64,000 nt of DNA from Arthrobacter sp. M2012083 (GTDB lineage Bacteria; Actinomycetota; Actinomycetes; Actinomycetales; Micrococcaceae): assembly GCF_000281065.1 (NCBI RefSeq), contig NZ_AKKK01000009.1:1-64000 (forward strand). Reading direction: 5' to 3'. The notes under the pieces were generated by a model. The model saw nothing but the letters and a program-made list of their open reading frames with translations. It was not told the DNA's origin and ran no database searches. This document shows, piece by piece, positions 1-64,000 of the stretch. Within the stretch, counting starts at the first letter, position 1. Each line of letters begins with the position of its first letter. A program made the position numbers and the translations under genes.

Positions 1-324
1 AACCAATTGAAAAACAATCGGTATCAACAAACTTGGCACACTATTGAGTTCTCAAACAACAGACACTACCGGCACCACCAAACCCCCACCCAAGGGACCA
101 GGATCGCTCCGGAGCAACTTTTCAAACTTACCGGCTGGATCTCTCAGAGTCAAATCGGCCAGCATGACTTGATATTTTCCTTGCGGTATCTTGTCTGCGT
201 GGCGATCTCCACTCGGGGACCAGCGCGGGTACTAACTATACGCCTACTTCTCCGAGATGGCAAAACCCGGCAGCGACACGCTCCTTCCGCCAGGCAAAAT
301 CCCCGGAAACACGGGCGGAACGTC
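1..324. other. intergenic, no gene recognised
   Basis: No convincing gene is seen upstream of the glgB terminator. Open frames here have no recognisable protein pattern and no ribosome-binding site. The stretch is somewhat richer in A+T at its left end than the coding DNA that follows. Confidence 0.5.
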
Positions 325-372
325 CCGGAAAACACAGGAAAGAGGGCCCGGAAGCCAAGCTTCGGGCCCTCC
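325..372 (-). terminator. terminator of the glgE-treS-mak::glgB operon
   Basis: A GC-rich inverted repeat (GAGGGCCCG at 342-350 against CGGGCCCTC at 363-371, extended inward by AAGC/GCTT with one bulge) lies 15 bases past the stop codon of the branching enzyme. Read on the minus strand it is followed by a T-rich run, TTTCCTGTGTTTT, as expected for an intrinsic terminator. Confidence 0.7.
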
Positions 373-386
373 CCTGACGTAGGTAA

Positions 387-3300
387 CTACTCAGCCGGCG
401 TGAACCAGGAAGCCCCAAGCGGGGGAAGCGTGACAGTCAAAGCTGCGGGCTGGCCATCAGTTCCGGGTGTCGAAGCCTTCAAACCTCCAGCGTTGACGAC
501 TCCGGAGCCGCCGTACGTTTCAGAGTCGGTGTTCAGGACTTCCGTCCACTCACCTGCTGCCGGCACACCCAGGATGTAGTCCTTGTGAGGCCCCCCCGAG
601 AAGTTCACTGCACAAACCAACGGCTTGCCATCCTGATCCCAGCGGATGAAAGTCAGAACGTTGTGATCGGCATCCGCGCCATTAATCCACTGGAAACCGC
701 CGGGTTCGTTGTCCCGCTGGTAAAGGGCCGGCGTTGACGTGTAGAGCCCGTTGAGGTCCTTAACCAGAAGTTGCAGTCCGCGGTGCGCGGGGATATCAGC
801 AAGGAACCAATCCAGCCCGTACTGTTCGGACCACTCGGCTTCCTGGCCGAACTCCGTACCCATGAAGATCAGCTGCTTGCCCGGGTGCGCCCACTGGTAG
901 GCAAAAAACGCACGCAGGTTTGCCAGCTGCTGCCAGCGGTCGCCGGGCATCTTTCGCAGCATGGAGCCCTTGCCGTGAACTACTTCATCGTGGCTGATGG
1001 GTAGCAGGAAGTTCTCGGTGAAGGCATAGACCATGGAGAACGTGATGGTGCCGTGGTGCCACTTGCGGTTGATGGGGTCTTCGGAAATGTACTTGAGCGA
1101 GTCATGCATCCAGCCCATGTTCCATTTGAGGCCGAAGCCCAGCCCGCCGTGGTTGGTGGGCGCCGTAACCCCCGGGAATGCCGTGGATTCCTCGGCGATG
1201 ATGATGGCCCCGGGGTGGGACTTGTAGACGGTGGCGTTGACTTCCTGCATAAAGGAAATAGCCTCGAGGTTCTCCCGGCCGCCGAACTTGTTGGGCCTCC
1301 ACTGACCTTCTTCACGGGAGTAGTCCAAGTAGATCATTGAGGCCACGGCATCAACGCGCAGGCCGTCGATGTGGAATTCCTCCAGCCAATACAGAGCGTT
1401 GGCCACCAGGAAGTTGCGGACCTCGCTGCGTCCGAAGTCGAAGATCAGGGTTCCCCAGTCGGGGTGTTCGCCCAGGGCGGGGTCTGAGTGCTCGTACAGC
1501 GGCTGGCCGTCGAACTGGGCCAGCGCCCAGGAGTCCTTGGGGAAGTGTGCGGGCACCCAGTCGAGGAGGACGCCGATGCCGGCTTGGTGGAGCGAATCCA
1601 CCAGGAACCGGAACTCGTCCGGGTGTCCGAATCGTGAGGTCGGAGCGAAATAGGACGTCACCTGATAGCCCCACGAACCGCCGAAGGGATGCTCCGCGAC
1701 CGGCATGAACTCAACATGGGAGAACCCAAGCCACTTCACGTAGTCCACGAGTTCCTTGGCGAGTTCCTTATAGCCAAGGCCAAGTCGCCAAGAGCCCAAG
1801 TGCACTTCGTAGACGCTCATGGGCGAATTGTGCGGATCCTTCCGGGCGCGGTCATTCATCCACTCCGCATCCTTGAAACGGTAGCTCGCGTCCACCACAC
1901 GTGAAGCAGTCAGCGGCGGAACCTCAGTTCCGAAGGCCAGCGGGTCGGCTTTTTCCACCCAGTGACCGGCCTTGGTCAGGATCTCGTACTTGTAGCACGC
2001 CCCTGCTACAACGCCTGGGATGAAGAGCTCCCAGACACCCGAGGAGCCCAGCGAGCGCATACCGTGGGAACGGCCATCCCACCCGTTGAAGTCGCCCTTC
2101 ACGCGGACGGCTTGGGCATTCGGGGCCCAAACCGCGAAGGAGACTCCGTCCACCTCGCTCAACGCCGAGCGGTAGTGCTGGACGTGCGCGCCAAGGACAT
2201 CCCAAAGGCGCTCGTGGCGACCTTCGCCGATCAGGTGCAGGTCCACCTCACCTACGGTAGGCAAGTAGTGGTACGGGTCATCGATGGTGACGGGTTCGGC
2301 GTCGTACACCACTTCCAAACGGTAGTCCGGCACGTGGCCGGCCTGCAGCGGTTCCAGGACTGCAGTCCAGACGCCGTGGGCCTCATGGGTCATTTCCGTG
2401 CGGCCGGCTTCAGTCACTACAACCACGGACTTTGCCAAGTGTTTCACCGTACGGATAGTGACGTGGCCATGATCGTCCAAGTGCGCGCCAAGTACTGAAT
2501 GCGGCGCGTGGTAAGCGCCGGCGGCCACGCGTTCCAAGGTCTCGGAGTCCACGTGCAGGGGAACTCGGGGCCGTTCGGTGCGTGCAGAGCCAGTCATGTC
2601 ATTACCTTCCGCTGTAGCTGCCGCATGCTTGCCGCGGCTTGTGTTGTCGAGGATTCGTCGAGATGCGTTCACCGGGATCGACAGCCAGTCGGGCCGGTTC
2701 CGCAACTCGTAAACAACCTCGTATAAGGCCTTGTCCAGCCACAATGCCACAAAGAGCGGCGAGCGGCGGTCTATGGTTCCCGGGGTGACTTCGCTGTACC
2801 CCTCAAGGAATGCGGCAGCGCAGTCATCCACCCAGGTCTCAGGCACCTGCACGGCCGCTCTTTCATTTTCGCGCGTGGCGGCGCCGGCTGCGTAGTCGAA
2901 TGAACGCAGCATGCCCGTGACGTCCCGCAAGGGAAGATCGGGGGTGTTCCGTTGATCGATGGTCCGGAGCGGCTCGCCCTCGAAGTCAAGGATGGCCCAC
3001 CGTCCCGGCTGCCCCTCAGCCCCGGGAACCCACAGGATCTGCCCCAGGTGGAGGTCGCCATGAACGCGTTGCAACTGGCCGACGTCCCCGGGATTCAGTG
3101 CTGCCAGCAGCTCATCAAGGTTGTCGTCATAAGGCCCGACGGCGGATGAGGCTTCCGCCCAGGAGCCGCGGACACGCCTCGCTACAGTCGCGATGATATC
3201 CGGCCCCTGTTCCTGTCCGTCCTGGGTGCCGAACGTTTCTGCGAGCCTGGCGTGAACCGTGGCAGTAGCAGCGCCGAGACCGCGGGCTTCTGCCGTGAAA

Positions 3301-4049
3301 TCCTTGCCGGCTGCGGCTGCCTCTACGGCCAGGCGCCAGGCATCCATCCCTCCGGCAAGGAATTCGTGGGCGACCGTCAGCTCACCTGTGGCCGCTATGG
3401 AACCGTTCGACGCCGGCTCGTGCCACGAGCCGGTAACCCAGCCGAGCGTCGCGGGAACTTCGCTCGTTCCCGCTGCCGTCAGGGCGGCGCCAAGTTCCAC
3501 TTCGGGATTCTTGCCGGCGGATAGTACCCGGAAGATTTTAAGGATCGCAGCCGAGTCGCCGTCGTCAACGATGACGGACGTGTTGGACTGCTCGCCGGAC
3601 AGGACTTTCACAGAGGTAGGTTTTTTCGGCAACGCAACGCGGCCGCGCGTGAGGTGCCCTTGGGCTCCGCCCGCCTTCCCTTCACTGCGCATAAGTTCCA
3701 GCCAGGCGGTGACAAAATCCGCATCGTAGACGGCGTCGTACACGAGCTGCAGCCCAAGGTCGGGACCCGCAAGCTCGCCCAGCAAAGCTGTAGGAGCATC
3801 AGCCAGGGGTTTGCTTCGGTAACTCAACGGAACCTGAACGACGTCGGTCCGCGAACCGCCGTCGGCTGTCCTGTGGGTCACCGCCATCAGCACAACTTCA
3901 AGCACGGCCTCTCCGCCGGTATCCGGCAGCCTGAAACCGCCCACCTGCTCCAAGGCAAAGTCGGGGCTCTTGACCGGGAACCAGCGCTTGCCTGGCAGCC
4001 AGTTCCGGAGAAGTCCTTCAATGGAGGGGTTCAAGTTTTCCTTGCTCAT
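387..4049 (-). CDS. glgB: maltokinase-branching enzyme fusion (Mak/Pep2-GlgB)
   Basis: This is a 1220-residue bifunctional protein. Residues about 1-480 are a maltokinase with the N-terminal cap and the aminoglycoside-phosphotransferase-like core (HGDLHLGQ at 330-337, LDFEGEP at 354-360); it phosphorylates maltose to maltose-1-phosphate. Residues about 490-1220 are a GH13 1,4-alpha-glucan branching enzyme with the E-set/CBM48 modules and the catalytic motifs GLRVDAVASM (Asp900), IIAEEST and SHDEVVHGKGSM. A Met at residue 485 marks where a stand-alone GlgB would begin, but the frame runs through without a stop. The ATG lies one base after the treS stop (TGAGATG), so translation is probably coupled. 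Together with TreS and GlgE it completes the maltosyl-transferase route to branched glucan in the cytoplasm. Confidence 0.95.
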   Translation of the reverse strand: MSKENLNPSIEGLLRNWLPGKRWFPVKSPDFALEQVGGFRLPDTGGEAVLEVVLMAVTHRTADGGSRTDVVQVPLSYRSKPLADAPTALLGELAGPDLGLQLVYDAVYDADFVTAWLELMRSEGKAGGAQGHLTRGRVALPKKPTSVKVLSGEQSNTSVIVDDGDSAAILKIFRVLSAGKNPEVELGAALTAAGTSEVPATLGWVTGSWHEPASNGSIAATGELTVAHEFLAGGMDAWRLAVEAAAAGKDFTAEARGLGAATATVHARLAETFGTQDGQEQGPDIIATVARRVRGSWAEASSAVGPYDDNLDELLAALNPGDVGQLQRVHGDLHLGQILWVPGAEGQPGRWAILDFEGEPLRTIDQRNTPDLPLRDVTGMLRSFDYAAGAATRENERAAVQVPETWVDDCAAAFLEGYSEVTPGTIDRRSPLFVALWLDKALYEVVYELRNRPDWLSIPVNASRRILDNTSRGKHAAATAEGNDMTGSARTERPRVPLHVDSETLERVAAGAYHAPHSVLGAHLDDHGHVTIRTVKHLAKSVVVVTEAGRTEMTHEAHGVWTAVLEPLQAGHVPDYRLEVVYDAEPVTIDDPYHYLPTVGEVDLHLIGEGRHERLWDVLGAHVQHYRSALSEVDGVSFAVWAPNAQAVRVKGDFNGWDGRSHGMRSLGSSGVWELFIPGVVAGACYKYEILTKAGHWVEKADPLAFGTEVPPLTASRVVDASYRFKDAEWMNDRARKDPHNSPMSVYEVHLGSWRLGLGYKELAKELVDYVKWLGFSHVEFMPVAEHPFGGSWGYQVTSYFAPTSRFGHPDEFRFLVDSLHQAGIGVLLDWVPAHFPKDSWALAQFDGQPLYEHSDPALGEHPDWGTLIFDFGRSEVRNFLVANALYWLEEFHIDGLRVDAVASMIYLDYSREEGQWRPNKFGGRENLEAISFMQEVNATVYKSHPGAIIIAEESTAFPGVTAPTNHGGLGFGLKWNMGWMHDSLKYISEDPINRKWHHGTITFSMVYAFTENFLLPISHDEVVHGKGSMLRKMPGDRWQQLANLRAFFAYQWAHPGKQLIFMGTEFGQEAEWSEQYGLDWFLADIPAHRGLQLLVKDLNGLYTSTPALYQRDNEPGGFQWINGADADHNVLTFIRWDQDGKPLVCAVNFSGGPHKDYILGVPAAGEWTEVLNTDSETYGGSGVVNAGGLKASTPGTDGQPAALTVTLPPLGASWFTPAE

Positions 4050-4050
4050 C

Positions 4051-5847
4051 TCATCCTTTGGAGGTCACCACGGGAATCGCCTGGGTAAAAGGCGACGAGG
4101 GATTCGAAAATGCCGAGCGCACCCGCAGCCAATAGAAGCTGTGGCTGCCCAGCATCACGGTCAAGTGACCGTTATCGCCGACCGCCGGGAAAGGCTGGCC
4201 GCCGAAAATATCGCGCAGGCCGCGGCCTGCAAACTCAGGCACATCCAACGTTGCCGCAACGGGGTGCTGTGAAAGGTTGAAAACGCACAGAATGGTCTCC
4301 GCGTCCTCTCCTTCAGGGTTGCCAGCCGGCAACTCCCTGACGTAGGCCAACACGACTTCATGGTCCGCCTCAATATGCCGGAAGCCGCCCAAGCCAAACA
4401 CCGGGTGGTTCTTCCGAACGCTGAGGATCTGGCGGGTCCAGCGCAGCAGCGAACCGGAGTGCGCGGCCTCGGCTTCAACGTTGGCCATGCTGTAGTTGTA
4501 AACCAGCGACTGTATGACCGGAAGGTAAAGCTTGCCCGGATCGGCTCCTGAGAAGCCAGCGTTGCGGTCGGGGTTCCATTGCATCGGGGTACGGACGGCA
4601 TCGCGGTCGTCGAGCCAAATATTGTCTCCCATGCCGATCTCGTCCCCGTAGTACAGAAAGGGGCTCCCCGGCAGGGAAAGCAGCAACGCGTTGATGAGCT
4701 CGATCTCGGAGCGGGAGTTATCCAGCAGCGGAGCCAAACGTCGGCGGATACCGATGTTTGCCCGCATCCGGGGATCCGGGGCATACCAGCCAAGCATGGC
4801 GGCGCGCTCTTCCGCAGGTACCATCTCCAGCGTCAGTTCGTCGTGGTTCCTCAGGAAAGTCCCCCACTGCGCACCCTTCGGAATTTCCGGCGTGTTCCGC
4901 AGGGTCTCAATGATGGGAGCGGCCTTCTGGTCCCGGAGGGCGTAGTAAAGCCGCGGCATGATGGGGAAATGGAAAGCCATGTGGCATTCCGGGGCTTCCT
5001 CGGTGCCGAAGTACTCCACCACTTCATGCGGAGGTTGGTTTGCCTCGGCAATGATCACCCTGCCGGGGTAGTTGGCGTCCACCATCCGGCGAAGGTCCTG
5101 CAGGAACGTGTGGGTTGCCGGCAGGTTCTCGCAGTTGGTGCCGTCTTCTTCGAACAGGTAGGGAATGGCGTCGGCCCGGAAGCCATCAATCCCTTGGTCC
5201 AGCCAGAACCGGATCACGTCATAGAGCGCCTCGATCACTTTGGGATTCTCGAAGTTCAAGTCTGGCTGGTGACTGAAAAAGCGGTGCCAGAAGAACTGGC
5301 GGCGGATGGGATCGAAGGTCCAATTAGATTCTTCGGTGTCAACGAAGATGATGCGTGCGTCCTGGTATTTCTCGTCCGTATCGCTCCACACGTAGAAATC
5401 GCCGTAGGGACCCGTTGGATCCTTGCGCGACTCCTGGAACCAAGGATGTTGGTCCGAGGTGTGGTTCAAAGGCAGATCGATGATCACCCGGACGCCACGG
5501 GCGTGGGCCTCGGCAACCAGTCGCTTGAAATCGCTGATGGTGCCGAACTCGTCCAGCACGGACGTGTAGTCCGCGATGTCGTAACCGCCATCGCGCAACG
5601 GGGAATGGAAGAACGGGGGCAACCACAAGCAATCGACACCCAGCCACTGGAGGTAGTCCAGTTTCTCGATCAGGCCGTGGAAGTCGCCGGAACCATCCCC
5701 GTTGGCATCCGCAAAGGCCCGCACCAGTACCTCATAGAAGACTGCCTTGCGGTACCAGTGCGGATCATGCTGGAGACCTGGGGCGTTCAACTCGAAGGTG
5801 TTCTTCGGAGTGAAGTACTGGCTGGGGTTCTGCGGAGAAAAACTCAC
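4051..5847 (-). CDS. treS: trehalose synthase (maltose alpha-D-glucosyltransferase)
   Basis: A 598-residue GH13 enzyme that interconverts trehalose and maltose, feeding maltose to the maltokinase domain of the next gene. The catalytic residues are visible: Asp226 in GFRADAIPY, Glu268 in AEANQ and Asp336 in RNHDEL. The conserved region I motif DLPLNHTSDQHPWF lies near residue 125. The length fits the family and there is no fused kinase domain at the C terminus. The start is a GTG overlapping the glgE stop by one base (TAGTG), which indicates translational coupling. The N-terminal stretch PHWYRKAVFYEV is typical of TreS. Confidence 0.95.
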   Translation of the reverse strand: MSFSPQNPSQYFTPKNTFELNAPGLQHDPHWYRKAVFYEVLVRAFADANGDGSGDFHGLIEKLDYLQWLGVDCLWLPPFFHSPLRDGGYDIADYTSVLDEFGTISDFKRLVAEAHARGVRVIIDLPLNHTSDQHPWFQESRKDPTGPYGDFYVWSDTDEKYQDARIIFVDTEESNWTFDPIRRQFFWHRFFSHQPDLNFENPKVIEALYDVIRFWLDQGIDGFRADAIPYLFEEDGTNCENLPATHTFLQDLRRMVDANYPGRVIIAEANQPPHEVVEYFGTEEAPECHMAFHFPIMPRLYYALRDQKAAPIIETLRNTPEIPKGAQWGTFLRNHDELTLEMVPAEERAAMLGWYAPDPRMRANIGIRRRLAPLLDNSRSEIELINALLLSLPGSPFLYYGDEIGMGDNIWLDDRDAVRTPMQWNPDRNAGFSGADPGKLYLPVIQSLVYNYSMANVEAEAAHSGSLLRWTRQILSVRKNHPVFGLGGFRHIEADHEVVLAYVRELPAGNPEGEDAETILCVFNLSQHPVAATLDVPEFAGRGLRDIFGGQPFPAVGDNGHLTVMLGSHSFYWLRVRSAFSNPSSPFTQAIPVVTSKG

Positions 5848-7955
5848 TAAGGCTGCCTCCGGATGCTCAGTATGTGTGCCGGTTCAACGTGGGCGTCCAG
5901 CCTGACGTAGTTGTGCTCGCCCCACTCCCAGCTCTGGCCACTGATCAAATCGTCCACCCGGAAGCGGCCGTCCTCGTTGAAGTCCGTGGGGTCCAGTTGC
6001 AGGGCCGCCAAGTTCAGCGAGACTGTGCTTTCCCGGGTGCTGTGAGGATCCACGTTGACCACGATGATCAAAGTGTCCTTGGTGCCGTCCGGGAGCGTTT
6101 TGTGCTTGGAGTACACAATCGTGGCGTCGTCGGTGCTGCTGTGCAGCGTCAGGTTCTGCAGGTCGCCCAAGGCCAGGTGGTTCTTGCGGATGGTGTTGAG
6201 CCTGGTGATGTACGGCGCCAAGGTACGCCCTGACTCAGCCGCACCCTCCCAGTCCCTCGCCTTGTACTCGTACTTCTCGTTGTCGATGTACTCCTCGGCG
6301 CCCGGACGGGCCACGTGCTCGTACAACTCATAACCGGCGTAGACGCCCCACAACGGGCTTGCCGTAGCAGCCAATACGGCCCGGATGCGGAACGCGGCCG
6401 GACCACCGTACTGCAGGTACTCGGTGAGGATGTCCGGGGTGTTCACGAAGAAGTTCGGACGGAAGAACGCGGCGGTCTCATGGCTGACCTCGTGGAAATA
6501 CTGCTCCAGCTCAGTCTTGGTGTTCCGCCATGTGAAGTAGGTGTAGGACTGCTGGAATCCTGCGCGGCCCAAAGCATGCATCATTGGCGGGCGTGTGAAG
6601 GCCTCCGCCAGGAAGACAACCTCGGGGTTCTTCTTGTTGATCTTGCCGATCAGCCATTCCCAAAACCACACAGGCTTGGTGTGGGGATTGTCCACGCGGA
6701 AGACCTTGACGCCGTGGCTGATCCACAGTTGCACGATCCGCAGGATTTCCTTGGAAAGGCCGGCCGGGTCATTGTCGAAGTTCAGGGGATAAATGTCCTG
6801 GTACTTCTTCGGCGGGTTCTCTGCGTAGGCAATGGAACCGTCCACGCGTGTGGTGAACCATTCAGGGTTGGACGTCACCCAAGGGTGGTCCGGAGCTGCT
6901 TGCAACGCCAGGTCCAGGGCAACTTCGAGTCCCAGCTCGTTAGCGCGCGCCACGAACGCATCAAAGTCCTCAAACGTACCCAGTTCCGGATGGATGGCGT
7001 CATGTCCACCGTCCTTGGAACCGATGGCCCACGGCGAACCTGGATCCTGCGGCCCCGGCGTCAGCGTGTTGTTGCGCCCCTTGCGGTGCTGGTAACCGAT
7101 CGGGTGGATGGGCGGCAGGTAAATGATGTCGAATCCCATTTCCGCCACGGCGTCGAGCCTCCTGGCTGCCGTGCGGAAGTTGCCGGAGGTCCACACGCCG
7201 GTGGAGTGATCCAACACGGCGCCCTCTGAACGGGGGAAGAACTCGTACCAGGAACCGCGGCCCGCGAGGTCGCGTTCCACCTGCAGCGGGAAACGTTCCG
7301 AAACGGTCACCAACTCACGGATCGGAACGCGTCCGACGGCGGCCAGCACCTCGGGGCTGAAACCGGCACCAAGGCGCTCCTCGGCAGTCTTGGTGGTGTC
7401 GGCCAGCACGACGGAAGCGGCACGCAAGGTGCGCTTCTCCACTGCGCTGCGCCCGGCGTCGTCGTCAGCGGCTTCCGCGAGGAGGGCAGCGCCTTCGGCG
7501 AGCATCAGCTCGACGTCAATGCCGGCCCCTACCTTGACCTCGGCGTTGTGATGCCAAGTGCCGTACCGGTCATGCCAGGCCTCAATGACGAAGGACCAGG
7601 CACCGGTGCCGGTGGGCGTGATCAGGCCCACCCAGCGGTCCAGGCCCTTCCATTGCTCGCCCTGGGCCGGGGTCAGGCGTACTCGCTGACGCTCCTTGCC
7701 CCGGGGATCGAGCAGCACAGCGGAGACGCCCAGCTGGTCATGGCCTTCACGGAAGACCGTGGCGCCGACAACCAGGTCCTCGCCTGGCAAAGCCTTCGCC
7801 GGGAAACGGCCACCCTCAACCACCGGCTGCACGGCCGTGATGGGGAACCGGCCGAAGCGAAGTCCCTCGGTGATGTCCGTAGTCGTCTTGGATTTCAGAG
7901 CGGTGATGGTTCGCGCGGTTTTCGTCACAACCACGACGTTAGCGACAAAAATCAC
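5847..7955 (-). CDS. glgE: alpha-1,4-glucan:maltose-1-phosphate maltosyltransferase GlgE
   Basis: A 702-residue GH13_3 enzyme that transfers maltosyl units from maltose-1-phosphate to the non-reducing end of linear alpha-glucan. The nucleophile is Asp422 in FRVDNPHTKP and the general acid Glu451 in FLAEAFTRP. The N-terminal beta-sandwich domain and helical insert occupy about residues 30-230. The first in-frame start is a GTG after an in-frame stop; an AAGGAG stands about 24 bases upstream, rather far, so the true start could be one of the in-frame GTG codons just inside. It is first in the operon with treS and the mak::glgB fusion, and diverges from glgP. Confidence 0.93.
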   Translation of the reverse strand: MIFVANVVVVTKTARTITALKSKTTTDITEGLRFGRFPITAVQPVVEGGRFPAKALPGEDLVVGATVFREGHDQLGVSAVLLDPRGKERQRVRLTPAQGEQWKGLDRWVGLITPTGTGAWSFVIEAWHDRYGTWHHNAEVKVGAGIDVELMLAEGAALLAEAADDDAGRSAVEKRTLRAASVVLADTTKTAEERLGAGFSPEVLAAVGRVPIRELVTVSERFPLQVERDLAGRGSWYEFFPRSEGAVLDHSTGVWTSGNFRTAARRLDAVAEMGFDIIYLPPIHPIGYQHRKGRNNTLTPGPQDPGSPWAIGSKDGGHDAIHPELGTFEDFDAFVARANELGLEVALDLALQAAPDHPWVTSNPEWFTTRVDGSIAYAENPPKKYQDIYPLNFDNDPAGLSKEILRIVQLWISHGVKVFRVDNPHTKPVWFWEWLIGKINKKNPEVVFLAEAFTRPPMMHALGRAGFQQSYTYFTWRNTKTELEQYFHEVSHETAAFFRPNFFVNTPDILTEYLQYGGPAAFRIRAVLAATASPLWGVYAGYELYEHVARPGAEEYIDNEKYEYKARDWEGAAESGRTLAPYITRLNTIRKNHLALGDLQNLTLHSSTDDATIVYSKHKTLPDGTKDTLIIVVNVDPHSTRESTVSLNLAALQLDPTDFNEDGRFRVDDLISGQSWEWGEHNYVRLDAHVEPAHILSIRRQP

Positions 7956-8046
7956 AGAATGCTAAGCACACGACCTATCTCCTTGACGCAAGATGACTTT
8001 TACCTAAAAGAAACCCAATCCAGTTCCGGCTGCCATGCGAGTCCGT

Positions 8047-8060
8047 TAGTGTGGCGCTCG
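8047..8060 (+). promoter_or_regulatory. candidate -10 element giving a leaderless glgP mRNA
   Basis: TAGTGT at 8047-8052 fits the actinobacterial -10 pattern TANNNT and ends seven bases before the GTG at 8060, which would put the transcription start on the start codon. No Shine-Dalgarno sequence precedes that GTG. No good -35 hexamer is visible, so this is a pattern-based inference. Confidence 0.4.
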
Positions 8061-10684
8061 TGAAGGCTATTCGAAGGTTTACAGTCCGTACCGTCCTCCC
8101 CGAGCCCATCAGGCCCCTGGCCCGTCTGGCAACCAATTTGCGCTGGTCCTGGCACCGGCCCACACGGGAACTTTTTGCGAGCCTTAACCCGGCTCTCTGG
8201 GAGGAATCGCAGCACGACCCCATAGCCCTGCTGGGGTCGATCAGCCGCGAGCAGTTACAGGATCTGGCCAATGACGGCGAGCTGGTGAACCGGGTCCAGA
8301 GCGCCGCAGCAGACCTGGACCGATACCTGAGCGAACCGCGCTGGTATCAAGGCCTCGGCGAAGACGCTCCGGCCTGCATCGCGTACTTCTCGCCCGAATT
8401 CGGCATCACCGAAGTACTCCCGCAATATTCCGGGGGCCTCGGCATCCTCGCCGGCGACCATCTCAAGGCCGCCTCCGACCTCGGCGTGCCGCTGATCGGC
8501 GTCGGGCTTCTGTACCAGGCCGGATACTTCAAGCAGTCGCTCTCCCGCGACGCCTGGCAGCAGGAGACCTACCCTGTACTGGACCCTGACGGCCTGCCGC
8601 TGACCTTGCTGCGCCACCCGGCCAAGGACGGCGCCCAAGGTAAGCCGGTCCACATCTCCCTGCCGCTGCCCAACGGCCGCGAGCTCCACGCACACGTGTG
8701 GCGTGCCGACGTCGGACGCGTTCCGCTGCTGCTGCTGGACTCGAACGTCCCCTCCAACGACGAAGCCGCGCGTGGCATCACCGACCGCCTGTACGGCGGC
8801 GGTGGCGACCACCGGCTCCAGCAGGAACTCCTCCTGGGCATGGGCGGCGTCAAGGCGCTGCGCGTCTACCAGGAACTCACCGGCACACCTGCTCCGGAAG
8901 TGTTCCACACCAACGAAGGCCACGCAGGCTTCCTGGGGATCGAACGCATCCAGGAAGCCATGTCCGACGCCAACTCGCCCCTCAGCTGGGACGAAGCCCT
9001 CGCCGCCGGCCGCGCGTCCACTGTCTTCACGACGCACACGCCCGTCCCCGCCGGCATCGACCGCTTCGAGACCGTGCAGATCAAGCACTTCTTCGAAGCT
9101 GGCTTGGCGCCTGCCGTGCCTACCGAGCGGATCCTTGAACTCGGCCGCGAGAATTTCGACGGCGGCAACCCGTCCGTATTCAACATGGCTGTGATGGGCC
9201 TTCGGCTGGCGCAGCGTGCCAACGGTGTGGCCAAGCTGCACGGTGTGGTCTCCCGCGAGATGTTCGCCGGTCTCTGGCCAGGATTCGACCACTCCGAAAT
9301 CCCCATCACCTCCGTTACCAACGGTGTCCACGTGCCCACGTGGGTGGACCCCCGTATCTCCTCCCTGGCACGAAACCAGTTCGGCGCGGAAGCCGAAGCC
9401 CTGGGACGCTGGGACCTCGCGTACAACGTCAGCGACGAAGACGTCTGGGCCCTCCGCCGCGAGCTCCGAGCACAACTCATCGAAGACGTTCGACGCCGGC
9501 TCCGGGCCTCCTGGAAGAAGCGCGGCGCTGCCGATGCCGAACTCGGCTGGACCGACTCCGTATTGGACCCCGATGTCCTCACCATCGGATTCGCACGGCG
9601 TGTGCCCACCTACAAGCGGCTCACCCTCATGCTGCGCGACCCTGCCCGTTTGAAGGCCTTGCTGCTGGACCCCAAACACCCCATCCAGCTGGTCATCGCC
9701 GGAAAATCGCACCCCGCAGACGACGCCGGCAAGAAAATGATCCAGGACCTGGTCAAGTTCACCGACGACCCGCAGGTCCGGCACAGGATCGTGTTCCTGC
9801 CCAACTACGACATCGCCATGGCGAGGACATTGTTCCCCGGCTGCGACGTCTGGCTCAACAACCCTCTTCGACCCCTGGAAGCCTGCGGCACCTCCGGCAT
9901 GAAAGCCGCCATCAACGGCTCGCTCAACCTCTCCGTCCTGGACGGCTGGTGGGACGAAATGTACGACGGCGAAAACGGCTGGGCGATCCCCACAGCCAAC
10001 AACAACGCATCCTCCGAGGAGCGCGACGACATCGAGGCATCGGCACTTTACGAGCTGCTGGAAACTCAGGTAGCGCCGCGGTTCTACGGAACCACTGTTG
10101 CCCAAGGCGCCGGAGCAGCAGGACCCTCCGAATCCAGCCGCGAAACCGTACCCACCCACTGGGTGTCCATGATCAAGCACACGCTGGCTAACCTCGGCCC
10201 TGCAGTCTCGGCCGAACGCATGCTCCACGACTACGTCAACAACCTTTACTGCCCGGCCGCTGTATCCGGGCGACGCGCCGTTGCCGAGTCCTTCAAGGAA
10301 GCCAAGGAACTCGCAGCCTGGACCACCAAGGTCCGGAACGCCTGGCCCGAGGTAGTGGTGGAACACGTTGACTCCGTGGGCGTCTCCGAGGAACCCCAGG
10401 TAGGCGACTCGCTCCAAGTCAACGCCTACGTGGCCCTCAACAACCTCACCCCGGACGACGTCTCCGTGGAAGTGGCCTTCGGCCGCGCGGAAGACACCGA
10501 CGAGCTCGAGGACATCGTGGTGGCCGAACTGGACTCTTTGGAAGACCTCGGCGGCGGACGCCACCTGTTCAGCGGCTCCCTGGTGATCAACCGCTCAGGG
10601 TCCTTCGGCTATACCGTCCGCGTGTTCCCGAAGCACTCGGCGCTGGCTTCCAAGGCTGAACTGGGATTGATCGCGAACGCCTAG
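8060..10684 (+). CDS. glgP: alpha-glucan (maltodextrin/glycogen) phosphorylase
   Basis: An 874-residue GT35 phosphorylase of the actinobacterial type with an N-terminal DUF3417-like segment (ARLATNLRWSWHRPTRELF). It releases glucose-1-phosphate from alpha-1,4-glucan using pyridoxal phosphate; the PLP-site region ACGTSGMKAAINGSLNLS and the following DGWWDEMYDGENGWAI are intact. I prefer the GTG at 8060 (VKAIRRFTVRT) over the GTG at 8051, because the conserved N terminus begins there and a -10-like hexamer is placed for a leaderless start. It is transcribed away from the glgE operon. A long open frame on the opposite strand is a codon-bias shadow. Confidence 0.93.
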   Translation: MKAIRRFTVRTVLPEPIRPLARLATNLRWSWHRPTRELFASLNPALWEESQHDPIALLGSISREQLQDLANDGELVNRVQSAAADLDRYLSEPRWYQGLGEDAPACIAYFSPEFGITEVLPQYSGGLGILAGDHLKAASDLGVPLIGVGLLYQAGYFKQSLSRDAWQQETYPVLDPDGLPLTLLRHPAKDGAQGKPVHISLPLPNGRELHAHVWRADVGRVPLLLLDSNVPSNDEAARGITDRLYGGGGDHRLQQELLLGMGGVKALRVYQELTGTPAPEVFHTNEGHAGFLGIERIQEAMSDANSPLSWDEALAAGRASTVFTTHTPVPAGIDRFETVQIKHFFEAGLAPAVPTERILELGRENFDGGNPSVFNMAVMGLRLAQRANGVAKLHGVVSREMFAGLWPGFDHSEIPITSVTNGVHVPTWVDPRISSLARNQFGAEAEALGRWDLAYNVSDEDVWALRRELRAQLIEDVRRRLRASWKKRGAADAELGWTDSVLDPDVLTIGFARRVPTYKRLTLMLRDPARLKALLLDPKHPIQLVIAGKSHPADDAGKKMIQDLVKFTDDPQVRHRIVFLPNYDIAMARTLFPGCDVWLNNPLRPLEACGTSGMKAAINGSLNLSVLDGWWDEMYDGENGWAIPTANNNASSEERDDIEASALYELLETQVAPRFYGTTVAQGAGAAGPSESSRETVPTHWVSMIKHTLANLGPAVSAERMLHDYVNNLYCPAAVSGRRAVAESFKEAKELAAWTTKVRNAWPEVVVEHVDSVGVSEEPQVGDSLQVNAYVALNNLTPDDVSVEVAFGRAEDTDELEDIVVAELDSLEDLGGGRHLFSGSLVINRSGSFGYTVRVFPKHSALASKAELGLIANA

Positions 10685-10707
10685 ACCTTTGTCCTCCGGG
10701 ACGTTCC

Positions 10708-10751
10708 TGGCCCGCTTTTCCGTTGTTGTTCAACGACGGATAAGCGGGCCA
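10708..10751. terminator. hairpin downstream of glgP
   Basis: TGGCCCGCTT (10708-10717) pairs with AAGCGGGCCA (10742-10751), and the interior CCGTTGTT/AACGACGG pairs as well, making one long stem just after the glgP stop. There is no clear T run, so it could terminate both strands weakly or act as an mRNA 3' stabiliser. Confidence 0.5.
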
Positions 10752-10963
10752 GCGACGTCGGGGCCTGGCTCCACGTACTTCCTGATTGCTGTCGGCTTCA
10801 ATCGTGGCGATTCGCCGCCTTGATCCCGGCCGGGATGCTAACAACCGACGTGACATGGTTGTGGTCCAACGAAGAGGGCCTCGTCCGTGGTGCGCTGCGG
10901 GGGTTTTTCGCGTTCAGGTCCCGGCCACAAGCAGGACAAGACCCCAGAGGAAACCTAAGGGGC
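10752..10963. other. intergenic between glgP and the lipoprotein gene
   Basis: No intact gene. On the minus strand at about 10820-10935 a frame reads CPACGRDL and then LDHNHVTS about 20 residues later, faintly like the CxxC and DHDH elements of endonuclease VII-type nucleases. It is too short and undirected to call a gene. Confidence 0.3.
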
Positions 10964-11461
10964 TTATATAGCGATCGTGATCGTCTGCGTCGGAGGCGTG
11001 CAACTTGCATGCTGACTAGCGGAAACTGCCTGTCCTGCACGCCTGTTCTTGCCTGTGTCGTCGCACCAGTCGATGTCGAATGGGAATGCCACAACGGCGG
11101 CTTCCCCTGGCGCAGTCTCGAGTGGAACTCTAAAAGTGTAAGTAAATCCACCAGCGTCATCCATTGGCGCCAAAGCGTCAAGGACTTTGCGTCCGGATGA
11201 ATCTTTAATTGTTATCAGAATTCGGGCGTTCTTTCCGTAGCGGGGATCGCATCTCGCATCTTGCGCCTTCACGGTGACCTCTTCGCCGACTCTTGTGGGC
11301 GAGGGAGTGACCGAAAAATCAGGTGGGAGACACGGGGGCCGCCCTTGGGAGGAAGAGTTGCATCCTGACATTGCCGCGGCAATGACCAGCACACTCAACG
11401 CGGCAACTGGTGCCCGAAGGAAGCCTTGGACTCGAAAAGGACGGCCGGAAGAGAACATCAT
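10964..11461 (-). CDS. hypothetical lipoprotein
   Basis: A 165-residue protein of unknown function. The N terminus has basic residues, a hydrophobic stretch (APVAALSVLVIAAA) and a lipobox ending MSGC, so it should be lipid-anchored outside the membrane. The mature part looks like one beta-rich domain (FSVTPSPTRVGEEVTVKAQD) with several cysteines. The ATG follows GAGGAGAATCAAGAA, a good ribosome-binding site. The gene is less GC-rich than its neighbours and stands alone between glgP and the barstar gene, which may mean it was acquired separately. Confidence 0.7.
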   Translation of the reverse strand: MMFSSGRPFRVQGFLRAPVAALSVLVIAAAMSGCNSSSQGRPPCLPPDFSVTPSPTRVGEEVTVKAQDARCDPRYGKNARILITIKDSSGRKVLDALAPMDDAGGFTYTFRVPLETAPGEAAVVAFPFDIDWCDDTGKNRRAGQAVSASQHASCTPPTQTITIAI

Positions 11462-11759
11462 TTCTTGATTCTCCTCACAGTATTTGTCCTTTGGAATCCG
11501 GTCTCAGAGTTTGTAGCCACATCGTTAATTTGCATCGAATGATACAAGTCAAAATGGATAAAGTACTCCAGTGCAGGCCCGCATGAAACGAAGCAATTTG
11601 TTGCTAATATGCATCACTTCACCGGGCCAGCTTTGCACTGGAAACTTCAATCTCAAACTTTTGAAATAATCGGAATATCTATAGAAATATTCAATGTTTC
11701 GCGTCACGATTGAGTTGCATGCACAAGGACGCCGGTGCCGTAAGGCCCCGCTGGACCGA
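11462..11759. other. A+T-richer intergenic stretch
   Basis: About 300 bases with clearly lower GC than the surroundings and no recognisable gene. It should contain the promoter of the minus-strand lipoprotein gene. An open frame on the minus strand over this stretch runs into the barstar gene out of frame and has no protein-like pattern. Confidence 0.45.
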
Positions 11760-12119
11760 CTAATTCTCGAAGACCGCGATGACTGCCAGGTCTCGTCCGG
11801 CGTAGCGCTCGGCGTCTTGGAGGATTTCGCAGACAACACCGAAGGACCGGTCCGTACGGTAGGCCGCGGGGACCTGCCAGAGCATAGTGACGGGGCTTCC
11901 GTCGTCCTCCGAGAGGGCGTCGGCGTAGTCGTGCAATGAGTCGTTGAGGGCGTCGAGGTTCACGCCGTAGTACTCGGGGAAATCGAGGACCTGGCCGAAG
12001 ACCTCGAGGACTGCCTGCTTTGTGGTTGCCGGCGGGACCAGAAGTGTCCTTCGGCCGGCGTCGGAGATCTGCTCTTGCAGTTCTTCGAGGGTCCAGGTGT
12101 CCGCGGAGTAGATTTTCAT
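11760..12119 (-). CDS. barstar-family ribonuclease inhibitor
   Basis: A 119-residue protein matching the barstar fold: an N-terminal beta-alpha unit, then DFPEYYGVNLDALNDSLHDY, the helix whose Tyr, Asp and adjacent residues plug the active site of guanyl-specific ribonucleases in the known complexes. It follows the RNase Sa-like gene by eight bases, in the same direction, with its own GAGGAG site. The expected role is to bind any ribonuclease left in the cytoplasm and protect the producing cell. The call rests on family resemblance and on the partner gene next to it. Confidence 0.85.
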   Translation of the reverse strand: MKIYSADTWTLEELQEQISDAGRRTLLVPPATTKQAVLEVFGQVLDFPEYYGVNLDALNDSLHDYADALSEDDGSPVTMLWQVPAAYRTDRSFGVVCEILQDAERYAGRDLAVIAVFEN

Positions 12120-12127
12120 GGGCTCCT

Positions 12128-12607
12128 CTATTTGCCTTCGACGATAAACATGAACGACTCGTAATGGTCAGGGGTGTAGTACTTGGCGGAGTCCTTGCCC
12201 ACAATGATCCGGCGGGCACCCCGGTCAGACTCTCCCGGCGTGGGCACGGTGTATTCCTTGTAGAAACCGCTGGACTTCTTAGGCAGCAAACCCTCGAAGT
12301 TGCCGAAGTTCACCCCATCACGGTCGTACGGGTACGGGCCGCCTTTGGCGATCAGGGCAAGGGTCTGACGGGCTTCCTTGGGCAGCTGCGAAGCGTTGAT
12401 CGTGGGCAGCGCCGAGGGGTTCGCAACGGCTGGCGGCGTCGGCGCGGTGCCGGGTGCCGGCGTCGTGCTTTGCCCTGCGGTTGGGACGCCGGAGGGCGGC
12501 GCTGTTGTGGGCGCCAGCGAGCCACCGCCCACCATCGCAACCACCAGCACGACGACGGCAATCACCAATGCCGCGAAAGCCGCCAGCTTGTTGGGGTTTC
12601 GGCTCAT
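12128..12607 (-). CDS. secreted or anchored guanyl-specific ribonuclease (RNase Sa/N1 family)
   Basis: A 159-residue protein with one N-terminal membrane segment (about residues 8-30), a Pro/Thr/Ala-rich linker to about residue 72, and a C-terminal ribonuclease domain of about 85 residues. The domain follows RNase Sa closely: ALIAKGGPYPYDRDGVNFGN, the catalytic Glu in YKEYTVPTPG, the Arg in GARRIIVG and the His in YTPDHYESF. The disulfide-forming cysteines of RNase Sa are absent. The ATG has a GGGGAG site. It starts 29 bases after the glgX stop and is followed by barstar, so nuclease and inhibitor are likely made from one transcript. Whether the nuclease is released or stays tethered cannot be told from sequence. 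Confidence 0.85.
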   Translation of the reverse strand: MSRNPNKLAAFAALVIAVVVLVVAMVGGGSLAPTTAPPSGVPTAGQSTTPAPGTAPTPPAVANPSALPTINASQLPKEARQTLALIAKGGPYPYDRDGVNFGNFEGLLPKKSSGFYKEYTVPTPGESDRGARRIIVGKDSAKYYTPDHYESFMFIVEGK

Positions 12608-12636
12608 CCGGTGGGCTCCCCTCGACGGTTGCTTGG

Positions 12637-14751
12637 TTACGTGCGGTAGATGTTGATCGTGTTGGCTTGCAGGATATCCCGCTCACCCGAGGCCACCAAC
12701 GCGCCCTTCCGGCGCTCGTGCAACACCGACGTAGTAAAGCGGAGCTCGAACATGCGCTTCCCGATGCCCGACTCGCTCAGGATCTCCGGCAAGACCATTT
12801 TGACGTCCTGATTGCTGCCGTTCACCGAGATCAAGCCACGAATCTCACTGTCCTCGTGCCCCATCAGCAGCTGGATCGAGCGGACGGTGGGATCATTCCA
12901 GCGCGCCGGAGTCATCTTCTTACCCTTGTCGTCAAACCACTGAAGGCTCGAGTCATTGGCCTGCCCTGGGAAGCTTTCAGGTTGGTGACGCAGGAACCAG
13001 CGTCGGAGTCGAACCAGTTCACGAGTAGTCCTGAACATGGCGTTGGCTTCCTGGGTCCGGCTCCAGTCCAGCCATGCCGTGGGATTGTCCTGGCAGTAGG
13101 CGTTGTTGTTGCCCTGCTGTGTACGGCCGATCTCGTCACCGGCTGTGATCATCGGAACGCCAAAGGACAGCAGCAGCGTCGCCATAAGGTTGCGGATGGA
13201 CAGTGACCGGGCAGCCACGATGGCCTCGTTCTCGCTGCGGCCCTCGAAACCGTGGTTGTAGCTTCGGTTGTCGCCGTGTCCGTCGCGGTTCTGCTCGCCG
13301 TTGGCCTCGTTGTGCTTGCGGTCGTAGCTGACCAGGTCCTTCAGCGTGAAGCCGTCATGGGCGGTGATGAAGTTGACGCTGGCAAGGCGGGTGCGGCCGG
13401 ATGATGCGAAGAGATTGGCAGAACCCGCCATGAGCTCAGCCAAAGACGCCACCGAGCCACCATGTCCACCGGCCTCCATAGCCGCCCGGTCGGACAGCCA
13501 GAAGCTTCGGACTCCGTCGCGGAAGTGGTCATTCCAGTCAGACCATCCCTGCGGGAAACGGCCGGTCTGCCAGCCGCCGTAACCAACATCCCAAGGCTCG
13601 GCGATCAGCTTGACCTCAGAGAGCACTGGGTCCTCGGCAATTGCTTGCAAGAAGGGGTGCTGGGGATCGAAAGTGTTGCTGGCATCCCGGCACAGGGTCA
13701 CTGCGAGGTCGAAGCGGAACCCATCCACATGGAAGTCGTTTACCCAGTACCGCAGGGAATCCAGGGCCAGATCCACCACTACGGGATCACTGAAATCCAA
13801 GGTGTTGCCGCACCCGGTGGTGTCCAGGTAGCGGCCGTGGGCATCGTGTCTGTAGTAGCGTTTCTCAGCCAAACCGCGGAAGCTCAGCGGCGGGCCGTCA
13901 GGGCCTGCTTCGGCAGTGTGGTTGTACACCACATCCAGGATGACCTCGATCCCCGCCGCATGGAGCAGTTTGATCATCCCCTTGAGCTCGTCCTGCACCG
14001 CGTGGGGGCCCGCATTCCGCGCCGCTTCCGTTGCGTAGTCCGAGTGTGGGGCGAAGAACGCTGCGGTGTTGTAGCCCCAGTAGTTGGTCATGCCCAGGTC
14101 CTGGAGGTGCGACTCATCCAAGTGGAAATGGATCGGGAGCAGCTGGACAGCAGTAATGCCGAGTTCAGTCAGGTGCTGGATCATCACCGGGTGCGCCATG
14201 CCCGCGTACGTTCCGCGAAGGTGCTCCGGGATGTCCGGGTGGAGCATCGTCTGGCCGCGGACATGCGCTTCATAAATCACCGAAGTGCGCATGGGCGTTC
14301 GCGGCGCCTGATCATCGCCCCAGTCAAAACCTGTCTCCACGTGGACGCTTGTGAGGAACTCGCCCCGCTGGTCCACCGCGCGGCCGTAGGGATCGAGCAG
14401 CAGCGGCTGGTCGCCGTCGTCGTCCAGGTCCAAAGCCGGGATGGACAGAGGGAGGCCGCCCTCGCTGGGGGCAGCGCGGAAACCGTAGCGGGTGCCCGGG
14501 GGCATGCCGTCCACCAGGCCAAAGTGCACGCCGTCCTGCACATTGGACAGAATATGCGCGCGCCAAGGTGTGCCTGGTGATTGGAACACCACTTCCACCC
14601 GTTCCAGGTCGGGAGCGAAAACGGCCACGTTCACCGAATGGTTCTGCGTGGTTTCGGCGTCGAAAACCCCGGGCTGGGGCGTGCTCAGTCCGAGGGGCCT
14701 GGGCTGCGACGCGTCCAGGGCAGCTTCTGTGTCAAAAATTGGCATAACCAT
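12637..14751 (-). CDS. glgX: glycogen debranching enzyme (isoamylase-type)
   Basis: A 704-residue GH13_11 enzyme that hydrolyses alpha-1,6 branches of glycogen or limit dextrin. It has an N-terminal CBM48 domain (VFAPDLERVEVVFQ) and the catalytic motifs FHVDGFRFDLAV, LIAEPWDVGYGG and FITAHDGFTLKDL. I place the start at the ATG at 14751; a GTG at 14772 is also in frame. A TAAACT hexamer eight bases upstream of this ATG suggests a leaderless start. Its action complements GlgP. The ribonuclease and barstar genes lie directly downstream. Confidence 0.9.
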   Translation of the reverse strand: MVMPIFDTEAALDASQPRPLGLSTPQPGVFDAETTQNHSVNVAVFAPDLERVEVVFQSPGTPWRAHILSNVQDGVHFGLVDGMPPGTRYGFRAAPSEGGLPLSIPALDLDDDGDQPLLLDPYGRAVDQRGEFLTSVHVETGFDWGDDQAPRTPMRTSVIYEAHVRGQTMLHPDIPEHLRGTYAGMAHPVMIQHLTELGITAVQLLPIHFHLDESHLQDLGMTNYWGYNTAAFFAPHSDYATEAARNAGPHAVQDELKGMIKLLHAAGIEVILDVVYNHTAEAGPDGPPLSFRGLAEKRYYRHDAHGRYLDTTGCGNTLDFSDPVVVDLALDSLRYWVNDFHVDGFRFDLAVTLCRDASNTFDPQHPFLQAIAEDPVLSEVKLIAEPWDVGYGGWQTGRFPQGWSDWNDHFRDGVRSFWLSDRAAMEAGGHGGSVASLAELMAGSANLFASSGRTRLASVNFITAHDGFTLKDLVSYDRKHNEANGEQNRDGHGDNRSYNHGFEGRSENEAIVAARSLSIRNLMATLLLSFGVPMITAGDEIGRTQQGNNNAYCQDNPTAWLDWSRTQEANAMFRTTRELVRLRRWFLRHQPESFPGQANDSSLQWFDDKGKKMTPARWNDPTVRSIQLLMGHEDSEIRGLISVNGSNQDVKMVLPEILSESGIGKRMFELRFTTSVLHERRKGALVASGERDILQANTINIYRT

Positions 14752-14772
14752 TGCTTGCAAGTTTAGTTCCAC

Positions 14773-14989
14773 GCCAAGTATGTACCGCGCGGGCCTGCCA
14801 TGTGACGACGTTCAGCGTCGTGATTTCATTACTTGCCCGAAACTGGCGGGATTTCATCCGCCGCTCACGTGCTGGAATGCTGCCTTCGCACTCTCCGCGA
14901 TTGAGCTGGTTCGCATCGATTGTGTCGCGTCCACTGCCCCGGACCAGTCCGCTTGGCATACTGGGACGGAGACAACAGGAGGTCTTATC
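14773..14989. other. divergent promoter region glgX / nitrilase gene
   Basis: About 215 bases between divergent genes. It must hold both promoters. A TANNNT hexamer (TAAACT on the minus strand, 14760-14765, just outside this interval) is placed for glgX. No other structure was seen. Confidence 0.4.
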
Positions 14990-15799
14990 GTGCGCGTGGC
15001 ACTTGCCCAAGTCATCACCGGCCGGGATCTGGCCGCGAACCTGCGGCTCCTTGAGGAGTACGCCCGCCGGGCCAAGGACGGGGGTGCCGAGCTGGTCGTC
15101 TTCCCGGAAGCGATGATGCGCGCGTTCGGAAACTCGCTGCTGGACATTGCCGAGCCATTGGATGGGCCGTGGGCGAACCAGGTGCGATCCCTCGCTGACG
15201 AACTTCAGTTGGTGATCGTGGCTGGCATGTTCACCCCGGGCACTCCCTCCGATTCGGGATCCCCGCGCGTGCGGAACACGCTCCTCGCCACCGGACCCGG
15301 CGTGGAAACGAGCTACGACAAGATACATCTTTTCGACGCGTTCGGCTTCGCGGAATCGGACACCGTTGAGGCCGGTACGGATCCGGTAACGTTCGACGCC
15401 GGTGGCCTCACCTTTGGGTTGGCCACCTGTTACGACATCCGTTTCCCTGCCTTGTTTACGGCTAACGCACAGCGCGGAGCCATTGTGAATATCGTTTCCG
15501 CCTCGTGGGGATCCGGACCGGGTAAGGCCGAGCAGTGGCAACTTCTGGCCCGCGCCCGCGCAGTGGACACCACCACGTTCGTGCTCGCCTGCGGCCAGGG
15601 CGATCCCGCCACTCAGGGCGTTGAGGTCAAAGGGACCGCGCCCACCGGAGTGGGGTACTCCGCCGTCGTGTCCCCGTTCGGCCAGGTATTGGAAGCCCTG
15701 GAGGGCGAACCGGGCGTCATTTTCTACGATCTCGACCCCGCAGTCGTGGAAGAAGCCCGTACCAAACTCCCAGTGCTGGCCAACCGCCGCGACTTCTAA
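14990..15799 (+). CDS. nitrilase-family carbon-nitrogen hydrolase
   Basis: A 269-residue member of the nitrilase superfamily, which hydrolyses amides or nitriles. The Glu-Lys-Cys triad is present: Glu in VVFPEAMM, Lys in YDKIHLFDAFG and Cys in LATCYDIRFPAL, with a second Glu in KAEQWQ. It resembles the Nit1/omega-amidase-like branch (deaminated glutathione or ketoacid amides). The exact substrate is not determinable. The GTG start is set by AGGAGG at 14977-14982, seven bases upstream; the open frame continues upstream but without protein character. It diverges from glgX. Confidence 0.85.
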   Translation: MRVALAQVITGRDLAANLRLLEEYARRAKDGGAELVVFPEAMMRAFGNSLLDIAEPLDGPWANQVRSLADELQLVIVAGMFTPGTPSDSGSPRVRNTLLATGPGVETSYDKIHLFDAFGFAESDTVEAGTDPVTFDAGGLTFGLATCYDIRFPALFTANAQRGAIVNIVSASWGSGPGKAEQWQLLARARAVDTTTFVLACGQGDPATQGVEVKGTAPTGVGYSAVVSPFGQVLEALEGEPGVIFYDLDPAVVEEARTKLPVLANRRDF

Positions 15800-15800
15800 C

Positions 15801-15885
15801 CCTCTCTCACCTCCCCACCCCTTCCCACCACCCCTCTCTCACCTCCCCACCCCTTCCCACCACCCCTCTCTCACCTCCCCACCCT
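15801..15885. repeat. 32-bp tandem repeat array, 2.6 copies
   Basis: Units start at 15801, 15833 and 15865, each beginning CCTCTCTCACCTCCCC and continuing with pyrimidine-rich ACCCCTTCCCACCACC; the third is partial. The array begins one base after the stop codon of the nitrilase gene. A period of 32 is not a multiple of three, so the array is not coding. Confidence 0.9.
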
Positions 15886-16112
15886 CACGGTGGCCGTATG
15901 GTTTTCTGCGACAGCAAGGTGGGAGATTGCGTTTCGGATGAACACGCCCAGAAGAAAATACGGTGCGGCGTTTCGTGAGGAAAGGTCAGCGCCTTCTTTG
16001 CCGTGCAGCAAAAGTAGAGGGCTTCTACGAGTACAACTAAGCGGAGAAGGCCAACCAATCCGGGGCCGCCGTGCCGGCGTTGAAGGTATCCGGCAGAACA
16101 TCGGCCGCAAGA

Positions 16113-16264
16113 CCGCGGGACATGAGCGAGCGACCCACCCAAGCCCGCGGGACATGAGAGAGCGACCCACCCAAACCCGCGGGACGTGAGAGAGCGACCC
16201 ACCCAAACCCGCGGGACATGAGAGAGCGACCCACACAAACCCGCGGGACATGAGAGAGCGTTGC
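16113..16264. repeat. 32-bp tandem repeat array, five copies
   Basis: Units start at 16113, 16145, 16177, 16209 and 16241, each beginning CCGCGGGACATGAGAGAG with CGACCCACCCAAAC following; the last copy is shorter. Only a few point differences separate the copies and no spacer lies between them, so this is not a CRISPR array. On the opposite strand each unit contains CGCTCTCTCATGTCCC, similar to the CCTCTCTCACCTCC of the array at 15801, which has the same period. Confidence 0.95.
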
Positions 16265-16336
16265 ACCGCAGGCGCACGAAAGGCGCCGCGAGGGCCATCC
16301 GTAAGCGTGCGTCAATGCGACGAAGGAGCAGCACGC

Positions 16337-16387
16337 GGAGGATGGCGCTTGCGGCGCCTTGGCGAGGAGGATGGCGCTTGCGGCGCC
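16337..16387. repeat. 22-bp direct duplication
   Basis: GGAGGATGGCGCTTGCGGCG followed by CC occurs at 16337-16358 and again at 16366-16387, just before the rlmB stop codon. It is an exact short duplication with no obvious function. Confidence 0.8.
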
Positions 16388-16398
16388 ATGACTGAGGA

Positions 16399-17388
16399 CT
16401 AGCTGGCGCGCTGCCTCGACACTTCGTACAGCGAGATTCCGACGGCCATGGACGCGTTGAGCGACTCCATGGCGGAGTCGATCGGAATCGAGACGATCTG
16501 GTCGCAGTTCTCGCGGACTAGCCTGCTGAGGCCCTTGCCTTCGGAACCGACCACGATGCAGACGGGTTCGGTAGCAACGGTGAGGTCGGGCAGCGAGACG
16601 TCGCCGTCGCCGTCCAAGCCAAGGACGTAGATGCCCATGTTCTTGAACTGCTTGAGCGCGTTGTTGAGGTTCGCAGCGCGGGCAACCGGGACGCGCACAG
16701 CGGCGCCGGCACTGGTCTTCCATGCGGATGCTGTGACGCCGACGGAGCGACGTTCGGGGACGATGACGCCGTGGCCGCTGAACGCGGATACGGAGCGGAT
16801 GATCGCGCCAAGGTTGCGGGGGTCGGTGATGCCGTCCAGTGCAACGAAGATGGGGGCGTTGGAGATGTGCCCCTTCTTCCACTTGGCGAGGGTTTCCTCG
16901 GCGAGGTCGTAAGCGTCCTCGTATTCGTACGGCGGGATCTGCAGAACGAGGCCCTGGTGGACGGCGTCCTCCGTCATGCGGTCCAGCTCAGCCTTGCCGG
17001 TTTCGAGCAGCGGGATGCCACGCTCAGCCGCGAGTTTGAGGGACTCCTTGACGCGGTCGTCCATCTCAATGCGGATGGCGACGTGCAGGGCCTTGGCCGG
17101 GATGCCTGCGCGGAGGGCTTCGACCACCGAGTTACGGCCTGTCACGAGCTCTTCAGTGGCACGGCCCTTGGGACCGGAGCGGGCGCCGGCGCCACCGGGA
17201 CGGGTGCCCGTTCCGCGCTTGGCAGCCGAGCGCTCAGCCAGCTGCTTGTTCTTGTATGCCTTGTGGTAGGTGCGTTCCTCCGCCTTGGGCGTTGGACCCT
17301 TGCCCTCCAGGGCCTTGCGGCCGTGGCCACCGGTTCCGGTGGTGGGGCCCTTCTTCTGCTTGACCGACCGGCGACCATTGTTGGCCAT
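16399..17388 (-). CDS. rlmB: 23S rRNA (guanosine-2'-O-)-methyltransferase RlmB (TrmH/SpoU family)
   Basis: A 329-residue SPOUT-class 2'-O-methyltransferase. A lysine- and glycine-rich N-terminal extension of about 75 residues precedes the SpoU substrate-binding domain (EELVTGRNSVVEALRAG) and the knotted catalytic domain with motif 1 (LDGITDPRNLGAIIRSV), motif 2 (CIVVGSEGKGLSRLV) and motif 3 (IPIDSAMESLNASMAVGISLYE). The long basic extension is common in actinobacterial members and should help rRNA binding. It lies downstream of cysS in the usual actinobacterial order. The ATG has an AAGGATGG site. Confidence 0.9.
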   Translation of the reverse strand: MANNGRRSVKQKKGPTTGTGGHGRKALEGKGPTPKAEERTYHKAYKNKQLAERSAAKRGTGTRPGGAGARSGPKGRATEELVTGRNSVVEALRAGIPAKALHVAIRIEMDDRVKESLKLAAERGIPLLETGKAELDRMTEDAVHQGLVLQIPPYEYEDAYDLAEETLAKWKKGHISNAPIFVALDGITDPRNLGAIIRSVSAFSGHGVIVPERRSVGVTASAWKTSAGAAVRVPVARAANLNNALKQFKNMGIYVLGLDGDGDVSLPDLTVATEPVCIVVGSEGKGLSRLVRENCDQIVSIPIDSAMESLNASMAVGISLYEVSRQRAS

Positions 17389-17468
17389 GAGATTCCATCC
17401 TTGATTTTGTGAGTAAGTCTGGAATCAAGTCTACTGACCCGATGCAATTCGGCCGCCGCGCCGGTTCC

Positions 17469-18923
17469 TCAGTCGCGTTTGAGGCTCCAAGTGGCGCCAT
17501 CCGCACCATCTTCGACGACGACGCCGGCCGCGGCAAGTGTGTCCCGGATCGCATCGGATGCTGCCCAGTCCTTGTTGGCCCTGGCAACGGCACGGGCTTC
17601 GAGTTGGGCTTCGATCAGCACTTCCAGAGCGGCATGCTCGCGCCCTTGAACAGCTTCCGGGCGTTTCACCGAATCAAGGCCAAGAACTTCGGTCATGGAG
17701 AGCACGCTGTAGAGAGCGGTTTTCGTACTCTCCAAGTCGCCGGAAGCCAATGCCGTGTTTCCTGCCCGCACGGTTTCGTGCAGCACGCCGAGGGCCTGAG
17801 GCACGTTGAGGTCGTCATCCATGGCCGCGATGAAAGCAGCGGGCATGTTGGCCTGCGGGGACACGTCCGAGGCGCCTGTACCCACCTTGGAGGATGCTTT
17901 GTGGATGAAACCGTCAATACGCTCGACGGCGGCTGCGGCTTCCTGCAGCGACGTAGGCCGGTAATCCAGGATGGAGCGGTAGTGTGCTTGGCCGAGGTAA
18001 TACCGAACCACGCGCGGTGGGGCGAGCTCCAGCATTTCGGCCGGGCTCACGGTGTTGCCGATGGACTTGGACATCTTTTCGCCCTCGTAGGTGACCATGC
18101 CGTTGTGCATCCAAAAATTGGCGAATTCGTCACCGGCGGCCTGGGACTGGGCCATCTCGTTCTCGTGGTGCGGGAAGCGAAGATCCAGTCCTCCACCATG
18201 GATATCAAACCGCGGGCCCAAATACTTGGTGACCATGGCTGAGCACTCGAGGTGCCATCCGGGACGGCCGGCACCCCAAGGGGATTCCCACTTGGCGGTG
18301 ACGGGTTCGCCGTCTTTGAAACCCTTCCACAGCGCGAAGTCGCGGGGATCGCGCTTGCCTCGGGGGTCGGCGTCGGGCGCTCCCTGCATGTCATCGATGT
18401 TCTGCCGCGTCAGCGAGCCGTACTTGCTCCAGGAACGGACGTCGAAATAGACGTCACCGGAATCATCCAGTGCGGGGTAGGCATGGCCTCGGTCGATGAG
18501 ACGCTGGATGAGCGCGTGCATTTCCGGGATGTGCCCGGTAGCACGGGGTTCATAAGTGGGCCGTTGGACACCGAGGGATTCATAGGCGTTCTCGAATTCC
18601 TGCTCATAGCGGTAGGCCAAGGCCCACCACTCTTCGGCTTGGCGCGCCGACGGTTCAGCGTCCCAGTCCGGACCGAACGACTGCGCGGACTTGGCCAGGA
18701 TCTTGTCGTCGATGTCCGTGACATTGCGCACTACCGTAACCCGGAGGCCGCGGAATTCGAGCCAGCGGGTCAGTTGGTCGAAGGCTATGGCCGACCTGAC
18801 GTGCCCCACGTGCGGCATTCCTTGGACGGTGGCCCCGCAGTAGTACACGCTGGCCTTGCCGTCTTCGAGGGGAACGAAGTCACGGACTTCGGCGGAGGCG
18901 GTGTCATAGAAGCGCAGGGTCAC
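17469..18923 (-). CDS. cysS: cysteine--tRNA ligase
   Basis: A 484-residue class I aminoacyl-tRNA synthetase. The HIGH-type motif appears as [10 protein letters not shown], the zinc-site elements as [17 protein letters not shown] and [11 protein letters not shown], and the KMSKS loop as [11 protein letters not shown]. Length and order fit CysRS, followed by the anticodon-binding domain. The start is GTG ([13 protein letters not shown]). It sits in the conserved order ispD-ispF-(lipoprotein)-cysS-rlmB. Confidence 0.95.
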
Positions 18924-18958
18924 CGCTCCAGATTAGCCGATGACGCGGCTAGGCCTGC

Positions 18959-19312
18959 CTACTTGCAGTATTCGCCGATCTTGTTGAACTGCACCTTGAG
19001 CTTCTCCTGCTGGTCCTGGGTAGCTGCCCCGAGGGACGACGACGCCGCTTCGTCCATGATCGCAGCCATTTCCTTAATGGGGTTACCGATCTCCGGAGCG
19101 AGTTTGCCTGCGATCTGGTGATAGTGCTCGGCGATCTGCTTGGACTGCTGTTGCTGGTTGCCGTCGGGCTTGAAGGTGTCGTTGTTCAGGAACTCGCAGC
19201 TGGCTGTTACGTCCATCGTTTGGGTCCCGCCGCAGCCGCTCAGCAGGAGCGATGCAGCCAAGCCTGCGGACACCATAGCGGAGCGCACGACGCCGGCACG
19301 TGGCTTAACCAT
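18959..19312 (-). CDS. small hypothetical lipoprotein
   Basis: A 117-residue protein with a lipoprotein signal (ASLLLSGC) and a short mature domain rich in Gln, Glu and Lys, probably helical. No family recognised. The ATG at 19312 overlaps the end of ispF by eight bases (ATGGTTAA), so its translation is probably coupled to ispF. An open frame extends upstream inside ispF but lacks protein character. Its fixed place between ispF and cysS does not reveal a role. Confidence 0.75.
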
Positions 19313-19862
19313 GAGGCGCCCCTTTTGCGGGACCGGGCTCGGTTGCCGTCGTCTCGTGTCCGGAGACCGGGTACACCAGGGCCGTGGCAACAGCGGAGAT
19401 ACCTTCGCCGCGACCGGTGAAACCGAGGCCGTCGCTGGTGGTTGCCGTGACACTGATCGGCGCGCCGGCAGCTTCGCTCAAGACCTTCTGGGATTCTTCC
19501 CGGCGCGGACCGAATTTGGGACGGTTGGCCACGAACTGCACTGCCACATTGCCGATCTCGAATCCGGCCGCGCGCACAATGCGTGCCGCTTCGCCAAGAA
19601 GCTTGACCCCTGAGGCACCTGCGAACTCGGGACGGTCAGTGCCGAAGTGGGTGCCCAGGTCACCGATTCCGCACGCAGAAAAGAGCGCGTCGGCAGCGGC
19701 GTGAGCAACGCAATCGCCGTCGGAATGCCCTGAAAGCCCCTGTTCGCCTTCCCAGAAGAGCCCGCCCAACCACAGCGGCTGCGGGTCATTTTCGGGAGCA
19801 AACGCATGGACGTCTATGCCCACACCGGTGCGGGGAAGCACCATGTTTTGGTTCAGTGTCAT
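19305..19862 (-). CDS. ispF: 2-C-methyl-D-erythritol 2,4-cyclodiphosphate synthase
   Basis: A 185-residue enzyme of the MEP isoprenoid pathway that forms MEcPP from the CDP-ME-2-phosphate intermediate. The metal ligands are seen in GIDVHAF and in the following SGHSDGD; the C-terminal part has [16 protein letters not shown] tail after about residue 165 ([17 protein letters not shown]) exceeds the usual length of about 160. Its ATG overlaps the ispD stop by one base (TGATG), so the two MEP genes are coupled. Confidence 0.93.
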
Positions 19863-20644
19863 CAGCCTTCAACCCAACGAATCCCCAGCGGGCCTTCCAG
19901 CAATCCCTCGGCAATGATGAGATCCAACGGCGTGGTGATCTTCAGCGACTGGCTGGCCCCGCGGACAGCGTGGACCGGAACGCCGAGGAGTTCCACCAGC
20001 ATGGCGTCGTCGGTGACAGCTGCGGACTGCTTGTCGTCGAAAAGTTCAGCGGCTTCGTGTGCCCTCCGCAGGACCGCCAGTTCGAAACCCTGCGGGGTTT
20101 GCACGGCCCGCAACTGTTCGCGGGGAGCTGTTCCCGTGACAACTTCCGGGGCGATGGAGGAGTCTGAGCCATTCGTCTCGGCAACAGTTTTGATAGTGTC
20201 CACCACAGGCATGGTGGGAATGACGGCCTTCGCACCGGACGCCAAAGCGTCGGAGACGCGCTGGAAAACCCGTTCGGGTGTAAGGGCACGTGCGGCGTCG
20301 TGGACCAGGACCAGTTCGGTTCCGTCCTCCAAAGCAGCCATGGCAGCCCGGACGGAATCCGCGCGGGAGGAACCGCCGTCGACAACTGAAATTTCGGGGC
20401 CGCCGTCCACCAGGTCAATGGTGAACTCGGAGATCGATTCGCGCAGTGCCGTGTCCCCCTTGGGCACGGCGACGCAGATCTGGCGCGCGACATCCGAGGC
20501 AACCACCCCACGGAGGGCATGCATCAGGATGGTTTCTCCGCCCAGTGGAACCTGGGCCTTGGGCATGCCGTAGCCGAGTCGCTCACCGGAGCCGGCAGCA
20601 ACCACGATCACCGCCGTGACGGCGCGCTTGGAAGGAATACTCAT
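19862..20644 (-). CDS. ispD: 2-C-methyl-D-erythritol 4-phosphate cytidylyltransferase
   Basis: A 260-residue nucleotidyltransferase that makes CDP-ME in the MEP pathway. The CTP-binding loop [18 protein letters not shown] is at the N terminus, followed by [14 protein letters not shown] and a Thr/Lys-containing C-terminal region ([18 protein letters not shown]). I choose the ATG at 20644 over an upstream TTG at 20668, since the conserved sequence starts shortly after it. The gene is separated from carD by the carD terminator, so it may have its own promoter or receive read-through. Confidence 0.93.
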
Positions 20645-20663
20645 GGACACCAGAGTACTTCGT

Positions 20664-20703
20664 GGCAAAAAGAAACCCGGCGGCGCTTTCGCACCACCGG
20701 GCT
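20664..20703 (-). terminator. intrinsic terminator of carD
   Basis: Read on the minus strand: CCCGGTGGTGC, loop GAAA, GCGCCGCCGGG, then TTTCTTTTT. This is a classic hairpin plus U-run a few bases after the carD stop. It reaches to within 20 bases of the ispD start. Confidence 0.85.
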
Positions 20704-20709
20704 CAATTC

Positions 20710-21192
20710 TTAGGAAGCCAAGACCTCGTCGAGAACGCTTGCAGCCTTCTCTTCGTCTGTCTTCTCAGCCAGGGCCAGTTCTGAAATCAGAATCTGCCGC
20801 GCCTTGGCCAGCATCCGCTTCTCACCTGCGGAAAGGCCGCGATCGTGATCACGACGCCAAAGATCGCGAACGACCTCTGCCACCTTGATGACATCGCCTG
20901 AAGCAAGCTTCTCCAGGTTCGCCTTGTAACGACGTGACCAGTTGGTAGGCTCTTCAGTGAACTCGGCGCGGAGAACGTCAAACACGTGCTCCAAGCCTTC
21001 TTTGCCCACTACGTCCCGGACCCCAACAAGGTCAACATTCTCTGCTGGAACTTCAATGGTCAGATCACCCTGAGCCACCTTGAGCTTGAGATACATCTTC
21101 TCTTCGCCCTTGATGGTGCGCATCTTGATTTCCTCAATTTTTGCTGCACCGTGGTGAGGGTAAACTACTGTCTCGCCGACCTCAAAAACCAT
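20710..21192 (-). CDS. carD: CarD-family transcriptional regulator
   Basis: A 160-residue protein that binds RNA polymerase and stabilises open complexes at rRNA and other promoters in actinobacteria. The N-terminal RNAP-interaction domain starts [22 protein letters not shown]; the C-terminal helical DNA-binding domain contains [17 protein letters not shown] and [18 protein letters not shown]. Length matches mycobacterial CarD (about 162). Its position upstream of ispD-ispF is conserved in actinobacteria. Confidence 0.95.
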
Positions 21193-21470
21193 GTGGACTT
21201 TCCCCTTTCCCGCAGATTAGTCTATCACGATTAAGGCATACGACTGGCATCGGACAGGCCCTTCTGCCGCGCCAATAAAGGGAATAAGGCCTTAAACGAC
21301 TTCCTCCAAGGTCTTGACGTATTCCGGTAAAGGTGCTTTGAGCAAGCAACGTGCGATCAAGATCTCCTCCGTTGACGGCGCCACATAGCCTTCCCGAATC
21401 CATATTTCCGGGGGTTTGCCGATAGGCTATGGCTGAAAAGTGTTCCAATGACTCTTGAGGAGTAGGTGTC
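21193..21470. other. divergent promoter region carD / lipoprotein
   Basis: About 280 bases without a gene, between divergent carD and the lipoprotein gene. It should contain both promoters. I could not single out a -35/-10 pair with confidence. Confidence 0.4.
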
Positions 21471-22022
21471 GTGCGCAATACTGCGATGAACCCTGTCCAG
21501 CGCGGCAAGCTGGCAATTGCGGCGGCTGCAATCGGCGTCGGTCTTCTGTCCGTCACCGGCTGTGGATTCGTCAACGCCCAGCAGACTACCCACCAGTACT
21601 CGGCATCGGACGGGATCAAAGCTGATCTCGGTCCCCTGCAGCTACGCAACATCCTGATTGTTGCCTCGGGCGAGAACGAGCCCGGCCGCGTTATCGGCGC
21701 CGTCTTCAACACCTCCGCCACCGACGCCACCCTCACCGTGAGTGGGGCCAACGGCGCCCAGACCGAAATCCCGGTCAAGGCCAACGGGGAGACGTTCCTG
21801 AACGACACCGCCGATGCGGCGATCCTCAGCACCGCGGGCGTCATCCCAGGTGGCCTGGTTCCGATCACCATCCGCAGCGGTTCCGACTCCGCTACCGTCA
21901 ACGTCCCGGTGCTTGACGGCACTCTGCCTGAGTACGCCAAGTACCTGCCCACCACGCCGACCCCGACGGCAACGCCGACGTCCACGGCTACGTCCTCGGA
22001 GGCACCGGCCGCCGGTCACTAG
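21471..22022 (+). CDS. hypothetical lipoprotein
   Basis: A 183-residue predicted lipoprotein (hydrophobic LAIAAAAIGVGLLSVTGC lipobox) with a beta-sandwich-like body (ADLGPLQLRNILIVASGENEPGRVIGAVFNTSATDATLTV) and a Thr/Pro/Ser-rich C-terminal tail. The pattern resembles small secreted lipoproteins often found beside phosphate or copper genes in actinobacteria; no function is claimed. The GTG start has a TTGAGGAG site about ten bases upstream. It is monocistronic, ending in a strong terminator. Confidence 0.75.
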   Translation: MRNTAMNPVQRGKLAIAAAAIGVGLLSVTGCGFVNAQQTTHQYSASDGIKADLGPLQLRNILIVASGENEPGRVIGAVFNTSATDATLTVSGANGAQTEIPVKANGETFLNDTADAAILSTAGVIPGGLVPITIRSGSDSATVNVPVLDGTLPEYAKYLPTTPTPTATPTSTATSSEAPAAGH

Positions 22023-22044
22023 GCACGCTACACACCATGCAGCA

Positions 22045-22080
22045 AAGGAAGGGTCCCGCCTCGGCGGGACCCTTCCTTGT
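22045..22080 (+). terminator. terminator of the lipoprotein gene
   Basis: AAGGAAGGGTCCCGCC (22045-22060), a two-base loop and GGCGGGACCCTTCCTT (22063-22078) form a perfect 16-bp stem 22 bases after the stop codon, followed by GTGTGTG. Confidence 0.8.
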
Positions 22081-22213
22081 GTGTGTAGCTGCCAAGCTGA
22101 CGACGCCCAAATTTGCCCGGGCCACCCTGCCGGGCCGACGACACCCAAATCCGGGCATCGTCAGCCGCTTTCCGTGGTGCCAACGAATATGCGCGTCGCC
22201 GGTAGGGAAAGCT

Positions 22214-22894
22214 CTACGGCTCGAACTTGTACCCCAGTCCGCGCACTGTGACCAAGTAACGCGGCGCTGACGGGTCCGGCTCGATCTTGCTGCGAAGCCG
22301 CTTCACGTGGACATCGAGTGTCTTGGTGTCCCCCACATAGTCCGAACCCCAGACACGGTCAATCAATTGTCCACGCGTCAATACCCGGCCTGAGTTGCGG
22401 AGCAGCATCTCCAGCAGCTCGAACTCCTTGAGCGGCAGCGAAACCTGCTCCCCGTTGACGCTCACCACGTGACGTTCGATGTCCATGCGGACTGGACCGG
22501 CCTGCACGGTGGACGTCATGAGTTCCTCCGGCTCACCCTGCCGGCGCAGCACCGCACGGACGCGGGCCACGAGCTCCCGGGACGAATAAGGCTTGGTGAC
22601 ATAGTCATCCGCTCCAAGCTCCAAGCCAACAACCTTGTCGATTTCCGAGTCCTTGGCCGTCAGCATAATGACGGGAACACTGGAACGCTGGCGAAGTTGT
22701 CGGCACACTTCCGTGCCCGGCGTTCCCGGCAACTGCAGATCCAGGAGGACAAGGTCGGCACCGTTCCGGTCGAATTCCACCAAGGCGTCGCTGCCGTTGT
22801 CCACTACCTCGACGTCAAAACCCTCTTTGCCCAGGAGATAGGACAGGGGGTCGCTGAAGGACTCTTCGTCCTCCACTATCAAAATCCGGCTCAA
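22214..22894 (-). CDS. regX3: response regulator RegX3 (phosphate-responsive, OmpR/PhoB family)
   Basis: A 226-residue response regulator with a receiver domain (VEDEESFSD; phospho-acceptor Asp52 in LLDLQLPG; switch Lys in VTKPYSSRELVARVRAVLRR) and a C-terminal winged helix (LPLKEFELLEMLLRNSGRVLTR, then DTKTLDVHVKRLRSKI). It is the partner of the SenX3 kinase, whose 3' end overlaps this start by four bases (ATGA). It should control the phosphate-starvation response; a PHO-box-like array lies upstream of senX3. Confidence 0.93.
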   Translation of the reverse strand: MSRILIVEDEESFSDPLSYLLGKEGFDVEVVDNGSDALVEFDRNGADLVLLDLQLPGTPGTEVCRQLRQRSSVPVIMLTAKDSEIDKVVGLELGADDYVTKPYSSRELVARVRAVLRRQGEPEELMTSTVQAGPVRMDIERHVVSVNGEQVSLPLKEFELLEMLLRNSGRVLTRGQLIDRVWGSDYVGDTKTLDVHVKRLRSKIEPDPSAPRYLVTVRGLGYKFEP

Positions 22895-24177
22895 GCGCTG
22901 GCTCCTTGCTCTTGGGCGCCACTGGCGCCCCCTTGATGATTCACGTGATGGGGTTCTTGAATCGCGTGATGAGGCTCGACGGCGGCATCAGCCGCCGGAA
23001 GTTCGGAAGATGCAGCCGCAGCGGAAGCCGGAAGGCCGGCGTCGTCATCCTGGCCTTCCATCTCAGGCAGGCGGATGGTGAAGGTTGATCCTTGGCCGGG
23101 CTGGGACCACACGGTTACCTCGCCGCCGTGGTTGGACACGACGTGCTTGACGATGCTGAGCCCCAGGCCAGTGCCACCGGTATGCCGCGATCGTGCTGCG
23201 TCGACGCGGTAGAACCGCTCGAACACACGCTCCTGGTCCTCCGGAGTCAGGCCTTCGCCTTGGTCCGTGACAGAGATGGCCACCACGCCCTCGCGCGTCC
23301 GGACGCCGACACCTACACGCGTGTTTTCCGGTGAATAGCGAATGGCGTTGTCGATCAGGTTGCGGAGTGCTGTCACCAGGAGGTCGCGGTCGCCGAAAAC
23401 CAGCGACTCGGAGTGCCCGCCCACCACGATCTGGATATTCTTGCTCTCAGCCGGCAGCTGCGAGCGGTCCACGGCCTCGGTGATCACCGTATTGATATCC
23501 ACCGCGTGGCCCTGCTGGGCAACGTTGGCGCCCTGCAGGCGGGAAAGTTCAATGATGTCCTGGACCAAGGCCGCCAGCCGGCCGGACTCCTTGTGCATGC
23601 GCTTGGCGAACCTGCGCACGGCTTCTTCGTCATCAGGCGACGCTTCCAAGGCCTCGGCCAGGAGCGAGATGGCGCCGACGGGTGTCTTGAGTTCGTGGGA
23701 CACGTTGGCCACGAAGTCGTTGCGGATCTCCTCAGTGCGGGTGATCTCAGTGCGGTCGTCAGCCAGCAGCACGATGTATTCCCAACCGAGCATGGCTGCC
23801 CGGACCTGGACCACAATGGTGCCCTTGCCCAGCGGACCGCGCGGGAGTTCGTACTGTTCCTCGAGGATCACCCCGTCCCGGCGGACCTTGGCGGTCATGT
23901 CCAGGAGTTGCTTGTGGACCACCGTGTGGCCACGCACCAGGCCATAGGCATACGCTGCCGGACTCGCACGGACTACGCCGTCGATGGCGTCCACCACGAC
24001 AAAGGCGCGCCCGACGACGGCAAGTACTTCCGCTGCGCCCTCAGGAAGCAGTGGCTCAGTCACGTCCAGGTCCACGATGCTGCGTTGCCGCTCGCTGATC
24101 CTGAACGCGAGCATGCCAAAGACGCCCAACGACAGGCCTACGAGACCTGCGACGACACCTATGAGCAATGGATCCAC
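22891..24177 (-). CDS. senX3: sensor histidine kinase SenX3
   Basis: A 428-residue membrane kinase. One transmembrane segment (residues 4-24) and a PAS-like region (about 45-140) precede the HisKA domain with phospho-acceptor His161 in NVSHELKTPVGAI and the ATPase domain (DNAIRYSP, VTDQGEGLTPEDQERVFERFYR, GTGLGLSIVKHV). A low-complexity tail of about 50 residues with HH-rich PHHAIQEPHHVNHQ follows. The domain plan matches SenX3/PhoR phosphate sensors, which are gated by the Pst transporter through PhoU. PhoU is encoded divergently 190 bases away. Confidence 0.93.
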   Translation of the reverse strand: MDPLLIGVVAGLVGLSLGVFGMLAFRISERQRSIVDLDVTEPLLPEGAAEVLAVVGRAFVVVDAIDGVVRASPAAYAYGLVRGHTVVHKQLLDMTAKVRRDGVILEEQYELPRGPLGKGTIVVQVRAAMLGWEYIVLLADDRTEITRTEEIRNDFVANVSHELKTPVGAISLLAEALEASPDDEEAVRRFAKRMHKESGRLAALVQDIIELSRLQGANVAQQGHAVDINTVITEAVDRSQLPAESKNIQIVVGGHSESLVFGDRDLLVTALRNLIDNAIRYSPENTRVGVGVRTREGVVAISVTDQGEGLTPEDQERVFERFYRVDAARSRHTGGTGLGLSIVKHVVSNHGGEVTVWSQPGQGSTFTIRLPEMEGQDDDAGLPASAAAASSELPAADAAVEPHHAIQEPHHVNHQGGASGAQEQGASA

Positions 24178-24236
24178 GTGTCCAGCTTATGCTGTGGAAA
24201 CACGGGCAAGCAGTGATCCAGCGCCAAACGCCGACG

Positions 24237-24280
24237 GTTCAACTAACGTTCATCTAAAGGAGCCGAACAGTTCACTGGCC
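24237..24280. promoter_or_regulatory. PHO-box-like direct repeats (RegX3/PhoP site)
   Basis: GTTCA occurs at 24237, 24248 and 24270, that is at phases 0, 11 and 33 bases, so three of four consecutive 11-base units carry the core (GTTCAACTAAC, GTTCATCTAAA, a degenerate unit, GTTCACTGGCC). Streptomyces PhoP boxes are built from 11-base direct repeats with a GTTCA core. The array lies between divergent senX3-regX3 and phoU, so autoregulation and phosphate control of both are expected. Confidence 0.7.
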
Positions 24281-24367
24281 CCTGACACAGTTACTGGTTG
24301 GACTGTCAATGGTTTTGAAATCCGACCCCCATTGTGGGAATAGGATTTCCAAGGAAAGGACGCCTTA

Positions 24368-25021
24368 GTGCGCAAGGTTTTTCAGGAGGAGCTCACCCAG
24401 GTAGGTGACGACCTCATCGAGATCTCCAAGCTGGTTCACGAAGCAATCACGAAGGCTACTACGTCCTTCGAAGGCGCCGACGTGGATCTTGCCCAGGACG
24501 TCATCGCGGCAGATGCCCGCATCGACTTCCTGCAGAACAGCCTCGACGAGCGCGCCATCGACATCCTTGCCCTGCAGGGTCCTGTCGCGAGTGACCTCCG
24601 CATGATTGTGGGTTCGCTGCGTATGAGTGCGTCGCTTGAACGCATGGGAGACCTGGCCCGCCACGTTGCCCAGCTGGCGCGCCTGCGCTACCCGGCCACC
24701 GTGATTCCGGCGTCGCTGACCCAGACCTTCAAGGCCATGGCCCAGCACGACATCGAAATTACCGCCAAGGTGATCGAACTGCTGGAGACCCGCGATCTTG
24801 AGGTAGCCCGCGACATCCTCAAGATCAACATCGCCGTGGACGACCTCCACCTCAGCGTCTTCAAGGCCATTGCTTCCCCCGAGTGGAACGAAAGCCCGTC
24901 CACCACGGTGGATGTCGCCCTGGCCAGCCGCTACTTCGAGCGCTTCGCCGACCACGGCGTCTCCGTCGCCCGCAAGGTCACCTACTTGGTGACGGGCGAA
25001 TGGCAGCCTGAAGGCTTCTAG
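24368..25021 (+). CDS. phoU: phosphate signalling protein PhoU
   Basis: A 217-residue all-helical protein built from two PhoU three-helix repeats (FQEELTQVGDDLIEISKLVHEAI; GSLRMSASLERMGDLARHVAQLARL; then DIEITAKVIELLETRDLEVARDI). It links the Pst phosphate transporter to the SenX3 kinase. The start is GTG after AAGGAAAGGA. It faces senX3-regX3 across a PHO-box-like array; pst genes are not in the window. Confidence 0.92.
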   Translation: MRKVFQEELTQVGDDLIEISKLVHEAITKATTSFEGADVDLAQDVIAADARIDFLQNSLDERAIDILALQGPVASDLRMIVGSLRMSASLERMGDLARHVAQLARLRYPATVIPASLTQTFKAMAQHDIEITAKVIELLETRDLEVARDILKINIAVDDLHLSVFKAIASPEWNESPSTTVDVALASRYFERFADHGVSVARKVTYLVTGEWQPEGF

Positions 25022-25043
25022 CCTTTCGCTACTGCAGAACAAA

Positions 25044-25081
25044 CGACGACGGCCGGTCACCTAAGTGACCGGCCGTCGTCG
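25044..25081. terminator. bidirectional terminator between phoU and gpmA
   Basis: A perfect 17-bp stem (CGACGACGGCCGGTCAC, 25044-25060) around the loop CTAA, with its complement at 25065-25081, lies between convergent phoU and gpmA. The flanks are AAA on the left and TAGTTT on the right. Confidence 0.85.
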
Positions 25082-25093
25082 TAGTTTCAACAG

Positions 25094-25843
25094 TTAGGAC
25101 TTTTTGCCCTGGTTGGCCACTGCGAGGATGGCCTGTGCTGCTGCGTCGGGGTCCAGGTAGGTTCCGCCCGGGTTGATGGGCTGGAAGTCCTCATCCAGTT
25201 CATAGACCAGCGGGATGCCCGTGGGAATGTTCAGCCCGGCGATGGCGTCGTCGCTGATGCCGTCCAAGTGCTTCACGAGGGCACGCAGGGAGTTGCCGTG
25301 GGCGGTGACCAGAACGGTCTTGCCGGCCTTGAGGTCTTCCTTGATGTCCGATTCCCAGTAAGGGAGCAGGCGGACCAGGACGTCCTTGAGGCATTCGGTG
25401 CGCGGCAGTGCGTCGCCGAGGTCCTTATAGCGGACGTCGTGTGCCTGCGAGAATTCGCTGTCGTCGGACAGGGGCGGCGGCGGGGTGTCGTAGCTGCGGC
25501 GCCATTCCATGAACTGCTCTTCGCCGTATTCGGCAAGGGTCTGGGCCTTGTCCTTGCCCTGCAGGGCGCCGTAGTGGCGCTCATTCAGGCGCCAGTCGCG
25601 CTTGACGGGGATCCACCCGCGGTCGGCCTTGTCCAAGGCCATGTTGGCGGTGTTGATGGCACGCTTCAGGAGCGAGGTGTAGAGGACGTCCGGAAGGATC
25701 TCGTTCTCAACCAGGAGCTCTCCACCGCGCACTGCTTCTTCGCGGCCTTGATCGTTCAGGTCAACGTCCACCCAACCGGTGAACAGGTTCTTGGCGTTCC
25801 ATTCGCTGTGGCCATGGCGCAGCAGAATCAGCTTGTAAGTCAT
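25094..25843 (-). CDS. gpmA: 2,3-bisphosphoglycerate-dependent phosphoglycerate mutase
   Basis: A 249-residue glycolytic enzyme that interconverts 3- and 2-phosphoglycerate. The phosphohistidine motif [10 protein letters not shown] is at the N terminus; [22 protein letters not shown] and [15 protein letters not shown] follow. The start is the ATG at 25843 ([11 protein letters not shown]); another ATG three codons upstream is in frame. Open frame further upstream overlaps the divergent methyltransferase and is not coding. Its position beside senX3-regX3 matches the gpm1-senX3-regX3 order of mycobacteria, with phoU between. Confidence 0.93.
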
Positions 25844-25939
25844 GGTTTTCATCCTAGCCGAGCACTTACGTGCCCTGCCCGGCGTTACGTCCGGCAACGA
25901 ACCCCGCGGACTGATGCGGGCAAGGATAAAGTGGGGGCC

Positions 25940-26761
25940 GTGGTACAAAAAGCGGAACGGGTGGGCTCTCCCCGCAGCCGGGGCGGAAAGCCGGTTGGCA
26001 ACATCACTCGCGGCACCACGAATCCCAATCGCATGCGCCGCTTGGACCGCTGGTTGGCGGGACCCCAAGCGTGGCGGCTGCGCGCCGCCGTCGACCCCCT
26101 TGTTGTGGACCTTGGCTATGGCGCCTCGCCGACCACCGCCGTCGAGCTTTTCGAACGGCTGCAGGCCGTGCGCCCGGATGTCCGGGTCTGCGGGATTGAG
26201 ATTGAACCGGAGCGCGTGCGCAGCGCCAAAGCACTCGAGCGACCAGGACTGAGCTTCCACGTGGGCGGCTTCGAAGTCCCTGTTCCCGGTGACCCGGTTT
26301 TGGTGCGGGCATTCAACGTGCTGCGGCAATATGAGGAAGCGGACGTCGCCGGAATCTGGCGGTTGGTGCAGTCACGGCTGGCGCCCGGCGGCCTGTTCAT
26401 TGATGGAACCTGCGATGAAATAGGCCGGCGCGTCACGTGGGTGGCGTTGGATGAGGAACGTCCCTTGAGCCTGAGTTTCTCCATGCGGTTCGGCAGTTTC
26501 GAACTGCCTTCCGAGGTCGCGGAGCGGCTGCCCAAAGCCCTGATTCACCGCAATGTGCCGGGCGAACCGGTCCACGCGTTCCTACAGGCCATGGATAAGG
26601 CCTGGCTGGAAGCGGCACCCTTGGCTTCGTTCGGAAACCGGCAGCGCTGGACGGGCATGTGCCGTTCACTGCGAGACGTCGGATGGCCGCTTCAGGATGG
26701 TCCGGCAAGGTGGCGTCTAGGCGAAGTTACCGTGGCATGGGACGCCGTAGCGCCCCGCTAA
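25940..26761 (+). CDS. class I SAM-dependent methyltransferase
   Basis: A 273-residue protein with the Rossmann methyltransferase core: motif [18 protein letters not shown], an acidic strand end GIEIEPERV, and later AFNVLRQY and [14 protein letters not shown]. The substrate is unknown. A basic N-terminal stretch ([20 protein letters not shown]) precedes the domain. The start is uncertain: the GTG at 25940 would be leaderless behind TAAAGT (25927-25932), while the GTG at 25931 has AAGGA in front. It diverges from gpmA and converges with the DUF2516 gene. Confidence 0.75.
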
Positions 26762-26783
26762 GCCTTATTTTCCAGTATCGCCT

Positions 26784-27125
26784 TTACCAGGGGCCGTACG
26801 GACCGACATTTCGGTTGCCGCCACTGCCGGCCTCACGCACGGCGGGGCGGACATCGGCAAGGTAGACGCAAGCAGCGGTCACGGCAGCGATGCCAAACAA
26901 CCCCAGCCCGCTGCCGCCGGTGAGGACGGTCAAGGCGCCGATGGCCAGCGCCACGCCAGTGAGCGCAAGCCAAAAGGTCTTGGTGCGCTTGGAAGCCGCC
27001 ACGAAGAGCGTCGGCTTATGGCGCAGGCAGTCCGCGAAGGCCCACAGTTCCAAGGCAAGGGCTACCAAGCCAAGGATGAAGTACACCGCGTTGGTGACAA
27101 TCGCGATCAAGAATTTTCCGTCCAC
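26784..27125 (-). CDS. DUF2516-family small membrane protein
   Basis: A 113-residue protein with three hydrophobic segments (residues about 5-30, 48-66 and 70-90). The pattern AVYFILGLVALALELWAFADCLRHKPTLF is that of the actinobacterial DUF2516 family, whose function is unknown. It lies ten bases downstream of the trans-sulfuration gene and is probably co-transcribed with it. Confidence 0.75.
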   Translation of the reverse strand: MDGKFLIAIVTNAVYFILGLVALALELWAFADCLRHKPTLFVAASKRTKTFWLALTGVALAIGALTVLTGGSGLGLFGIAAVTAACVYLADVRPAVREAGSGGNRNVGPYGPW

Positions 27126-27135
27126 GTTCTCCAGC

Positions 27136-28320
27136 CTAACCGTCCAGCGACTTCAGCGCTTGCTCAAGGTCGGACCAGAGGTCCTCCACGTTCTCGATCC
27201 CGACGCTCAACCGGACCAGATTCTCCGGGACGCTGAGCGGCTCAGCCGTGTGACGGCGTCGGCGTTCAATCAGCGACTCAACCCCGCCCAGGGACGTCGC
27301 CGGAAGCCAGAGCTGCAAAGCTCGGACCATTTCGTCTGCGGCGTCGGCACCGCTGCGGTGTTCGTCGCCTGCGATGTGGATGCAGAGAATGGAACCGAAA
27401 CCCTTCATCTGCTCCTTTGCGCGTTGATGGCCCGGGTCCGTGGGGAGGCCGGGGAACCGGATGGCTTCTACGCGAGGGTGGCTGCTGAGGCGTTCAGCGA
27501 GCGTCGCAGCCGAGGCTTGGGAACGCTCGATCCGCAGCGCCAACGTACGGAGGCCGCGCAGTGCCAGCCAGGCCTCAAAGGGTCCGGCGATACCGCCGTG
27601 GATGATTCGGTGGTGAAGCAGGGTGGCGCGCAGTTCCGGGTCGGACGTCACCAAGGCACCAAGGACAACGTCCGAATGGCCGGCCAGGTACTTGGTCACT
27701 GAATGAAGCACGACGTCGGAACCCAGGCTGAGCGGCTGCTGCACCAAAGGCGTGGAGAAGGTATTGTCCGTGACCACGATTGCGCCCGATGCGTGTGCGG
27801 CCTCAGTGAGCGCGCGGACGTCGGCGATGCCGAGCATCGGGTTGGTGGGGCTTTCCAGCCAGAGCAGGTCCGCATTCTTGCCGTTTTCAGGCTTGATGAG
27901 GGCTTTCACCGCGTCCGTGTCCGTGATGTCAACGGTCCGAAGCTCCAGGAAGCCCTTCTCCGCCAGTTCAGTGGCCATAACCAGGGAACCTGCGTAACTG
28001 TGAGAGGGCATCACCACCACACCGCCGGCGGGAACAAGCGACAACGCTGAGCTGACCGCTGCCAGGCCGGAGGCATACAGCAGGCCCGGCAGGGTGGCGC
28101 CTTCAAGTTTGGCCAGCGCATCCTCGAAAGGATCCCAAGTAGGGTTCGCGTAGCGTCCGTAACCGCGGTCGCCGTCGCCTAATGAACCTGTTCCGAAGTA
28201 TGTGGAGGACAGGACGATTGGCGGATTCACTGGCTCGTCGTGAGCACGGTCGGGGCGACCGGCCGCAACGACAACAGTTTCCGGAGACAAATCGGCGGCG
28301 TGCTGATCGGAAAGGCTCAT
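27136..28320 (-). CDS. PLP-dependent trans-sulfuration enzyme (Cys/Met metabolism family)
   Basis: A 394-residue fold-type I enzyme. The PLP lysine lies in LHSVTKYLAGHSDVVLG; other family marks are YGRYANPTWDPFEDALAKLEG, SHSYAGSL, WLESPTNPMLGIAD and the C-terminal SLGGVESLIERR and VRLSVGIENVEDL. This is the cystathionine gamma-synthase / gamma-lyase / methionine gamma-lyase group; the exact reaction is not fixed by sequence. The ATG at 28320 is chosen because the conserved part begins there; the frame runs on upstream over tmk without protein character. It diverges from tmk by 73 bases. Confidence 0.85.
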   Translation of the reverse strand: MSLSDQHAADLSPETVVVAAGRPDRAHDEPVNPPIVLSSTYFGTGSLGDGDRGYGRYANPTWDPFEDALAKLEGATLPGLLYASGLAAVSSALSLVPAGGVVVMPSHSYAGSLVMATELAEKGFLELRTVDITDTDAVKALIKPENGKNADLLWLESPTNPMLGIADVRALTEAAHASGAIVVTDNTFSTPLVQQPLSLGSDVVLHSVTKYLAGHSDVVLGALVTSDPELRATLLHHRIIHGGIAGPFEAWLALRGLRTLALRIERSQASAATLAERLSSHPRVEAIRFPGLPTDPGHQRAKEQMKGFGSILCIHIAGDEHRSGADAADEMVRALQLWLPATSLGGVESLIERRRRHTAEPLSVPENLVRLSVGIENVEDLWSDLEQALKSLDG

Positions 28321-28393
28321 GGTTTCAGCGTAGTCGTGGGCAATGCTGTGGATAAAAGCCGTCTCGTATGCCGGTGGTCGGTAGGCTAGTCGA

Positions 28394-29092
28394 GTGAGTA
28401 TTAAGAGCCCAGGCCTTTTCATCGCCTTCGAAGGCGGGGACGGAGCGGGCAAGTCCACGCAGGCCGCCCGGCTCTCTGACGCCCTCGAGTCACGGGGCTT
28501 TTCCGTGCTGCGCACGCGCGAACCAGGCGGCACCCCCATCGGCGAGAAACTGCGTTCCCTGGTCCTGGACCACGGGCACGGCACCATCGATCCCCGTACC
28601 GAAGCCCTCATGTTCGCCGCCGCCCGCGCAGCCCACGCCAGCCAGGTGATTCGTCCCGCCCTGGCCGACGGAACCGTTGTCATTACGGACCGCTACATCG
28701 ATTCGTCCGTTGCCTATCAGGGCGCCGGCCGCGGCCTCGGCGCCGAGGGCGTTTTGTCACTCAACGAATGGGCCACCGAAGGCCTGCATCCGGACCTGAC
28801 AGTACTGCTCGACGTCGACCCCTCCGATGGTCGCCAACGGCGCACAGCCGGGGACGCCACCGAGGACAGGCTGGAGTCTGAGCCTGACGACTTCCATTCC
28901 GCCATCCGGCACGCTTTCCTGGACCTTGCAGCAGCTGCACCGTCCAGTTATCTGGTGCTGCCCGCCAACGCCGACATTGAAACGTTGGCCGCCCGGATTT
29001 TGGAGCGGGTGGAGTCGCTCCTCGTTGACAACGGAGTGCCTGCTAATTCCGCGTCGCTGGAAAGCGAAACCGTTACGGGCGACCGCCCGTGA
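28394..29092 (+). CDS. tmk: thymidylate kinase
   Basis: A 232-residue dTMP kinase. P-loop FEGGDGAGKSTQAARL, the dTMP-binding DRYIDSSVAYQGAGRGLG and a DP-containing strand LTVLLDVDPSDGRQR are present. A C-terminal tail of about 20 residues extends beyond the usual length. The start is GTG. It overlaps holB by four bases (GTGA), the usual tmk-holB coupling. Confidence 0.93.
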   Translation: MSIKSPGLFIAFEGGDGAGKSTQAARLSDALESRGFSVLRTREPGGTPIGEKLRSLVLDHGHGTIDPRTEALMFAAARAAHASQVIRPALADGTVVITDRYIDSSVAYQGAGRGLGAEGVLSLNEWATEGLHPDLTVLLDVDPSDGRQRRTAGDATEDRLESEPDDFHSAIRHAFLDLAAAAPSSYLVLPANADIETLAARILERVESLLVDNGVPANSASLESETVTGDRP

Positions 29093-30240
29093 GCGTCTGG
29101 GACGACCTCCAAGGGCAAGCGCCAGTCGTTGCCCAGCTCAAGCAGGCGGCGCAAGGCGAAACCGGACTTACCCATGCTTGGCTGTTTACCGGCCCGCCGG
29201 GATCCGGCCGTTCGAACGCAGCCAAGGCCTTCGCCGCCGCCTTGAACTGCGAGCAGGACGACGTCACCATGCGTGGCTGCGGCGAGTGCGCAGCGTGCCA
29301 TACGATCCTCGGTGAGACGCACTCGGATGTAACGTTCGTGCGCACCGAGAAGGTCACCATCACCATCGACGAGGCCCGCGAACTCGTGTCCAAGGCGGGC
29401 GACCGACCGGCAACGGGGCGGTGGCGGATCATCGTTGTGGAGGATGCTGACCGCATGGCAGAGCGCACCACCAACGTTCTGCTGAAAGCCATTGAAGAAC
29501 CCACTCCCAGGACCATCTGGATGTTGTGTGCGCCCTCCCCCGCCGACGTCCTTGTCACCATCCGTTCGCGATGCCGTCCCGTGAGCCTGCGGCTGCCGCC
29601 AGCCTCCGACGTCGCTGACCTTCTGGTGAGGCGGGACGGCGTCGAGCGCCAACTCGCGGACCGTGCGGCGCGTGCCGCGCAAAGCCACATAGGGATCGCC
29701 CGGCGCTTGGCCCGCGACGCTGATGCGAGGCAACGTCGGATGGATACCGTTCGTATCCCGCTTGGCCTGCGAGGCGTCACCGCTGCCGTGATGATGGCCG
29801 AAAAGCTGGTCAAGATCGCCACCGAAGAAGCCAACAGCTCCAACGATGAACGCGACGCCGCAGAGAAGATCGCGCTCCTGGCGAGCCTGGGCGCTCCGGA
29901 ATCCGGCACGCTTCCACCGTCCATGCGTAGCCAGGTCAAGCAACTTGAGGACGACCAGAAACGGCGTGCCAAGCGCTCCATCACCGACTCGTTGGACCGC
30001 ACGCTGACGGATCTTCTGTCTTTCTACCGGGACGTCCTCATCATCCAATTGGGGAACGCAGTGGAACTGGTCAACGTTGAACTCAAGAGCGAACTGGAAG
30101 AATTCGCGGGCCATTCAACGCCGGAAACCACCCTGGCCCGGATGGATGCCATCAACAAAGCCCGTGTCCGAATCACCACCACCAACGTGGCGCCGCTGTT
30201 GGCGGTCGAGTCCATGGCCACCAGCCTCATCCAGCAATAG
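29089..30240 (+). CDS. holB: DNA polymerase III delta-prime subunit
   Basis: A 383-residue clamp-loader subunit. Walker A is altered to GPPGSGRS, with Arg for Lys as is typical of the non-hydrolysing delta-prime, and a zinc-site CGECAACHTI follows. The sensor region reads IVVEDADRMAERTTNVLLKAIEEPTPRTIWMLC. The C-terminal half is helical. It is translated from GTG inside the tmk stop region. Confidence 0.9.
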   Translation: MSVWDDLQGQAPVVAQLKQAAQGETGLTHAWLFTGPPGSGRSNAAKAFAAALNCEQDDVTMRGCGECAACHTILGETHSDVTFVRTEKVTITIDEARELVSKAGDRPATGRWRIIVVEDADRMAERTTNVLLKAIEEPTPRTIWMLCAPSPADVLVTIRSRCRPVSLRLPPASDVADLLVRRDGVERQLADRAARAAQSHIGIARRLARDADARQRRMDTVRIPLGLRGVTAAVMMAEKLVKIATEEANSSNDERDAAEKIALLASLGAPESGTLPPSMRSQVKQLEDDQKRRAKRSITDSLDRTLTDLLSFYRDVLIIQLGNAVELVNVELKSELEEFAGHSTPETTLARMDAINKARVRITTTNVAPLLAVESMATSLIQQ

Positions 30241-30248
30241 GAGAATGC

Positions 30249-31901
30249 ATGAAGTCCGCACCCCGCCGGTCCGCCGGTACCCCTTCAAGGGACCGGTCTG
30301 CCCAGCTTGATGCGGGTGGTGGTTCGGCAGGCCGGGGTGCTACAGGGCGGGGTTTAGCAGGGCAAGGATCCCGCCGTGGGTTCGCGGCGCTATGCATTGC
30401 CGTTGCTTCCATGCTGGTATTGAGCGCCTGCACCCTTCCGTTCATGCCAACCCCAACGGCCAAGCCATCCACCAGTACGGTGGATCCGTCCATCGCTGCC
30501 TCAGCTCCTGAAGGCTTGGAAAAGTTCTACTCGCAGTCGGTGGAGTGGGGTTCATGCGAAGACGGCTACCATTGCGGCAAGGTTCAGGTGCCGAAGGACT
30601 ACGCTGATCCGGCGTCCGGGGACATCACGCTTTCCGTCATCAAGTTGCCCAGCACCGGCAACAAGCAAGGGTCCATCCTGGTAAACCCCGGCGGACCTGG
30701 TGGCTCCGGCGTCGACTTCATCAAGGATGCCGGCAACACCCACTTCACCGAGAAGCTGCGGGCCAACTACGATGTGGTCGGTTTTGATCCCCGGGGCGTG
30801 GGCCGCTCCGCTCCTGTGACCTGCATGACCGACGCCGAACGTGACGCCGCCCGTGAAAAGGTGTTCCGCAAGAACACGGACGAGGGTCTTGCTGCCGCCC
30901 TTGCCTTCAACAAAGCCTTCGCTGAGCAGTGCGCCCAGCAGACCGGTGATGTCTTGGGCCACATCGATACCGTGAGCGCCGCCAAGGACCTGGACATCCT
31001 TCGCGCCGTGGCGAACGATGCCAAGCTCAACTACCTGGGCTTCTCCTATGGCACGTTCCTCGGATCCACTTATGCTTCGCTCTTCCCGGACAACGTGGGC
31101 CGCGTGGTCCTTGACGGCGCCGTGGATCCAGCAATCAGCAACGAGGAGCTAACAGCCGGTCAGGCACGCGCCTTCGAAAGGGCCCTCCGCACCTATGTGA
31201 CCAGCTGCCAGGGACAGCAGCAGTGTCCCCTGAGTGGATCCGTGGACAACGGTGTGCAGGAAATCCGTGACCTCATCAACGCCGTTGACCAGAATCCCCA
31301 GACCGCCAAGGACGGCCGTCTGGTGACGTCCAACGACTTCGTCAACGGCCTCATTCTGCCCCTCTACAACGACCAAAGCTGGCCGGCCCTTACTCAGGCC
31401 CTGGAGAGCGCCTTCTCCGGTGACGTCTCGCAGATGATGCGGCTCGCGGACCTGGGTGCAGACCGCGAACCCAACGGAACATACAGCTCCAACTCCGCTT
31501 TCGCGTTCCAGGCCATCAACTGCCTGGACTACCCGATGGTTACGGACACTGCCGGCATGCGGGCCGAAGAAGACCGTCTCTTGCAGGACTCCCCCACGTT
31601 CGGTGCGTTCTTCGCCTACGGAGGTGTCACCTGCAAGGACTGGCCCTACCCCAGCACCCGCACACCGGCACCCGTGGATTACAACGGTTCTGCGCCCATT
31701 GTTGTGGTGGGTACCACCGGCGATCCCGCCACCCCGCTCGAGTGGTCCCAGTCGCTGCGCAAGCAACTTGAGAATGCTTCGCTCGTCACCTGGGAAGGTG
31801 AGGGGCACACAGCCTACGGCCGCGCGAACTCGTGCGTCAGCACCGCCGTCGACGACTACTTCGTAGATGGAAAGCTGCCGCAGGACGGCCTCACATGCTA
31901 A
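30249..31901 (+). CDS. secreted alpha/beta hydrolase, tripeptidyl-aminopeptidase type
   Basis: A 550-residue predicted lipoprotein: a long N region, hydrophobic stretch and lipobox VLSAC near residue 60. The mature part has the alpha/beta hydrolase fold with oxyanion region VNPGGPGGSG, nucleophile Ser in LGFSYGTFLGS, Asp in GTTGDPATPLEWS and His in GEGHTAYG, plus the C-terminal TAP-like domain with paired cysteines. This is the SlpD/SlpE/Tap peptidase pattern of Streptomyces. It converges with the HAD gene and overlaps it by four bases. Confidence 0.85.
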   Translation: MKSAPRRSAGTPSRDRSAQLDAGGGSAGRGATGRGLAGQGSRRGFAALCIAVASMLVLSACTLPFMPTPTAKPSTSTVDPSIAASAPEGLEKFYSQSVEWGSCEDGYHCGKVQVPKDYADPASGDITLSVIKLPSTGNKQGSILVNPGGPGGSGVDFIKDAGNTHFTEKLRANYDVVGFDPRGVGRSAPVTCMTDAERDAAREKVFRKNTDEGLAAALAFNKAFAEQCAQQTGDVLGHIDTVSAAKDLDILRAVANDAKLNYLGFSYGTFLGSTYASLFPDNVGRVVLDGAVDPAISNEELTAGQARAFERALRTYVTSCQGQQQCPLSGSVDNGVQEIRDLINAVDQNPQTAKDGRLVTSNDFVNGLILPLYNDQSWPALTQALESAFSGDVSQMMRLADLGADREPNGTYSSNSAFAFQAINCLDYPMVTDTAGMRAEEDRLLQDSPTFGAFFAYGGVTCKDWPYPSTRTPAPVDYNGSAPIVVVGTTGDPATPLEWSQSLRKQLENASLVTWEGEGHTAYGRANSCVSTAVDDYFVDGKLPQDGLTC

Positions 31902-32644
31902 AGGTGCCTGGCTTCCCGCTTCTCCACCAGGAGGGGGAGCTGCTTGATGGAATCCACGACGACGGTGGCTCCGGCCGCGCGTAGCGTCGCTTCCGAGTGG
32001 GAGCCGGTGAGGACGCCCGCCACGAGGGATGCTCCGGAACGAACGCCCGACAGCATGTCCGAACTCGTATCGCCCACCACTGCCACCTCCCGCACGTCGT
32101 CGAGGTCCAGTGCGAGCACGGCAGTCAGGATCATGTCCGGGTAGGGACGTCCGCGCCCGGCATCGGCAGGGCAGAGGCTTAAGTCCGCCAGGCCCATCCA
32201 CCCGAGCGATTCCAGCACCATGTTTTGCGTATGGCGGCCGAATCCCGTGGCCAGGCAAATCTGCATACCGGACTCACGCATCCATAGAATGGCGTCCTCC
32301 GCTCCGGCAATGGCGCGGACACCGCCGTCCTCAATGAGATCGTCATAGGTGTTTTCGAAAACTTTGTTGGCGCTTTCGGCCACGGCCGGATCCTCGAAGA
32401 GGTGACTGAAGACCGTCATTTTCGAGAAGCCCATGGTGTCCCGGGCATAGCCGAGCATGCTCTCGAACCTGTTGGTGCCCGGTTCGATGCCGTGTTCCAC
32501 AAGTGCTTTGGACATGGCCCGCTCTGTGCGGCCATCATCGGTGATGGTCGTGCCCACCATGTCCACGACGGCTAGCCTCAGCCGGTTCGGTGCATGGCTG
32601 TCGTCCCTGCTAATTTCGTCCCCGTTCAATGCGTCCCCGGTCAT
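31898..32644 (-). CDS. phosphonatase-like HAD-family hydrolase
   Basis: A 248-residue HAD hydrolase. Motif I is VVDMVGTTIT (nucleophile Asp, with Gly in place of the second Asp, as in phosphonoacetaldehyde hydrolase-like proteins), motif II lies in CLATGFGRH, and motif IV in VAVVGDTSSDMLSG. It should act on a small phosphorylated or phosphonate substrate; no phosphonate genes are nearby, so the substrate is open. It converges on the peptidase gene. Confidence 0.8.
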   Translation of the reverse strand: MTGDALNGDEISRDDSHAPNRLRLAVVDMVGTTITDDGRTERAMSKALVEHGIEPGTNRFESMLGYARDTMGFSKMTVFSHLFEDPAVAESANKVFENTYDDLIEDGGVRAIAGAEDAILWMRESGMQICLATGFGRHTQNMVLESLGWMGLADLSLCPADAGRGRPYPDMILTAVLALDLDDVREVAVVGDTSSDMLSGVRSGASLVAGVLTGSHSEATLRAAGATVVVDSIKQLPLLVEKREARHL

Positions 32645-32877
32645 GGAGCGGCTCCTTCAGCTTGTTACGCGACTTCGCTTGTATGCATGGCGGATGGATC
32701 TCGCCACAGTTGATTCCCCAGCTTCCGGCTGCAGGGAAACCACGGCCTGAACCCGGTCCGACGCGCGGGTGAACATCCCCGCAACGGCCGCCACTGCCCT
32801 CGTTTTGACCCGGGTGCGGTGCCTCTATTACAGTTATGTCTTGCGTGATCGCCCGGGAAACCGGTGATGAACGCGGT

Positions 32878-32950
32878 GCTTCCTTAGCTCAGTCGGTAGA
32901 GCGTTTCACTCGTAATGAAAAGGTCATCAGTTCGATTCTGATAGGAAGCT
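32878..32950 (+). tRNA. tRNA-Thr (anticodon CGT)
   Basis: A complete cloverleaf of 73 bases without CCA. The acceptor GCTTCCT pairs with AGGAAGC, the D arm is GCTC/GAGC, the anticodon arm TTTCA/TGAAA carries the loop CTCGTAA (anticodon CGT, reading ACG), and the T arm ATCAG/CTGAT carries the loop TTCGATT. The discriminator base is T. Its 3' part is repeated at 61002-61049. Confidence 0.95.
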
Positions 32951-32952
32951 CG
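32905..32952 (+). repeat. left copy of 48-bp direct repeat (attL-like, inside tRNA-Thr)
   Basis: From position 28 of the tRNA to two bases past its end. It matches 61002-61049 at 47 of 48 positions; the one difference is A32914 against T61011, tRNA position 37 next to the anticodon. Similarity continues more weakly into the terminator that follows. Confidence 0.9.
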
Positions 32953-32959
32953 TAGACAA

Positions 32960-33000
32960 CCCCCGGAAATCAAGGATTTCCGGGGGTTTTCTGTTTTCTT
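32960..33000 (+). terminator. terminator of tRNA-Thr
   Basis: CCCCCGGAAAT, loop CAAGG, ATTTCCGGGGG, then TTTTCTGTTTTCTT: an 11-bp perfect stem with a U-rich tail ten bases after the tRNA. Confidence 0.9.
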
Positions 33001-33038
33001 GACACATCTAGAACCCGTGAAAATCGGCGAGGCATCTA

Positions 33039-33173
33039 GTGTTCCTGGCGCTGGCACAGAAGATATCAGAGGCGCATGGCGGCCAACTTACTATTGAACC
33101 CAACCAAGATGGTGGCCTGACTGTCACGGCTTTGTTGGACTCTTACCAGAGGTCTGACTTAGGCGCTCGATAG
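33039..33173 (+). pseudogene. 3' fragment of a sensor histidine kinase
   Basis: The plus strand reads LALAQKISEAHGGQLTIEPN followed by QDGGLTVTALL and then a stop. That is the C-terminal end of a HATPase_c kinase domain (last helix plus final strands). Everything upstream, including the H-box and the N-box, is missing, so it is a truncated remnant. It sits just inside the left edge of the island and overlaps the 3' end of the opposite LysR gene. No start or ribosome-binding site is needed for a fragment of about 44 codons. Confidence 0.6.
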
Positions 33174-34044
33174 CGGATGCGAGGGAGCGTAACGGATGGC
33201 TGCGGTTAAGGTCGCCGGTTCGGGTGGCCAGATACACGGTGTTCAGCGGCGCAAACTCGGGGGTGTGCAAGGCCACGAGTTTCCCCGCGACGATATCTTC
33301 TTCCACTAAATAGCTGGGCAACACAGACATTCCGGCGCCAGCCAGAACGGCCGCGCGCACTCCGCGAAGATCCGGAACGATGCAGTTGCTCCTGAGATCA
33401 TCAGGACGTCTCTGGAAGACGGTCCGCCAGTAACGGCGAACGATCGGCAGGTTCTCGGCGTAGGCAACCACAGGAATCCTTGCCAGTTCAGCCTCCATTG
33501 GCTCGTCACCCGGGAGGCTGGTTTGCCAGGACGGCGCTGCCACCAGTACAAATTCTTCGTCGAAGAGGGGCGATGCCGTAACACCCTGGAGCCGGGGACG
33601 GACTGCGCTGACCACCATGTCCAGGTGGCCGGCGCGCAACTGCTCAAGCAAGTCGTCAACCAGTCCAAAGCGAATCCTTAGCCTGACTCCAATGGCTTGG
33701 GTGAGCTCCGGGGTTCCCGGCAAGAGCATGGCCGTGACGAACTCTGCCGGACCGCCTAAGTGAAGAGACTCATCTGCTCCTGAAACGTTGTACACAAAGG
33801 CGAGATCGTCCAAGGCGTCGATGTGCGGGCCAACGTCACGCGCCAATTCGTCGGCTTTAGGAGTCGGGGTGACGCCCGCGGGGCTCCGCTCAAAGAGCCG
33901 CAAGCCAAGGTTCAGTTCCAGGGAGTGGACATGCGTTGAGGCTGTTGGCTGCGAAATGCCCAGCATTCTTGCGGCTTCGGTCAGGGACCCCACACGGTAA
34001 ACCGTGAGGAAGGTCCGTAAGTGTTCCATGTTGTGAGTGGCCAT
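33124..34044 (-). CDS. LysR-family transcriptional regulator
   Basis: A 306-residue LysR regulator. The N-terminal winged helix is LRTFLTVYRVGSLTEAARML with recognition helix GISQPTASTHVHSLELNLG; the C-terminal effector domain follows from about residue 90. It diverges from the DJ-1/PfpI-type gene at 34175 across 130 bases, so that gene is the natural target. The effector is unknown. Confidence 0.88.
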   Translation of the reverse strand: MATHNMEHLRTFLTVYRVGSLTEAARMLGISQPTASTHVHSLELNLGLRLFERSPAGVTPTPKADELARDVGPHIDALDDLAFVYNVSGADESLHLGGPAEFVTAMLLPGTPELTQAIGVRLRIRFGLVDDLLEQLRAGHLDMVVSAVRPRLQGVTASPLFDEEFVLVAAPSWQTSLPGDEPMEAELARIPVVAYAENLPIVRRYWRTVFQRRPDDLRSNCIVPDLRGVRAAVLAGAGMSVLPSYLVEEDIVAGKLVALHTPEFAPLNTVYLATRTGDLNRSHPLRSLASAIERLSQTSGKSPTKP

Positions 34045-34174
34045 CGGTGCAATCCTCGCATGGGCACGCCCAAAGAATTCCTATGGGGGCCACAGCATTC
34101 TCTATGCCAATGCGGCAGTCGCGAGGAGCACCATCGAATAGCGACCCGCTTTACCTTCTCCCGAAAGGAACCTC

Positions 34175-34876
34175 ATGTCCCGCATTCTTATGGTTGTTTC
34201 AGCAGCCGATTCCCTGGAACTCGCTGACGGCACCCTCCACCCCACGGGCGTCTGGGCCGAGGAACTCGTAGTTGCCCATAAAGCCCTCAAAGCCTCGGGC
34301 GCAGCCATCACCATCGCCAGCCCGGGCGGAAAGAAGCCAACGGTGGACCCTGGCTCGTTGAACCCGGACATCGTGGGCGACAAGGAAAAGGTTGAGGAGT
34401 TCAAGCAGTACATCGGGGAAATAGCAGACGAACTCGAAACCCCCCACTCCCTGGGCGCCGTCAATGTGGCCGAATTCGACGCCGTCGTCCTGCCGGGCGG
34501 GCACGGTCCCATGGCCGATCTTGCCACGGACGCCGAGCTCGGTGCCTTGCTCGTAGCGGCGGACCATAGCGGAAAAATCATCGCTCCCTTCTGCCACGGC
34601 CCCGCGGGCTTGCTCAGCGCCACTGCCTCGGACGGCAGCTTCGCTTTCGCTGGCCGTGAGCTGACGGTATTCACAGACGAGGAAGAGCTCACCGGCGGCA
34701 CCGGCGAGAAAACCCCCTGGCTGGTCGCCACCACGCTCGCCGAGCGGGGCGCGATCGTGAAAGCAGGCCCTGCCTGGAGCAGCTTCGTGGTCCGCGACGG
34801 CAACCTCATCAGCGGTCAGAACCCGCAGTCCAGCGAGGCTGTAGCGGCCGCCGTCGTCTCCGCGCTCACCGAGTAA
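34175..34876 (+). CDS. DJ-1/PfpI-family (Hsp31-like) protein
   Basis: A 233-residue member of the class I glutamine amidotransferase-like superfamily. The nucleophile elbow is IIAPFCHGPAGLL (Cys followed by His), the acidic residue is likely in the GVWAEELV region, and VVLPGGHGPMADL is present. These proteins act as glyoxalase III, chaperone or deglycase-like stress factors. The ATG has an AAAGGAAC site. It is controlled presumably by the divergent LysR. Confidence 0.82.
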   Translation: MSRILMVVSAADSLELADGTLHPTGVWAEELVVAHKALKASGAAITIASPGGKKPTVDPGSLNPDIVGDKEKVEEFKQYIGEIADELETPHSLGAVNVAEFDAVVLPGGHGPMADLATDAELGALLVAADHSGKIIAPFCHGPAGLLSATASDGSFAFAGRELTVFTDEEELTGGTGEKTPWLVATTLAERGAIVKAGPAWSSFVVRDGNLISGQNPQSSEAVAAAVVSALTE

Positions 34877-34897
34877 ACCCAGCCGCTAAGAACCGCC

Positions 34898-34955
34898 AAC
34901 GACGGCGACCCGACCGGACCGCTGTCAACCGCGGCGCGGTGGCGTCGCCGTCGTT
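34898..34955. terminator. hairpin after the DJ-1-type gene
   Basis: AACGACGGCGAC (34898-34909) pairs perfectly with GTCGCCGTCGTT (34944-34955) around a 34-base interior that can pair further. It lies 21 bases past the stop codon, with no long T run. Confidence 0.55.
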
Positions 34956-34996
34956 TAGCTCTATCCTCCCAATCCAACAATGGCAATACTGAGACT

Positions 34997-36850
34997 GTGA
35001 AAGAGCGGTCAGATCGAGCGGCCGAACGCCTCCGGAACTGGCTGAAGGCGCTCGGCTCCATAGGTTCTGCAGTGAACCAGGGAGTATCCGTTGACGAGCT
35101 TCTGACCATGGTGGCCAAAACCGCCAGCGAATTGATGAGTTACGATTTTTCCTCGGTGACAGTCCCCGATGCCACTGGTACGGTCCTGCAGATCCGAGGT
35201 TCTTACGGCCTCTCCGATGAGTACATCCGGGACGTCAACTCACTCCACCCGATCCGCTTGCGAGGCACGTCCTTGCGCTCCCCGTCCAGCCAGGCCTTTG
35301 CTATGGGCATACCCATCCAAATCCAGGATGCCGGCACCGATCCGTCCCTTGGCCCATGGGCCGCGGCAGCGCTTGAGCAAGGCTACACGTCGATGATCGC
35401 TATCCCGCTCAACGCCCCGGGTGGCACCTTGGGGATCCTCAATTGCTTTACACGGCGGGCCCATCATTTCGACCCGGAGGAAGTTTCACTGCTTGCGGTC
35501 CTGGCAGACCAAGCTGCAATCGCCATCAACACCGCCCGACTTCGTGCCGATCAAACCAGCACCATCATTAAGCTGAATGCGCTGAATCAGACGTTGGAGG
35601 AACAATACGAGCTCCAACGGCAAGTGGCCGAAGTTCACCAGCGGCTTACGTCCTTGGCTCTCAGCGGAGGTGGCTTGGATGACATAGGAACGGCGCTTTC
35701 AGAGCTGCTTTCACGCGCCGTGGTGATCCGAAGCGGCCACGAAACGGTAATGTGCGGCTCCGCGTCTAAGTCGGACATGCAGTTGGAAGCGCTGATGAAA
35801 GAGGCAACTCAAGGCGTTCGACATCCCGTAAAAGCCGGCACAGGCCTCACCAACGTTACGTTGCGCCTCGGTGATGGGTCACGAGCCTCTGCCATTCGTG
35901 CTGCCGTGGTGGTCAAGGAAGAAGTCGTAGCCTGGATATGGACTATCGGCAGCGTAGAAGAATTCACCCCGTTGGACCTGAGAGCGATCGAGCACGCGGC
36001 CACAGTTGTTGCCTTGGAACTCCTCAGCGCCCGGAGCGCCGCCGAAGTGGCTTGGCACCAGGCGGGGGAAATCCTCAGGGAGATCCTTACCACCCGGGGT
36101 CCGCTGCCAGCCTCACTCATCACACGGGCTGCGCGGATGGGGCACAATCTATCCCAATCGCATGCCCTCATCCTTTGGTCTGGCATCCCGGAGAACACCA
36201 CTGGCCTGCAGGATCGGCTCGCTGGCGCGGTTCACCACCTGGTGGAGTACACCCGTCCCCAACCGTTGATGGGCTTTCACCATGATTTTGTTGTCACGCT
36301 GTGGCCTTTAGGGGACAGCCCAGTGGAGTCCATCCGCCCCGTCGCAGAAAGTCTGCGCCTCGTCCTGAGGGATGGCGGTGAGGGAATCGATGCTTCCCTT
36401 TCGGTACTTACGGGACCGCTATCCGGCCCGCAGGGTTACCTCGAGGCGTTCTCCGTGGTCATGGGCGCGGCCCATCTGGCCCGGCTCAGGGGAATCGGCG
36501 GGCGAACCCTGCTGGTGTCCGATTTGGGCACGGCGGGGCTATTGCTTCAGGTGCCGGACTCCTCCAAGGTCCGATCCTTTTGCGAAGAAGTCCTGGGGCC
36601 TTTACGCCGGCACGACTCGTCCCGACGGACAACCCTGCTTCAGACGCTCAGGACCTTGATGCGGAACAACCTGGACGAGGGCGTGACAGCCGCACAGCTA
36701 TCACTGGACATAGATGCGATCGCGAGGGACCGACGGTTGGTCGAGAAACTCCTGGGTAGGGAGCTGACGAATGTGGCCACCCTGACGCATCTCGCCGCCG
36801 CGTTGGAGCTGGAGGATGTTCTTACCGCGCTTGATGCAGGGGGACACTAA
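34997..36850 (+). CDS. GAF-domain regulator, PucR/CdaR-like with atypical C terminus
   Basis: A 617-residue soluble protein. Residues about 20-185 are a GAF sensor domain (MSYDFSSVTVPDATG, then AAALEQGYTSMIAIPLNAPGG), followed by a coiled linker (NALNQTLEEQYELQRQVAEVH) and a long central region with the PucR/CdaR organisation. Such regulators normally end in an HTH with a pattern like NTLRYRL. Here the equivalent segment, TLRTLMRNNLDEGVTAAQ and then DIDAIARDRRLVEKLLGREL, keeps the preceding helix and the LLGREL end but not the usual recognition helix. DNA binding may therefore be altered or lost. The start is GTG. Confidence 0.7.
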   Translation: MKERSDRAAERLRNWLKALGSIGSAVNQGVSVDELLTMVAKTASELMSYDFSSVTVPDATGTVLQIRGSYGLSDEYIRDVNSLHPIRLRGTSLRSPSSQAFAMGIPIQIQDAGTDPSLGPWAAAALEQGYTSMIAIPLNAPGGTLGILNCFTRRAHHFDPEEVSLLAVLADQAAIAINTARLRADQTSTIIKLNALNQTLEEQYELQRQVAEVHQRLTSLALSGGGLDDIGTALSELLSRAVVIRSGHETVMCGSASKSDMQLEALMKEATQGVRHPVKAGTGLTNVTLRLGDGSRASAIRAAVVVKEEVVAWIWTIGSVEEFTPLDLRAIEHAATVVALELLSARSAAEVAWHQAGEILREILTTRGPLPASLITRAARMGHNLSQSHALILWSGIPENTTGLQDRLAGAVHHLVEYTRPQPLMGFHHDFVVTLWPLGDSPVESIRPVAESLRLVLRDGGEGIDASLSVLTGPLSGPQGYLEAFSVVMGAAHLARLRGIGGRTLLVSDLGTAGLLLQVPDSSKVRSFCEEVLGPLRRHDSSRRTTLLQTLRTLMRNNLDEGVTAAQLSLDIDAIARDRRLVEKLLGRELTNVATLTHLAAALELEDVLTALDAGGH

Positions 36851-36874
36851 ACCTGGTCCCATGAGAGTCGCTGG

Positions 36875-37321
36875 TCACACGAAGGCTGCTTGCGGCAAAG
36901 TGCGCACCAGGGGTGCCAGTTCAGCAATTCCTTCGGCCTCCGCTAGTGCCTGTTCCAATGCGCCGTCATGCACGGGCCGCGCTGAAGCAAGCAATTCACT
37001 CCCTTCGGTTGTGAGCTCCGTGTAGATACCGCGCCTGTCATCGGCACAGAGGATCCGCCGAAGTAGTCCGCGCTGCTCAAGCCTGTTCACCAGGCGCGTC
37101 GTTGCGCTGGGAGAGAGAGCCGTGGCCCGCGCCAGCTGTTGCATGCGCATGTGCCATCCGTTTTGCCGGTCCAAAGCGTCTAGGACGGTGTACTCAACCA
37201 CGGACAGGTCCGCCGTAGTTTGGAGCGCTTGTTCAAGCGCTCCTTCAATCAGCCCATGGAGGGCAGTCAACGTTCTCCAGCCTTGGGCGCGCACTTCTAC
37301 GGCGTCGTCTTTGATGCTCAT
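36875..37321 (-). CDS. MarR-family transcriptional regulator
   Basis: A 148-residue MarR regulator with the winged helix (MRMQQLARATALSPSATTRLVNRLEQRGLL) and the wing RILCADDRRGIYTELT. It diverges from the MFS exporter gene at 37465 and probably represses it. A 7-bp inverted repeat lies in the shared promoter region. It converges on the GAF regulator. Confidence 0.88.
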   Translation of the reverse strand: MSIKDDAVEVRAQGWRTLTALHGLIEGALEQALQTTADLSVVEYTVLDALDRQNGWHMRMQQLARATALSPSATTRLVNRLEQRGLLRRILCADDRRGIYTELTTEGSELLASARPVHDGALEQALAEAEGIAELAPLVRTLPQAAFV

Positions 37322-37360
37322 GGTTGTTCCTTTCGAGGCGGCGTGACACCGAATGAGAGA

Positions 37361-37416
37361 TAGTTGCTTGCGCGCTATATTTTCGTATGCAATGATTTAT
37401 ACAGCGCCTGCAACTA
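37361..37416. promoter_or_regulatory. inverted repeat in the marR/MFS intergenic region
   Basis: TAGTTGC (37361-37367) is mirrored by GCAACTA (37410-37416), and inside them GCGCT (37372-37376) by AGCGC (37403-37407). The symmetric arms, 49 bases apart start to start, frame the likely divergent promoters and are candidate MarR operators. Confidence 0.4.
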
Positions 37417-37464
37417 ACAGCTTACGCGCACTATCCTCTTCCGTACAGTTAAAAGGAGAACGTC

Positions 37465-38688
37465 ATGCCCATTGGGCTCATAGCCTTGGCCTTAGGTGGC
37501 TTCGGAATCGGACTCACGGAGTTCGTCATCATGGGACTTCTCCCCGAGGTCGCCGCTGATTTCGCGGTCAGTGAGGCGACAGCCGGCTGGCTGATCTCGG
37601 GTTACGCCCTCGCCGTAGTGGTGGGCGCATTACTGCTGACGCTGGCGATGTCGCGCATGGACAGGAAGACGGCCCTTGCCATACTCCTGGGTGTCTTCAT
37701 CGTAGGAAACGTCCTATCGGCGTTCGCTCCGGACTATTGGACCATGATGGCGGGCCGGATTATTGCCGCGTTGGCACACGGAGCGTTCTTTGGCATCGGT
37801 TCCGTCGTCGCAGCCGGCATGGTGGACCGCACCAAGAAGGCCGCGGCCATTGCCATCATGTTTACCGGCCTCACCGCCGCCAACGTCCTGGGAGTGCCGT
37901 TCGGCACCATGCTGGGACAAGCAGCAGGCTGGCGCTCCACTTTCTGGGCCATCAGCGTGATCGGCATCTTGGCTCTCGTGGGAATCCTTACCCTGGTCCC
38001 CCGCCCCAAGGACGCCGACTCCACTGAGTCCGCGACCCTTCGCAGCGAACTCAGGGCGTTCAAGTCGGGTCAGGTTTGGCTGTCCATTGCCGTCACCATC
38101 CTGGGATATGGCGGAATGTTTGGAGCCTTTACCTACATCGCTTTCACGCTGACCGAGGTTTCGCACTTCCCGGCCGCCACCGTCCCCTGGTTGCTGATCC
38201 TCTTCGGTGTGGGACTCTTCGTGGGAAACGCCCTTGGAGGAAAGGCTGCTGACCGAAACGTCGACCGGACCTTGCTGGTGATACTTTCCGTGCTGCTTGT
38301 GGTCCTGGTGGCGTTTGCCCTGACCGCGGACAACCAGCCTCTTGCCATCGTGTCCTTGGTACTCATGGGCGGCTTCGGTTTTGCTACCGTCCCAGGTCTG
38401 CAAATGCGCGTCATGGCCTATGCCAGGAGTGCCCCCACCCTGGCATCCGGGGCAAACATAGGCGCGTTCAACGTGGGCAACGCTTTGGGAGCCTGGCTGG
38501 GCGGCGTCACCATCACGGCGGGCCTCGGCTATACCTCCCCTATTTGGGCAGGTGCGGGGATCACACTACTTGGGCTCATTGTCATGGTGTTCGCTGCAAC
38601 AGCCGCCCGACGCTCCGCCCAGCGAGTGGCACAATCCCCCGAAGAACAGCAACCAACTGAGCAGCAACTCGCGGGATCCCAACTCTAG
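37465..38688 (+). CDS. MFS transporter (Cmx/AraJ-type exporter)
   Basis: A 407-residue major facilitator with about 12 membrane segments. The N-terminal sequence LALGGFGIGLTEFVIMGLLPE and the loop SRMDRKTAL resemble drug and sugar exporters such as AraJ and the Cmx chloramphenicol exporters. AAAAGGAG precedes the ATG. With the divergent MarR gene, a small-molecule efflux role is likely. The following oxidoreductase gene is 18 bases downstream. Confidence 0.85.
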   Translation: MPIGLIALALGGFGIGLTEFVIMGLLPEVAADFAVSEATAGWLISGYALAVVVGALLLTLAMSRMDRKTALAILLGVFIVGNVLSAFAPDYWTMMAGRIIAALAHGAFFGIGSVVAAGMVDRTKKAAAIAIMFTGLTAANVLGVPFGTMLGQAAGWRSTFWAISVIGILALVGILTLVPRPKDADSTESATLRSELRAFKSGQVWLSIAVTILGYGGMFGAFTYIAFTLTEVSHFPAATVPWLLILFGVGLFVGNALGGKAADRNVDRTLLVILSVLLVVLVAFALTADNQPLAIVSLVLMGGFGFATVPGLQMRVMAYARSAPTLASGANIGAFNVGNALGAWLGGVTITAGLGYTSPIWAGAGITLLGLIVMVFAATAARRSAQRVAQSPEEQQPTEQQLAGSQL

Positions 38689-38706
38689 CCCTCCCCGGAT
38701 CGAGAG

Positions 38707-39678
38707 ATGATAATGACCTTGGAAACAGCCCCCTTTCCTGCTCGTTCGCCCGCCCTTAGTGCCCTCTGCCGGAACGGTTCCGGCTTGAGTATCGGCGTCG
38801 AGTTCCCCCTGGACAACGACTTTGCCAGGCATGGTCGGCCAGGGTCGTCCGAACAGTTGGGCATTCCGGACCTGACCCACCAGCGGCGCAGGGCCGAATT
38901 GGCGGACCGGCTGGGTTTCAAGGCCCTATGGCTGCGCGATGTTCCCCTGTGGGTTCCAGCCTTTGGTGACGCCGGTCAGGTGTTTGACCCGTTCCCTTAC
39001 CTGGGATACCTGGCCGGGGTCACGGATTCGATCCTGCTGGGAACAGCCGCAGTGGTCTTGCCTCTGCGCAATCCGCTCCACGTAGCCAAGATGGCTGCCT
39101 CCATTGATCAGTTGTCCGGAGGCCGCCTCATACTCGGGGTTGCCTCAGGCGACCGGCCCAACGAATATCCGGCGTTCGACGCCGATTTCGACTCCCGCGG
39201 GGAGCGGTTCCGTTCGTCAGTGAACGCCATCCGGACGGCCTGGCGGGAGAGTTTGGGACCGAAGGACACCGTGAAGGTCCTGCCCCCGCCCGCCCAGGAC
39301 GCCATTCCGTTGGTAGCAGTGGGACGCGCGCAACAAACCACTGACTGGATCGCCTCCACCATGGACGGCTACATGACCTACCACCGTCCCGGGCCACTGA
39401 TGCAACCAGTCGTGAACCGATGGAACCACGCAGTCCCGGACGGCAAGCACAAACCCTTGCTGACAACCATGCTGCTTGACTTGGTCGATGATCCCTGGGC
39501 GCCGGCCGACCCGATCCGATTTGGCGCCCGGTTGGGTCGCAACTCACTTATCCGGTACCTCGAGGAGCTGGAGGAGTCCGGCGTCGGGCATGTGGCGCTG
39601 AATTTCAGACCCAGCCAGCGCCCCGTCGAAGACGCGCTGGAGGAAGTTGCGAAGCACGTCCTGCCGGCTTTTTCCTAG
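38707..39678 (+). CDS. LLM-class flavin-dependent oxidoreductase
   Basis: A 323-residue luciferase-like protein of the bacterial TIM-barrel type (ADRLGFKALWLRDVP, GVTDSILLGTAAVVLPLRNP, RLILGVASGDRPNEYPAF). It probably uses FMN or F420; the class is not resolved here. It shares a transcript with the MFS exporter. An ATG two codons inside (38713) is an alternative start. The end overlaps the opposite SDR gene by four bases. Confidence 0.8.
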   Translation: MIMTLETAPFPARSPALSALCRNGSGLSIGVEFPLDNDFARHGRPGSSEQLGIPDLTHQRRRAELADRLGFKALWLRDVPLWVPAFGDAGQVFDPFPYLGYLAGVTDSILLGTAAVVLPLRNPLHVAKMAASIDQLSGGRLILGVASGDRPNEYPAFDADFDSRGERFRSSVNAIRTAWRESLGPKDTVKVLPPPAQDAIPLVAVGRAQQTTDWIASTMDGYMTYHRPGPLMQPVVNRWNHAVPDGKHKPLLTTMLLDLVDDPWAPADPIRFGARLGRNSLIRYLEELEESGVGHVALNFRPSQRPVEDALEEVAKHVLPAFS

Positions 39679-40469
39679 GGGAAGATCGAGTCGACGTATC
39701 CGCCGTCTACCCTCAAGGCGCCTCCCGTGGTGGCCGAGGCCTGGGTCGAGCTGAGGTAAACCACCATGTTGGCAATCTCCAGCGGGTCGATGAGCCGTTT
39801 GATCAGGGAGGCAGAACGCTCGGTGGACATGAATTTGTCCTCGGCATCTTCCCACGGCAACTCCGAGCCAAACTTCTCTCTGATGAAGCGGACGGCGCCA
39901 TCGGTCTTGGTGGGCCCTGCGATCACCGAATTCACCGTCACGCCGGAGCCCGCGGCAACCTTGGCGTAGCCCCTAGCCGCGGCCACCAAGGCAGTTTTGG
40001 AAACGGCATAGTGCAGCATGTCATGCGGCACGGAGATGGCTGCATCGCTGGCGAGGTAGAGAACCCTCCCCCATTTTTGGCGCATCATGGCTGGCAGGAG
40101 GGCCTGCGTCAGCCGAACAGCGGAAAGGAGATTGACGTCCAGGTACTCTTGCCAGTCCTCGTCCGTAATATCCAAAGCATCCTTCGACTCGTAGATACCG
40201 AGGTTGTTCACCAGGATGTCCACTCCTCCTACCTCGCGGGCGAGCGCCGCAACCCCCTGCTTGGTGCCGAGGTCCCCCGCTACGGTCCTGGGCTTGCGGA
40301 CATCAGCGGCGGCCGAGATGTCGGCAGCGGCGTTGTCCAGCGAATCCTGGCTGCGACCGCTGAGCACCACCGTCGCTCCGGCCTTGGTCAGCTCCTTGGC
40401 GATCGCCAAGCCAATACCTTGGGAAGAGCCTGTAACCAAGGCGGTCTTACCGGTGAGATCTATCTTCAT
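39675..40469 (-). CDS. SDR-family oxidoreductase
   Basis: A 264-residue classical short-chain dehydrogenase: cofactor loop VTGSSQGIGLA, NNLGIYE, catalytic Tyr and Lys in MLHYAVSKTALVAAA and the C-terminal GGALRVDGGYVDS. The loop residue Arg in SGRSQD suggests NADP preference. It diverges from the SDR at 40611; the shared 141-base region carries the operator-like repeat at 40527. The substrate is unknown. Confidence 0.85.
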   Translation of the reverse strand: MKIDLTGKTALVTGSSQGIGLAIAKELTKAGATVVLSGRSQDSLDNAAADISAAADVRKPRTVAGDLGTKQGVAALAREVGGVDILVNNLGIYESKDALDITDEDWQEYLDVNLLSAVRLTQALLPAMMRQKWGRVLYLASDAAISVPHDMLHYAVSKTALVAAARGYAKVAAGSGVTVNSVIAGPTKTDGAVRFIREKFGSELPWEDAEDKFMSTERSASLIKRLIDPLEIANMVVYLSSTQASATTGGALRVDGGYVDSIFP

Positions 40470-40513
40470 GGTGAATGGAATCCCTTCGAAACGACTGTCG
40501 AGTGAAGTACTCT

Positions 40514-40555
40514 ATTTTCTATGCTACGGACAAACTGTCCGCAATGCGATATATG
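40514..40555 (+). promoter_or_regulatory. promoter with operator-like palindrome (site C) of SDR 40611
   Basis: CGGACAAACTGTCCG (40527-40541) is a perfect 6-3-6 inverted repeat. CGGACA serves as a plausible -35, and TATATG 17 bases downstream (40550-40555) as the -10. ATTTTC lies seven bases before it. The same arrangement occurs at 56956-56970 and 58676-58690. Confidence 0.6.
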
Positions 40556-40610
40556 CGTCGCTGATTTCTTTGGCGTTCAGGCGCAGGGCTTGATGAAAGT
40601 GGAGTAGGAA

Positions 40611-41396
40611 ATGGATCAGAATCGATTCCTGGGAAAAACAGTCATGGTCACGGGCGCTGGGTCCGGGTTGGGCGCTGCTGTCTTCAAGAGGTTCCTCCTT
40701 GAAGGAGCAAACGTAATCGGCGTGGACCTCAGCGCAGAATCAATGGAGCGGTTCCGTGAGCGGAACTCCGTCCTGTCCGGTCAAATGACGCTCAAAGTTG
40801 GCGACGTCGGTGACTCCGATGCTATCGAAGCAATCATCAATGAAAGCGTGGAAGAACTAGGGGCGTTGGATGTCTTGGTCAACAACGCTGGGATAGCTCC
40901 GACCGGGCCCGCAGCGGCTACATCGAACGAACTTTGGCGGTCCGTCATGAAGGTCAACGTGGATGGTTTGTTTTACGCAACACGGGCTGCGCTCCCGCAC
41001 CTGATCCGGTCCCAAGGCAACATTGTCAATACCGCAAGCGTCTCGGGCATTGGCGCGGACTACAACTATGCCGCCTACGACGCCTCGAAGGGTGCTGTCC
41101 TTAACTTCACGCGCAGCGTAGCGGTCGATTACGCCCAACGGGGTGTGCGCTGCAACGCCGTGGCACCCGGGCCAGTCCTCACGCCCTTGCTGCAGAAGAA
41201 CCTCGACTCCATGGAGGGGCTGAAGGAGGCATTCGGACGCTCCATCCCCCTGGGCCGGATAGCGGCATCCGAAGAAATAGCACCGGTCTTTACCTTCTTG
41301 GCCTCGCCTGATGCATCCTATGTCAACGGGCACATCCTCACCGCAGATGGTGGTGTGACGGCCTGGAACGGCCAGCCCAATCCCAACGACCTTTAG
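40611..41396 (+). CDS. SDR-family oxidoreductase (shared-operator regulon)
   Basis: A 261-residue classical SDR: VTGAGSGLGAAV, acidic DLSAESM after strand beta2 (NAD preference), NNAGIAPTG, Ser-Tyr-Lys in NTASVSGIG and YAAYDASKGAVLNF, and C-terminal NGHILTADGG. It resembles sugar-alcohol or acyl dehydrogenases, but no substrate can be set. Its promoter holds the palindrome also found before the transketolase operon and the aldehyde dehydrogenase, so it likely works in the same pathway. Confidence 0.85.
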   Translation: MDQNRFLGKTVMVTGAGSGLGAAVFKRFLLEGANVIGVDLSAESMERFRERNSVLSGQMTLKVGDVGDSDAIEAIINESVEELGALDVLVNNAGIAPTGPAAATSNELWRSVMKVNVDGLFYATRAALPHLIRSQGNIVNTASVSGIGADYNYAAYDASKGAVLNFTRSVAVDYAQRGVRCNAVAPGPVLTPLLQKNLDSMEGLKEAFGRSIPLGRIAASEEIAPVFTFLASPDASYVNGHILTADGGVTAWNGQPNPNDL

Positions 41397-41513
41397 ACAT
41401 GACCGCGTCTCCCGGAATCGCATCGGTTACTCCGAGACGGTTCCGGGGGTGGCACCTCTTTCCACCTCACTGCTGGTTAGGGACCCGACGCCCGGTCCGG
41501 GTGCCGGAACGAA

Positions 41514-41544
41514 AAGCTCCCTGCGCAAATCACGCAGGGAGCTT
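41514..41544. terminator. bidirectional terminator, SDR / ABC permease
   Basis: AAGCTCCCTGCG (41514-41525), a seven-base loop and CGCAGGGAGCTT (41533-41544) form a perfect 12-bp stem. On the minus strand it runs into TTTTCGTT, so it should end the ABC operon; it lies downstream of the SDR on the plus strand. Confidence 0.85.
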
Positions 41545-41563
41545 CGCTGGATCAAAGTGTCAA

Positions 41564-42634
41564 TCAAGTCCGTTTGAGAGGAAGATTGCCACGGTCGCTG
41601 ATGACGGCCAGCACAATGACCACTCCAATGACCACGGGTTGGAGATTCGGCGACACGTTCAACAGGGTAAGCCCGTTGTTGAGAACTCCGATGATGAGAA
41701 GACCTATGAACGTACTGAACATCGAGCCAACACCGCCTGACAGACTGGCACCACCGATGACTACTGCCGCGATCACGCTTAGGAGATCTGAAGCACTGCC
41801 CGCGGTTGGCTGGGCTGAATCCAGCCGAGCTCCCACAGCCAGGCCCGCCAAGGCGGCCAGGAAACCGGCGATGACGTACACGCGTGCCTGGGCCAGCCTC
41901 ACACTGATGCCGGAGAGCCGGGCGACCTCTTCATTGCCGCCGATGGCGTAGAGCTGCCGTCCAGAGGGCCGGTACCGCAACCATAGCGCTGCGAGGACGA
42001 AGACCAGCAGCATCAGATACACCTGCAAAGGTATGCCCAGCAGTCGCGTCCGGGACAGGCCGAGGAACCACTCAGGGAAGCCGATAACCGGGTTCCCGTT
42101 AGTGATGTACAAAGCGAGTCCCGCCCCGGCAAACATGGTTGCCAACGTGGCGATAAATGGCTGGACGTGCCCGAAAGTCACCAAGAGTCCGTTCACCAGT
42201 CCGATGAAAGCCCCAAGAATGAGCCCGCAGACCATGGCAAGCCAAAAGGGCAAACCTATTTCCTTGTAAAGGAAAGCGGTGGCCATGAACGACAATGCCA
42301 TCGTGGAGCCCACGGACAGGTCAATGCCTCCCAGGATAATGACCAAGGCGGCGCCTACGGCCATCATTCCGATGTAGGAAACCTGGCTGAGGACGTTGAT
42401 GAGGTTGTTCGGCGTCAGGAAGTAGGGCGAGAGCAGGGACATTGCGATGCAGATGACCACCAGCCCTATCACCGGGCCCGGAATATTCTTGGCGAGTTGC
42501 TTGATTCTCGTTTGCCATGGCTCCTGGCCAATACCTGCTCCGGTATTCGCCCGGGCGCCTGGCTCGACTTTAGGGCCGACGGTGTTTGTAGAAGGCACAG
42601 TCTTATCTTTCTTTTTTGAAGGGTATGGGTGCAC
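41564..42634 (-). CDS. ABC sugar transporter permease (RbsC-like)
   Basis: A 356-residue permease with about eight to ten membrane segments of the ribose/xylose branch (BPD_transp_2): GAALVIILGGIDLSVGSTMAL, NGLLVTFGHVQPFIATLATM, RVYVIAGFLAALAGLAVGARLDSAQPTAG and GGVGSMFSTFIGLLIIGVLNNGL. It forms the channel for the ATPase encoded just upstream; its GTG overlaps that stop by one base (TAGTG). A hydrophilic N terminus of about 45 residues is unusual in length. Confidence 0.9.
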   Translation of the reverse strand: MHPYPSKKKDKTVPSTNTVGPKVEPGARANTGAGIGQEPWQTRIKQLAKNIPGPVIGLVVICIAMSLLSPYFLTPNNLINVLSQVSYIGMMAVGAALVIILGGIDLSVGSTMALSFMATAFLYKEIGLPFWLAMVCGLILGAFIGLVNGLLVTFGHVQPFIATLATMFAGAGLALYITNGNPVIGFPEWFLGLSRTRLLGIPLQVYLMLLVFVLAALWLRYRPSGRQLYAIGGNEEVARLSGISVRLAQARVYVIAGFLAALAGLAVGARLDSAQPTAGSASDLLSVIAAVVIGGASLSGGVGSMFSTFIGLLIIGVLNNGLTLLNVSPNLQPVVIGVVIVLAVISDRGNLPLKRT

Positions 42635-44163
42635 TACGGCACTGAGAGTTCCATGACACGGTCAGGGAGGGCCTCGTCACGGCTGAGAATGCCGCGCTGC
42701 TGCCCCCCTGCCATGACGAGCACACGATGAGAGAGTCCGAGGACCTCTTCGAGCTCTGAGGAGACAACGATGATGGCTACCCCGTCGGCGGCCAGTTTGC
42801 GAACAATTTCATAGATTGCGGCCTTTGCGCCCACGTCCACGCCACGCGTGGGCTCGTCAAGGATGAGGACCTTTGGTTTCCGCACTAGCCACTTCGCCAG
42901 GAGGACTTTCTGCTGGTTTCCCCCGGAGAGGAAAAGGACAGGAATGTCCAGGTTCCCACGGATGTCCAACTCCTGTGCCTGTGCGCGCTCGACGCGCTTC
43001 ACGGTCCTACTGGACACGAAACCACTGGGGGTCAGCGTCTTCTCCCACGGCAGGACCATGTTCTCGCCTCCGCTTCTACCAAGGTTCAACCCTTGGCCTT
43101 TGCGGTCCTCTGGAACCATGAAAATGCCTTGTCGAATGGCACTGGCAACGTTGCTGATCTTCACCACTTTGCCGTCGACGACGATCGTGCCGGCGTCCGC
43201 ACGATCGGCACCGGCAAGGGTCCGGACAACTTCGGTGCGGCCTGCTCCTACAAGACCAGACATCCCAAGAATTTCCCCCTTGCGCACAGAGAAGGAGATA
43301 TCGCTGAACGCTCCGTGGCGAGCCAAGTTCTTGACCTCCAGCACGACATCCGGCTCAGCGGGTTGAGGGGCCTCGTGTGCGTACACGAACTCGCGGCCCA
43401 CCATGGCGCGGATCATCTGGTCCTTGCTGACATCGCCTGTGTCCCAGGCCATCGCCCTGTGCCCGTCGCGGAGGCAAAGAATTTCGTCAGCTATAGCCGA
43501 GATTTCGTCCAAGCGATGGCTGATGTAAATGACGCCCGCACCCCGGTCACGAAGGACCCTGATTTGGTCGAGAACCTTCTCGGTTTCCTCCTGCCCCAAA
43601 GAAGCTGACGGTTCGTCAAAGATCACGTATGACGGGTCCCGCAGGATGGCCTTTGCGATCTCTATTTCCTGCTGCGCGGCCATCGAGAGTCCGGCTACGG
43701 GCCGCCGCGGATTGATCTTGGCTCCTAAAACGGCCAGGGCCGCCTCGGCCTGCTCAGCCATGGAGGCAGTGTCCACGCGGCCCCGCTTCTTCGGCCATCG
43801 CCCCAGGAACATGTTTTCGGCAACGCTGAGCCGCGGGACCATCTTGATTTCCTGATGAATAATGGCCACGCCGCTGTTTAGCGCAGAAGCCGGACCCGTC
43901 GGGGCGTAGGGAAGTCCATTCAGGAACATCTCTCCAGCATCCGGTGACTTGATGCCCGCCAGTATGGAGCTGAGGGTGGATTTACCTGCGCCGTTTTCCC
44001 CGATGAATCCAAGAACCGTGCCTGCTCTCAGGGTGATGTCCACTCCATGCAGCACAGTGTTGCCGCCGTACTGTTTTGTGAGGCCTATGCCCCGGAGTGC
44101 CTTGGGCTCCTCGGTCAGCGATCCTCCATTGAGAGGTACCGGTCCCGTGCTGAGGATTGACAT
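42634..44163 (-). CDS. ABC sugar transporter ATPase (RbsA-like, duplicated)
   Basis: A 509-residue ATPase with two nucleotide-binding halves. Half 1 has Walker A GENGAGKST and Walker B YVIFDEPSASL. Half 2 has a degenerate Walker A (GLVGAGRTE), the signature LSGGNQQKVLLAK and Walker B VLILDEPTRGVD. This is the RbsA/XylG/MglA pattern of carbohydrate importers. I chose the ATG at 44163, which follows AAGGAAAAC; the frame is open further upstream but overlaps the binding-protein gene. Confidence 0.92.
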   Translation of the reverse strand: MSILSTGPVPLNGGSLTEEPKALRGIGLTKQYGGNTVLHGVDITLRAGTVLGFIGENGAGKSTLSSILAGIKSPDAGEMFLNGLPYAPTGPASALNSGVAIIHQEIKMVPRLSVAENMFLGRWPKKRGRVDTASMAEQAEAALAVLGAKINPRRPVAGLSMAAQQEIEIAKAILRDPSYVIFDEPSASLGQEETEKVLDQIRVLRDRGAGVIYISHRLDEISAIADEILCLRDGHRAMAWDTGDVSKDQMIRAMVGREFVYAHEAPQPAEPDVVLEVKNLARHGAFSDISFSVRKGEILGMSGLVGAGRTEVVRTLAGADRADAGTIVVDGKVVKISNVASAIRQGIFMVPEDRKGQGLNLGRSGGENMVLPWEKTLTPSGFVSSRTVKRVERAQAQELDIRGNLDIPVLFLSGGNQQKVLLAKWLVRKPKVLILDEPTRGVDVGAKAAIYEIVRKLAADGVAIIVVSSELEEVLGLSHRVLVMAGGQQRGILSRDEALPDRVMELSVP

Positions 44164-44187
44164 GTTTTCCTTCTTAGTTTGGGTAGC

Positions 44188-44218
44188 TCCGGCCCGCCCG
44201 CGCTGCGGGCAGGCCGGA
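44188..44218 (-). promoter_or_regulatory. intra-operon hairpin between binding-protein and ATPase genes
   Basis: TCCGGCC-C-GCCCG, loop, CGGGC-A-GGCCGGA: a strong imperfect stem in the 61-base gap between the binding protein and the ATPase. Such hairpins often stabilise the upstream message or attenuate downstream transcription, giving excess binding protein. Confidence 0.6.
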
Positions 44219-44224
44219 CTTCTG

Positions 44225-45259
44225 CTATTTCGCGGGGCCGTAGTATCCGGCGGAACGAGCCTCTTCAAGGTTTTCCTTGGTAACCAGGACCGTGGGCTGC
44301 AGCTGTTCTTTCTCAATGGACCCGGCCTCACCGTTCATGGCTTTGATGGCCGTGCGGACTGCAAGCTCACCCATTTGATACGGCTCCTGCGACATCGTGG
44401 CCAAAACCTGACCGGACTCGATGGCGTCGTAAACCTGCGGGAAGCCGTCCACACTGACGATCTTGAGGTTGGAGCGCCCGGCTTGGGCTGCCGCCTTGGC
44501 CGCACCGAGGGCCATTCCATCGTTCTGGGCGAAGATTGCCTGCAGTTCAGGATTGGCAGTCAGCACGTCTTGCGCCACGTTGTAGGCCTTGTTTTCGTCC
44601 CAGTCAGCGTTGGTGGTGGAGACCACTTTGATGTCTGGATTCTTCTCAAGAATGCTTGCGCATCCCTTGGAACGCTCAATTTCCGTGGAAGAACCGAGGA
44701 CACCCTTGATGATGGCGAGGTTGCCCTTGCCGCCCATCTGCTTGGCCAGGTAGTCACACAGTTCCGTGGATGCCTTGATGCTGTCGCTGCCAATGAAGGT
44801 GGTGACATCGCCTTGAGGACGCTGGTCGATGGCAATGACGGGGATGTTGGCGCCCTTTGCCTCAGCCACTCCCGCTGCGCCGGCTGTTGCATCCTGCATG
44901 GCGAAGATAACTGCGCCGACTTGCTGCGTCACGAGGTTCTGGACTTGGTTGACCTGCTGCGACGAATTGCCATTCGCGTTGAGGACCACAAGCTCGTAGC
45001 CTTCATCGGCAGCAGCCTTCTTCATGCCGTCAACGGCTGCAACGTAAAAGAGGGAATGAAATTCAGGCATGGAAACACCGATTGTCTTCTTGCCCGACCC
45101 GCCTGCGTTGGCGGCGTTGTCCGCACTGCAACCAGTCAGCGCCAAGGCGGCCGTGGCGAGCATGGCTAGCGCGACGCCCAACGGGCGACGGTAACGCGGC
45201 TTCCTCTGCTGTCCAACGTGGGCTGGCTCTGTTTGCGCTGAGCGGCTTGATTCGTTCAT
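44225..45259 (-). CDS. ABC sugar-binding lipoprotein (RbsB-like)
   Basis: A 344-residue periplasmic-binding-protein-family lipoprotein (lipobox LALTGCS near residue 40). The mature part is a Peripla_BP_4 sugar-binding protein: KTIGVSMPEFHSLFYVAAVDGMKKAA, ANGNSSQQVNQVQNLVTQQV, IPVIAIDQRP, FAQNDGMALGAAKAA and KIVSVDGFPQVYDAI. It should bind a sugar or polyol for the RbsA/RbsC-like importer in the same operon. The ATG at 45259 begins a proper signal sequence. Confidence 0.9.
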   Translation of the reverse strand: MNESSRSAQTEPAHVGQQRKPRYRRPLGVALAMLATAALALTGCSADNAANAGGSGKKTIGVSMPEFHSLFYVAAVDGMKKAAADEGYELVVLNANGNSSQQVNQVQNLVTQQVGAVIFAMQDATAGAAGVAEAKGANIPVIAIDQRPQGDVTTFIGSDSIKASTELCDYLAKQMGGKGNLAIIKGVLGSSTEIERSKGCASILEKNPDIKVVSTTNADWDENKAYNVAQDVLTANPELQAIFAQNDGMALGAAKAAAQAGRSNLKIVSVDGFPQVYDAIESGQVLATMSQEPYQMGELAVRTAIKAMNGEAGSIEKEQLQPTVLVTKENLEEARSAGYYGPAK

Positions 45260-45441
45260 CACGATGGGCCTTACCTCTCTGTAAGAAAATCTCGAACGGT
45301 GATGAGTGTTGGGGTGTGGCTCTTCGCAGTGTGGGTGCGTTGCGGGTTGTACCGCGGTGCCGGCGACCAGGCCGAGAACCTGCGAAGGTATTTCCAGTCT
45401 GTGAGGACCGTCACGATAAGTCCAAGTCAAAGATGCTTGGT

Positions 45442-45466
45442 TGCCGATAACCCTGGGTTATCGGCA
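45442..45466. promoter_or_regulatory. 25-bp perfect palindrome upstream of the sugar ABC operon
   Basis: TGCCGATAACCC (45442-45453) and GGGTTATCGGCA (45455-45466) are exact inverses around a single T. It lies in the 223-base gap between the SDR stop at 45483 and the binding-protein start at 45259. The one-base centre and the lack of a T run favour an operator over a terminator. Confidence 0.55.
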
Positions 45467-45482
45467 TTCGGCGTAACAGTGC

Positions 45483-46259
45483 TCACCAAGCGGTGAAGCC
45501 GCCATCCACGACGAGGTCCGCGCCCGTGCAAAAGCTGGCGGCAGGAGACAGGAGAAACAGCGCTGGCCCTGCCATCTCAAAAGGATCCGCAGGGCGGCCC
45601 AGCGGTGTGTTCCGGGTTACGGCTTCGTCCAAAATGCTCGCCACTTCGGCGCGATCGTTCATAGGCGTTCGCGTGAAACCCGGAGAGATGGAGTTGACGC
45701 GTATGCGGTACGGCGCCCATTCGGTGGCCAGCGATTTCGACAAGTGCGCAACAGCGGCCTTGGAACTGTTGTAGTGCGACTGCAACATCTCCCGGTGGGA
45801 AACGATCCCGGAGATGGAGGCCAGATTCACGATTGCACCCCCTCCGTTCTGCCTCATGGCCCGAGCTTGCGCCTGGCAGCTGAGGAAGACCCCGGTGACA
45901 TTCACACGAAAGACGCGCTCGAACTGATCCGCGGTCATATCCTCCGCTGGGACCGCACCGGCTATTCCAGCGGAATTCACTGCCGTGGTCAGGGGCCCCA
46001 ATGAGCCCTCGGTGCGTCGCACTGCAGCCTCCATCTGCTCAGCACTGGTTACGTCGGCAGCGATAAACTCAGCGTTTCTTCCCTCAGCTTCGATTGCCTC
46101 CAATGTTGCCGAAGGATCGCTGGAAGGCAGGTCAACCAAGGCCACATGACTGCCCATCTCCGCCAGGGCGATGGCGATGGCACTACCTATGCCGGACGCC
46201 CCACCCGTCACCATCGCGACGCCGTCGTCGAGCCTGAACGAGAGCTTGCCATGGCTCAT
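45483..46259 (-). CDS. SDR-family oxidoreductase
   Basis: A 258-residue classical SDR: VTGGASGIGSAIAIALAE, DLPSSDPSA, NSAGIAGAV, catalytic ASISGIV and Tyr/Lys in SHYNSSKAAVAHLSK, and C-terminal CTGADLVVDGGFTAW. It is the third gene of the amidohydrolase-NifU-SDR operon, starting one base after the NifU-domain stop. The acid after strand beta2 suggests NAD. Probably oxidises an intermediate handled by the amidohydrolase. Confidence 0.85.
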   Translation of the reverse strand: MSHGKLSFRLDDGVAMVTGGASGIGSAIAIALAEMGSHVALVDLPSSDPSATLEAIEAEGRNAEFIAADVTSAEQMEAAVRRTEGSLGPLTTAVNSAGIAGAVPAEDMTADQFERVFRVNVTGVFLSCQAQARAMRQNGGGAIVNLASISGIVSHREMLQSHYNSSKAAVAHLSKSLATEWAPYRIRVNSISPGFTRTPMNDRAEVASILDEAVTRNTPLGRPADPFEMAGPALFLLSPAASFCTGADLVVDGGFTAW

Positions 46260-46260
46260 A

Positions 46261-46665
46261 TCAATGTCCTCCCGCCTCGGCGACTGCCTCCGGCCGGCAG
46301 GCAGCGGGCTGCTGGCCGCCTAGGGAAATGGACTGCCTTGAGGCCGGCTGGGCCGGCCTGTAGTGCGCCGAGCCTCCAAGTGTGGCGGCGATGCGATCCA
46401 AGGCACGCCGTGATGCATGGACTTGCGAAGACTTGACGTCCTTGACGCCGCCCACCTGCATCAGGCGGGAGCGGACCAGACCGGCAAACGTCACCGAAAT
46501 AGCAGGGCATGAGTGGCAGGCATTGTGGAAAGCAACCGTGACCACACCGTCCTCAACACCCTCGATTGTCAGGTCGCCTGAGTGGCCCTTAAGCAAGGGA
46601 CGAATATAGGCGAGCGCCTCCTGAAGATCCTCGTCAAAGGGACCAATGTTCTCTGTCATGGTCAC
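46261..46665 (-). CDS. NifU C-terminal-domain protein (Fe-S scaffold type)
   Basis: A 134-residue protein. Residues about 10-75 form a NifU/NfuA-type domain (IRPLLKGHSGDLTIEGVEDG) with the CxxC pair in HNACHSCPAISVTFAGLV and a final VGGVKDV. A tail of about 50 residues rich in Ala, Pro and Gln follows. Such domains carry or transfer Fe-S clusters. It overlaps the amidohydrolase by four bases (ATGA), so it is made with that enzyme rather than with a general Fe-S assembly operon. What it serves here is unknown. Confidence 0.75.
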   Translation of the reverse strand: MTMTENIGPFDEDLQEALAYIRPLLKGHSGDLTIEGVEDGVVTVAFHNACHSCPAISVTFAGLVRSRLMQVGGVKDVKSSQVHASRRALDRIAATLGGSAHYRPAQPASRQSISLGGQQPAACRPEAVAEAGGH

Positions 46666-47669
46666 AGCAACCCCAGTTCCTTCTTCTTGAGTTCAAGATC
46701 AATCCCAAGTCCCCGGGCGAAATTCAGGCCAAAGACCTGCTCTTTGATCTCAGGGGTCAGCTCCGGGTATCCGTATTTGTCCTGGAGTTCTTCAGGCATC
46801 TCGAGGTTGGCCCAAGTGTCGATGTACGTTTGCATGTGAGGCCACAGAAACCCCTCTGATCCATAACAAAGCTTGTCCGCGCCGACGAAGAGCAACGTCT
46901 GGCCGAGGCGGTGCAGCATGGGGTAGGGCTGGAGGTAGTACTGGTTATGCCATAGCGGAAGCATCAGGTAGATGTTGGGAAAGCGCGACGCGATGCTAAC
47001 CAGTTCATCAACGTATGGATCGCCAAGGTGGTGGATACCAAAGTTCAATTCCGGGAAATCATAGGCCGCCATTTGTATGTCGTTAGGACGGAATGCTTCC
47101 ACTGGCTGCATACCCAAGGGGTATCCCTTGTGAAACTGAACCATCTTGATTCCCAGCTCAATGGCCTTCTCCCATAGTGGGTAGGCGATCTCCTTGTCAT
47201 CTGCTCGCCAGTGATGGTTCTCGTCGTGATACTGGTAGAACTTGAAGCTGACAGCCCCCCATTCCTTGACCTGCCGCTCCATCTCTTCCAGAGCGAACTC
47301 CAGCCCCTGCCACACTGGGTCAACGCCACCTGTGAAGTAAAACCGGGAAGGGTTGGAAGCGGCCAGCTGATAGTTCATTTCCGCTGGTCCCAAAGAGTTC
47401 TGCCATTGCCCGAAGAGCGGAACAGTGCACACCATGGCAATATCTGTGTCCGACTCCTCAAAAAGCGTCTTGTTCGCCCAGTCAACGTCCACTGGATCGT
47501 AGAAGTCGGGCTTGTCGGCAGGGCCCTTGGTTGCCATGAGCTTGTTGAACTGCCCCTGATTACTGCGGTGGGCCCGGACCTGGCGGCCGTCCCCGCCGGG
47601 CCGCACCTGCCGGTCGGTGAAATCCTGAGTGTGAACCACGCAGTCGAAGACGAACATACCGTTTTTCAT
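46662..47669 (-). CDS. amidohydrolase-2-family protein with altered metal site
   Basis: A 335-residue protein with the pattern of amidohydrolase family 2 (decarboxylases such as gamma-resorcylate and ACMS decarboxylase, and lactonases). The first strand reads VFDCVVHTQDF, with Val where the first His of HxH is normal. Later ligands are MVQFHKGYPLG and FGIHHLGDPYVDE, and the final YGSEGFLWPHM has Glu where GSD(Y/W)P normally has Asp. The ATG at 47669 is chosen since the conserved part begins there. First gene of an operon with the NifU and SDR genes, divergent from a LysR gene. Confidence 0.75.
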   Translation of the reverse strand: MKNGMFVFDCVVHTQDFTDRQVRPGGDGRQVRAHRSNQGQFNKLMATKGPADKPDFYDPVDVDWANKTLFEESDTDIAMVCTVPLFGQWQNSLGPAEMNYQLAASNPSRFYFTGGVDPVWQGLEFALEEMERQVKEWGAVSFKFYQYHDENHHWRADDKEIAYPLWEKAIELGIKMVQFHKGYPLGMQPVEAFRPNDIQMAAYDFPELNFGIHHLGDPYVDELVSIASRFPNIYLMLPLWHNQYYLQPYPMLHRLGQTLLFVGADKLCYGSEGFLWPHMQTYIDTWANLEMPEELQDKYGYPELTPEIKEQVFGLNFARGLGIDLELKKKELGLL

Positions 47670-47828
47670 CGTTTTCCCTCCAAGGATTAATGCAGAGCTG
47701 CAGCGAAGGCGATACTCGGCATTCGGGCGGTTGAAATGCGGACGCCAAGCCGCTGGTGATCTGATGCCTCCAGCTTGTGGCGCGGCGCACAGGAAAGTCC
47801 AAGAGCTATTTCCAGCCGATCGCATAAC

Positions 47829-47844
47829 TTATGCTTATAAGGTG
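47829..47844. promoter_or_regulatory. inverted repeat overlapping the lysR start
   Basis: CTTATGCTTATAAG has CTTAT mirrored by ATAAG, and lies directly before the GTG of the LysR gene. LysR regulators often bind T-N11-A sites in their own promoter, so this is a candidate autoregulatory site. Confidence 0.4.
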
Positions 47845-48807
47845 ACTTTGAGACAGATGGAGTACCTACTGGTAGTAGCCGAAGAGGGATCCTTTACGCG
47901 CGCCGCTGAGCTCCTTCGCGTTTCACAGCCGGGGCTCAGTCAACAGATCCGGGCTCTTGAGCGCGCGGCTGGTGGAGAACTTATCGAGCGGACCACTGGA
48001 ACTGTGCGGCTGACGCCCGCTGGCAAGGCCTATGCCGAGCATGCACGAATTGCATTGAAGGCGGCCGAGGACGCTAGGAAGGCCGCCCGCGAGGTCCTAA
48101 GTGGAGAAGCGGGAGAACTGGTCATCGCCACGGTACTTTCGATCGCCGCCGGAATCCTTCCCCCGTCCCTGCTCCGTTGGCACACGGACAATCCCAAAAT
48201 CCCGGTCACACTGTTGGAATACGCCCACAGGAGAACGCTGGAAGAGTCCGTGGCATCCGGTGCCGGCGATCTCGCCGTAGGGCCCACTCCCAAGCAGTGG
48301 GGTGGACCCGTCATCGATCTCGGACATGAAATATTCGTGCTGTACCTGGCTCCGGATGATCCCATCCTGAAGAAAGTCCAGCCCTACGAAGGCGAGGTGC
48401 CCAAGGGTGCGCCGCAGTCGCGGGGAGTCCTTCCGGTGAGCGCGCTCCATGCGCATTCCTGGATCACTTTCGAGGGCAACCATGGACTGGGCGAGTTCAT
48501 CCGTGAATACATGCAAGCCGCCAATGTGACGCCGGAGTTCGTGTTCCACACAGGTCAAATAGACAGCGCTGTGAAACTGGCCGGCGCGGGGGCCGGGGTT
48601 GCCCTGCTCCCGGCAAATGCCCTGCCAATGGACGGTCCTGGTGTCGCTGTGGAGCCTTTTCCAGCTCTTACCCGCGATCTTGCTGTGTACAGCCGCACCA
48701 AGCTCTCACCCACGGCCAAAAGATATGTGGAACTTCTGCAGAAACTTCCCGCCGTTCTTGAGCCTCCCGAAAGCCATCGCCGCAGGCAAAACCCTCTCCA
48801 GCCATAA
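47842..48807 (+). CDS. LysR-family transcriptional regulator
   Basis: A 321-residue LysR regulator: LRQMEYLLVVAEEGSFTRAAELL with recognition helix RVSQPGLSQQIRALERAAG, then an effector domain starting near LVIATVLSIAAG. It resembles the CbbR/CatR-type aromatic and organic-acid regulators. It diverges from the amidohydrolase operon across 172 bases and most likely controls it. The start is GTG. Confidence 0.87.
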   Translation: MTLRQMEYLLVVAEEGSFTRAAELLRVSQPGLSQQIRALERAAGGELIERTTGTVRLTPAGKAYAEHARIALKAAEDARKAAREVLSGEAGELVIATVLSIAAGILPPSLLRWHTDNPKIPVTLLEYAHRRTLEESVASGAGDLAVGPTPKQWGGPVIDLGHEIFVLYLAPDDPILKKVQPYEGEVPKGAPQSRGVLPVSALHAHSWITFEGNHGLGEFIREYMQAANVTPEFVFHTGQIDSAVKLAGAGAGVALLPANALPMDGPGVAVEPFPALTRDLAVYSRTKLSPTAKRYVELLQKLPAVLEPPESHRRRQNPLQP

Positions 48808-48932
48808 CAAATGCTCATGGGTGCCTAAACGGAGTTCTATTAGAGGCCCGGCATTTACCATGAAACGATGTTGGCGGGCGCACAGTGCGGGATCCGCAGC
48901 GTCTGGTAGACGTTCAGCCGAAAGGAACAAGA

Positions 48933-49820
48933 GTGTCTGTACTCGTCACCGGCTCAACCGGATACGTCGGACTGGCCATTGCGTTGCGGCTCAAAGCGGC
49001 GGGCCACGAAACATTCGGGCTAACCGATACCGTGACAGGGACGAAAGTCTTGGAATCCAGGGACATAACTCCGATCCTGGCCACGCTTGAAGACGGAGAA
49101 ACTATCCGGAACGTCACCCAGCTGGTTGATGCAGTGGTGGACGTCTCCGGTCACTTGCCAGCTGCCAAGCTATTCCTTGCCACGTTGGAGGGGACCGGCA
49201 AGCGATACATCCGAAACAGCACCGCCAGGGTGTACGTGGACGCTTCGCTCGGTTCGCTGAGCAGGATTGTCCACAAAGAGGGAAAGGCCGTGTCTCCCAT
49301 TCGCGGACTGGCTGAAATTCTCGAAACGGATGCTCAGGTCCAACAGGCTTCCGAAAGAGGCATTCACACCACCGTCTTACGTCCTTCCATTCCCTACGGA
49401 GAGGCCAGCGGGCCGGTGATCGGTGGGCTGATGAAGCGCGCCATCACCGCAGGGCGAAGCCTCTACGTTGGTCTTGGCGCCAACAGGCAATCACACGTGT
49501 ACCTTGCGGACCTCGCGGAGTCATTTGCCTTGGCGATAGAGAAGGCGCCCTCCGGGAGTTTGTACAACATTGCTGCCGGCGAATCTTCCCTCGCTGACAT
49601 TGCCCAGGACATCGCCACAATTCTGGGGTACCCGGACGCACAGTCATGCACCATGGACGCTGCCTACGAGGCATACGGCGTGAAATTCGTCGATGGCGTC
49701 CTGGCCGGCAACTGCCGTGTTGATGCAACCAAGGCCAGAATCGAGCTTGGATGGCAGCCCAAAGGTCCCGGCCTGCAGGACGAACTCCGCGAGGGATCAT
49801 ACGCCCTGATGTGGTCCTAA
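48933..49820 (+). CDS. NAD-dependent epimerase/dehydratase-type protein (paralogue 1)
   Basis: A 295-residue atypical SDR. The N-terminal loop VLVTGSTGYVGLAIALRL binds NAD(P), and the later LRPSIPYGE and HVYLADLAESFALAIEKA are extended-SDR-like. The YxxxK catalytic pair is not seen; the equivalent region reads VSPIRGLAEILE. It aligns along its length with the protein at 51767 (for example GIHTTVLRPS, ITAGRSLYVG, NCRVDATKARIELGW). The GTG start has an AAAGGAAC site. Start of the plus-strand catabolic run. Confidence 0.75.
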   Translation: MSVLVTGSTGYVGLAIALRLKAAGHETFGLTDTVTGTKVLESRDITPILATLEDGETIRNVTQLVDAVVDVSGHLPAAKLFLATLEGTGKRYIRNSTARVYVDASLGSLSRIVHKEGKAVSPIRGLAEILETDAQVQQASERGIHTTVLRPSIPYGEASGPVIGGLMKRAITAGRSLYVGLGANRQSHVYLADLAESFALAIEKAPSGSLYNIAAGESSLADIAQDIATILGYPDAQSCTMDAAYEAYGVKFVDGVLAGNCRVDATKARIELGWQPKGPGLQDELREGSYALMWS

Positions 49821-50092
49821 CCTCCAGGCCAGCCGCCCAATAGCGGCGAGCCAAAGCCATAAGCAGCGCTTTGGTCCGGCATTGCATTCTGGTCTTGGAC
49901 GCCCCGCCCGCCTTCGTGGAACCATTGAAACAAGCCCAATCGAGGGCTCCAGGATTCTCCAACTCCCACTAACGCAAGAATTCACAGCCAATTCCTGACC
50001 CTCGAACCCGAGACCCGCCGCCCCTTGGCAGCTAGGCTCGGTGTCCTCTGCGAACATCTGATTTGCATGAACAGAGGAAGGCAAATGGACCC
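49821..50092. other. intergenic, no gene recognised
   Basis: About 270 bases between the first epimerase-like gene and the SDR. Nothing clearly structured was seen; it probably holds a promoter. Confidence 0.4.
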
Positions 50093-50887
50093 ATGAACAG
50101 AACATTCAGTGGCAAAACTGTCCTCATTACAGGTGCGAGCCAAGGAATCGGGCTCGCGGCCGCAGAACATTTCCTCAAGGAAGGAGCGAACGTTGTTGGA
50201 GTCAGCCGCGAATCTGCGGAAATGGCAAGCACAACCAGCACGAATGCCAACAATTTTCTCCACATCTCCGCGGACCTATCCCTTCCCGGGACGCCTGGGA
50301 CCGCGGTGCGGCAGGCCTTGCAACGCTTTGGCGGGATCGACGTCCTGGTCAACAACGCCGGGGCTGTAGCCGTCCGGAAGGGCTTCCTGGATGTCACCGA
50401 CGAAATGTGGGAATCCACTATGGAGCTCAACTTCATGGGCTACGTGAGGATGAGCCGGGAGGTTCTTCCCCACATGCTTGAAGCCGGTTCCGGATCCATC
50501 ATCCACGTGGGATCGGAAGCAGGACGAACCCCGTTGGTGGACGCTCCGGACTACAGCGTTTCTAAGGCAGCAATTTTGTCCTTGTCCAAGCTCCTGTCGC
50601 GGGAATTCGGGCCAAAAGGAATCCGGTCCAACGTTGTAGCTCCGGCGCATATCTACACACCAATGTGGGATCGGCCCGGAGGTTTCCTTGACTCCCAAGC
50701 CCGCAAATTCGATGTGCCACGGGAAGAAGCAATCCAGGCCTTCGTGGAAGATTCAGGACTCCCGGTAGGGAGACTGGGGACAGCCGACGACGTCGCTCCA
50801 GTGATCCTCTTCCTCGCCTCACCGGCCGCAGGCTTTATCACGGGGGCCGAATACACCGTCAACGGAGGCGTCACTACGTTTGTGTGA
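50093..50887 (+). CDS. SDR-family oxidoreductase
   Basis: A 264-residue classical SDR: ITGASQGIGLAAAEHFL, VSRES (NADP-like), NNAGAVAV, Tyr-Lys in APDYSVSKAAILSLSK and C-terminal ITGAEYTVNGGV. I start at the ATG at 50093; an ATG ten codons earlier (50063) is in frame but has a weaker context. It heads a close group with cupin, Dabb and a second epimerase-like gene. Confidence 0.85.
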   Translation: MNRTFSGKTVLITGASQGIGLAAAEHFLKEGANVVGVSRESAEMASTTSTNANNFLHISADLSLPGTPGTAVRQALQRFGGIDVLVNNAGAVAVRKGFLDVTDEMWESTMELNFMGYVRMSREVLPHMLEAGSGSIIHVGSEAGRTPLVDAPDYSVSKAAILSLSKLLSREFGPKGIRSNVVAPAHIYTPMWDRPGGFLDSQARKFDVPREEAIQAFVEDSGLPVGRLGTADDVAPVILFLASPAAGFITGAEYTVNGGVTTFV

Positions 50888-50919
50888 TCCTCCCTCGCCC
50901 CATCTCGAGAGGACACTTC

Positions 50920-51369
50920 GTGACAACCCAGGAAAACCAAGCCACCATTCCGCAGGGAAGCCAGCGGGCAGGGATCGTCGTAGCCCGGAACTTCAATGAC
51001 TGGTCCGCCGAAATCCTCGATGACTTTCATGACAACGCCTACAACTTCACGGTGGGACACCGCATAGTCTCCGAAACGAAGGACGTGAGGGTGTGGGAGA
51101 TCAGACTGGACCCCGGTCACCGGCTCCCCGCCCACCGCCACGTCCTGGACTACTTTTGGACCGCTGTCAGCGCCGGACACAGCAGGCAGCACGAAGACGA
51201 TGGAACCACCAGGGAAGTGGACTACGCGGTGGGTGATACCCGTCATTTTCACTTCGGACCCGGCGAATACCTACTTCACGATCTGGAAAACATCGGCCAG
51301 TCCCAGCTGGTCTTCGTCACCGTTGAACACAAATCCAATACCGAACAACTGAAACAACAACAGAGATAG
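50920..51369 (+). CDS. cupin-domain protein
   Basis: A 149-residue small beta-barrel protein. The metal-binding motif is GHRLPAHRHVLDYFW, with a second motif at FHFGPGEYLLHDLENIG. Cupins of this size act as dioxygenases, isomerases or binding proteins; the reaction is not known here. The GTG at 50920 follows GAGAGGAC by six bases. An earlier GTG at 50884 is less likely. It follows the SDR by 32 bases. Confidence 0.78.
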   Translation: MTTQENQATIPQGSQRAGIVVARNFNDWSAEILDDFHDNAYNFTVGHRIVSETKDVRVWEIRLDPGHRLPAHRHVLDYFWTAVSAGHSRQHEDDGTTREVDYAVGDTRHFHFGPGEYLLHDLENIGQSQLVFVTVEHKSNTEQLKQQQR

Positions 51370-51384
51370 GGCGCAGGAAACACG

Positions 51385-51723
51385 ATGTTCTACCAACTCG
51401 TCAGCTTCACCTTTCCCGAGGACATCACGAGTGAGGCACGGACCTCCTTTGAGGACGCTCTGCGGAACCTTCCAGAAAAGATCCCGGAACTGGAAGACGT
51501 ACGGGTTATCCGCGCATTCGACGATGTCAACGTCACCGGTTATGTGTCTGTCTTCGCTTCGGAAGAGGACTACCAACGGTACCTCGAACACCCGGATCAC
51601 GCCCCGATCGGAGTCCTGGCCGAAAGCGTCTGCTCACGCATTCGACGCCTCCTTCTGGACGACAACCGTCCCAGCATCCTGGCCGCGGGCCAGCAGAATG
51701 AGCAGCTAAGCCAACTGGCCTGA
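51385..51723 (+). CDS. Dabb (stress-responsive A/B barrel) domain protein
   Basis: A 112-residue ferredoxin-like alpha+beta barrel protein of the Dabb family (FYQLVSFTFPED at the start; YVSVFASEEDYQRYLEHPDHA with the conserved His-Pro-x-His region). Dabb proteins include small cyclases and enzymes in aromatic and polyketide chemistry. It follows the cupin by 15 bases, so both are co-translated. No activity is claimed. Confidence 0.75.
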   Translation: MFYQLVSFTFPEDITSEARTSFEDALRNLPEKIPELEDVRVIRAFDDVNVTGYVSVFASEEDYQRYLEHPDHAPIGVLAESVCSRIRRLLLDDNRPSILAAGQQNEQLSQLA

Positions 51724-51766
51724 AAAGTCCCACCAGAGAAAATTACGCCAACACTAAGGAACCCCA

Positions 51767-52732
51767 ATGCATATCTTCGTCACTGGAGCCACTGGATACA
51801 TCGGACAGGCCGTTTCCCAACGACTGCTCCAATCCGGCCACACGGTCAGCGGCCTCGTCCGGAGCGAAAGCGGCGCAAAGGCGCTGCGTGCCCGCGGGAT
51901 CGCTCCTGTACTCGGAGGGCTCGACGATACTGCGGTCCTCCGGGAAGCAGCTTTGGCTGCCGACGCAGTTGTCGATACGGCAACGGCCGATCATGCTGAA
52001 TCCACCCAGGTGTTCCTCGCGGCATTGGAGGGAACCAACAAGAAATTCATCCGCACCAGCGGAACGGGTATCTACACGGACCTGGCACAGGGCGAGCTAA
52101 ACCCGACAATCTACACCGAAGAGGTCCAGCATTCCCCTGCTGAGATTGTTGCCACCCGGTATGCCACGGACCTTGCCGTGATCGACGCCGCCAGCAGGGG
52201 CATTCACACAGTAGTCCTGCGTCCCTCCATGATCTTTGGCGATGGCGCCAGCGAACAGTTGCCATTGCTCATCCGCCAGGCCATCACATCCGGACGCAGC
52301 CTCTACGTAGGACGGGGTGACAACCGTTGGTCCAACGTGTACATCGCTGACCTTGCTGAAGCCTACTTCCTGGCCTTGGACAAGGCTCCGGCCGGCAGCG
52401 CCTACAACCTGGCGGCCGGTGAAGCTCGCATGGGAGACATAGCCGAAACCATCGCCCGGCTGGTTGGGCTCCCGGCAGCCGAATCGTGCACGCCCGACGT
52501 CGCATACCAGGCATTGGGCCAGCGCTGGGTGGACGTGGCAATTTCCAGCAACAGCCGCGTTGACTCGGCGAAGGCTCGCACGGAGCTGGGTTGGAATCCT
52601 GTAGGACCTGACCTCCTGGACGATCTCGGATCCGGCTCATACAAGCGGATCTGGGCTTACAAGGGAGACCCGCACGACCACGTCCAGGCCGTGGCGATCG
52701 ACGACGCGCTGGAAGGTGTCGACTCGCACTAA
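51767..52732 (+). CDS. NAD-dependent epimerase/dehydratase-type protein (paralogue 2)
   Basis: A 321-residue atypical SDR, paralogous to the protein at 48933. Cofactor loop IFVTGATGYIGQAVSQRL; acid-free GLVRSESG suggests NADP; later VLRPSMIFGDGA, ITSGRSLYVGRGDNRWSNVYIADLAEA and NSRVDSAKARTELGW match paralogue 1. The usual YxxxK is replaced by TEEVQHSPAEIVATRYATD. It follows the Dabb gene by 43 bases and ends before a strong hairpin. Confidence 0.78.
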   Translation: MHIFVTGATGYIGQAVSQRLLQSGHTVSGLVRSESGAKALRARGIAPVLGGLDDTAVLREAALAADAVVDTATADHAESTQVFLAALEGTNKKFIRTSGTGIYTDLAQGELNPTIYTEEVQHSPAEIVATRYATDLAVIDAASRGIHTVVLRPSMIFGDGASEQLPLLIRQAITSGRSLYVGRGDNRWSNVYIADLAEAYFLALDKAPAGSAYNLAAGEARMGDIAETIARLVGLPAAESCTPDVAYQALGQRWVDVAISSNSRVDSAKARTELGWNPVGPDLLDDLGSGSYKRIWAYKGDPHDHVQAVAIDDALEGVDSH

Positions 52733-52786
52733 GGGCGGGAACCGCCGTCGAACGCTACGGCAACAACGCGCGCACGACGCGTGCAT

Positions 52787-52825
52787 AATGGTTTGGGCCG
52801 GGCCTATGGCCCGGCCCAAACCATT
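52787..52825. terminator. 17-bp perfect hairpin after epimerase paralogue 2
   Basis: AATGGTTTGGGCCGGGC (52787-52803), loop CTATG, GCCCGGCCCAAACCATT (52809-52825). It lies 54 bases past the stop and overlaps an alternative GTG of the next gene, which argues against that start. Confidence 0.75.
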
Positions 52826-52858
52826 TCAGATGAGAACAGCAGTGTGGAATGGAATGTC

Positions 52859-53935
52859 ATGGAAGAAGTTCAGAACGTGAGCCAAGGCCAGGTCATGGTG
52901 GTTGGAGCGCACGGAGTCATAGGGCGGGCTGCGGCTTTGCACCTCGCGGACGCAGGGTGGGATGTGGTGACAGTTGCCAGGCGCGGACCCCTGGCGGAAT
53001 TGAAAGCACGGAGCAACGTCCGGCACATAAGCGTAGACCTCCTCGATCCGGAGTCAGTGAAGGAGCGTTTCGCCTCCCTGACGGCAGTCACCCACGTGGT
53101 CTACGCCGCCTACCTGGACATGCCGATGCGGACTGCCGTGGCACCGAACACCGCCATGCTGGTGAACACGCTGGATGCCCTACAGTCGCTGGGTGCCATC
53201 CTCACGAGAGTGGTCATGGTGGGAGGCGGAAAGTCCTATGGCGAACACCTCGGCCACTACAAGACACCCGCGAAGGAATCGGATCCGCGCTTCCTGGGGC
53301 CGATTTTTTACAACAACCAGGAAGACGCCCTTAAACAGCGCGCTGTCGACCGGCATTTCTCCTGGACAGTTCTGCGCCCCGATGGAGTGTTCGGCTTCAG
53401 CGCGGGATCTCCCATGAACATCGTTAACGGATTGGCCGTTTTCGCCGCAGTCAGCAAGGAACAGGGCGTGCCATTACGTTTCCCTGGCCTCCCGGGAACG
53501 TGGAACGCCCTGCATCAAGCCACGGATTCGGCGCTGCTGGCACGCGCCATTTTGTGGGCGCTGACCGCTGACCGCGCACATGCAGAGATTTTTAATGTCA
53601 CCAACGGCGATAATTTCCGTTGGAGCCAGCTTTGGGTCGACCTAGCCGAGTTCTTCGACATGCCGACGGCGGAACCCCAGCCGGTGCCGCTGGTGGAGCA
53701 CATGAGCGATAAGGAAGACCTCTGGCAGACCATGGTGGCCCAGTACGGACTGCGTCCAACCCCGTGGGACACCATTGCGTCGTGGCCATTTGTCGAAGGC
53801 TGGCTGGCGTCCGACTTTGACATGGTGCAGAGCACCATCAAGATCCGGCAGGCCGGTTTCCACGACTGCATCGACTCCCACCTGAGCCTTCGAAACCATT
53901 TGGGCTTCCTGCGCAGCAACCGCTACATTCCGTAG
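52859..53935 (+). CDS. PRISE-family SDR (5-beta-reductase/iridoid-synthase-like)
   Basis: A 358-residue atypical SDR. Cofactor loop VMVVGAHGVIGRAAALHL, VARRGPL (NADP), the region YGEHLGHYKTPAKESDPR and the active-site Tyr in FYNNQEDALKQRA follow the plant VEP1/progesterone 5-beta-reductase (PRISE) pattern; these reduce C=C in enones. The later VFGFSAGSPMNIVNGLAVFAA also fits. The ATG at 52859 is preferred to a GTG at 52781 lying inside the terminator. Probably transcribed with or just after the epimerase-like gene. Confidence 0.78.
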   Translation: MEEVQNVSQGQVMVVGAHGVIGRAAALHLADAGWDVVTVARRGPLAELKARSNVRHISVDLLDPESVKERFASLTAVTHVVYAAYLDMPMRTAVAPNTAMLVNTLDALQSLGAILTRVVMVGGGKSYGEHLGHYKTPAKESDPRFLGPIFYNNQEDALKQRAVDRHFSWTVLRPDGVFGFSAGSPMNIVNGLAVFAAVSKEQGVPLRFPGLPGTWNALHQATDSALLARAILWALTADRAHAEIFNVTNGDNFRWSQLWVDLAEFFDMPTAEPQPVPLVEHMSDKEDLWQTMVAQYGLRPTPWDTIASWPFVEGWLASDFDMVQSTIKIRQAGFHDCIDSHLSLRNHLGFLRSNRYIP

Positions 53936-53958
53936 GCACTACCCGCTGCCAAAAGAAG

Positions 53959-53991
53959 CCAGGGCCCGTGGTTGCGAGACGCGGGCCCTGG
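53959..53991. terminator. bidirectional terminator, PRISE gene / PfkB-kinase gene
   Basis: CCAGGGCCCG (53959-53968) and CGGGCCCTGG (53982-53991) form a perfect 10-bp stem. On the minus strand it leads into CTTCTTTT, so it ends the transketolase-kinase operon; the plus-strand PRISE gene ends 24 bases before it. Confidence 0.82.
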
Positions 53992-54020
53992 CGGATTGTG
54001 GATGGTAAGTAGTGGCGAAC

Positions 54021-55085
54021 TTACCGGGAGAGAAGGTAGTCGGGGTCCGGGGCGGAAACGGAGATGCCCTCTGGAGAGAAAACTACCCGGGGGAGGATGG
54101 TGGTCGGTTCCTGCACGGCGAGCGCGCCCCAGGCAACCGCCCGTGCCAGGGCCTCACGAACCACCTCATGCGTGAAGGGGGCGGCTGAGGCATGGGGCAA
54201 CGCGCTGAGATATCCGGCCAGGGCAGCGTCCCCGGCCCCGGTGGTGTTGAGGACTTTAGCTGAGGGTCCCCGCGCCCAGAGGACCTCGTGCTCGTTCACT
54301 TCAACGAGTCCGTCACTGCCCAGGCTGGCCAAAACCGTCCGAACTCCCCTTTTCCGGAGCAGGTTTGCGGCGTAGACCACATCCCGCATGGTCCTCAGCT
54401 GCGTTCCGGTGATATCTGCGAGCTCCTCCTTGTTTGGTTTCACCAGGTCCACGGGATTTGCTGAGGACGCCCACGCTCTGAGGGTTTCACCTGATGTGTC
54501 CAGGCAGGTTGAGGCACCAGCCCGGCGTGCCGCCCGAAAGAGGTCCCCGGGATCGACTTCGCGGCCCGTCGTGGTGTCCGCCGGCAGTGATCCTCCGAGG
54601 ACGAGCCAGTCCGCTTTGACCCGTTCGACTTCGTGAAGTGTTGCCGCGCACAGTTGCTGCCACTTTGCAGTGGACAGAGGTGCGGCACTCTCATTGAAGT
54701 TCGTGGTGGCACCGTCCGTGTCGACAATTATCGCGTTCACACGTGTGGGCGCAGTGACCTCCACGGTCCTGAAGACTTTCTTACGAACGCTTTCGCTGCC
54801 CTCGGCCAGTTCAAGGTCCTCGGCGTTGATGGGCACTACAGCGGTGGCGACATTCCCAGCGAGGCTAAGGGCGCGTGCAACATTGATGCCCTTGCCTGCG
54901 AGGTACGTTTCCACCCTGGTGGCCCTGTTAACGTGGCCCTCGACCATTCGATCAAGAAAGTAGACCCTGTCTATCGCAGGGGCGGGAGTGAGGGTGACGA
55001 TACGCGACAAAGATGATAGCCCTGTCTGCTTCACTGTTTCACGTGGGCCCAGGGTCTGGAGTGGCTTGGACATAATGGCCTTCAT
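54021..55085 (-). CDS. PfkB-family phosphosugar kinase (1-phosphofructokinase/LacC-like)
   Basis: A 354-residue ribokinase-family enzyme. The N-terminal motif YLAGKGINVARALSLAG is the GKGxNVA signature of the phosphosugar branch (FruK, LacC, PfkB), and the catalytic base lies in NTTGAGDAALAGYLSAL. It therefore likely phosphorylates a sugar phosphate. The substrate is open, since no PTS system is near. ATG directly abuts the transketolase C-subunit stop (TGAATG); an ATG four codons later has GAAGG before it. Last gene of the transketolase operon. Confidence 0.82.
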   Translation of the reverse strand: MKAIMSKPLQTLGPRETVKQTGLSSLSRIVTLTPAPAIDRVYFLDRMVEGHVNRATRVETYLAGKGINVARALSLAGNVATAVVPINAEDLELAEGSESVRKKVFRTVEVTAPTRVNAIIVDTDGATTNFNESAAPLSTAKWQQLCAATLHEVERVKADWLVLGGSLPADTTTGREVDPGDLFRAARRAGASTCLDTSGETLRAWASSANPVDLVKPNKEELADITGTQLRTMRDVVYAANLLRKRGVRTVLASLGSDGLVEVNEHEVLWARGPSAKVLNTTGAGDAALAGYLSALPHASAAPFTHEVVREALARAVAWGALAVQEPTTILPRVVFSPEGISVSAPDPDYLLSR

Positions 55086-56027
55086 TCACTTCCGCGTGTT
55101 CAGGCTGGCCTTGATCTGCTGGGCGACCTTGGCAGGAGACAATCCGTATTTATCCAAAAGGAAATCGTTTGGTGCAGACTCGGACCAGCGATCCTCGAGT
55201 CCGATCCGGGTCACCCGCGCGGGCTCTTGTGATCCAGCAGTAAGCTCGCAAACGAGCCCTCCAAGTCCACCCAGCACGCTATGTTCTTCCACCGTGACAA
55301 TCAGCTGAGTGCCGCCGAGTTCATGCAGCAACTCATGCTCATCCAGGGGCTTCAACATCGGTACGTGAATGTGTTTCGCCCCAATACCTTCCAGCTCGAG
55401 GGAATCCAAGGCTTGCGAAACCCTTGAGGTCTGCACGCCCGTGGAAACTACCGTGAGATCGGAGCCGTCCCGCAGGACGACAGGCTTGTACGGGGTAAAG
55501 ACGTAGTTGTCTTCAAAGACGGCCTGAACGGCGTCCCGCGCGAAGCGAATGTAAACGGGTCCGTCGTACTCCGCCACCCACTTAATCGCCGCGCGCGCTT
55601 CCGCCGCATCTGCGGGGGCGATGACGGTCATATTCGGCATGGCCCGCATAATGGCAAAGTCTTCGATATCCTGGTGTGTTTTGCCACTGGAACCGTTCAG
55701 TAAGCCGGCATAGGCCGCCGCAATACGAACCGGGGCCTTGGTCTGTGAAACAAGCATTCTCACTTGGTCCAGCGCCCGGTGGGTGAAGAAGACTCCGAAC
55801 GAGGACAACCATGGTCGGTATCCGAGAGTGCTGAGGCCGAAAGCCATGCCAACAATGTTCTGCTCGGCAATGCCTACTTGGATGAACCTGTCCGGGTGGG
55901 ACTCAGCCAGGATATCTGCCCTCGTTGACGTTGCAAGATCGCCATCCAGAATGAGGATCCGCTCATCCAGATCCGAAAGCTCAGATAGCGTCTCACCCCA
56001 AACCTGACGTTGCGCTTTGGTGCTCAC
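55086..56027 (-). CDS. transketolase, C-terminal subunit
   Basis: A 313-residue protein covering the pyrimidine-binding and C-terminal domains: ILDGDLATSTRADILAE, FIQVGIAEQNIVGMAFGLS (the conserved Glu contacts the thiamine ring), GKTHQDIEDFAIMRAMPNM. It pairs with the N-terminal subunit encoded just upstream; the GTG overlaps that stop by four bases (GTGA). Split transketolases are common in archaea and in some bacterial sugar pathways such as those for apulose-4-phosphate. Confidence 0.9.
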   Translation of the reverse strand: MSTKAQRQVWGETLSELSDLDERILILDGDLATSTRADILAESHPDRFIQVGIAEQNIVGMAFGLSTLGYRPWLSSFGVFFTHRALDQVRMLVSQTKAPVRIAAAYAGLLNGSSGKTHQDIEDFAIMRAMPNMTVIAPADAAEARAAIKWVAEYDGPVYIRFARDAVQAVFEDNYVFTPYKPVVLRDGSDLTVVSTGVQTSRVSQALDSLELEGIGAKHIHVPMLKPLDEHELLHELGGTQLIVTVEEHSVLGGLGGLVCELTAGSQEPARVTRIGLEDRWSESAPNDFLLDKYGLSPAKVAQQIKASLNTRK

Positions 56028-56911
56028 TTGGCTGCCTCCATGTTCTGGCCGAGTTCTTCGCGGGCGATCCGCAGTTGTTCTTCAGTGGCTATGCCGTTGT
56101 GCCACTTGTACGTTCCTTGGGTAAATGAGACGCCGAACCCCTTGGTAGTGTTCGAAATAATCGCTGTCGGCTTGCCGGAAACTCCGCGAAACGACTGGGC
56201 AAAACTGAGCGCGTCCGAAATTTCCTTCAAGTCGTGCCCATTGATGCTGATCGTGTTCCAGCCAAAGCCAGTGAACACGGCTTCCAAGTCCACGTGCCCC
56301 ACGGGTTCGCTGCGGTCGAAGCGGTCCCCCGGCCCAGCCGGCCAACCATATTGTTGAAGGCCGTTGACGTCCACGATCGCGGTGAGATTGTCGAGCCCAA
56401 ACCTTGGCGCGGATAGGACCGTCTCCCACACCATGCCCTCTTCGATCTCGCCGTCACCCAGCATGACCCAGGTATGGAAATCCTTTCCCAGTTTTTTGGC
56501 TCCGAGAGCCATCCCCGCACCGCTCGAGAGGCCTTGGCCCAATGATCCAGTGGACGCATCGACTCCCGGGGTCAGAAGCATATCCGGGTGCCCTTGAAGA
56601 CGAGAGTCTCCGTGATCAAAGCTGGCCAGTTCGTCTACCGAGAAGTACCCACGCAGGGCTAGCACCGTGTAGAGGCCGATGGCGCAATGGCCTTTCGACA
56701 GGATGAACCGGTCCCGGTCCGGGTCCTGAGGACTATTTGGATCTATTCGCAGGTGCTTGAAGTACAGCGATACAAGCACGTCCATAGCGGACAAGGGTCC
56801 ACCGATGTGTCCGGCTTTGCTGGAGGCAACAGTGTCAATGACCCGCCATCGGGCTTCCTGAATGATGCCGCTCAGGTCCAGGTCTGTGAGGACCTCGGTT
56901 TTTGTATTCAT
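56024..56911 (-). CDS. transketolase, N-terminal subunit
   Basis: A 295-residue thiamine-diphosphate-binding subunit: DTVASSKAGHIGGPLSAMDV with the catalytic-site His residues, LSKGHCAIGLY, GSLGQGLSSGAGMALGAK, and the ThDP/Mg motif LGDGEIEEGMVWE...NGLQQ. With the C subunit it should form a full transketolase. The ATG at 56911 has GAGAGG eight bases before it, and a promoter with the shared palindrome lies upstream (site B). First gene of the operon with the C subunit and the PfkB kinase. Confidence 0.9.
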   Translation of the reverse strand: MNTKTEVLTDLDLSGIIQEARWRVIDTVASSKAGHIGGPLSAMDVLVSLYFKHLRIDPNSPQDPDRDRFILSKGHCAIGLYTVLALRGYFSVDELASFDHGDSRLQGHPDMLLTPGVDASTGSLGQGLSSGAGMALGAKKLGKDFHTWVMLGDGEIEEGMVWETVLSAPRFGLDNLTAIVDVNGLQQYGWPAGPGDRFDRSEPVGHVDLEAVFTGFGWNTISINGHDLKEISDALSFAQSFRGVSGKPTAIISNTTKGFGVSFTQGTYKWHNGIATEEQLRIAREELGQNMEAAK

Positions 56912-56941
56912 GGGGTAAACCTCTCTCAACGACGTGATTTC

Positions 56942-56982
56942 AATTTACCGCCGAGTGGACAATCTGTCTATGGGATGAGAAT
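56942..56982 (-). promoter_or_regulatory. promoter with operator-like palindrome (site B) of the transketolase operon
   Basis: On the minus strand TAGACA (-35, five of six matches to TTGACA) and TAAATT (-10) are 17 bases apart. The -35 forms one arm of TAGACA-GAT-TGTCCA (56956-56970). ATTCTC lies six bases upstream of it. Transcription would start about 24 bases before the transketolase ATG. Confidence 0.7.
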
Positions 56983-57051
56983 AGAAAATGAGTGCGCGTA
57001 TTGAGGGCAGTTGAAAGAGGTGTGGAGTGGCTGCCCCGCGGCAGCAATATA

Positions 57052-57795
57052 TTAGGGGGTCTTGAGCGCTTCCTGGATCCGGGAGGAGGACGTCAGCAAC
57101 TCGTTGGCATACTCCGACTCGTTCCCCAATATGTCATCAGTCAACCCGGCCAGAGAGATAGCGCAGCTAAGTTCGCCAGCGGGCCCGAAGACCGGAACAC
57201 CCAGTGCCGAAACACCGAGGGTTACATCTTCGTTTGAGACACTGTAGCCGCGTTCGCGAATCGCCCTGCCGTCGCGTTCCAGGGACTCCAGCGAAGTGAG
57301 TGTTTTGGGCGTCAATTGTTCAAATGGGGCACCTGAAAGCCGAGAAAGCAGGCCGGGAGAATACGCAAGGACGGCCCGGCTCGTTGCACCAGCGTTGACC
57401 GGCAACGTGCCGCCAGGGCTGAGAGCAAGCAGGGAGACCCGGGTGCCCCTGACCCAATCAAGGCAGGCCACCCGGCTACCCCTGGGGGCGCAAAGATACA
57501 CAGTTTGGCCTGTGACCTGATTCAACCGTTGAAGTTCGCCTTGCGCCGCCCTGGCTTCGGGGAGCGCGTCCAGAACCGCGCGGGCCAGGTGAAGTACTTC
57601 CACACCAAGCTGACTACGCCCATTCTCGGCCGTGGAGACGAGACCTACCAGCTTCAGCGCATCGATCAACCTGTAGACGCTGGGGCGCGGCATATCGAGC
57701 TCCTCCGCCAATTCGCTGATTGGCAAGGCTCCCTTCTCGGCCAGGGAGTGGAGCAGCTTACTGCTCTTAGCTAGCAACTGGATTGGCTTGGCCAT
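57052..57795 (-). CDS. IclR-family transcriptional regulator (first)
   Basis: A 247-residue IclR regulator. Winged helix at residues about 5-60 (SLAEKGALPISELAEELDM, PRPSVYRLIDALKLVGLV), then the effector domain (GQTVYLCAPRGSRVACLDWV, GATSRAVLAYSPGLLSRL, ERGYSVSNEDVTLGVSALGVPV). The ATG at 57795 follows GGAGGGG and overlaps the upstream IclR gene by 29 bases. It is read toward the transketolase operon, the likely target. Confidence 0.87.
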   Translation of the reverse strand: MAKPIQLLAKSSKLLHSLAEKGALPISELAEELDMPRPSVYRLIDALKLVGLVSTAENGRSQLGVEVLHLARAVLDALPEARAAQGELQRLNQVTGQTVYLCAPRGSRVACLDWVRGTRVSLLALSPGGTLPVNAGATSRAVLAYSPGLLSRLSGAPFEQLTPKTLTSLESLERDGRAIRERGYSVSNEDVTLGVSALGVPVFGPAGELSCAISLAGLTDDILGNESEYANELLTSSSRIQEALKTP

Positions 57796-58588
57796 GGTCC
57801 ACCCCTCCATCACGTAAATCCGAACCGAGCTTTTCACTCACGGCCCGCGCCGCGTGGGTCACCAACGCGACGGCATCAAATTCGCCGGAAAAGAGGCGGC
57901 GCGACAGTCCGCTGATGGACAGGGCAGCAACGACGTGACCCCTATGGTCAAAGATCGGAGCGCCAACACCTCCAATGCCATCAACCCAGTCAGCCTCGGC
58001 GACTGCCACACCATGAGCAGCTGTTTCAGCCAACAGCTTCACTAGCTGAGCGCTGTCGGGGGCTATGGCGCTAATAGGGGACTTGGAGGCGAAATCTCGA
58101 AGGTATCGGGCCACGAACTCCGGGGCTTCAAAGGCGAGTATCGCCCTGGGGGCAACCCCTTCCCCCAGCGGCAGCGACTCACCCAGCCGAAGGCTGTGTA
58201 TCTGGACGTCGCGCCCATCAATTCTCTCGATGCACACGGCCGAGAACCCACGACGAATGCAGAGGAACACGGTCTCCCCGGAGGCTTCATGGAGTCTGGT
58301 CAGTTCCGGGAGGGCAAGCCGGCGAAGGTCAAGTTGGGCTTCGAGTCGAGATCCCAACAGGAGGAAGTCCAAGCCTAGGCGGAACTTGCCGCGCTTGGTG
58401 CCTTGCTCAACCCACCCAATCGCGTCCAGCGACGACAGCAATCGGTACAGCGAGCTCACGGGCTCCTCTGTCGCCGCTGACAACTGCCCAACAGTGAGCT
58501 CCCCCGACGCGGCCAGCGCCTGAAGAACGGCGGCCGACTTAGTCACCAAGCCCATGCCTCCGGCGGAAGCGTCCACATTCTCAGTCAT
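57767..58588 (-). CDS. IclR-family transcriptional regulator (second)
   Basis: A 273-residue IclR regulator with HTH AASGELTVGQLSAATEEPVSS, LYRLLSSLDAIGWV and effector domain (GETVFLCIRRGFSAVCIERID, GEGVAPRAILAFEAPEFV, AEADWVDGIGGVGAPIFDHRG). The ATG at 58588 follows GAGAGAAGC. It diverges from the aldehyde dehydrogenase, whose promoter holds palindrome site A. It is cotranscribed with the first IclR gene through an overlap; the two may act as a pair or as separate sensors. Confidence 0.87.
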   Translation of the reverse strand: MTENVDASAGGMGLVTKSAAVLQALAASGELTVGQLSAATEEPVSSLYRLLSSLDAIGWVEQGTKRGKFRLGLDFLLLGSRLEAQLDLRRLALPELTRLHEASGETVFLCIRRGFSAVCIERIDGRDVQIHSLRLGESLPLGEGVAPRAILAFEAPEFVARYLRDFASKSPISAIAPDSAQLVKLLAETAAHGVAVAEADWVDGIGGVGAPIFDHRGHVVAALSISGLSRRLFSGEFDAVALVTHAARAVSEKLGSDLRDGGVDHGQANPVAS

Positions 58589-58663
58589 ATTGCTTCTCTC
58601 ACCCCGCGGACAACCTTTCACATTGACGATACGGGGCGGGTTAGCCCCAAGCAAGAAACAAAT

Positions 58664-58704
58664 ATTCTCGTATTACAGACAGATCGTCCGCATGGCGATA
58701 GAAT
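58664..58704 (+). promoter_or_regulatory. promoter with operator-like palindrome (site A) of the aldehyde dehydrogenase
   Basis: CAGACA (58676-58681) and TAGAAT (58699-58704) are 17 bases apart, a plausible -35/-10 pair. The -35 is one arm of CAGACA-GAT-CGTCCG (58676-58690). ATTCTC at 58664-58669 lies six bases before it, as at site B. Confidence 0.68.
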
Positions 58705-58734
58705 TAGAGGACACCACCCGGCAAGGAGAACAAG

Positions 58735-60213
58735 ATGACATTTGTCCCGCGCGAGAGCGAGTTGCTCGCCTCGGTACCCACTGGCCTACTGATTGGCGGC
58801 GAATGGCGTCAGGCTACCTCCGGCGCAATATTCGACGTCGAAGATCCCGCCACTGGAAAGGTCCTGGCAAGCATCTCGGACGCTGGCCCCGAAGACAGCT
58901 TGGCTGCCCTCGACGCAGCCGTTGCCGCCCAGGAGTCATGGGCCGCCGTGGCACCGAGGGACCGCGGCGAAATCCTTCGCCGCGCTTTCGAGTTGGTCAC
59001 AGAGCGGGCCGATGATTTTGCCCTGCTTATGACGCTTGAGATGGGCAAACCTTTGACCGAAGCCCAGGGTGAAGTCGCTTATGGGGCCGAGTTTTTGCGC
59101 TGGTTTTCGGAAGAAGCCGTCCGCACATGGGGCCGCTACTCGGTTTCTCCCGATGGGAAGTCACGTCTTCTGGTTCAGAAGAAGCCGGTGGGGCCCTGCC
59201 TCCTGATTACACCGTGGAATTTCCCCCTCGCTATGGCCACAAGGAAGATCGCGCCCGCCGTGGCCGCGGGGTGCACCATGGTACTCAAGCCAGCCAGGTT
59301 GACTCCACTTACTTCCCAGCTATTTGCCCAGGTCATGCAAGAGGCCGGCCTTCCCGCCGGGGTTCTCAACGTGGTTCCGTCCACGAGGGCTGGCGCCACC
59401 ACCGGACCGCTGATCAAAGATTCCCGGTTGCGGAAGCTATCCTTCACCGGTTCCACGGAGGTCGGTAGGCGCCTGCTTACCGATGCCTCGGAGACGGTGC
59501 TGCGAACCTCGATGGAATTGGGTGGGAATGCGCCGTTCGTAGTCTTCGACGATGCGGACATTGATGCCGCCGTGGATGGCGCCATGTTTGCGAAGCTTCG
59601 CAATATGGGCGAAGCCTGCACCGCTGCGAACCGGTTCATCGTCCAGGAGTCAATCGCTGACGAGTTCACGGAGAAATTTGCAGCACGCATGGCCTCACTG
59701 ACTACCGCCCGCGGAACGGAGCCAGGCTCACAGATCGGGCCCATGATCGATGCCAAAAGCAGGGACAAAATCCACTCCTTGGTGACAGAGGCGGTATCTG
59801 CCGGCGCCACGGCAGTTTCCGGCGGGGCCCCCATTGATGGGCCTGGCTACTTCTACGCGCCAACAATTCTCACAGGAGTCTCCGAGGGGTCTCCCATCCT
59901 CTCCGAAGAGATATTCGGCCCCGTCGCACCCATCGTTACCTTCTCAACGGAGGAGGAAGCGATCCGACTCGCCAACAACACGGAGTACGGGCTTGCGGCC
60001 TATGTTTTCACTAGGGATTTGAACCGTGGTTTGAGGATGAGCGAGAAGCTCGATACCGGCATGCTGGGGCTGAACGCTGGGATCATCTCTAATGCGGCAG
60101 CCCCCTTTGGTGGAGTAAAACAATCCGGACTCGGTCGCGAAGGTGGACTTGAGGGTATTGAGGAATACCTTTCCACCCAGTACGTCGGCATCGCTGTTCC
60201 GGCTGGGGCTTAG
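58735..60213 (+). CDS. NAD(P)-dependent aldehyde dehydrogenase (succinate-semialdehyde type)
   Basis: A 492-residue aldehyde dehydrogenase: PWNFPLAMATRKIAPAVAAG, LTFTG-type SFTGSTEVGRRLL, catalytic Glu in MELGGNAPFVVFDDAD and Cys in MGEACTAANRF, and EEIFGPVAPI. It is closest in appearance to GabD-type semialdehyde dehydrogenases, but glycolaldehyde or sugar aldehydes are possible given its neighbours. The ATG has AAGGAG seven bases before it. It carries the shared promoter palindrome. Confidence 0.9.
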   Translation: MTFVPRESELLASVPTGLLIGGEWRQATSGAIFDVEDPATGKVLASISDAGPEDSLAALDAAVAAQESWAAVAPRDRGEILRRAFELVTERADDFALLMTLEMGKPLTEAQGEVAYGAEFLRWFSEEAVRTWGRYSVSPDGKSRLLVQKKPVGPCLLITPWNFPLAMATRKIAPAVAAGCTMVLKPARLTPLTSQLFAQVMQEAGLPAGVLNVVPSTRAGATTGPLIKDSRLRKLSFTGSTEVGRRLLTDASETVLRTSMELGGNAPFVVFDDADIDAAVDGAMFAKLRNMGEACTAANRFIVQESIADEFTEKFAARMASLTTARGTEPGSQIGPMIDAKSRDKIHSLVTEAVSAGATAVSGGAPIDGPGYFYAPTILTGVSEGSPILSEEIFGPVAPIVTFSTEEEAIRLANNTEYGLAAYVFTRDLNRGLRMSEKLDTGMLGLNAGIISNAAAPFGGVKQSGLGREGGLEGIEEYLSTQYVGIAVPAGA

Positions 60214-60252
60214 GAAGTCCAAAAGGGGCGGTGACTGCGGTCCGCGCACGTC

Positions 60253-60528
60253 TTGCAAGGCAACCGCGGGTCGCAGCCGGTCCAATCTGATGCGATGAGA
60301 TGGGCTAAGAGCGATTTAGACGGCCGAGAGTGGGAAGCTGAAGAGTTTGACCGGCAGGAACCGGAGATACAGCGACATTTGCGACCCTCATTAATCTGTC
60401 TCGGGTGCGGCGCCCCGGCAGCCTTTCAGTCCTCGTCGGCCAGGCGAAGACCCACGTTCGGGGCACACCACCGAACTGGCTGCGTCGTCTGCACTCCAGG
60501 GTGGGGCGTGTTTCGGTACCTCACGTGA
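60253..60528 (+). pseudogene. possible remnant of a CxxC-containing mobile-element protein
   Basis: The plus strand reads REWEAEEFDRQEPEIQRHL, then LRPSLICLGCGAPAAFQSSS and FGAHHRTGC, a coding-like pattern with one CxxC and further Cys/His, ending early at a stop. It looks like the N-terminal piece of a larger protein. The start is not defined and there is no ribosome-binding site. Low confidence. Confidence 0.35.
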
Positions 60529-60617
60529 GACGCCCAAAGTGCCACTCGGCACTCCGTGCGGCCTTTCAACGTTTGCAACAGGACTTGCGACAGCCCTTCC
60601 GACAAGAAAGACACGGC

Positions 60618-60845
60618 ATGCAAGAAGCGCATAAGAAGCGAAACTCAGTGACTGTACTTGCCGACAATCGCCACGAACGCGACGACCGTCTCGAGGCTGC
60701 TGTCGCATCACTGCGCGACATTGCCACAGAACTCCGCATAGGGATACTGGTGACGCGGGAAAGTCCCCAATCTTTCACTGTCGCGGTCAGTCCGTTGGTT
60801 CCCTTCGGTATGACACGGGAGATGGACGAAACTGTAGACATCTGA
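60618..60845 (+). CDS. small hypothetical protein at the island's right edge
   Basis: A 75-residue protein with a charged N terminus (VTVLADNRHERDDRLEAAVA) and a short strand-rich end (GILVTRESPQSFTVAVSPLVPFGMT). No known family. It lies 157 bases inside the right 48-bp repeat and resembles small orphan ORFs that accompany integrative elements in Micrococcaceae, which is an impression from memory and not a search result. ATG at 60618; no strong ribosome-binding site. Confidence 0.5.
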   Translation: MQEAHKKRNSVTVLADNRHERDDRLEAAVASLRDIATELRIGILVTRESPQSFTVAVSPLVPFGMTREMDETVDI

Positions 60846-61001
60846 TTGTGGTGTCACACTGCACATCCCAATCACTCTGACCATCACGAGTGGCTATTTC
60901 GGGAACATGCAGAGGCGCCTTGGCGGAGATGGGCTGGGAATGATTCGTCGCTTTTTCGTCACTGGACACCGCTCCTTTCCAGCTCCTGAGCGAAAAACAT
61001 G

Positions 61002-61049
61002 TTCACTCGTTATGAAAAGGTCATCAGTTCGATTCTGATAGGAAGCTCG
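61002..61049 (+). repeat. right copy of 48-bp direct repeat (attR-like, partial tRNA-Thr)
   Basis: Matches 32905-32952 with one mismatch (T61011). It holds the 3' half of the anticodon arm, the variable loop, the T arm and the 3' acceptor strand of tRNA-Thr, but no 5' half, so it is not a functional tRNA gene. A terminator-like repeat similar to that after the real tRNA follows at 61056-61090. Confidence 0.9.
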
Positions 61050-61102
61050 GCAGAGAACCCCCGGACATCAAGGATTTCCGGGGTTCTCGTGTTTTTCCTC
61101 TC

Positions 61103-61261
61103 ATGCTCCGACTGTCGTCCGACCGAAATATTGAACACCACGAGGCGACCCCCTTCCACCGCGCTGTTGATGGGCCTTCCTTGAGGCGCGCGATCAGCGA
61201 ATCGCGCAAAGAAGCCGGGCTTACCCAGCACGAGCTTGCCAGGCGGCAAGGACTCCGGCAA
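61103..61261 (+). pseudogene. truncated XRE-type helix-turn-helix fragment
   Basis: The plus strand reads SLRRAISESRKEAGLTQHEL and then ARRQGLRQ, the first two helices of a Cro/C1-type HTH of the kind found in antitoxins and small phage-like regulators. The frame then runs into DNA antisense to the carboxyltransferase gene, whose stop codon is at 61262. It looks cut off at that junction. No function is expected. Confidence 0.5.
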
Positions 61262-62761
61262 CTAGCTAACCAGCGCCCGGTACCTGGCCCGCCGCCCTTG
61301 GCCGCCCGCGCTACCCAGGTTGGCCAGGACGTGGAGTTCGACGGCGATCACGTCACCGAGGCGGCAGCAGAACTCAACCGGTTCGGTTGCCGCGTCCTGA
61401 ACTTCCTCCAACACCACATCCACCACCCCACTGGCCGCGAGCGCGGCAGCGGTAATGCCTTGGCTTTCGGCGAGCGCCGCAGCAAGAGACGTGCTCCGGT
61501 GCACTATTGCGCTGGCACCCTCGGGTGGAAGCGGGGCGAGCCAGGCGTTGCGTGCGGCGATGGTCCGGTCGGCGGGCAGGAGGGCGAGTGCCCCTCCCCC
61601 GGTCCCTTGCCCCAGTAGGACTGACAGTGTAGGGGTTCCCAAGTCCAGAAGGTCGTACAGGGACCGGGCGATCTCGGCGGCGAGCCCACCTTCTTCGGCG
61701 TCCTTGGACAATGCCGCGCCGGGCGTGTCGATAACCGTAACAAGTGGAATGCGGAGTTCCTTGGCCAAACGCATCCCGCGCCGGGCATCGCGCAATGACG
61801 CCGGCCCCATCGCATTGTTCCGTTGATGGCCCACCACCACACAGGAGGTTGTCCCGAACCGGGCAAGAGCCACCAGCATTCCGTCGTCCTTGGTGCCATC
61901 CCCCGCACCGCGCAGCAACACCACGCTGCGAGCGGAATGCTGAAGGAGTTCGCTTGTGGATGGCCTCAGAGTGTCCCGCGAGCGGATAACGGAGTCCCAG
62001 GCCGTTCCGTCGGCGGGTTCGGCGAGTTCTCCGATGCCGGTTGCCTGCGCACCGACGAAGTCCTCGGTCGGCCGAAGCAGATCCAGCACCCGCCCGAAGT
62101 AGTCCCCCAAACCTTCGGGCGGAACCACGGCATCCACGAGCCCATGATCGAACAGGTTCTCCGCGAGCTGGACGCCGGCTGGGAAGGCTTCACCGTGCAG
62201 GGCCTCATATACACGCGGTCCAAGGAATCCCGAAAGTGCCCCCGGCTCCGCAGCGGTCACGTGCCCCAGTGATCCCCACGACGCCATGACCCCTCCGGTG
62301 GTCGGATGCCGCAGGTACACCAGATACGGCAGGCCCGCAGTTCGATGGGCCTGCACGGCCGCCACGATTTCCACCATGGCCAGGAACGCATTGGTTCCCT
62401 CCTGCATGCGAGTCCCTCCGGACGCCGGCATGGCCACCAACGGCAGCCCAAGGTCCGTGGCGCGTTCGACGGCGGCTACCAGTCTTTGCGCTGCATCCCG
62501 CCCGATTGATCCGGCAAGGAAAGCAAAGTCGGACACCACAAAAGCAATGCGATGGTTCCGTATGCGTCCCTCGCCTGTGAGGATGGATTCGTCGCTGCCG
62601 GATTTCGACCGGGCTGCGGTCAAGTCGGCAGCGTACCCGACGTTGGCAGAGCCAACCACCCCCCGAACGGGAGCATCCCACGAAACGTATGTCCCGGCGT
62701 CGAGCACGTGATCCAACAGTTCGCGTGCACCGAGTCGCCGGCGTGTGGCAGTGGCCGCCAT
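61262..62761 (-). CDS. acyl-CoA carboxylase-type carboxyltransferase (fused alpha/beta)
   Basis: A 499-residue protein with both crotonase-fold halves of a biotin-dependent carboxyltransferase. The N-terminal half has GEGRIRNHRIAFVVSDFAFLAGSIG and PASGGTRMQEG; the C-terminal half has VVVGHQRNNAMGPASLRDARRGMRLAK and VLLGQGTGGGALALLPADRT. The substrate could be acetyl-, propionyl- or another acyl-CoA. No biotin carboxylase or carrier is nearby in the window. ATG directly follows the CaiB stop (TGAATG). Confidence 0.82.
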   Translation of the reverse strand: MAATATRRRLGARELLDHVLDAGTYVSWDAPVRGVVGSANVGYAADLTAARSKSGSDESILTGEGRIRNHRIAFVVSDFAFLAGSIGRDAAQRLVAAVERATDLGLPLVAMPASGGTRMQEGTNAFLAMVEIVAAVQAHRTAGLPYLVYLRHPTTGGVMASWGSLGHVTAAEPGALSGFLGPRVYEALHGEAFPAGVQLAENLFDHGLVDAVVPPEGLGDYFGRVLDLLRPTEDFVGAQATGIGELAEPADGTAWDSVIRSRDTLRPSTSELLQHSARSVVLLRGAGDGTKDDGMLVALARFGTTSCVVVGHQRNNAMGPASLRDARRGMRLAKELRIPLVTVIDTPGAALSKDAEEGGLAAEIARSLYDLLDLGTPTLSVLLGQGTGGGALALLPADRTIAARNAWLAPLPPEGASAIVHRSTSLAAALAESQGITAAALAASGVVDVVLEEVQDAATEPVEFCCRLGDVIAVELHVLANLGSAGGQGRRARYRALVS

Positions 62762-63979
62762 TCAGTCCACCTCCATTGAGGCCAGCCATTTTCGGACACC
62801 GTCGCCGTGTTGGTTCAGTAGCGGCGGGGCGGTGTGGGAGCGGCGGGTGGATTCTTCGCCGGTAGCATTGTCGAAGAATCGAAGCGGTGGCCCCGGCAAA
62901 GTCACAGACCCTAGGAGAGGGTGCTCGACGTCTACCAACAACCCTTGGGATACCAGCTGCGGCCATTCATAAACTTCTTTGAGGGTACGCACTTTACCGG
63001 CAGGCACTCCGGCGGCTGCAAGCTTGGCAAGCAGCGGCTCTGAGTCGTAGTTGGCGAACGCGGACTCCACCACTTCAATGATGCGGGTACGGTTACGGAC
63101 CCGGTCGGAGTTGCTGTCGAGGCCGTTGGCATCGATGCCGAAAGCGGAGGTGAAAGCAGCCCATAGCTTCTCGCTGCCGACGCTGATCTGGACGCTCCCA
63201 TTCCGGCATCGGAACAGGCCGTAGGGTGCGATGGACGGGTGATGGTTGCCTTGAGCCTCAGGTTCCTCCCCGGCAACTGTGACCTTGGTGCCTTGGAACG
63301 CATGAACCCCAACAAGCGAGGCCAGCAACGAGGTTCGAACCACTTGCCCCCGGCCAGTGCGCTCACGCTCCAACAGGGCGGCCACCACCCCGTATGCCCC
63401 ATACATGCCGGAGAGTAGATCGGCAATCGGGACACCCACGCGCTGTGGATCATCTGGACCGGATCCCGTCAGGGACATCAGCCCGGCCTCGCCCTGAAGA
63501 ATCTGATCGTAGCCGCTGCGGCGTGACTCCGGGCCGTCGTGGCCGAAGCCCGTGATGGACAAGATGACCAGCCGCGGATTGATGCTATGCATGGCATCAG
63601 TGCTGAAGCCGAGCCGCTCCAGGACACCGGGCCGGAAGTTCTCGACCACAACATCGGCACGCTCCAGGAGCTGGCGGAGGACGGTTTTGCCGTCCTCGCT
63701 CTTGAGGTCCAGGGCCAGGGATTCCTTGTTGCGGTTGCATGACAGGAAGTACGTCGCCTGCGGCTCCTCCTCGGGTCCCACGAAGGGCGGTCCCCAGCCC
63801 CTGGTGTCATCCCCGGAGCCTGGGTTCTCTATCTTGATGACCCGCGCTCCAAGGTCTCCCATCATCATGGACGCGTGCGGGCCTGCGAGCGCCCGGCTGA
63901 GGTCCACCACCAGGCGCCCTGCCAGGGGACCATCGGCTGTCTGGAGAACAGGGGCTGTTTCTGTCAGTGCTGAAGTCAT
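62762..63979 (-). CDS. CaiB/BaiF-family (class III) CoA-transferase
   Basis: A 405-residue CoA-transferase: LVVDLSRALAGPHASMMMGDLGARVIKIE at the start, CNRNKESLALDLKSEDGK, ENFRPGVLERLG and the active-site region SGYDQILQGEAGLMSLTG with the catalytic Asp. Class III transferases move CoA between carboxylates. It is cotranscribed with the carboxyltransferase. The ATG lies 21 bases from the window end, so upstream context is missing. Confidence 0.85.
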   Translation of the reverse strand: MTSALTETAPVLQTADGPLAGRLVVDLSRALAGPHASMMMGDLGARVIKIENPGSGDDTRGWGPPFVGPEEEPQATYFLSCNRNKESLALDLKSEDGKTVLRQLLERADVVVENFRPGVLERLGFSTDAMHSINPRLVILSITGFGHDGPESRRSGYDQILQGEAGLMSLTGSGPDDPQRVGVPIADLLSGMYGAYGVVAALLERERTGRGQVVRTSLLASLVGVHAFQGTKVTVAGEEPEAQGNHHPSIAPYGLFRCRNGSVQISVGSEKLWAAFTSAFGIDANGLDSNSDRVRNRTRIIEVVESAFANYDSEPLLAKLAAAGVPAGKVRTLKEVYEWPQLVSQGLLVDVEHPLLGSVTLPGPPLRFFDNATGEESTRRSHTAPPLLNQHGDGVRKWLASMEVD

Positions 63980-64000
63980 GGAGATTCCTTGAAGTGAAGT

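Follow-up and report, generated by a model that had tools for sequence, protein, structure and literature searches.

The window analysed here is a 64,000-nucleotide stretch of contig NZ_AKKK01000009.1 from Arthrobacter sp. M2012083. On its minus strand, a gene for a 335-residue amidohydrolase-fold enzyme of family PF04909 with a variant metal site, V-x-H plus GSE (46662-47669), is followed by a gene for a NifU-domain (Nfu-type) protein with a CxxC motif (PF01106; 46261-46665), the stop of the one and the start of the other overlapping by four bases (GTGA, 46662-46665). The start of the enzyme gene is conserved in its relatives, and the longer open reading frame that reaches 47825 is not needed. 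One base further on lies a minus-strand gene for an SDR oxidoreductase (45483-46259; NCBIfam NF004774, 388 bits against a cut-off of 360), and a gene for a LysR regulator diverges on the plus strand (47842-48807, start placed by eye). A sequence-only reading of this DNA had described the overlap, the SDR and the regulator in these terms, and all of them are present.

The minus strand continues with the sugar-binding protein of a ribose-type ABC transporter (44225-45430; PF13407), the two-domain ATPase of the same transporter (42634-44331; named by eye, the reading frame probably overlong, and its counterpart in locus L008 scanned) and the permease (41564-42634, named by eye). On the plus strand, the regulator is followed by genes for a NAD-dependent epimerase-type protein (48885-49820), a further SDR oxidoreductase (50063-50887), a cupin-like protein (50884-51369; by eye, no Pfam match), a small Dabb protein (51385-51723; PF07876), a second NAD-dependent epimerase-type protein (51767-52732) and a PRISE-like reductase (52841-53935; PF22917, E 1.6e-23). 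The last of these belongs to a family presumably named after the plant progesterone 5-beta-reductase/iridoid synthase, and such a gene also adjoins the enzyme/NifU pair in locus L006. The minus strand then carries a PfkB-family sugar kinase (54021-55085) and a split transketolase (55086-56929) with its C half at 55086-56027 and its N half at 56024-56929, the halves named by eye; the transketolase has BLAST matches in 15 other loci, and the pair of halves in L005 was scanned. Nearer the edge of the window are an aldehyde dehydrogenase-type reading frame (58735-60213) and, by eye, carboxyltransferase-type and family III CoA-transferase-type frames (61262-63979). The ribose-type transporter, split transketolase, SDRs and PfkB kinase suggest that the substrate of the cluster is a polyol or sugar-like compound, and these neighbours point away from the aromatic-acid or lactone operon that had been proposed for the locus.

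The enzyme matches PF04909 in a profile search (89.3 bits against a cut-off of 26.4, E 5e-25); NCBIfam has no match for it at E 0.001. An AlphaFold2 model built on 19 sequences (pLDDT 77, pTM 0.82) has the TIM barrel fold of the family. The metal site of the enzyme departs from the canonical mononuclear amidohydrolase pattern, in which strand 1 carries HxH and an Asp follows strand 8. Strand 1 reads D9-C-V11-V-H13, with Val replacing the first His, and strand 8 ends in GSE272GF, with Glu in place of Asp, as had been noticed from the letters. Across the 95 rows (93 distinct genes) of the clade defined below, position 11 is His in 37, Val in 37, Ala in 15, Ile in 2 and a gap in 4, and position 272 is Glu in 47, Asp in 39, Gly in 7 and Ala in 2. 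Since the same residues recur over the clade, V11 and E272 are not sequence errors. K143, Y145, H180, K181, D197, H214, G216 and N232 are present in all 95 rows, and enzymes of the subclade with NifU partners have Val or Ala at the first position and Glu at the last throughout. The earlier suggestion of a changed or metal-independent chemistry is supported as far as a changed metal site is concerned: with H13, H180, H214 and K143 retained, the site is altered, not lost, and these residues together with E272 could still hold a metal. There is no Cys among the invariant or near-invariant columns of the clade, which makes an Fe-S cluster within the enzyme unlikely, and we rejected an Fe-S enzyme with its cluster inside the amidohydrolase for want of such ligands.

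The small protein matches PF01106 with 45.1 bits against a cut-off of 27 (E 1.2e-11) and carries the motif ACHSCP. It scores 21.4 and 25.6 bits against the equivalogs TIGR03341 and TIGR02000, which have cut-offs of 269 and 273, and so it is not NfuA or NifU proper. Its model is confident for residues 11-90 and is most similar to CnfU (2z51, Z 8.2), followed by other NifU domains at 6.5-7.4 and unrelated folds from 6.3 downward; because unrelated folds score close behind, the NifU assignment is carried by the profile matches, which in the PDB are NifU-like in 5 of 5 cases. The C-terminal tail of about 35 residues (46264-46380) is longer than that of most relatives and is modelled with low confidence. 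Compared with the NfuA/CnfU and SufT/MIP18 Fe-S carriers, the protein has the same domain, fold and CxxC as 2z51; it differs in that its gene accompanies that of a single enzyme at the loci inspected. It is the one NifU domain found in the source genome, in which PF01883 (DUF59) has three matches elsewhere.

Close relatives of the window enzyme were found in one scan of genome contigs at 18 loci in Actinomycetota and Alphaproteobacteria, with 64-97% identity; the closest comes from Paenarthrobacter nitroguajacolicus, at 97% identity, and its locus is colinear with the window. When a Shinella plasmid (L021) and the window itself are included, the NifU gene lies directly downstream of the enzyme gene at 20 of 20 loci, and its CxxC is kept in all 21 rows of the subclade (20 distinct). 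Recurrent neighbours are the split transketolase, the ribose-type ABC transporter, SDRs, the PRISE-like reductase and LysR or IclR regulators. The Shinella plasmid is annotated with a different transporter type and with kinase, aldolase and inositol-monophosphatase-type genes, and L013-L015 have the same layout, by eye, without transketolase families within 10 kb. Since the surrounding genes vary between loci, the pair is the steady core. Thus, of the trio that the sequence-only reading had treated as an operon, the enzyme and the NifU protein hold together as a unit, and the SDR that follows them is not a constant third member. Nor is this NifU subfamily scattered beside many unrelated genes, the finding that would have counted against a link to the enzyme. 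A NifU domain occurs in 19 of 347 genomes of the same order. For the 18 NifU domains other than that of the window, the fetched stretch (1.7-3.2 kb) holds no such enzyme, and they score 22-46 bits against a profile of the partner, compared with 141 for the partner itself. The enzyme was found at E 1e-50 in 3 of the 347 genomes, which marks the window cluster as an accessory element; two of these enzymes (36-38% identity) have a DUF59 neighbour.

The pairing extends well beyond the NifU subclade. A profile built from 13 enzymes (A2) matched 114 of 396 Actinomycetota genomes at 1e-20. When the fetched loci were scored locally together with those from the other searches, 95 rows reached the threshold of 260 bits that bounds the clade, and these represent 93 distinct genes (L019 is the window, and L060 is the same as L057). 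A partner on the same strand lies within 280 bases in 92 of the 95 rows. For the second enzyme of L050 a DUF59 gene lies just past the first fetched stretch (L173), and three further strong matches (L174-L176) each have DUF59 beside the enzyme, so that 94 of 96 distinct clade genes of at least 260 bits have an adjacent same-strand partner. The two genes without one (the first enzyme of L050 and the second of L086) both touch a contig end, on the flank that carries the partner in their branch. Further relatives had a partner in 11 of 11 cases, namely L141, L142 and nine plasmid records from Paracoccus, Bradyrhizobium, Aminobacter, Gemmobacter, Halorarius, Rhizobium, Caballeronia, Natronorubrum and Haloarcula. 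These nine were annotated by others and are also counted among the 18 records inspected out of 106 that matched in a plasmid search, 17 of which have an Fe-S carrier gene beside the enzyme: L021 has NifU, 14 annotated records name an 'iron-sulfur cluster assembly protein' or DUF59, and BLAST finds DUF59 in the unannotated L022 and L023. No Fe-S carrier adjoins the enzyme in the remaining record, L152 (26% identity), which is one of 43 from Pseudosulfitobacter. The usual partner in the clade is DUF59 (SufT/MIP18-like, confirmed as PF01883), and the paired loci span Actinomycetota, Alpha- and Betaproteobacteria, haloarchaea and Thermomicrobium. The NifU protein is thus no odd one-off companion, as it had first appeared, as it replaces the DUF59 partner of a large clade; the window pair shares with the DUF59 pairs K143, Y145, H180, K181, D197, H214 and N232 as well as the same-strand carrier.

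Among broken or cut genes below 260 bits, those of L065, L177, L178 and L180 and the second piece in L179 adjoin DUF59. The frame-broken gene of L181 has no clear partner, with an 8-bit NifU-like trace right after it on the same strand; this broken relative of the window enzyme (3411-3948) lies about 4.5 kb from an intact enzyme of another branch (L087). In L050 (the same locus as L173), L065 and L086, an enzyme of one branch has an enzyme of another branch as its neighbour. The order in L065 is DUF59, a frame-broken V-x-H/Glu enzyme, an HxH/Asp enzyme and DUF59, so that each DUF59 is on the outer side; by analogy with AibH1H2, such neighbouring enzymes could be heteromers. Viral contigs, when scanned, yielded a single locus (L098, IMG/VR), in which, by eye, a phage-like structural reading frame runs in frame into a clade enzyme that is followed by a DUF59-like frame (3639-6207); it is probably a chimeric assembly.

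Distant homologues lack the partner. DUF59 or NifU was found at none of 20 loci of homologues scoring 90-180 bits, within 2 kb on each side where the contig allowed, and at none of six others (L020, L094-L097 and L152). The controls were picked by their scores once it was clear that none fell between 180 and 260 bits. Y145, K181 and D197 are present in 104 of 104 sequences of the paired clade and in 8 of 25, 3 of 24 and 4 of 25 controls, respectively, and mark the clade; K143, H180, H214 and N232 are common to the clade and the 25 controls. Wherever the sequence reaches, then, an intact enzyme of the clade adjoins a DUF59 or NifU gene, and its distant homologues do not.

Three branches with DUF59 partners can be told apart. 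The first has HxH plus Asp and a DPE-type DUF59 (the second His is Ala or Gly in four rows), the second V-x-H plus Glu and a DPC(C)-type DUF59, and the third V-x-H or I-x-H (Ser in L144) plus Gly or Ala and a DPC-type DUF59; the partner in L041 has DPCC, and that in L034 is cut at its start. The NifU group, with V-x-H or A-x-H plus Glu, forms one clade (SH-aLRT 100) on a long stem (1.94 changes per column). In a tree from a quick search that excluded the three site columns, the HxH branch is separated from the others by a single split, and the match between site and partner type is therefore one event and not statistical proof. Repeated co-evolution of metal site and partner was considered and is not supported, as the quick tree has one change of each. 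The NifU and DUF59 partners are, we assume, members of one Fe-S assembly superfamily. Their profiles align over 70 columns (probability 88.5, E 2.8e-6), with the 'WC-P' of DUF59 on the second Cys of the NifU CxxCP. In Staphylococcus aureus, overproduction of Nfu mitigates the loss of SufT/DUF59, and their functions overlap (PMC8593673). The replacement of DUF59 by NifU is easy to picture as a swap between related carrier domains, and such a swap argues that the handling of Fe or Fe-S by the partner is what is kept.

In VIA-align comparisons, the enzyme model is closest to 3irs (Z 22.7), the carboxyvanillate and dihydroxybenzoate decarboxylases (about 22), ACMSD (21.5) and LigJ (20.5), followed by SfbO (20.1), TruffO (19.8) and DitZ (19.4). 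LigJ is the top Foldseek match, and LigY is also among the best fold matches; many of these rows are tied, and a common fold is no proof of function. Sequence-profile matches passing 0.001 are 3irs and LigJ only. The comparison with decarboxylases and ACMSD proposed in the sequence-only reading thus bears out a likeness of fold (Z 19-22 for GRDC, LigW, ACMSD and LigJ) and not of the first- and last-strand residues, in which the window enzyme differs from all four. Presumably these enzymes have His on strands 5 and 6 as the window enzyme does, and we know of no Fe-S carrier neighbour for any of them. The presence of SfbO, TruffO and DitZ in the fold list led us to consider a dinuclear oxygenase of the amidohydrolase-related (ARO) group, whose naming and neighbour rule are given in PMC10811679 (see also PMC10401708). 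Like AibH2, SfbO and PtmU3, the window enzyme has the PF04909 fold, and Rieske-linked AROs also adjoin a small Fe-S protein. The ligands of AibH2 are D-x-H, a beta-5 His, a beta-6 Glu and D-x-x-H (PMC7782822), whereas the window enzyme has V-x-H, H180, H214 and E272-G-F-L without the following His. On this ligand pattern, matched through the strand order of the model and not by a residue-level structural alignment, we rejected the ARO assignment.

Adjacency of enzyme and carrier is already known from propane-monooxygenase operons. The pair lies between propane-type monooxygenase and GroEL genes in 4 of the 9 plasmid records (L143, L145, L146 and L149); together with L026, these loci have GroEL near the pair in 5 of 5 cases and an alcohol dehydrogenase in 3 of 5, L026 being one of the three. 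The L143 operon, on Paracoccus aminophilus pAMI4, has an IS5-type transposase annotated within it (3254-4183). Published prm and mim operons show the same arrangement (PMC4428276, PMC6849523, PMC9213486, PMC5445863), with genes described as a metal-dependent hydrolase and a 'metal-sulfur cluster biosynthetic enzyme' (PMC4428276) or, in Mycobacterium smegmatis, as 'amidohydrolase 2' (MSMEG_1975) next to MSMEG_1976, likened here by description (PMC5445863). A relative in a Mim cluster made up 3.2% of the proteome with a fold-change of 1.6 (PMC7176365), the abundance column appearing to be for 2-HIBA-grown cells. The propane-type pairs belong to the same enzyme clade, with an adjacent DUF59; they have HxH plus Asp, while the window has V-x-H plus Glu, NifU and a sugar-type setting. 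Searches of one open-access library yielded no paper on the general pairing or on NifU in it, and no explanation of the adjacency.

Other settings are more varied. Among the families listed, Zn-dependent alcohol dehydrogenases account for 11 of 55 proteins scanned near the HxH branch and PF02332 (di-iron monooxygenase) for 4 of 55, and SDRs account for 8 of 51 near the V-x-H/Gly branch. Near the V-x-H/Glu branch with DUF59, no dehydrogenase family exceeds 2 of 46 proteins (25 of 64 families listed), which disfavours a simple dehydrogenase rule. Among the neighbours of the pair are a limonene-epoxide-hydrolase-family gene and SDRs in L027, E1/E2 dehydrogenase genes in L024 and a lactoylglutathione lyase in L148.

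What could account for so constant a pairing? We favour, with somewhat better than even confidence, an iron-dependent enzyme that works near a dehydrogenase and is equipped by a dedicated carrier or subunit. The enzyme and the small protein would form one functional unit, a PF04909 TIM barrel with its own Fe-S or iron carrier, in which the small protein may load iron into the enzyme or stay bound as a subunit; the enzyme would thus be iron-dependent and not a Zn hydrolase. The adjacency (94/96 and 11/11, against 0/20 and 0/6 in controls), the clade marks, the likeness of the carrier profiles, the CxxC kept in the NifU subclade and the sole NifU domain found in the genome all argue for one unit. 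Judging by the neighbours, it might act on a ketone or alpha-hydroxyketone made by a nearby SDR or alcohol dehydrogenase, which in the window would probably derive from a polyol or sugar-like compound that the ribose-type transporter imports and the split transketolase cleaves at a later step. A more specific version is decidedly improbable: a two-component iron enzyme with a His-rich site (H13/H180/H214) and a bound or dedicated Fe-S carrier that would cleave or rearrange alpha-hydroxyketones or diketones, performing the same step on acetol in propane users, on terpene ketols and, in the window, on oxidised polyols. Against the favoured explanation, DUF59 and NifU carriers normally serve Fe-S proteins, and conserved Cys residues are missing from this enzyme; a single deep split underlies the association of a lost first His with the DPC- or NifU-type partner, and L181 lacks a clear partner.

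It is also conceivable, though rather unlikely, that the small protein stays with the enzyme permanently as a catalytic or redox subunit, its Fe-S cluster feeding electrons to the enzyme or completing the active site. Such a role has been proposed for the Rieske ferredoxin AibG with AibH1H2, and PF04909 enzymes with redox activity do occur next to small Fe-S proteins (PMC10811679). The four-base overlap would suit a fixed stoichiometry, and V-x-H enzymes pair with partners that have extra Cys (DPC, CxxC), but no reductase is prominent among the neighbours (FMN_red 2/51, NAD_binding_1 1/55, with 25 families listed of 43, 64 and 70), and DUF59 and Nfu are not, to our knowledge, established as electron carriers. 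It is improbable, too, that the enzyme is a conventional hydrolase, hydratase or decarboxylase with a mononuclear Mn/Zn site and a conserved, non-essential accessory as its neighbour. Its closest folds (3irs, decarboxylases, ACMSD, LigJ and LigY) and the capacity of H13, H180, H214 and E272 to bind metal would fit such an enzyme; a pairing that reaches from Actinomycetota to haloarchaea and Thermomicrobium, with the partner swapped and not lost, would not. The position of the pair in the four plasmid operons and in published ones (PMC4428276, PMC6849523, PMC9213486) could instead mean that it serves another iron enzyme, for example by metallating soluble di-iron monooxygenases, with the amidohydrolase as helper. 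We regard this as highly improbable: PF02332 was unmatched in the source genome (a weak negative, as it was also unmatched in 14 control genomes), the fetched haloarchaeal and rhizobial stretches have no annotated di-iron monooxygenase, the pair and alcohol dehydrogenase of Mycobacterium AT1 are described as located apart from the monooxygenase (PMC6849523), and the text on the group 6 smo cluster of BCP1 describes GroEL and dehydrogenases without the word 'hydrolase' (PMC11057499).

The adjacency of enzyme and carrier suggests an unrecognised iron-dependent enzyme pair. If the explanation of a dedicated carrier or subunit is true, a group of so-called 'amidohydrolases' of propane users, soil actinomycetes, rhizobia and haloarchaea has been misread, and its members would be iron-dependent enzymes with an Fe-S carrier of their own, and two orphan genes of propane operons would gain a role. 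It would also provide a simple genomic rule for finding more such pairs, and the natural swap of DUF59 for NifU would offer a way to test how carriers recognise their clients.
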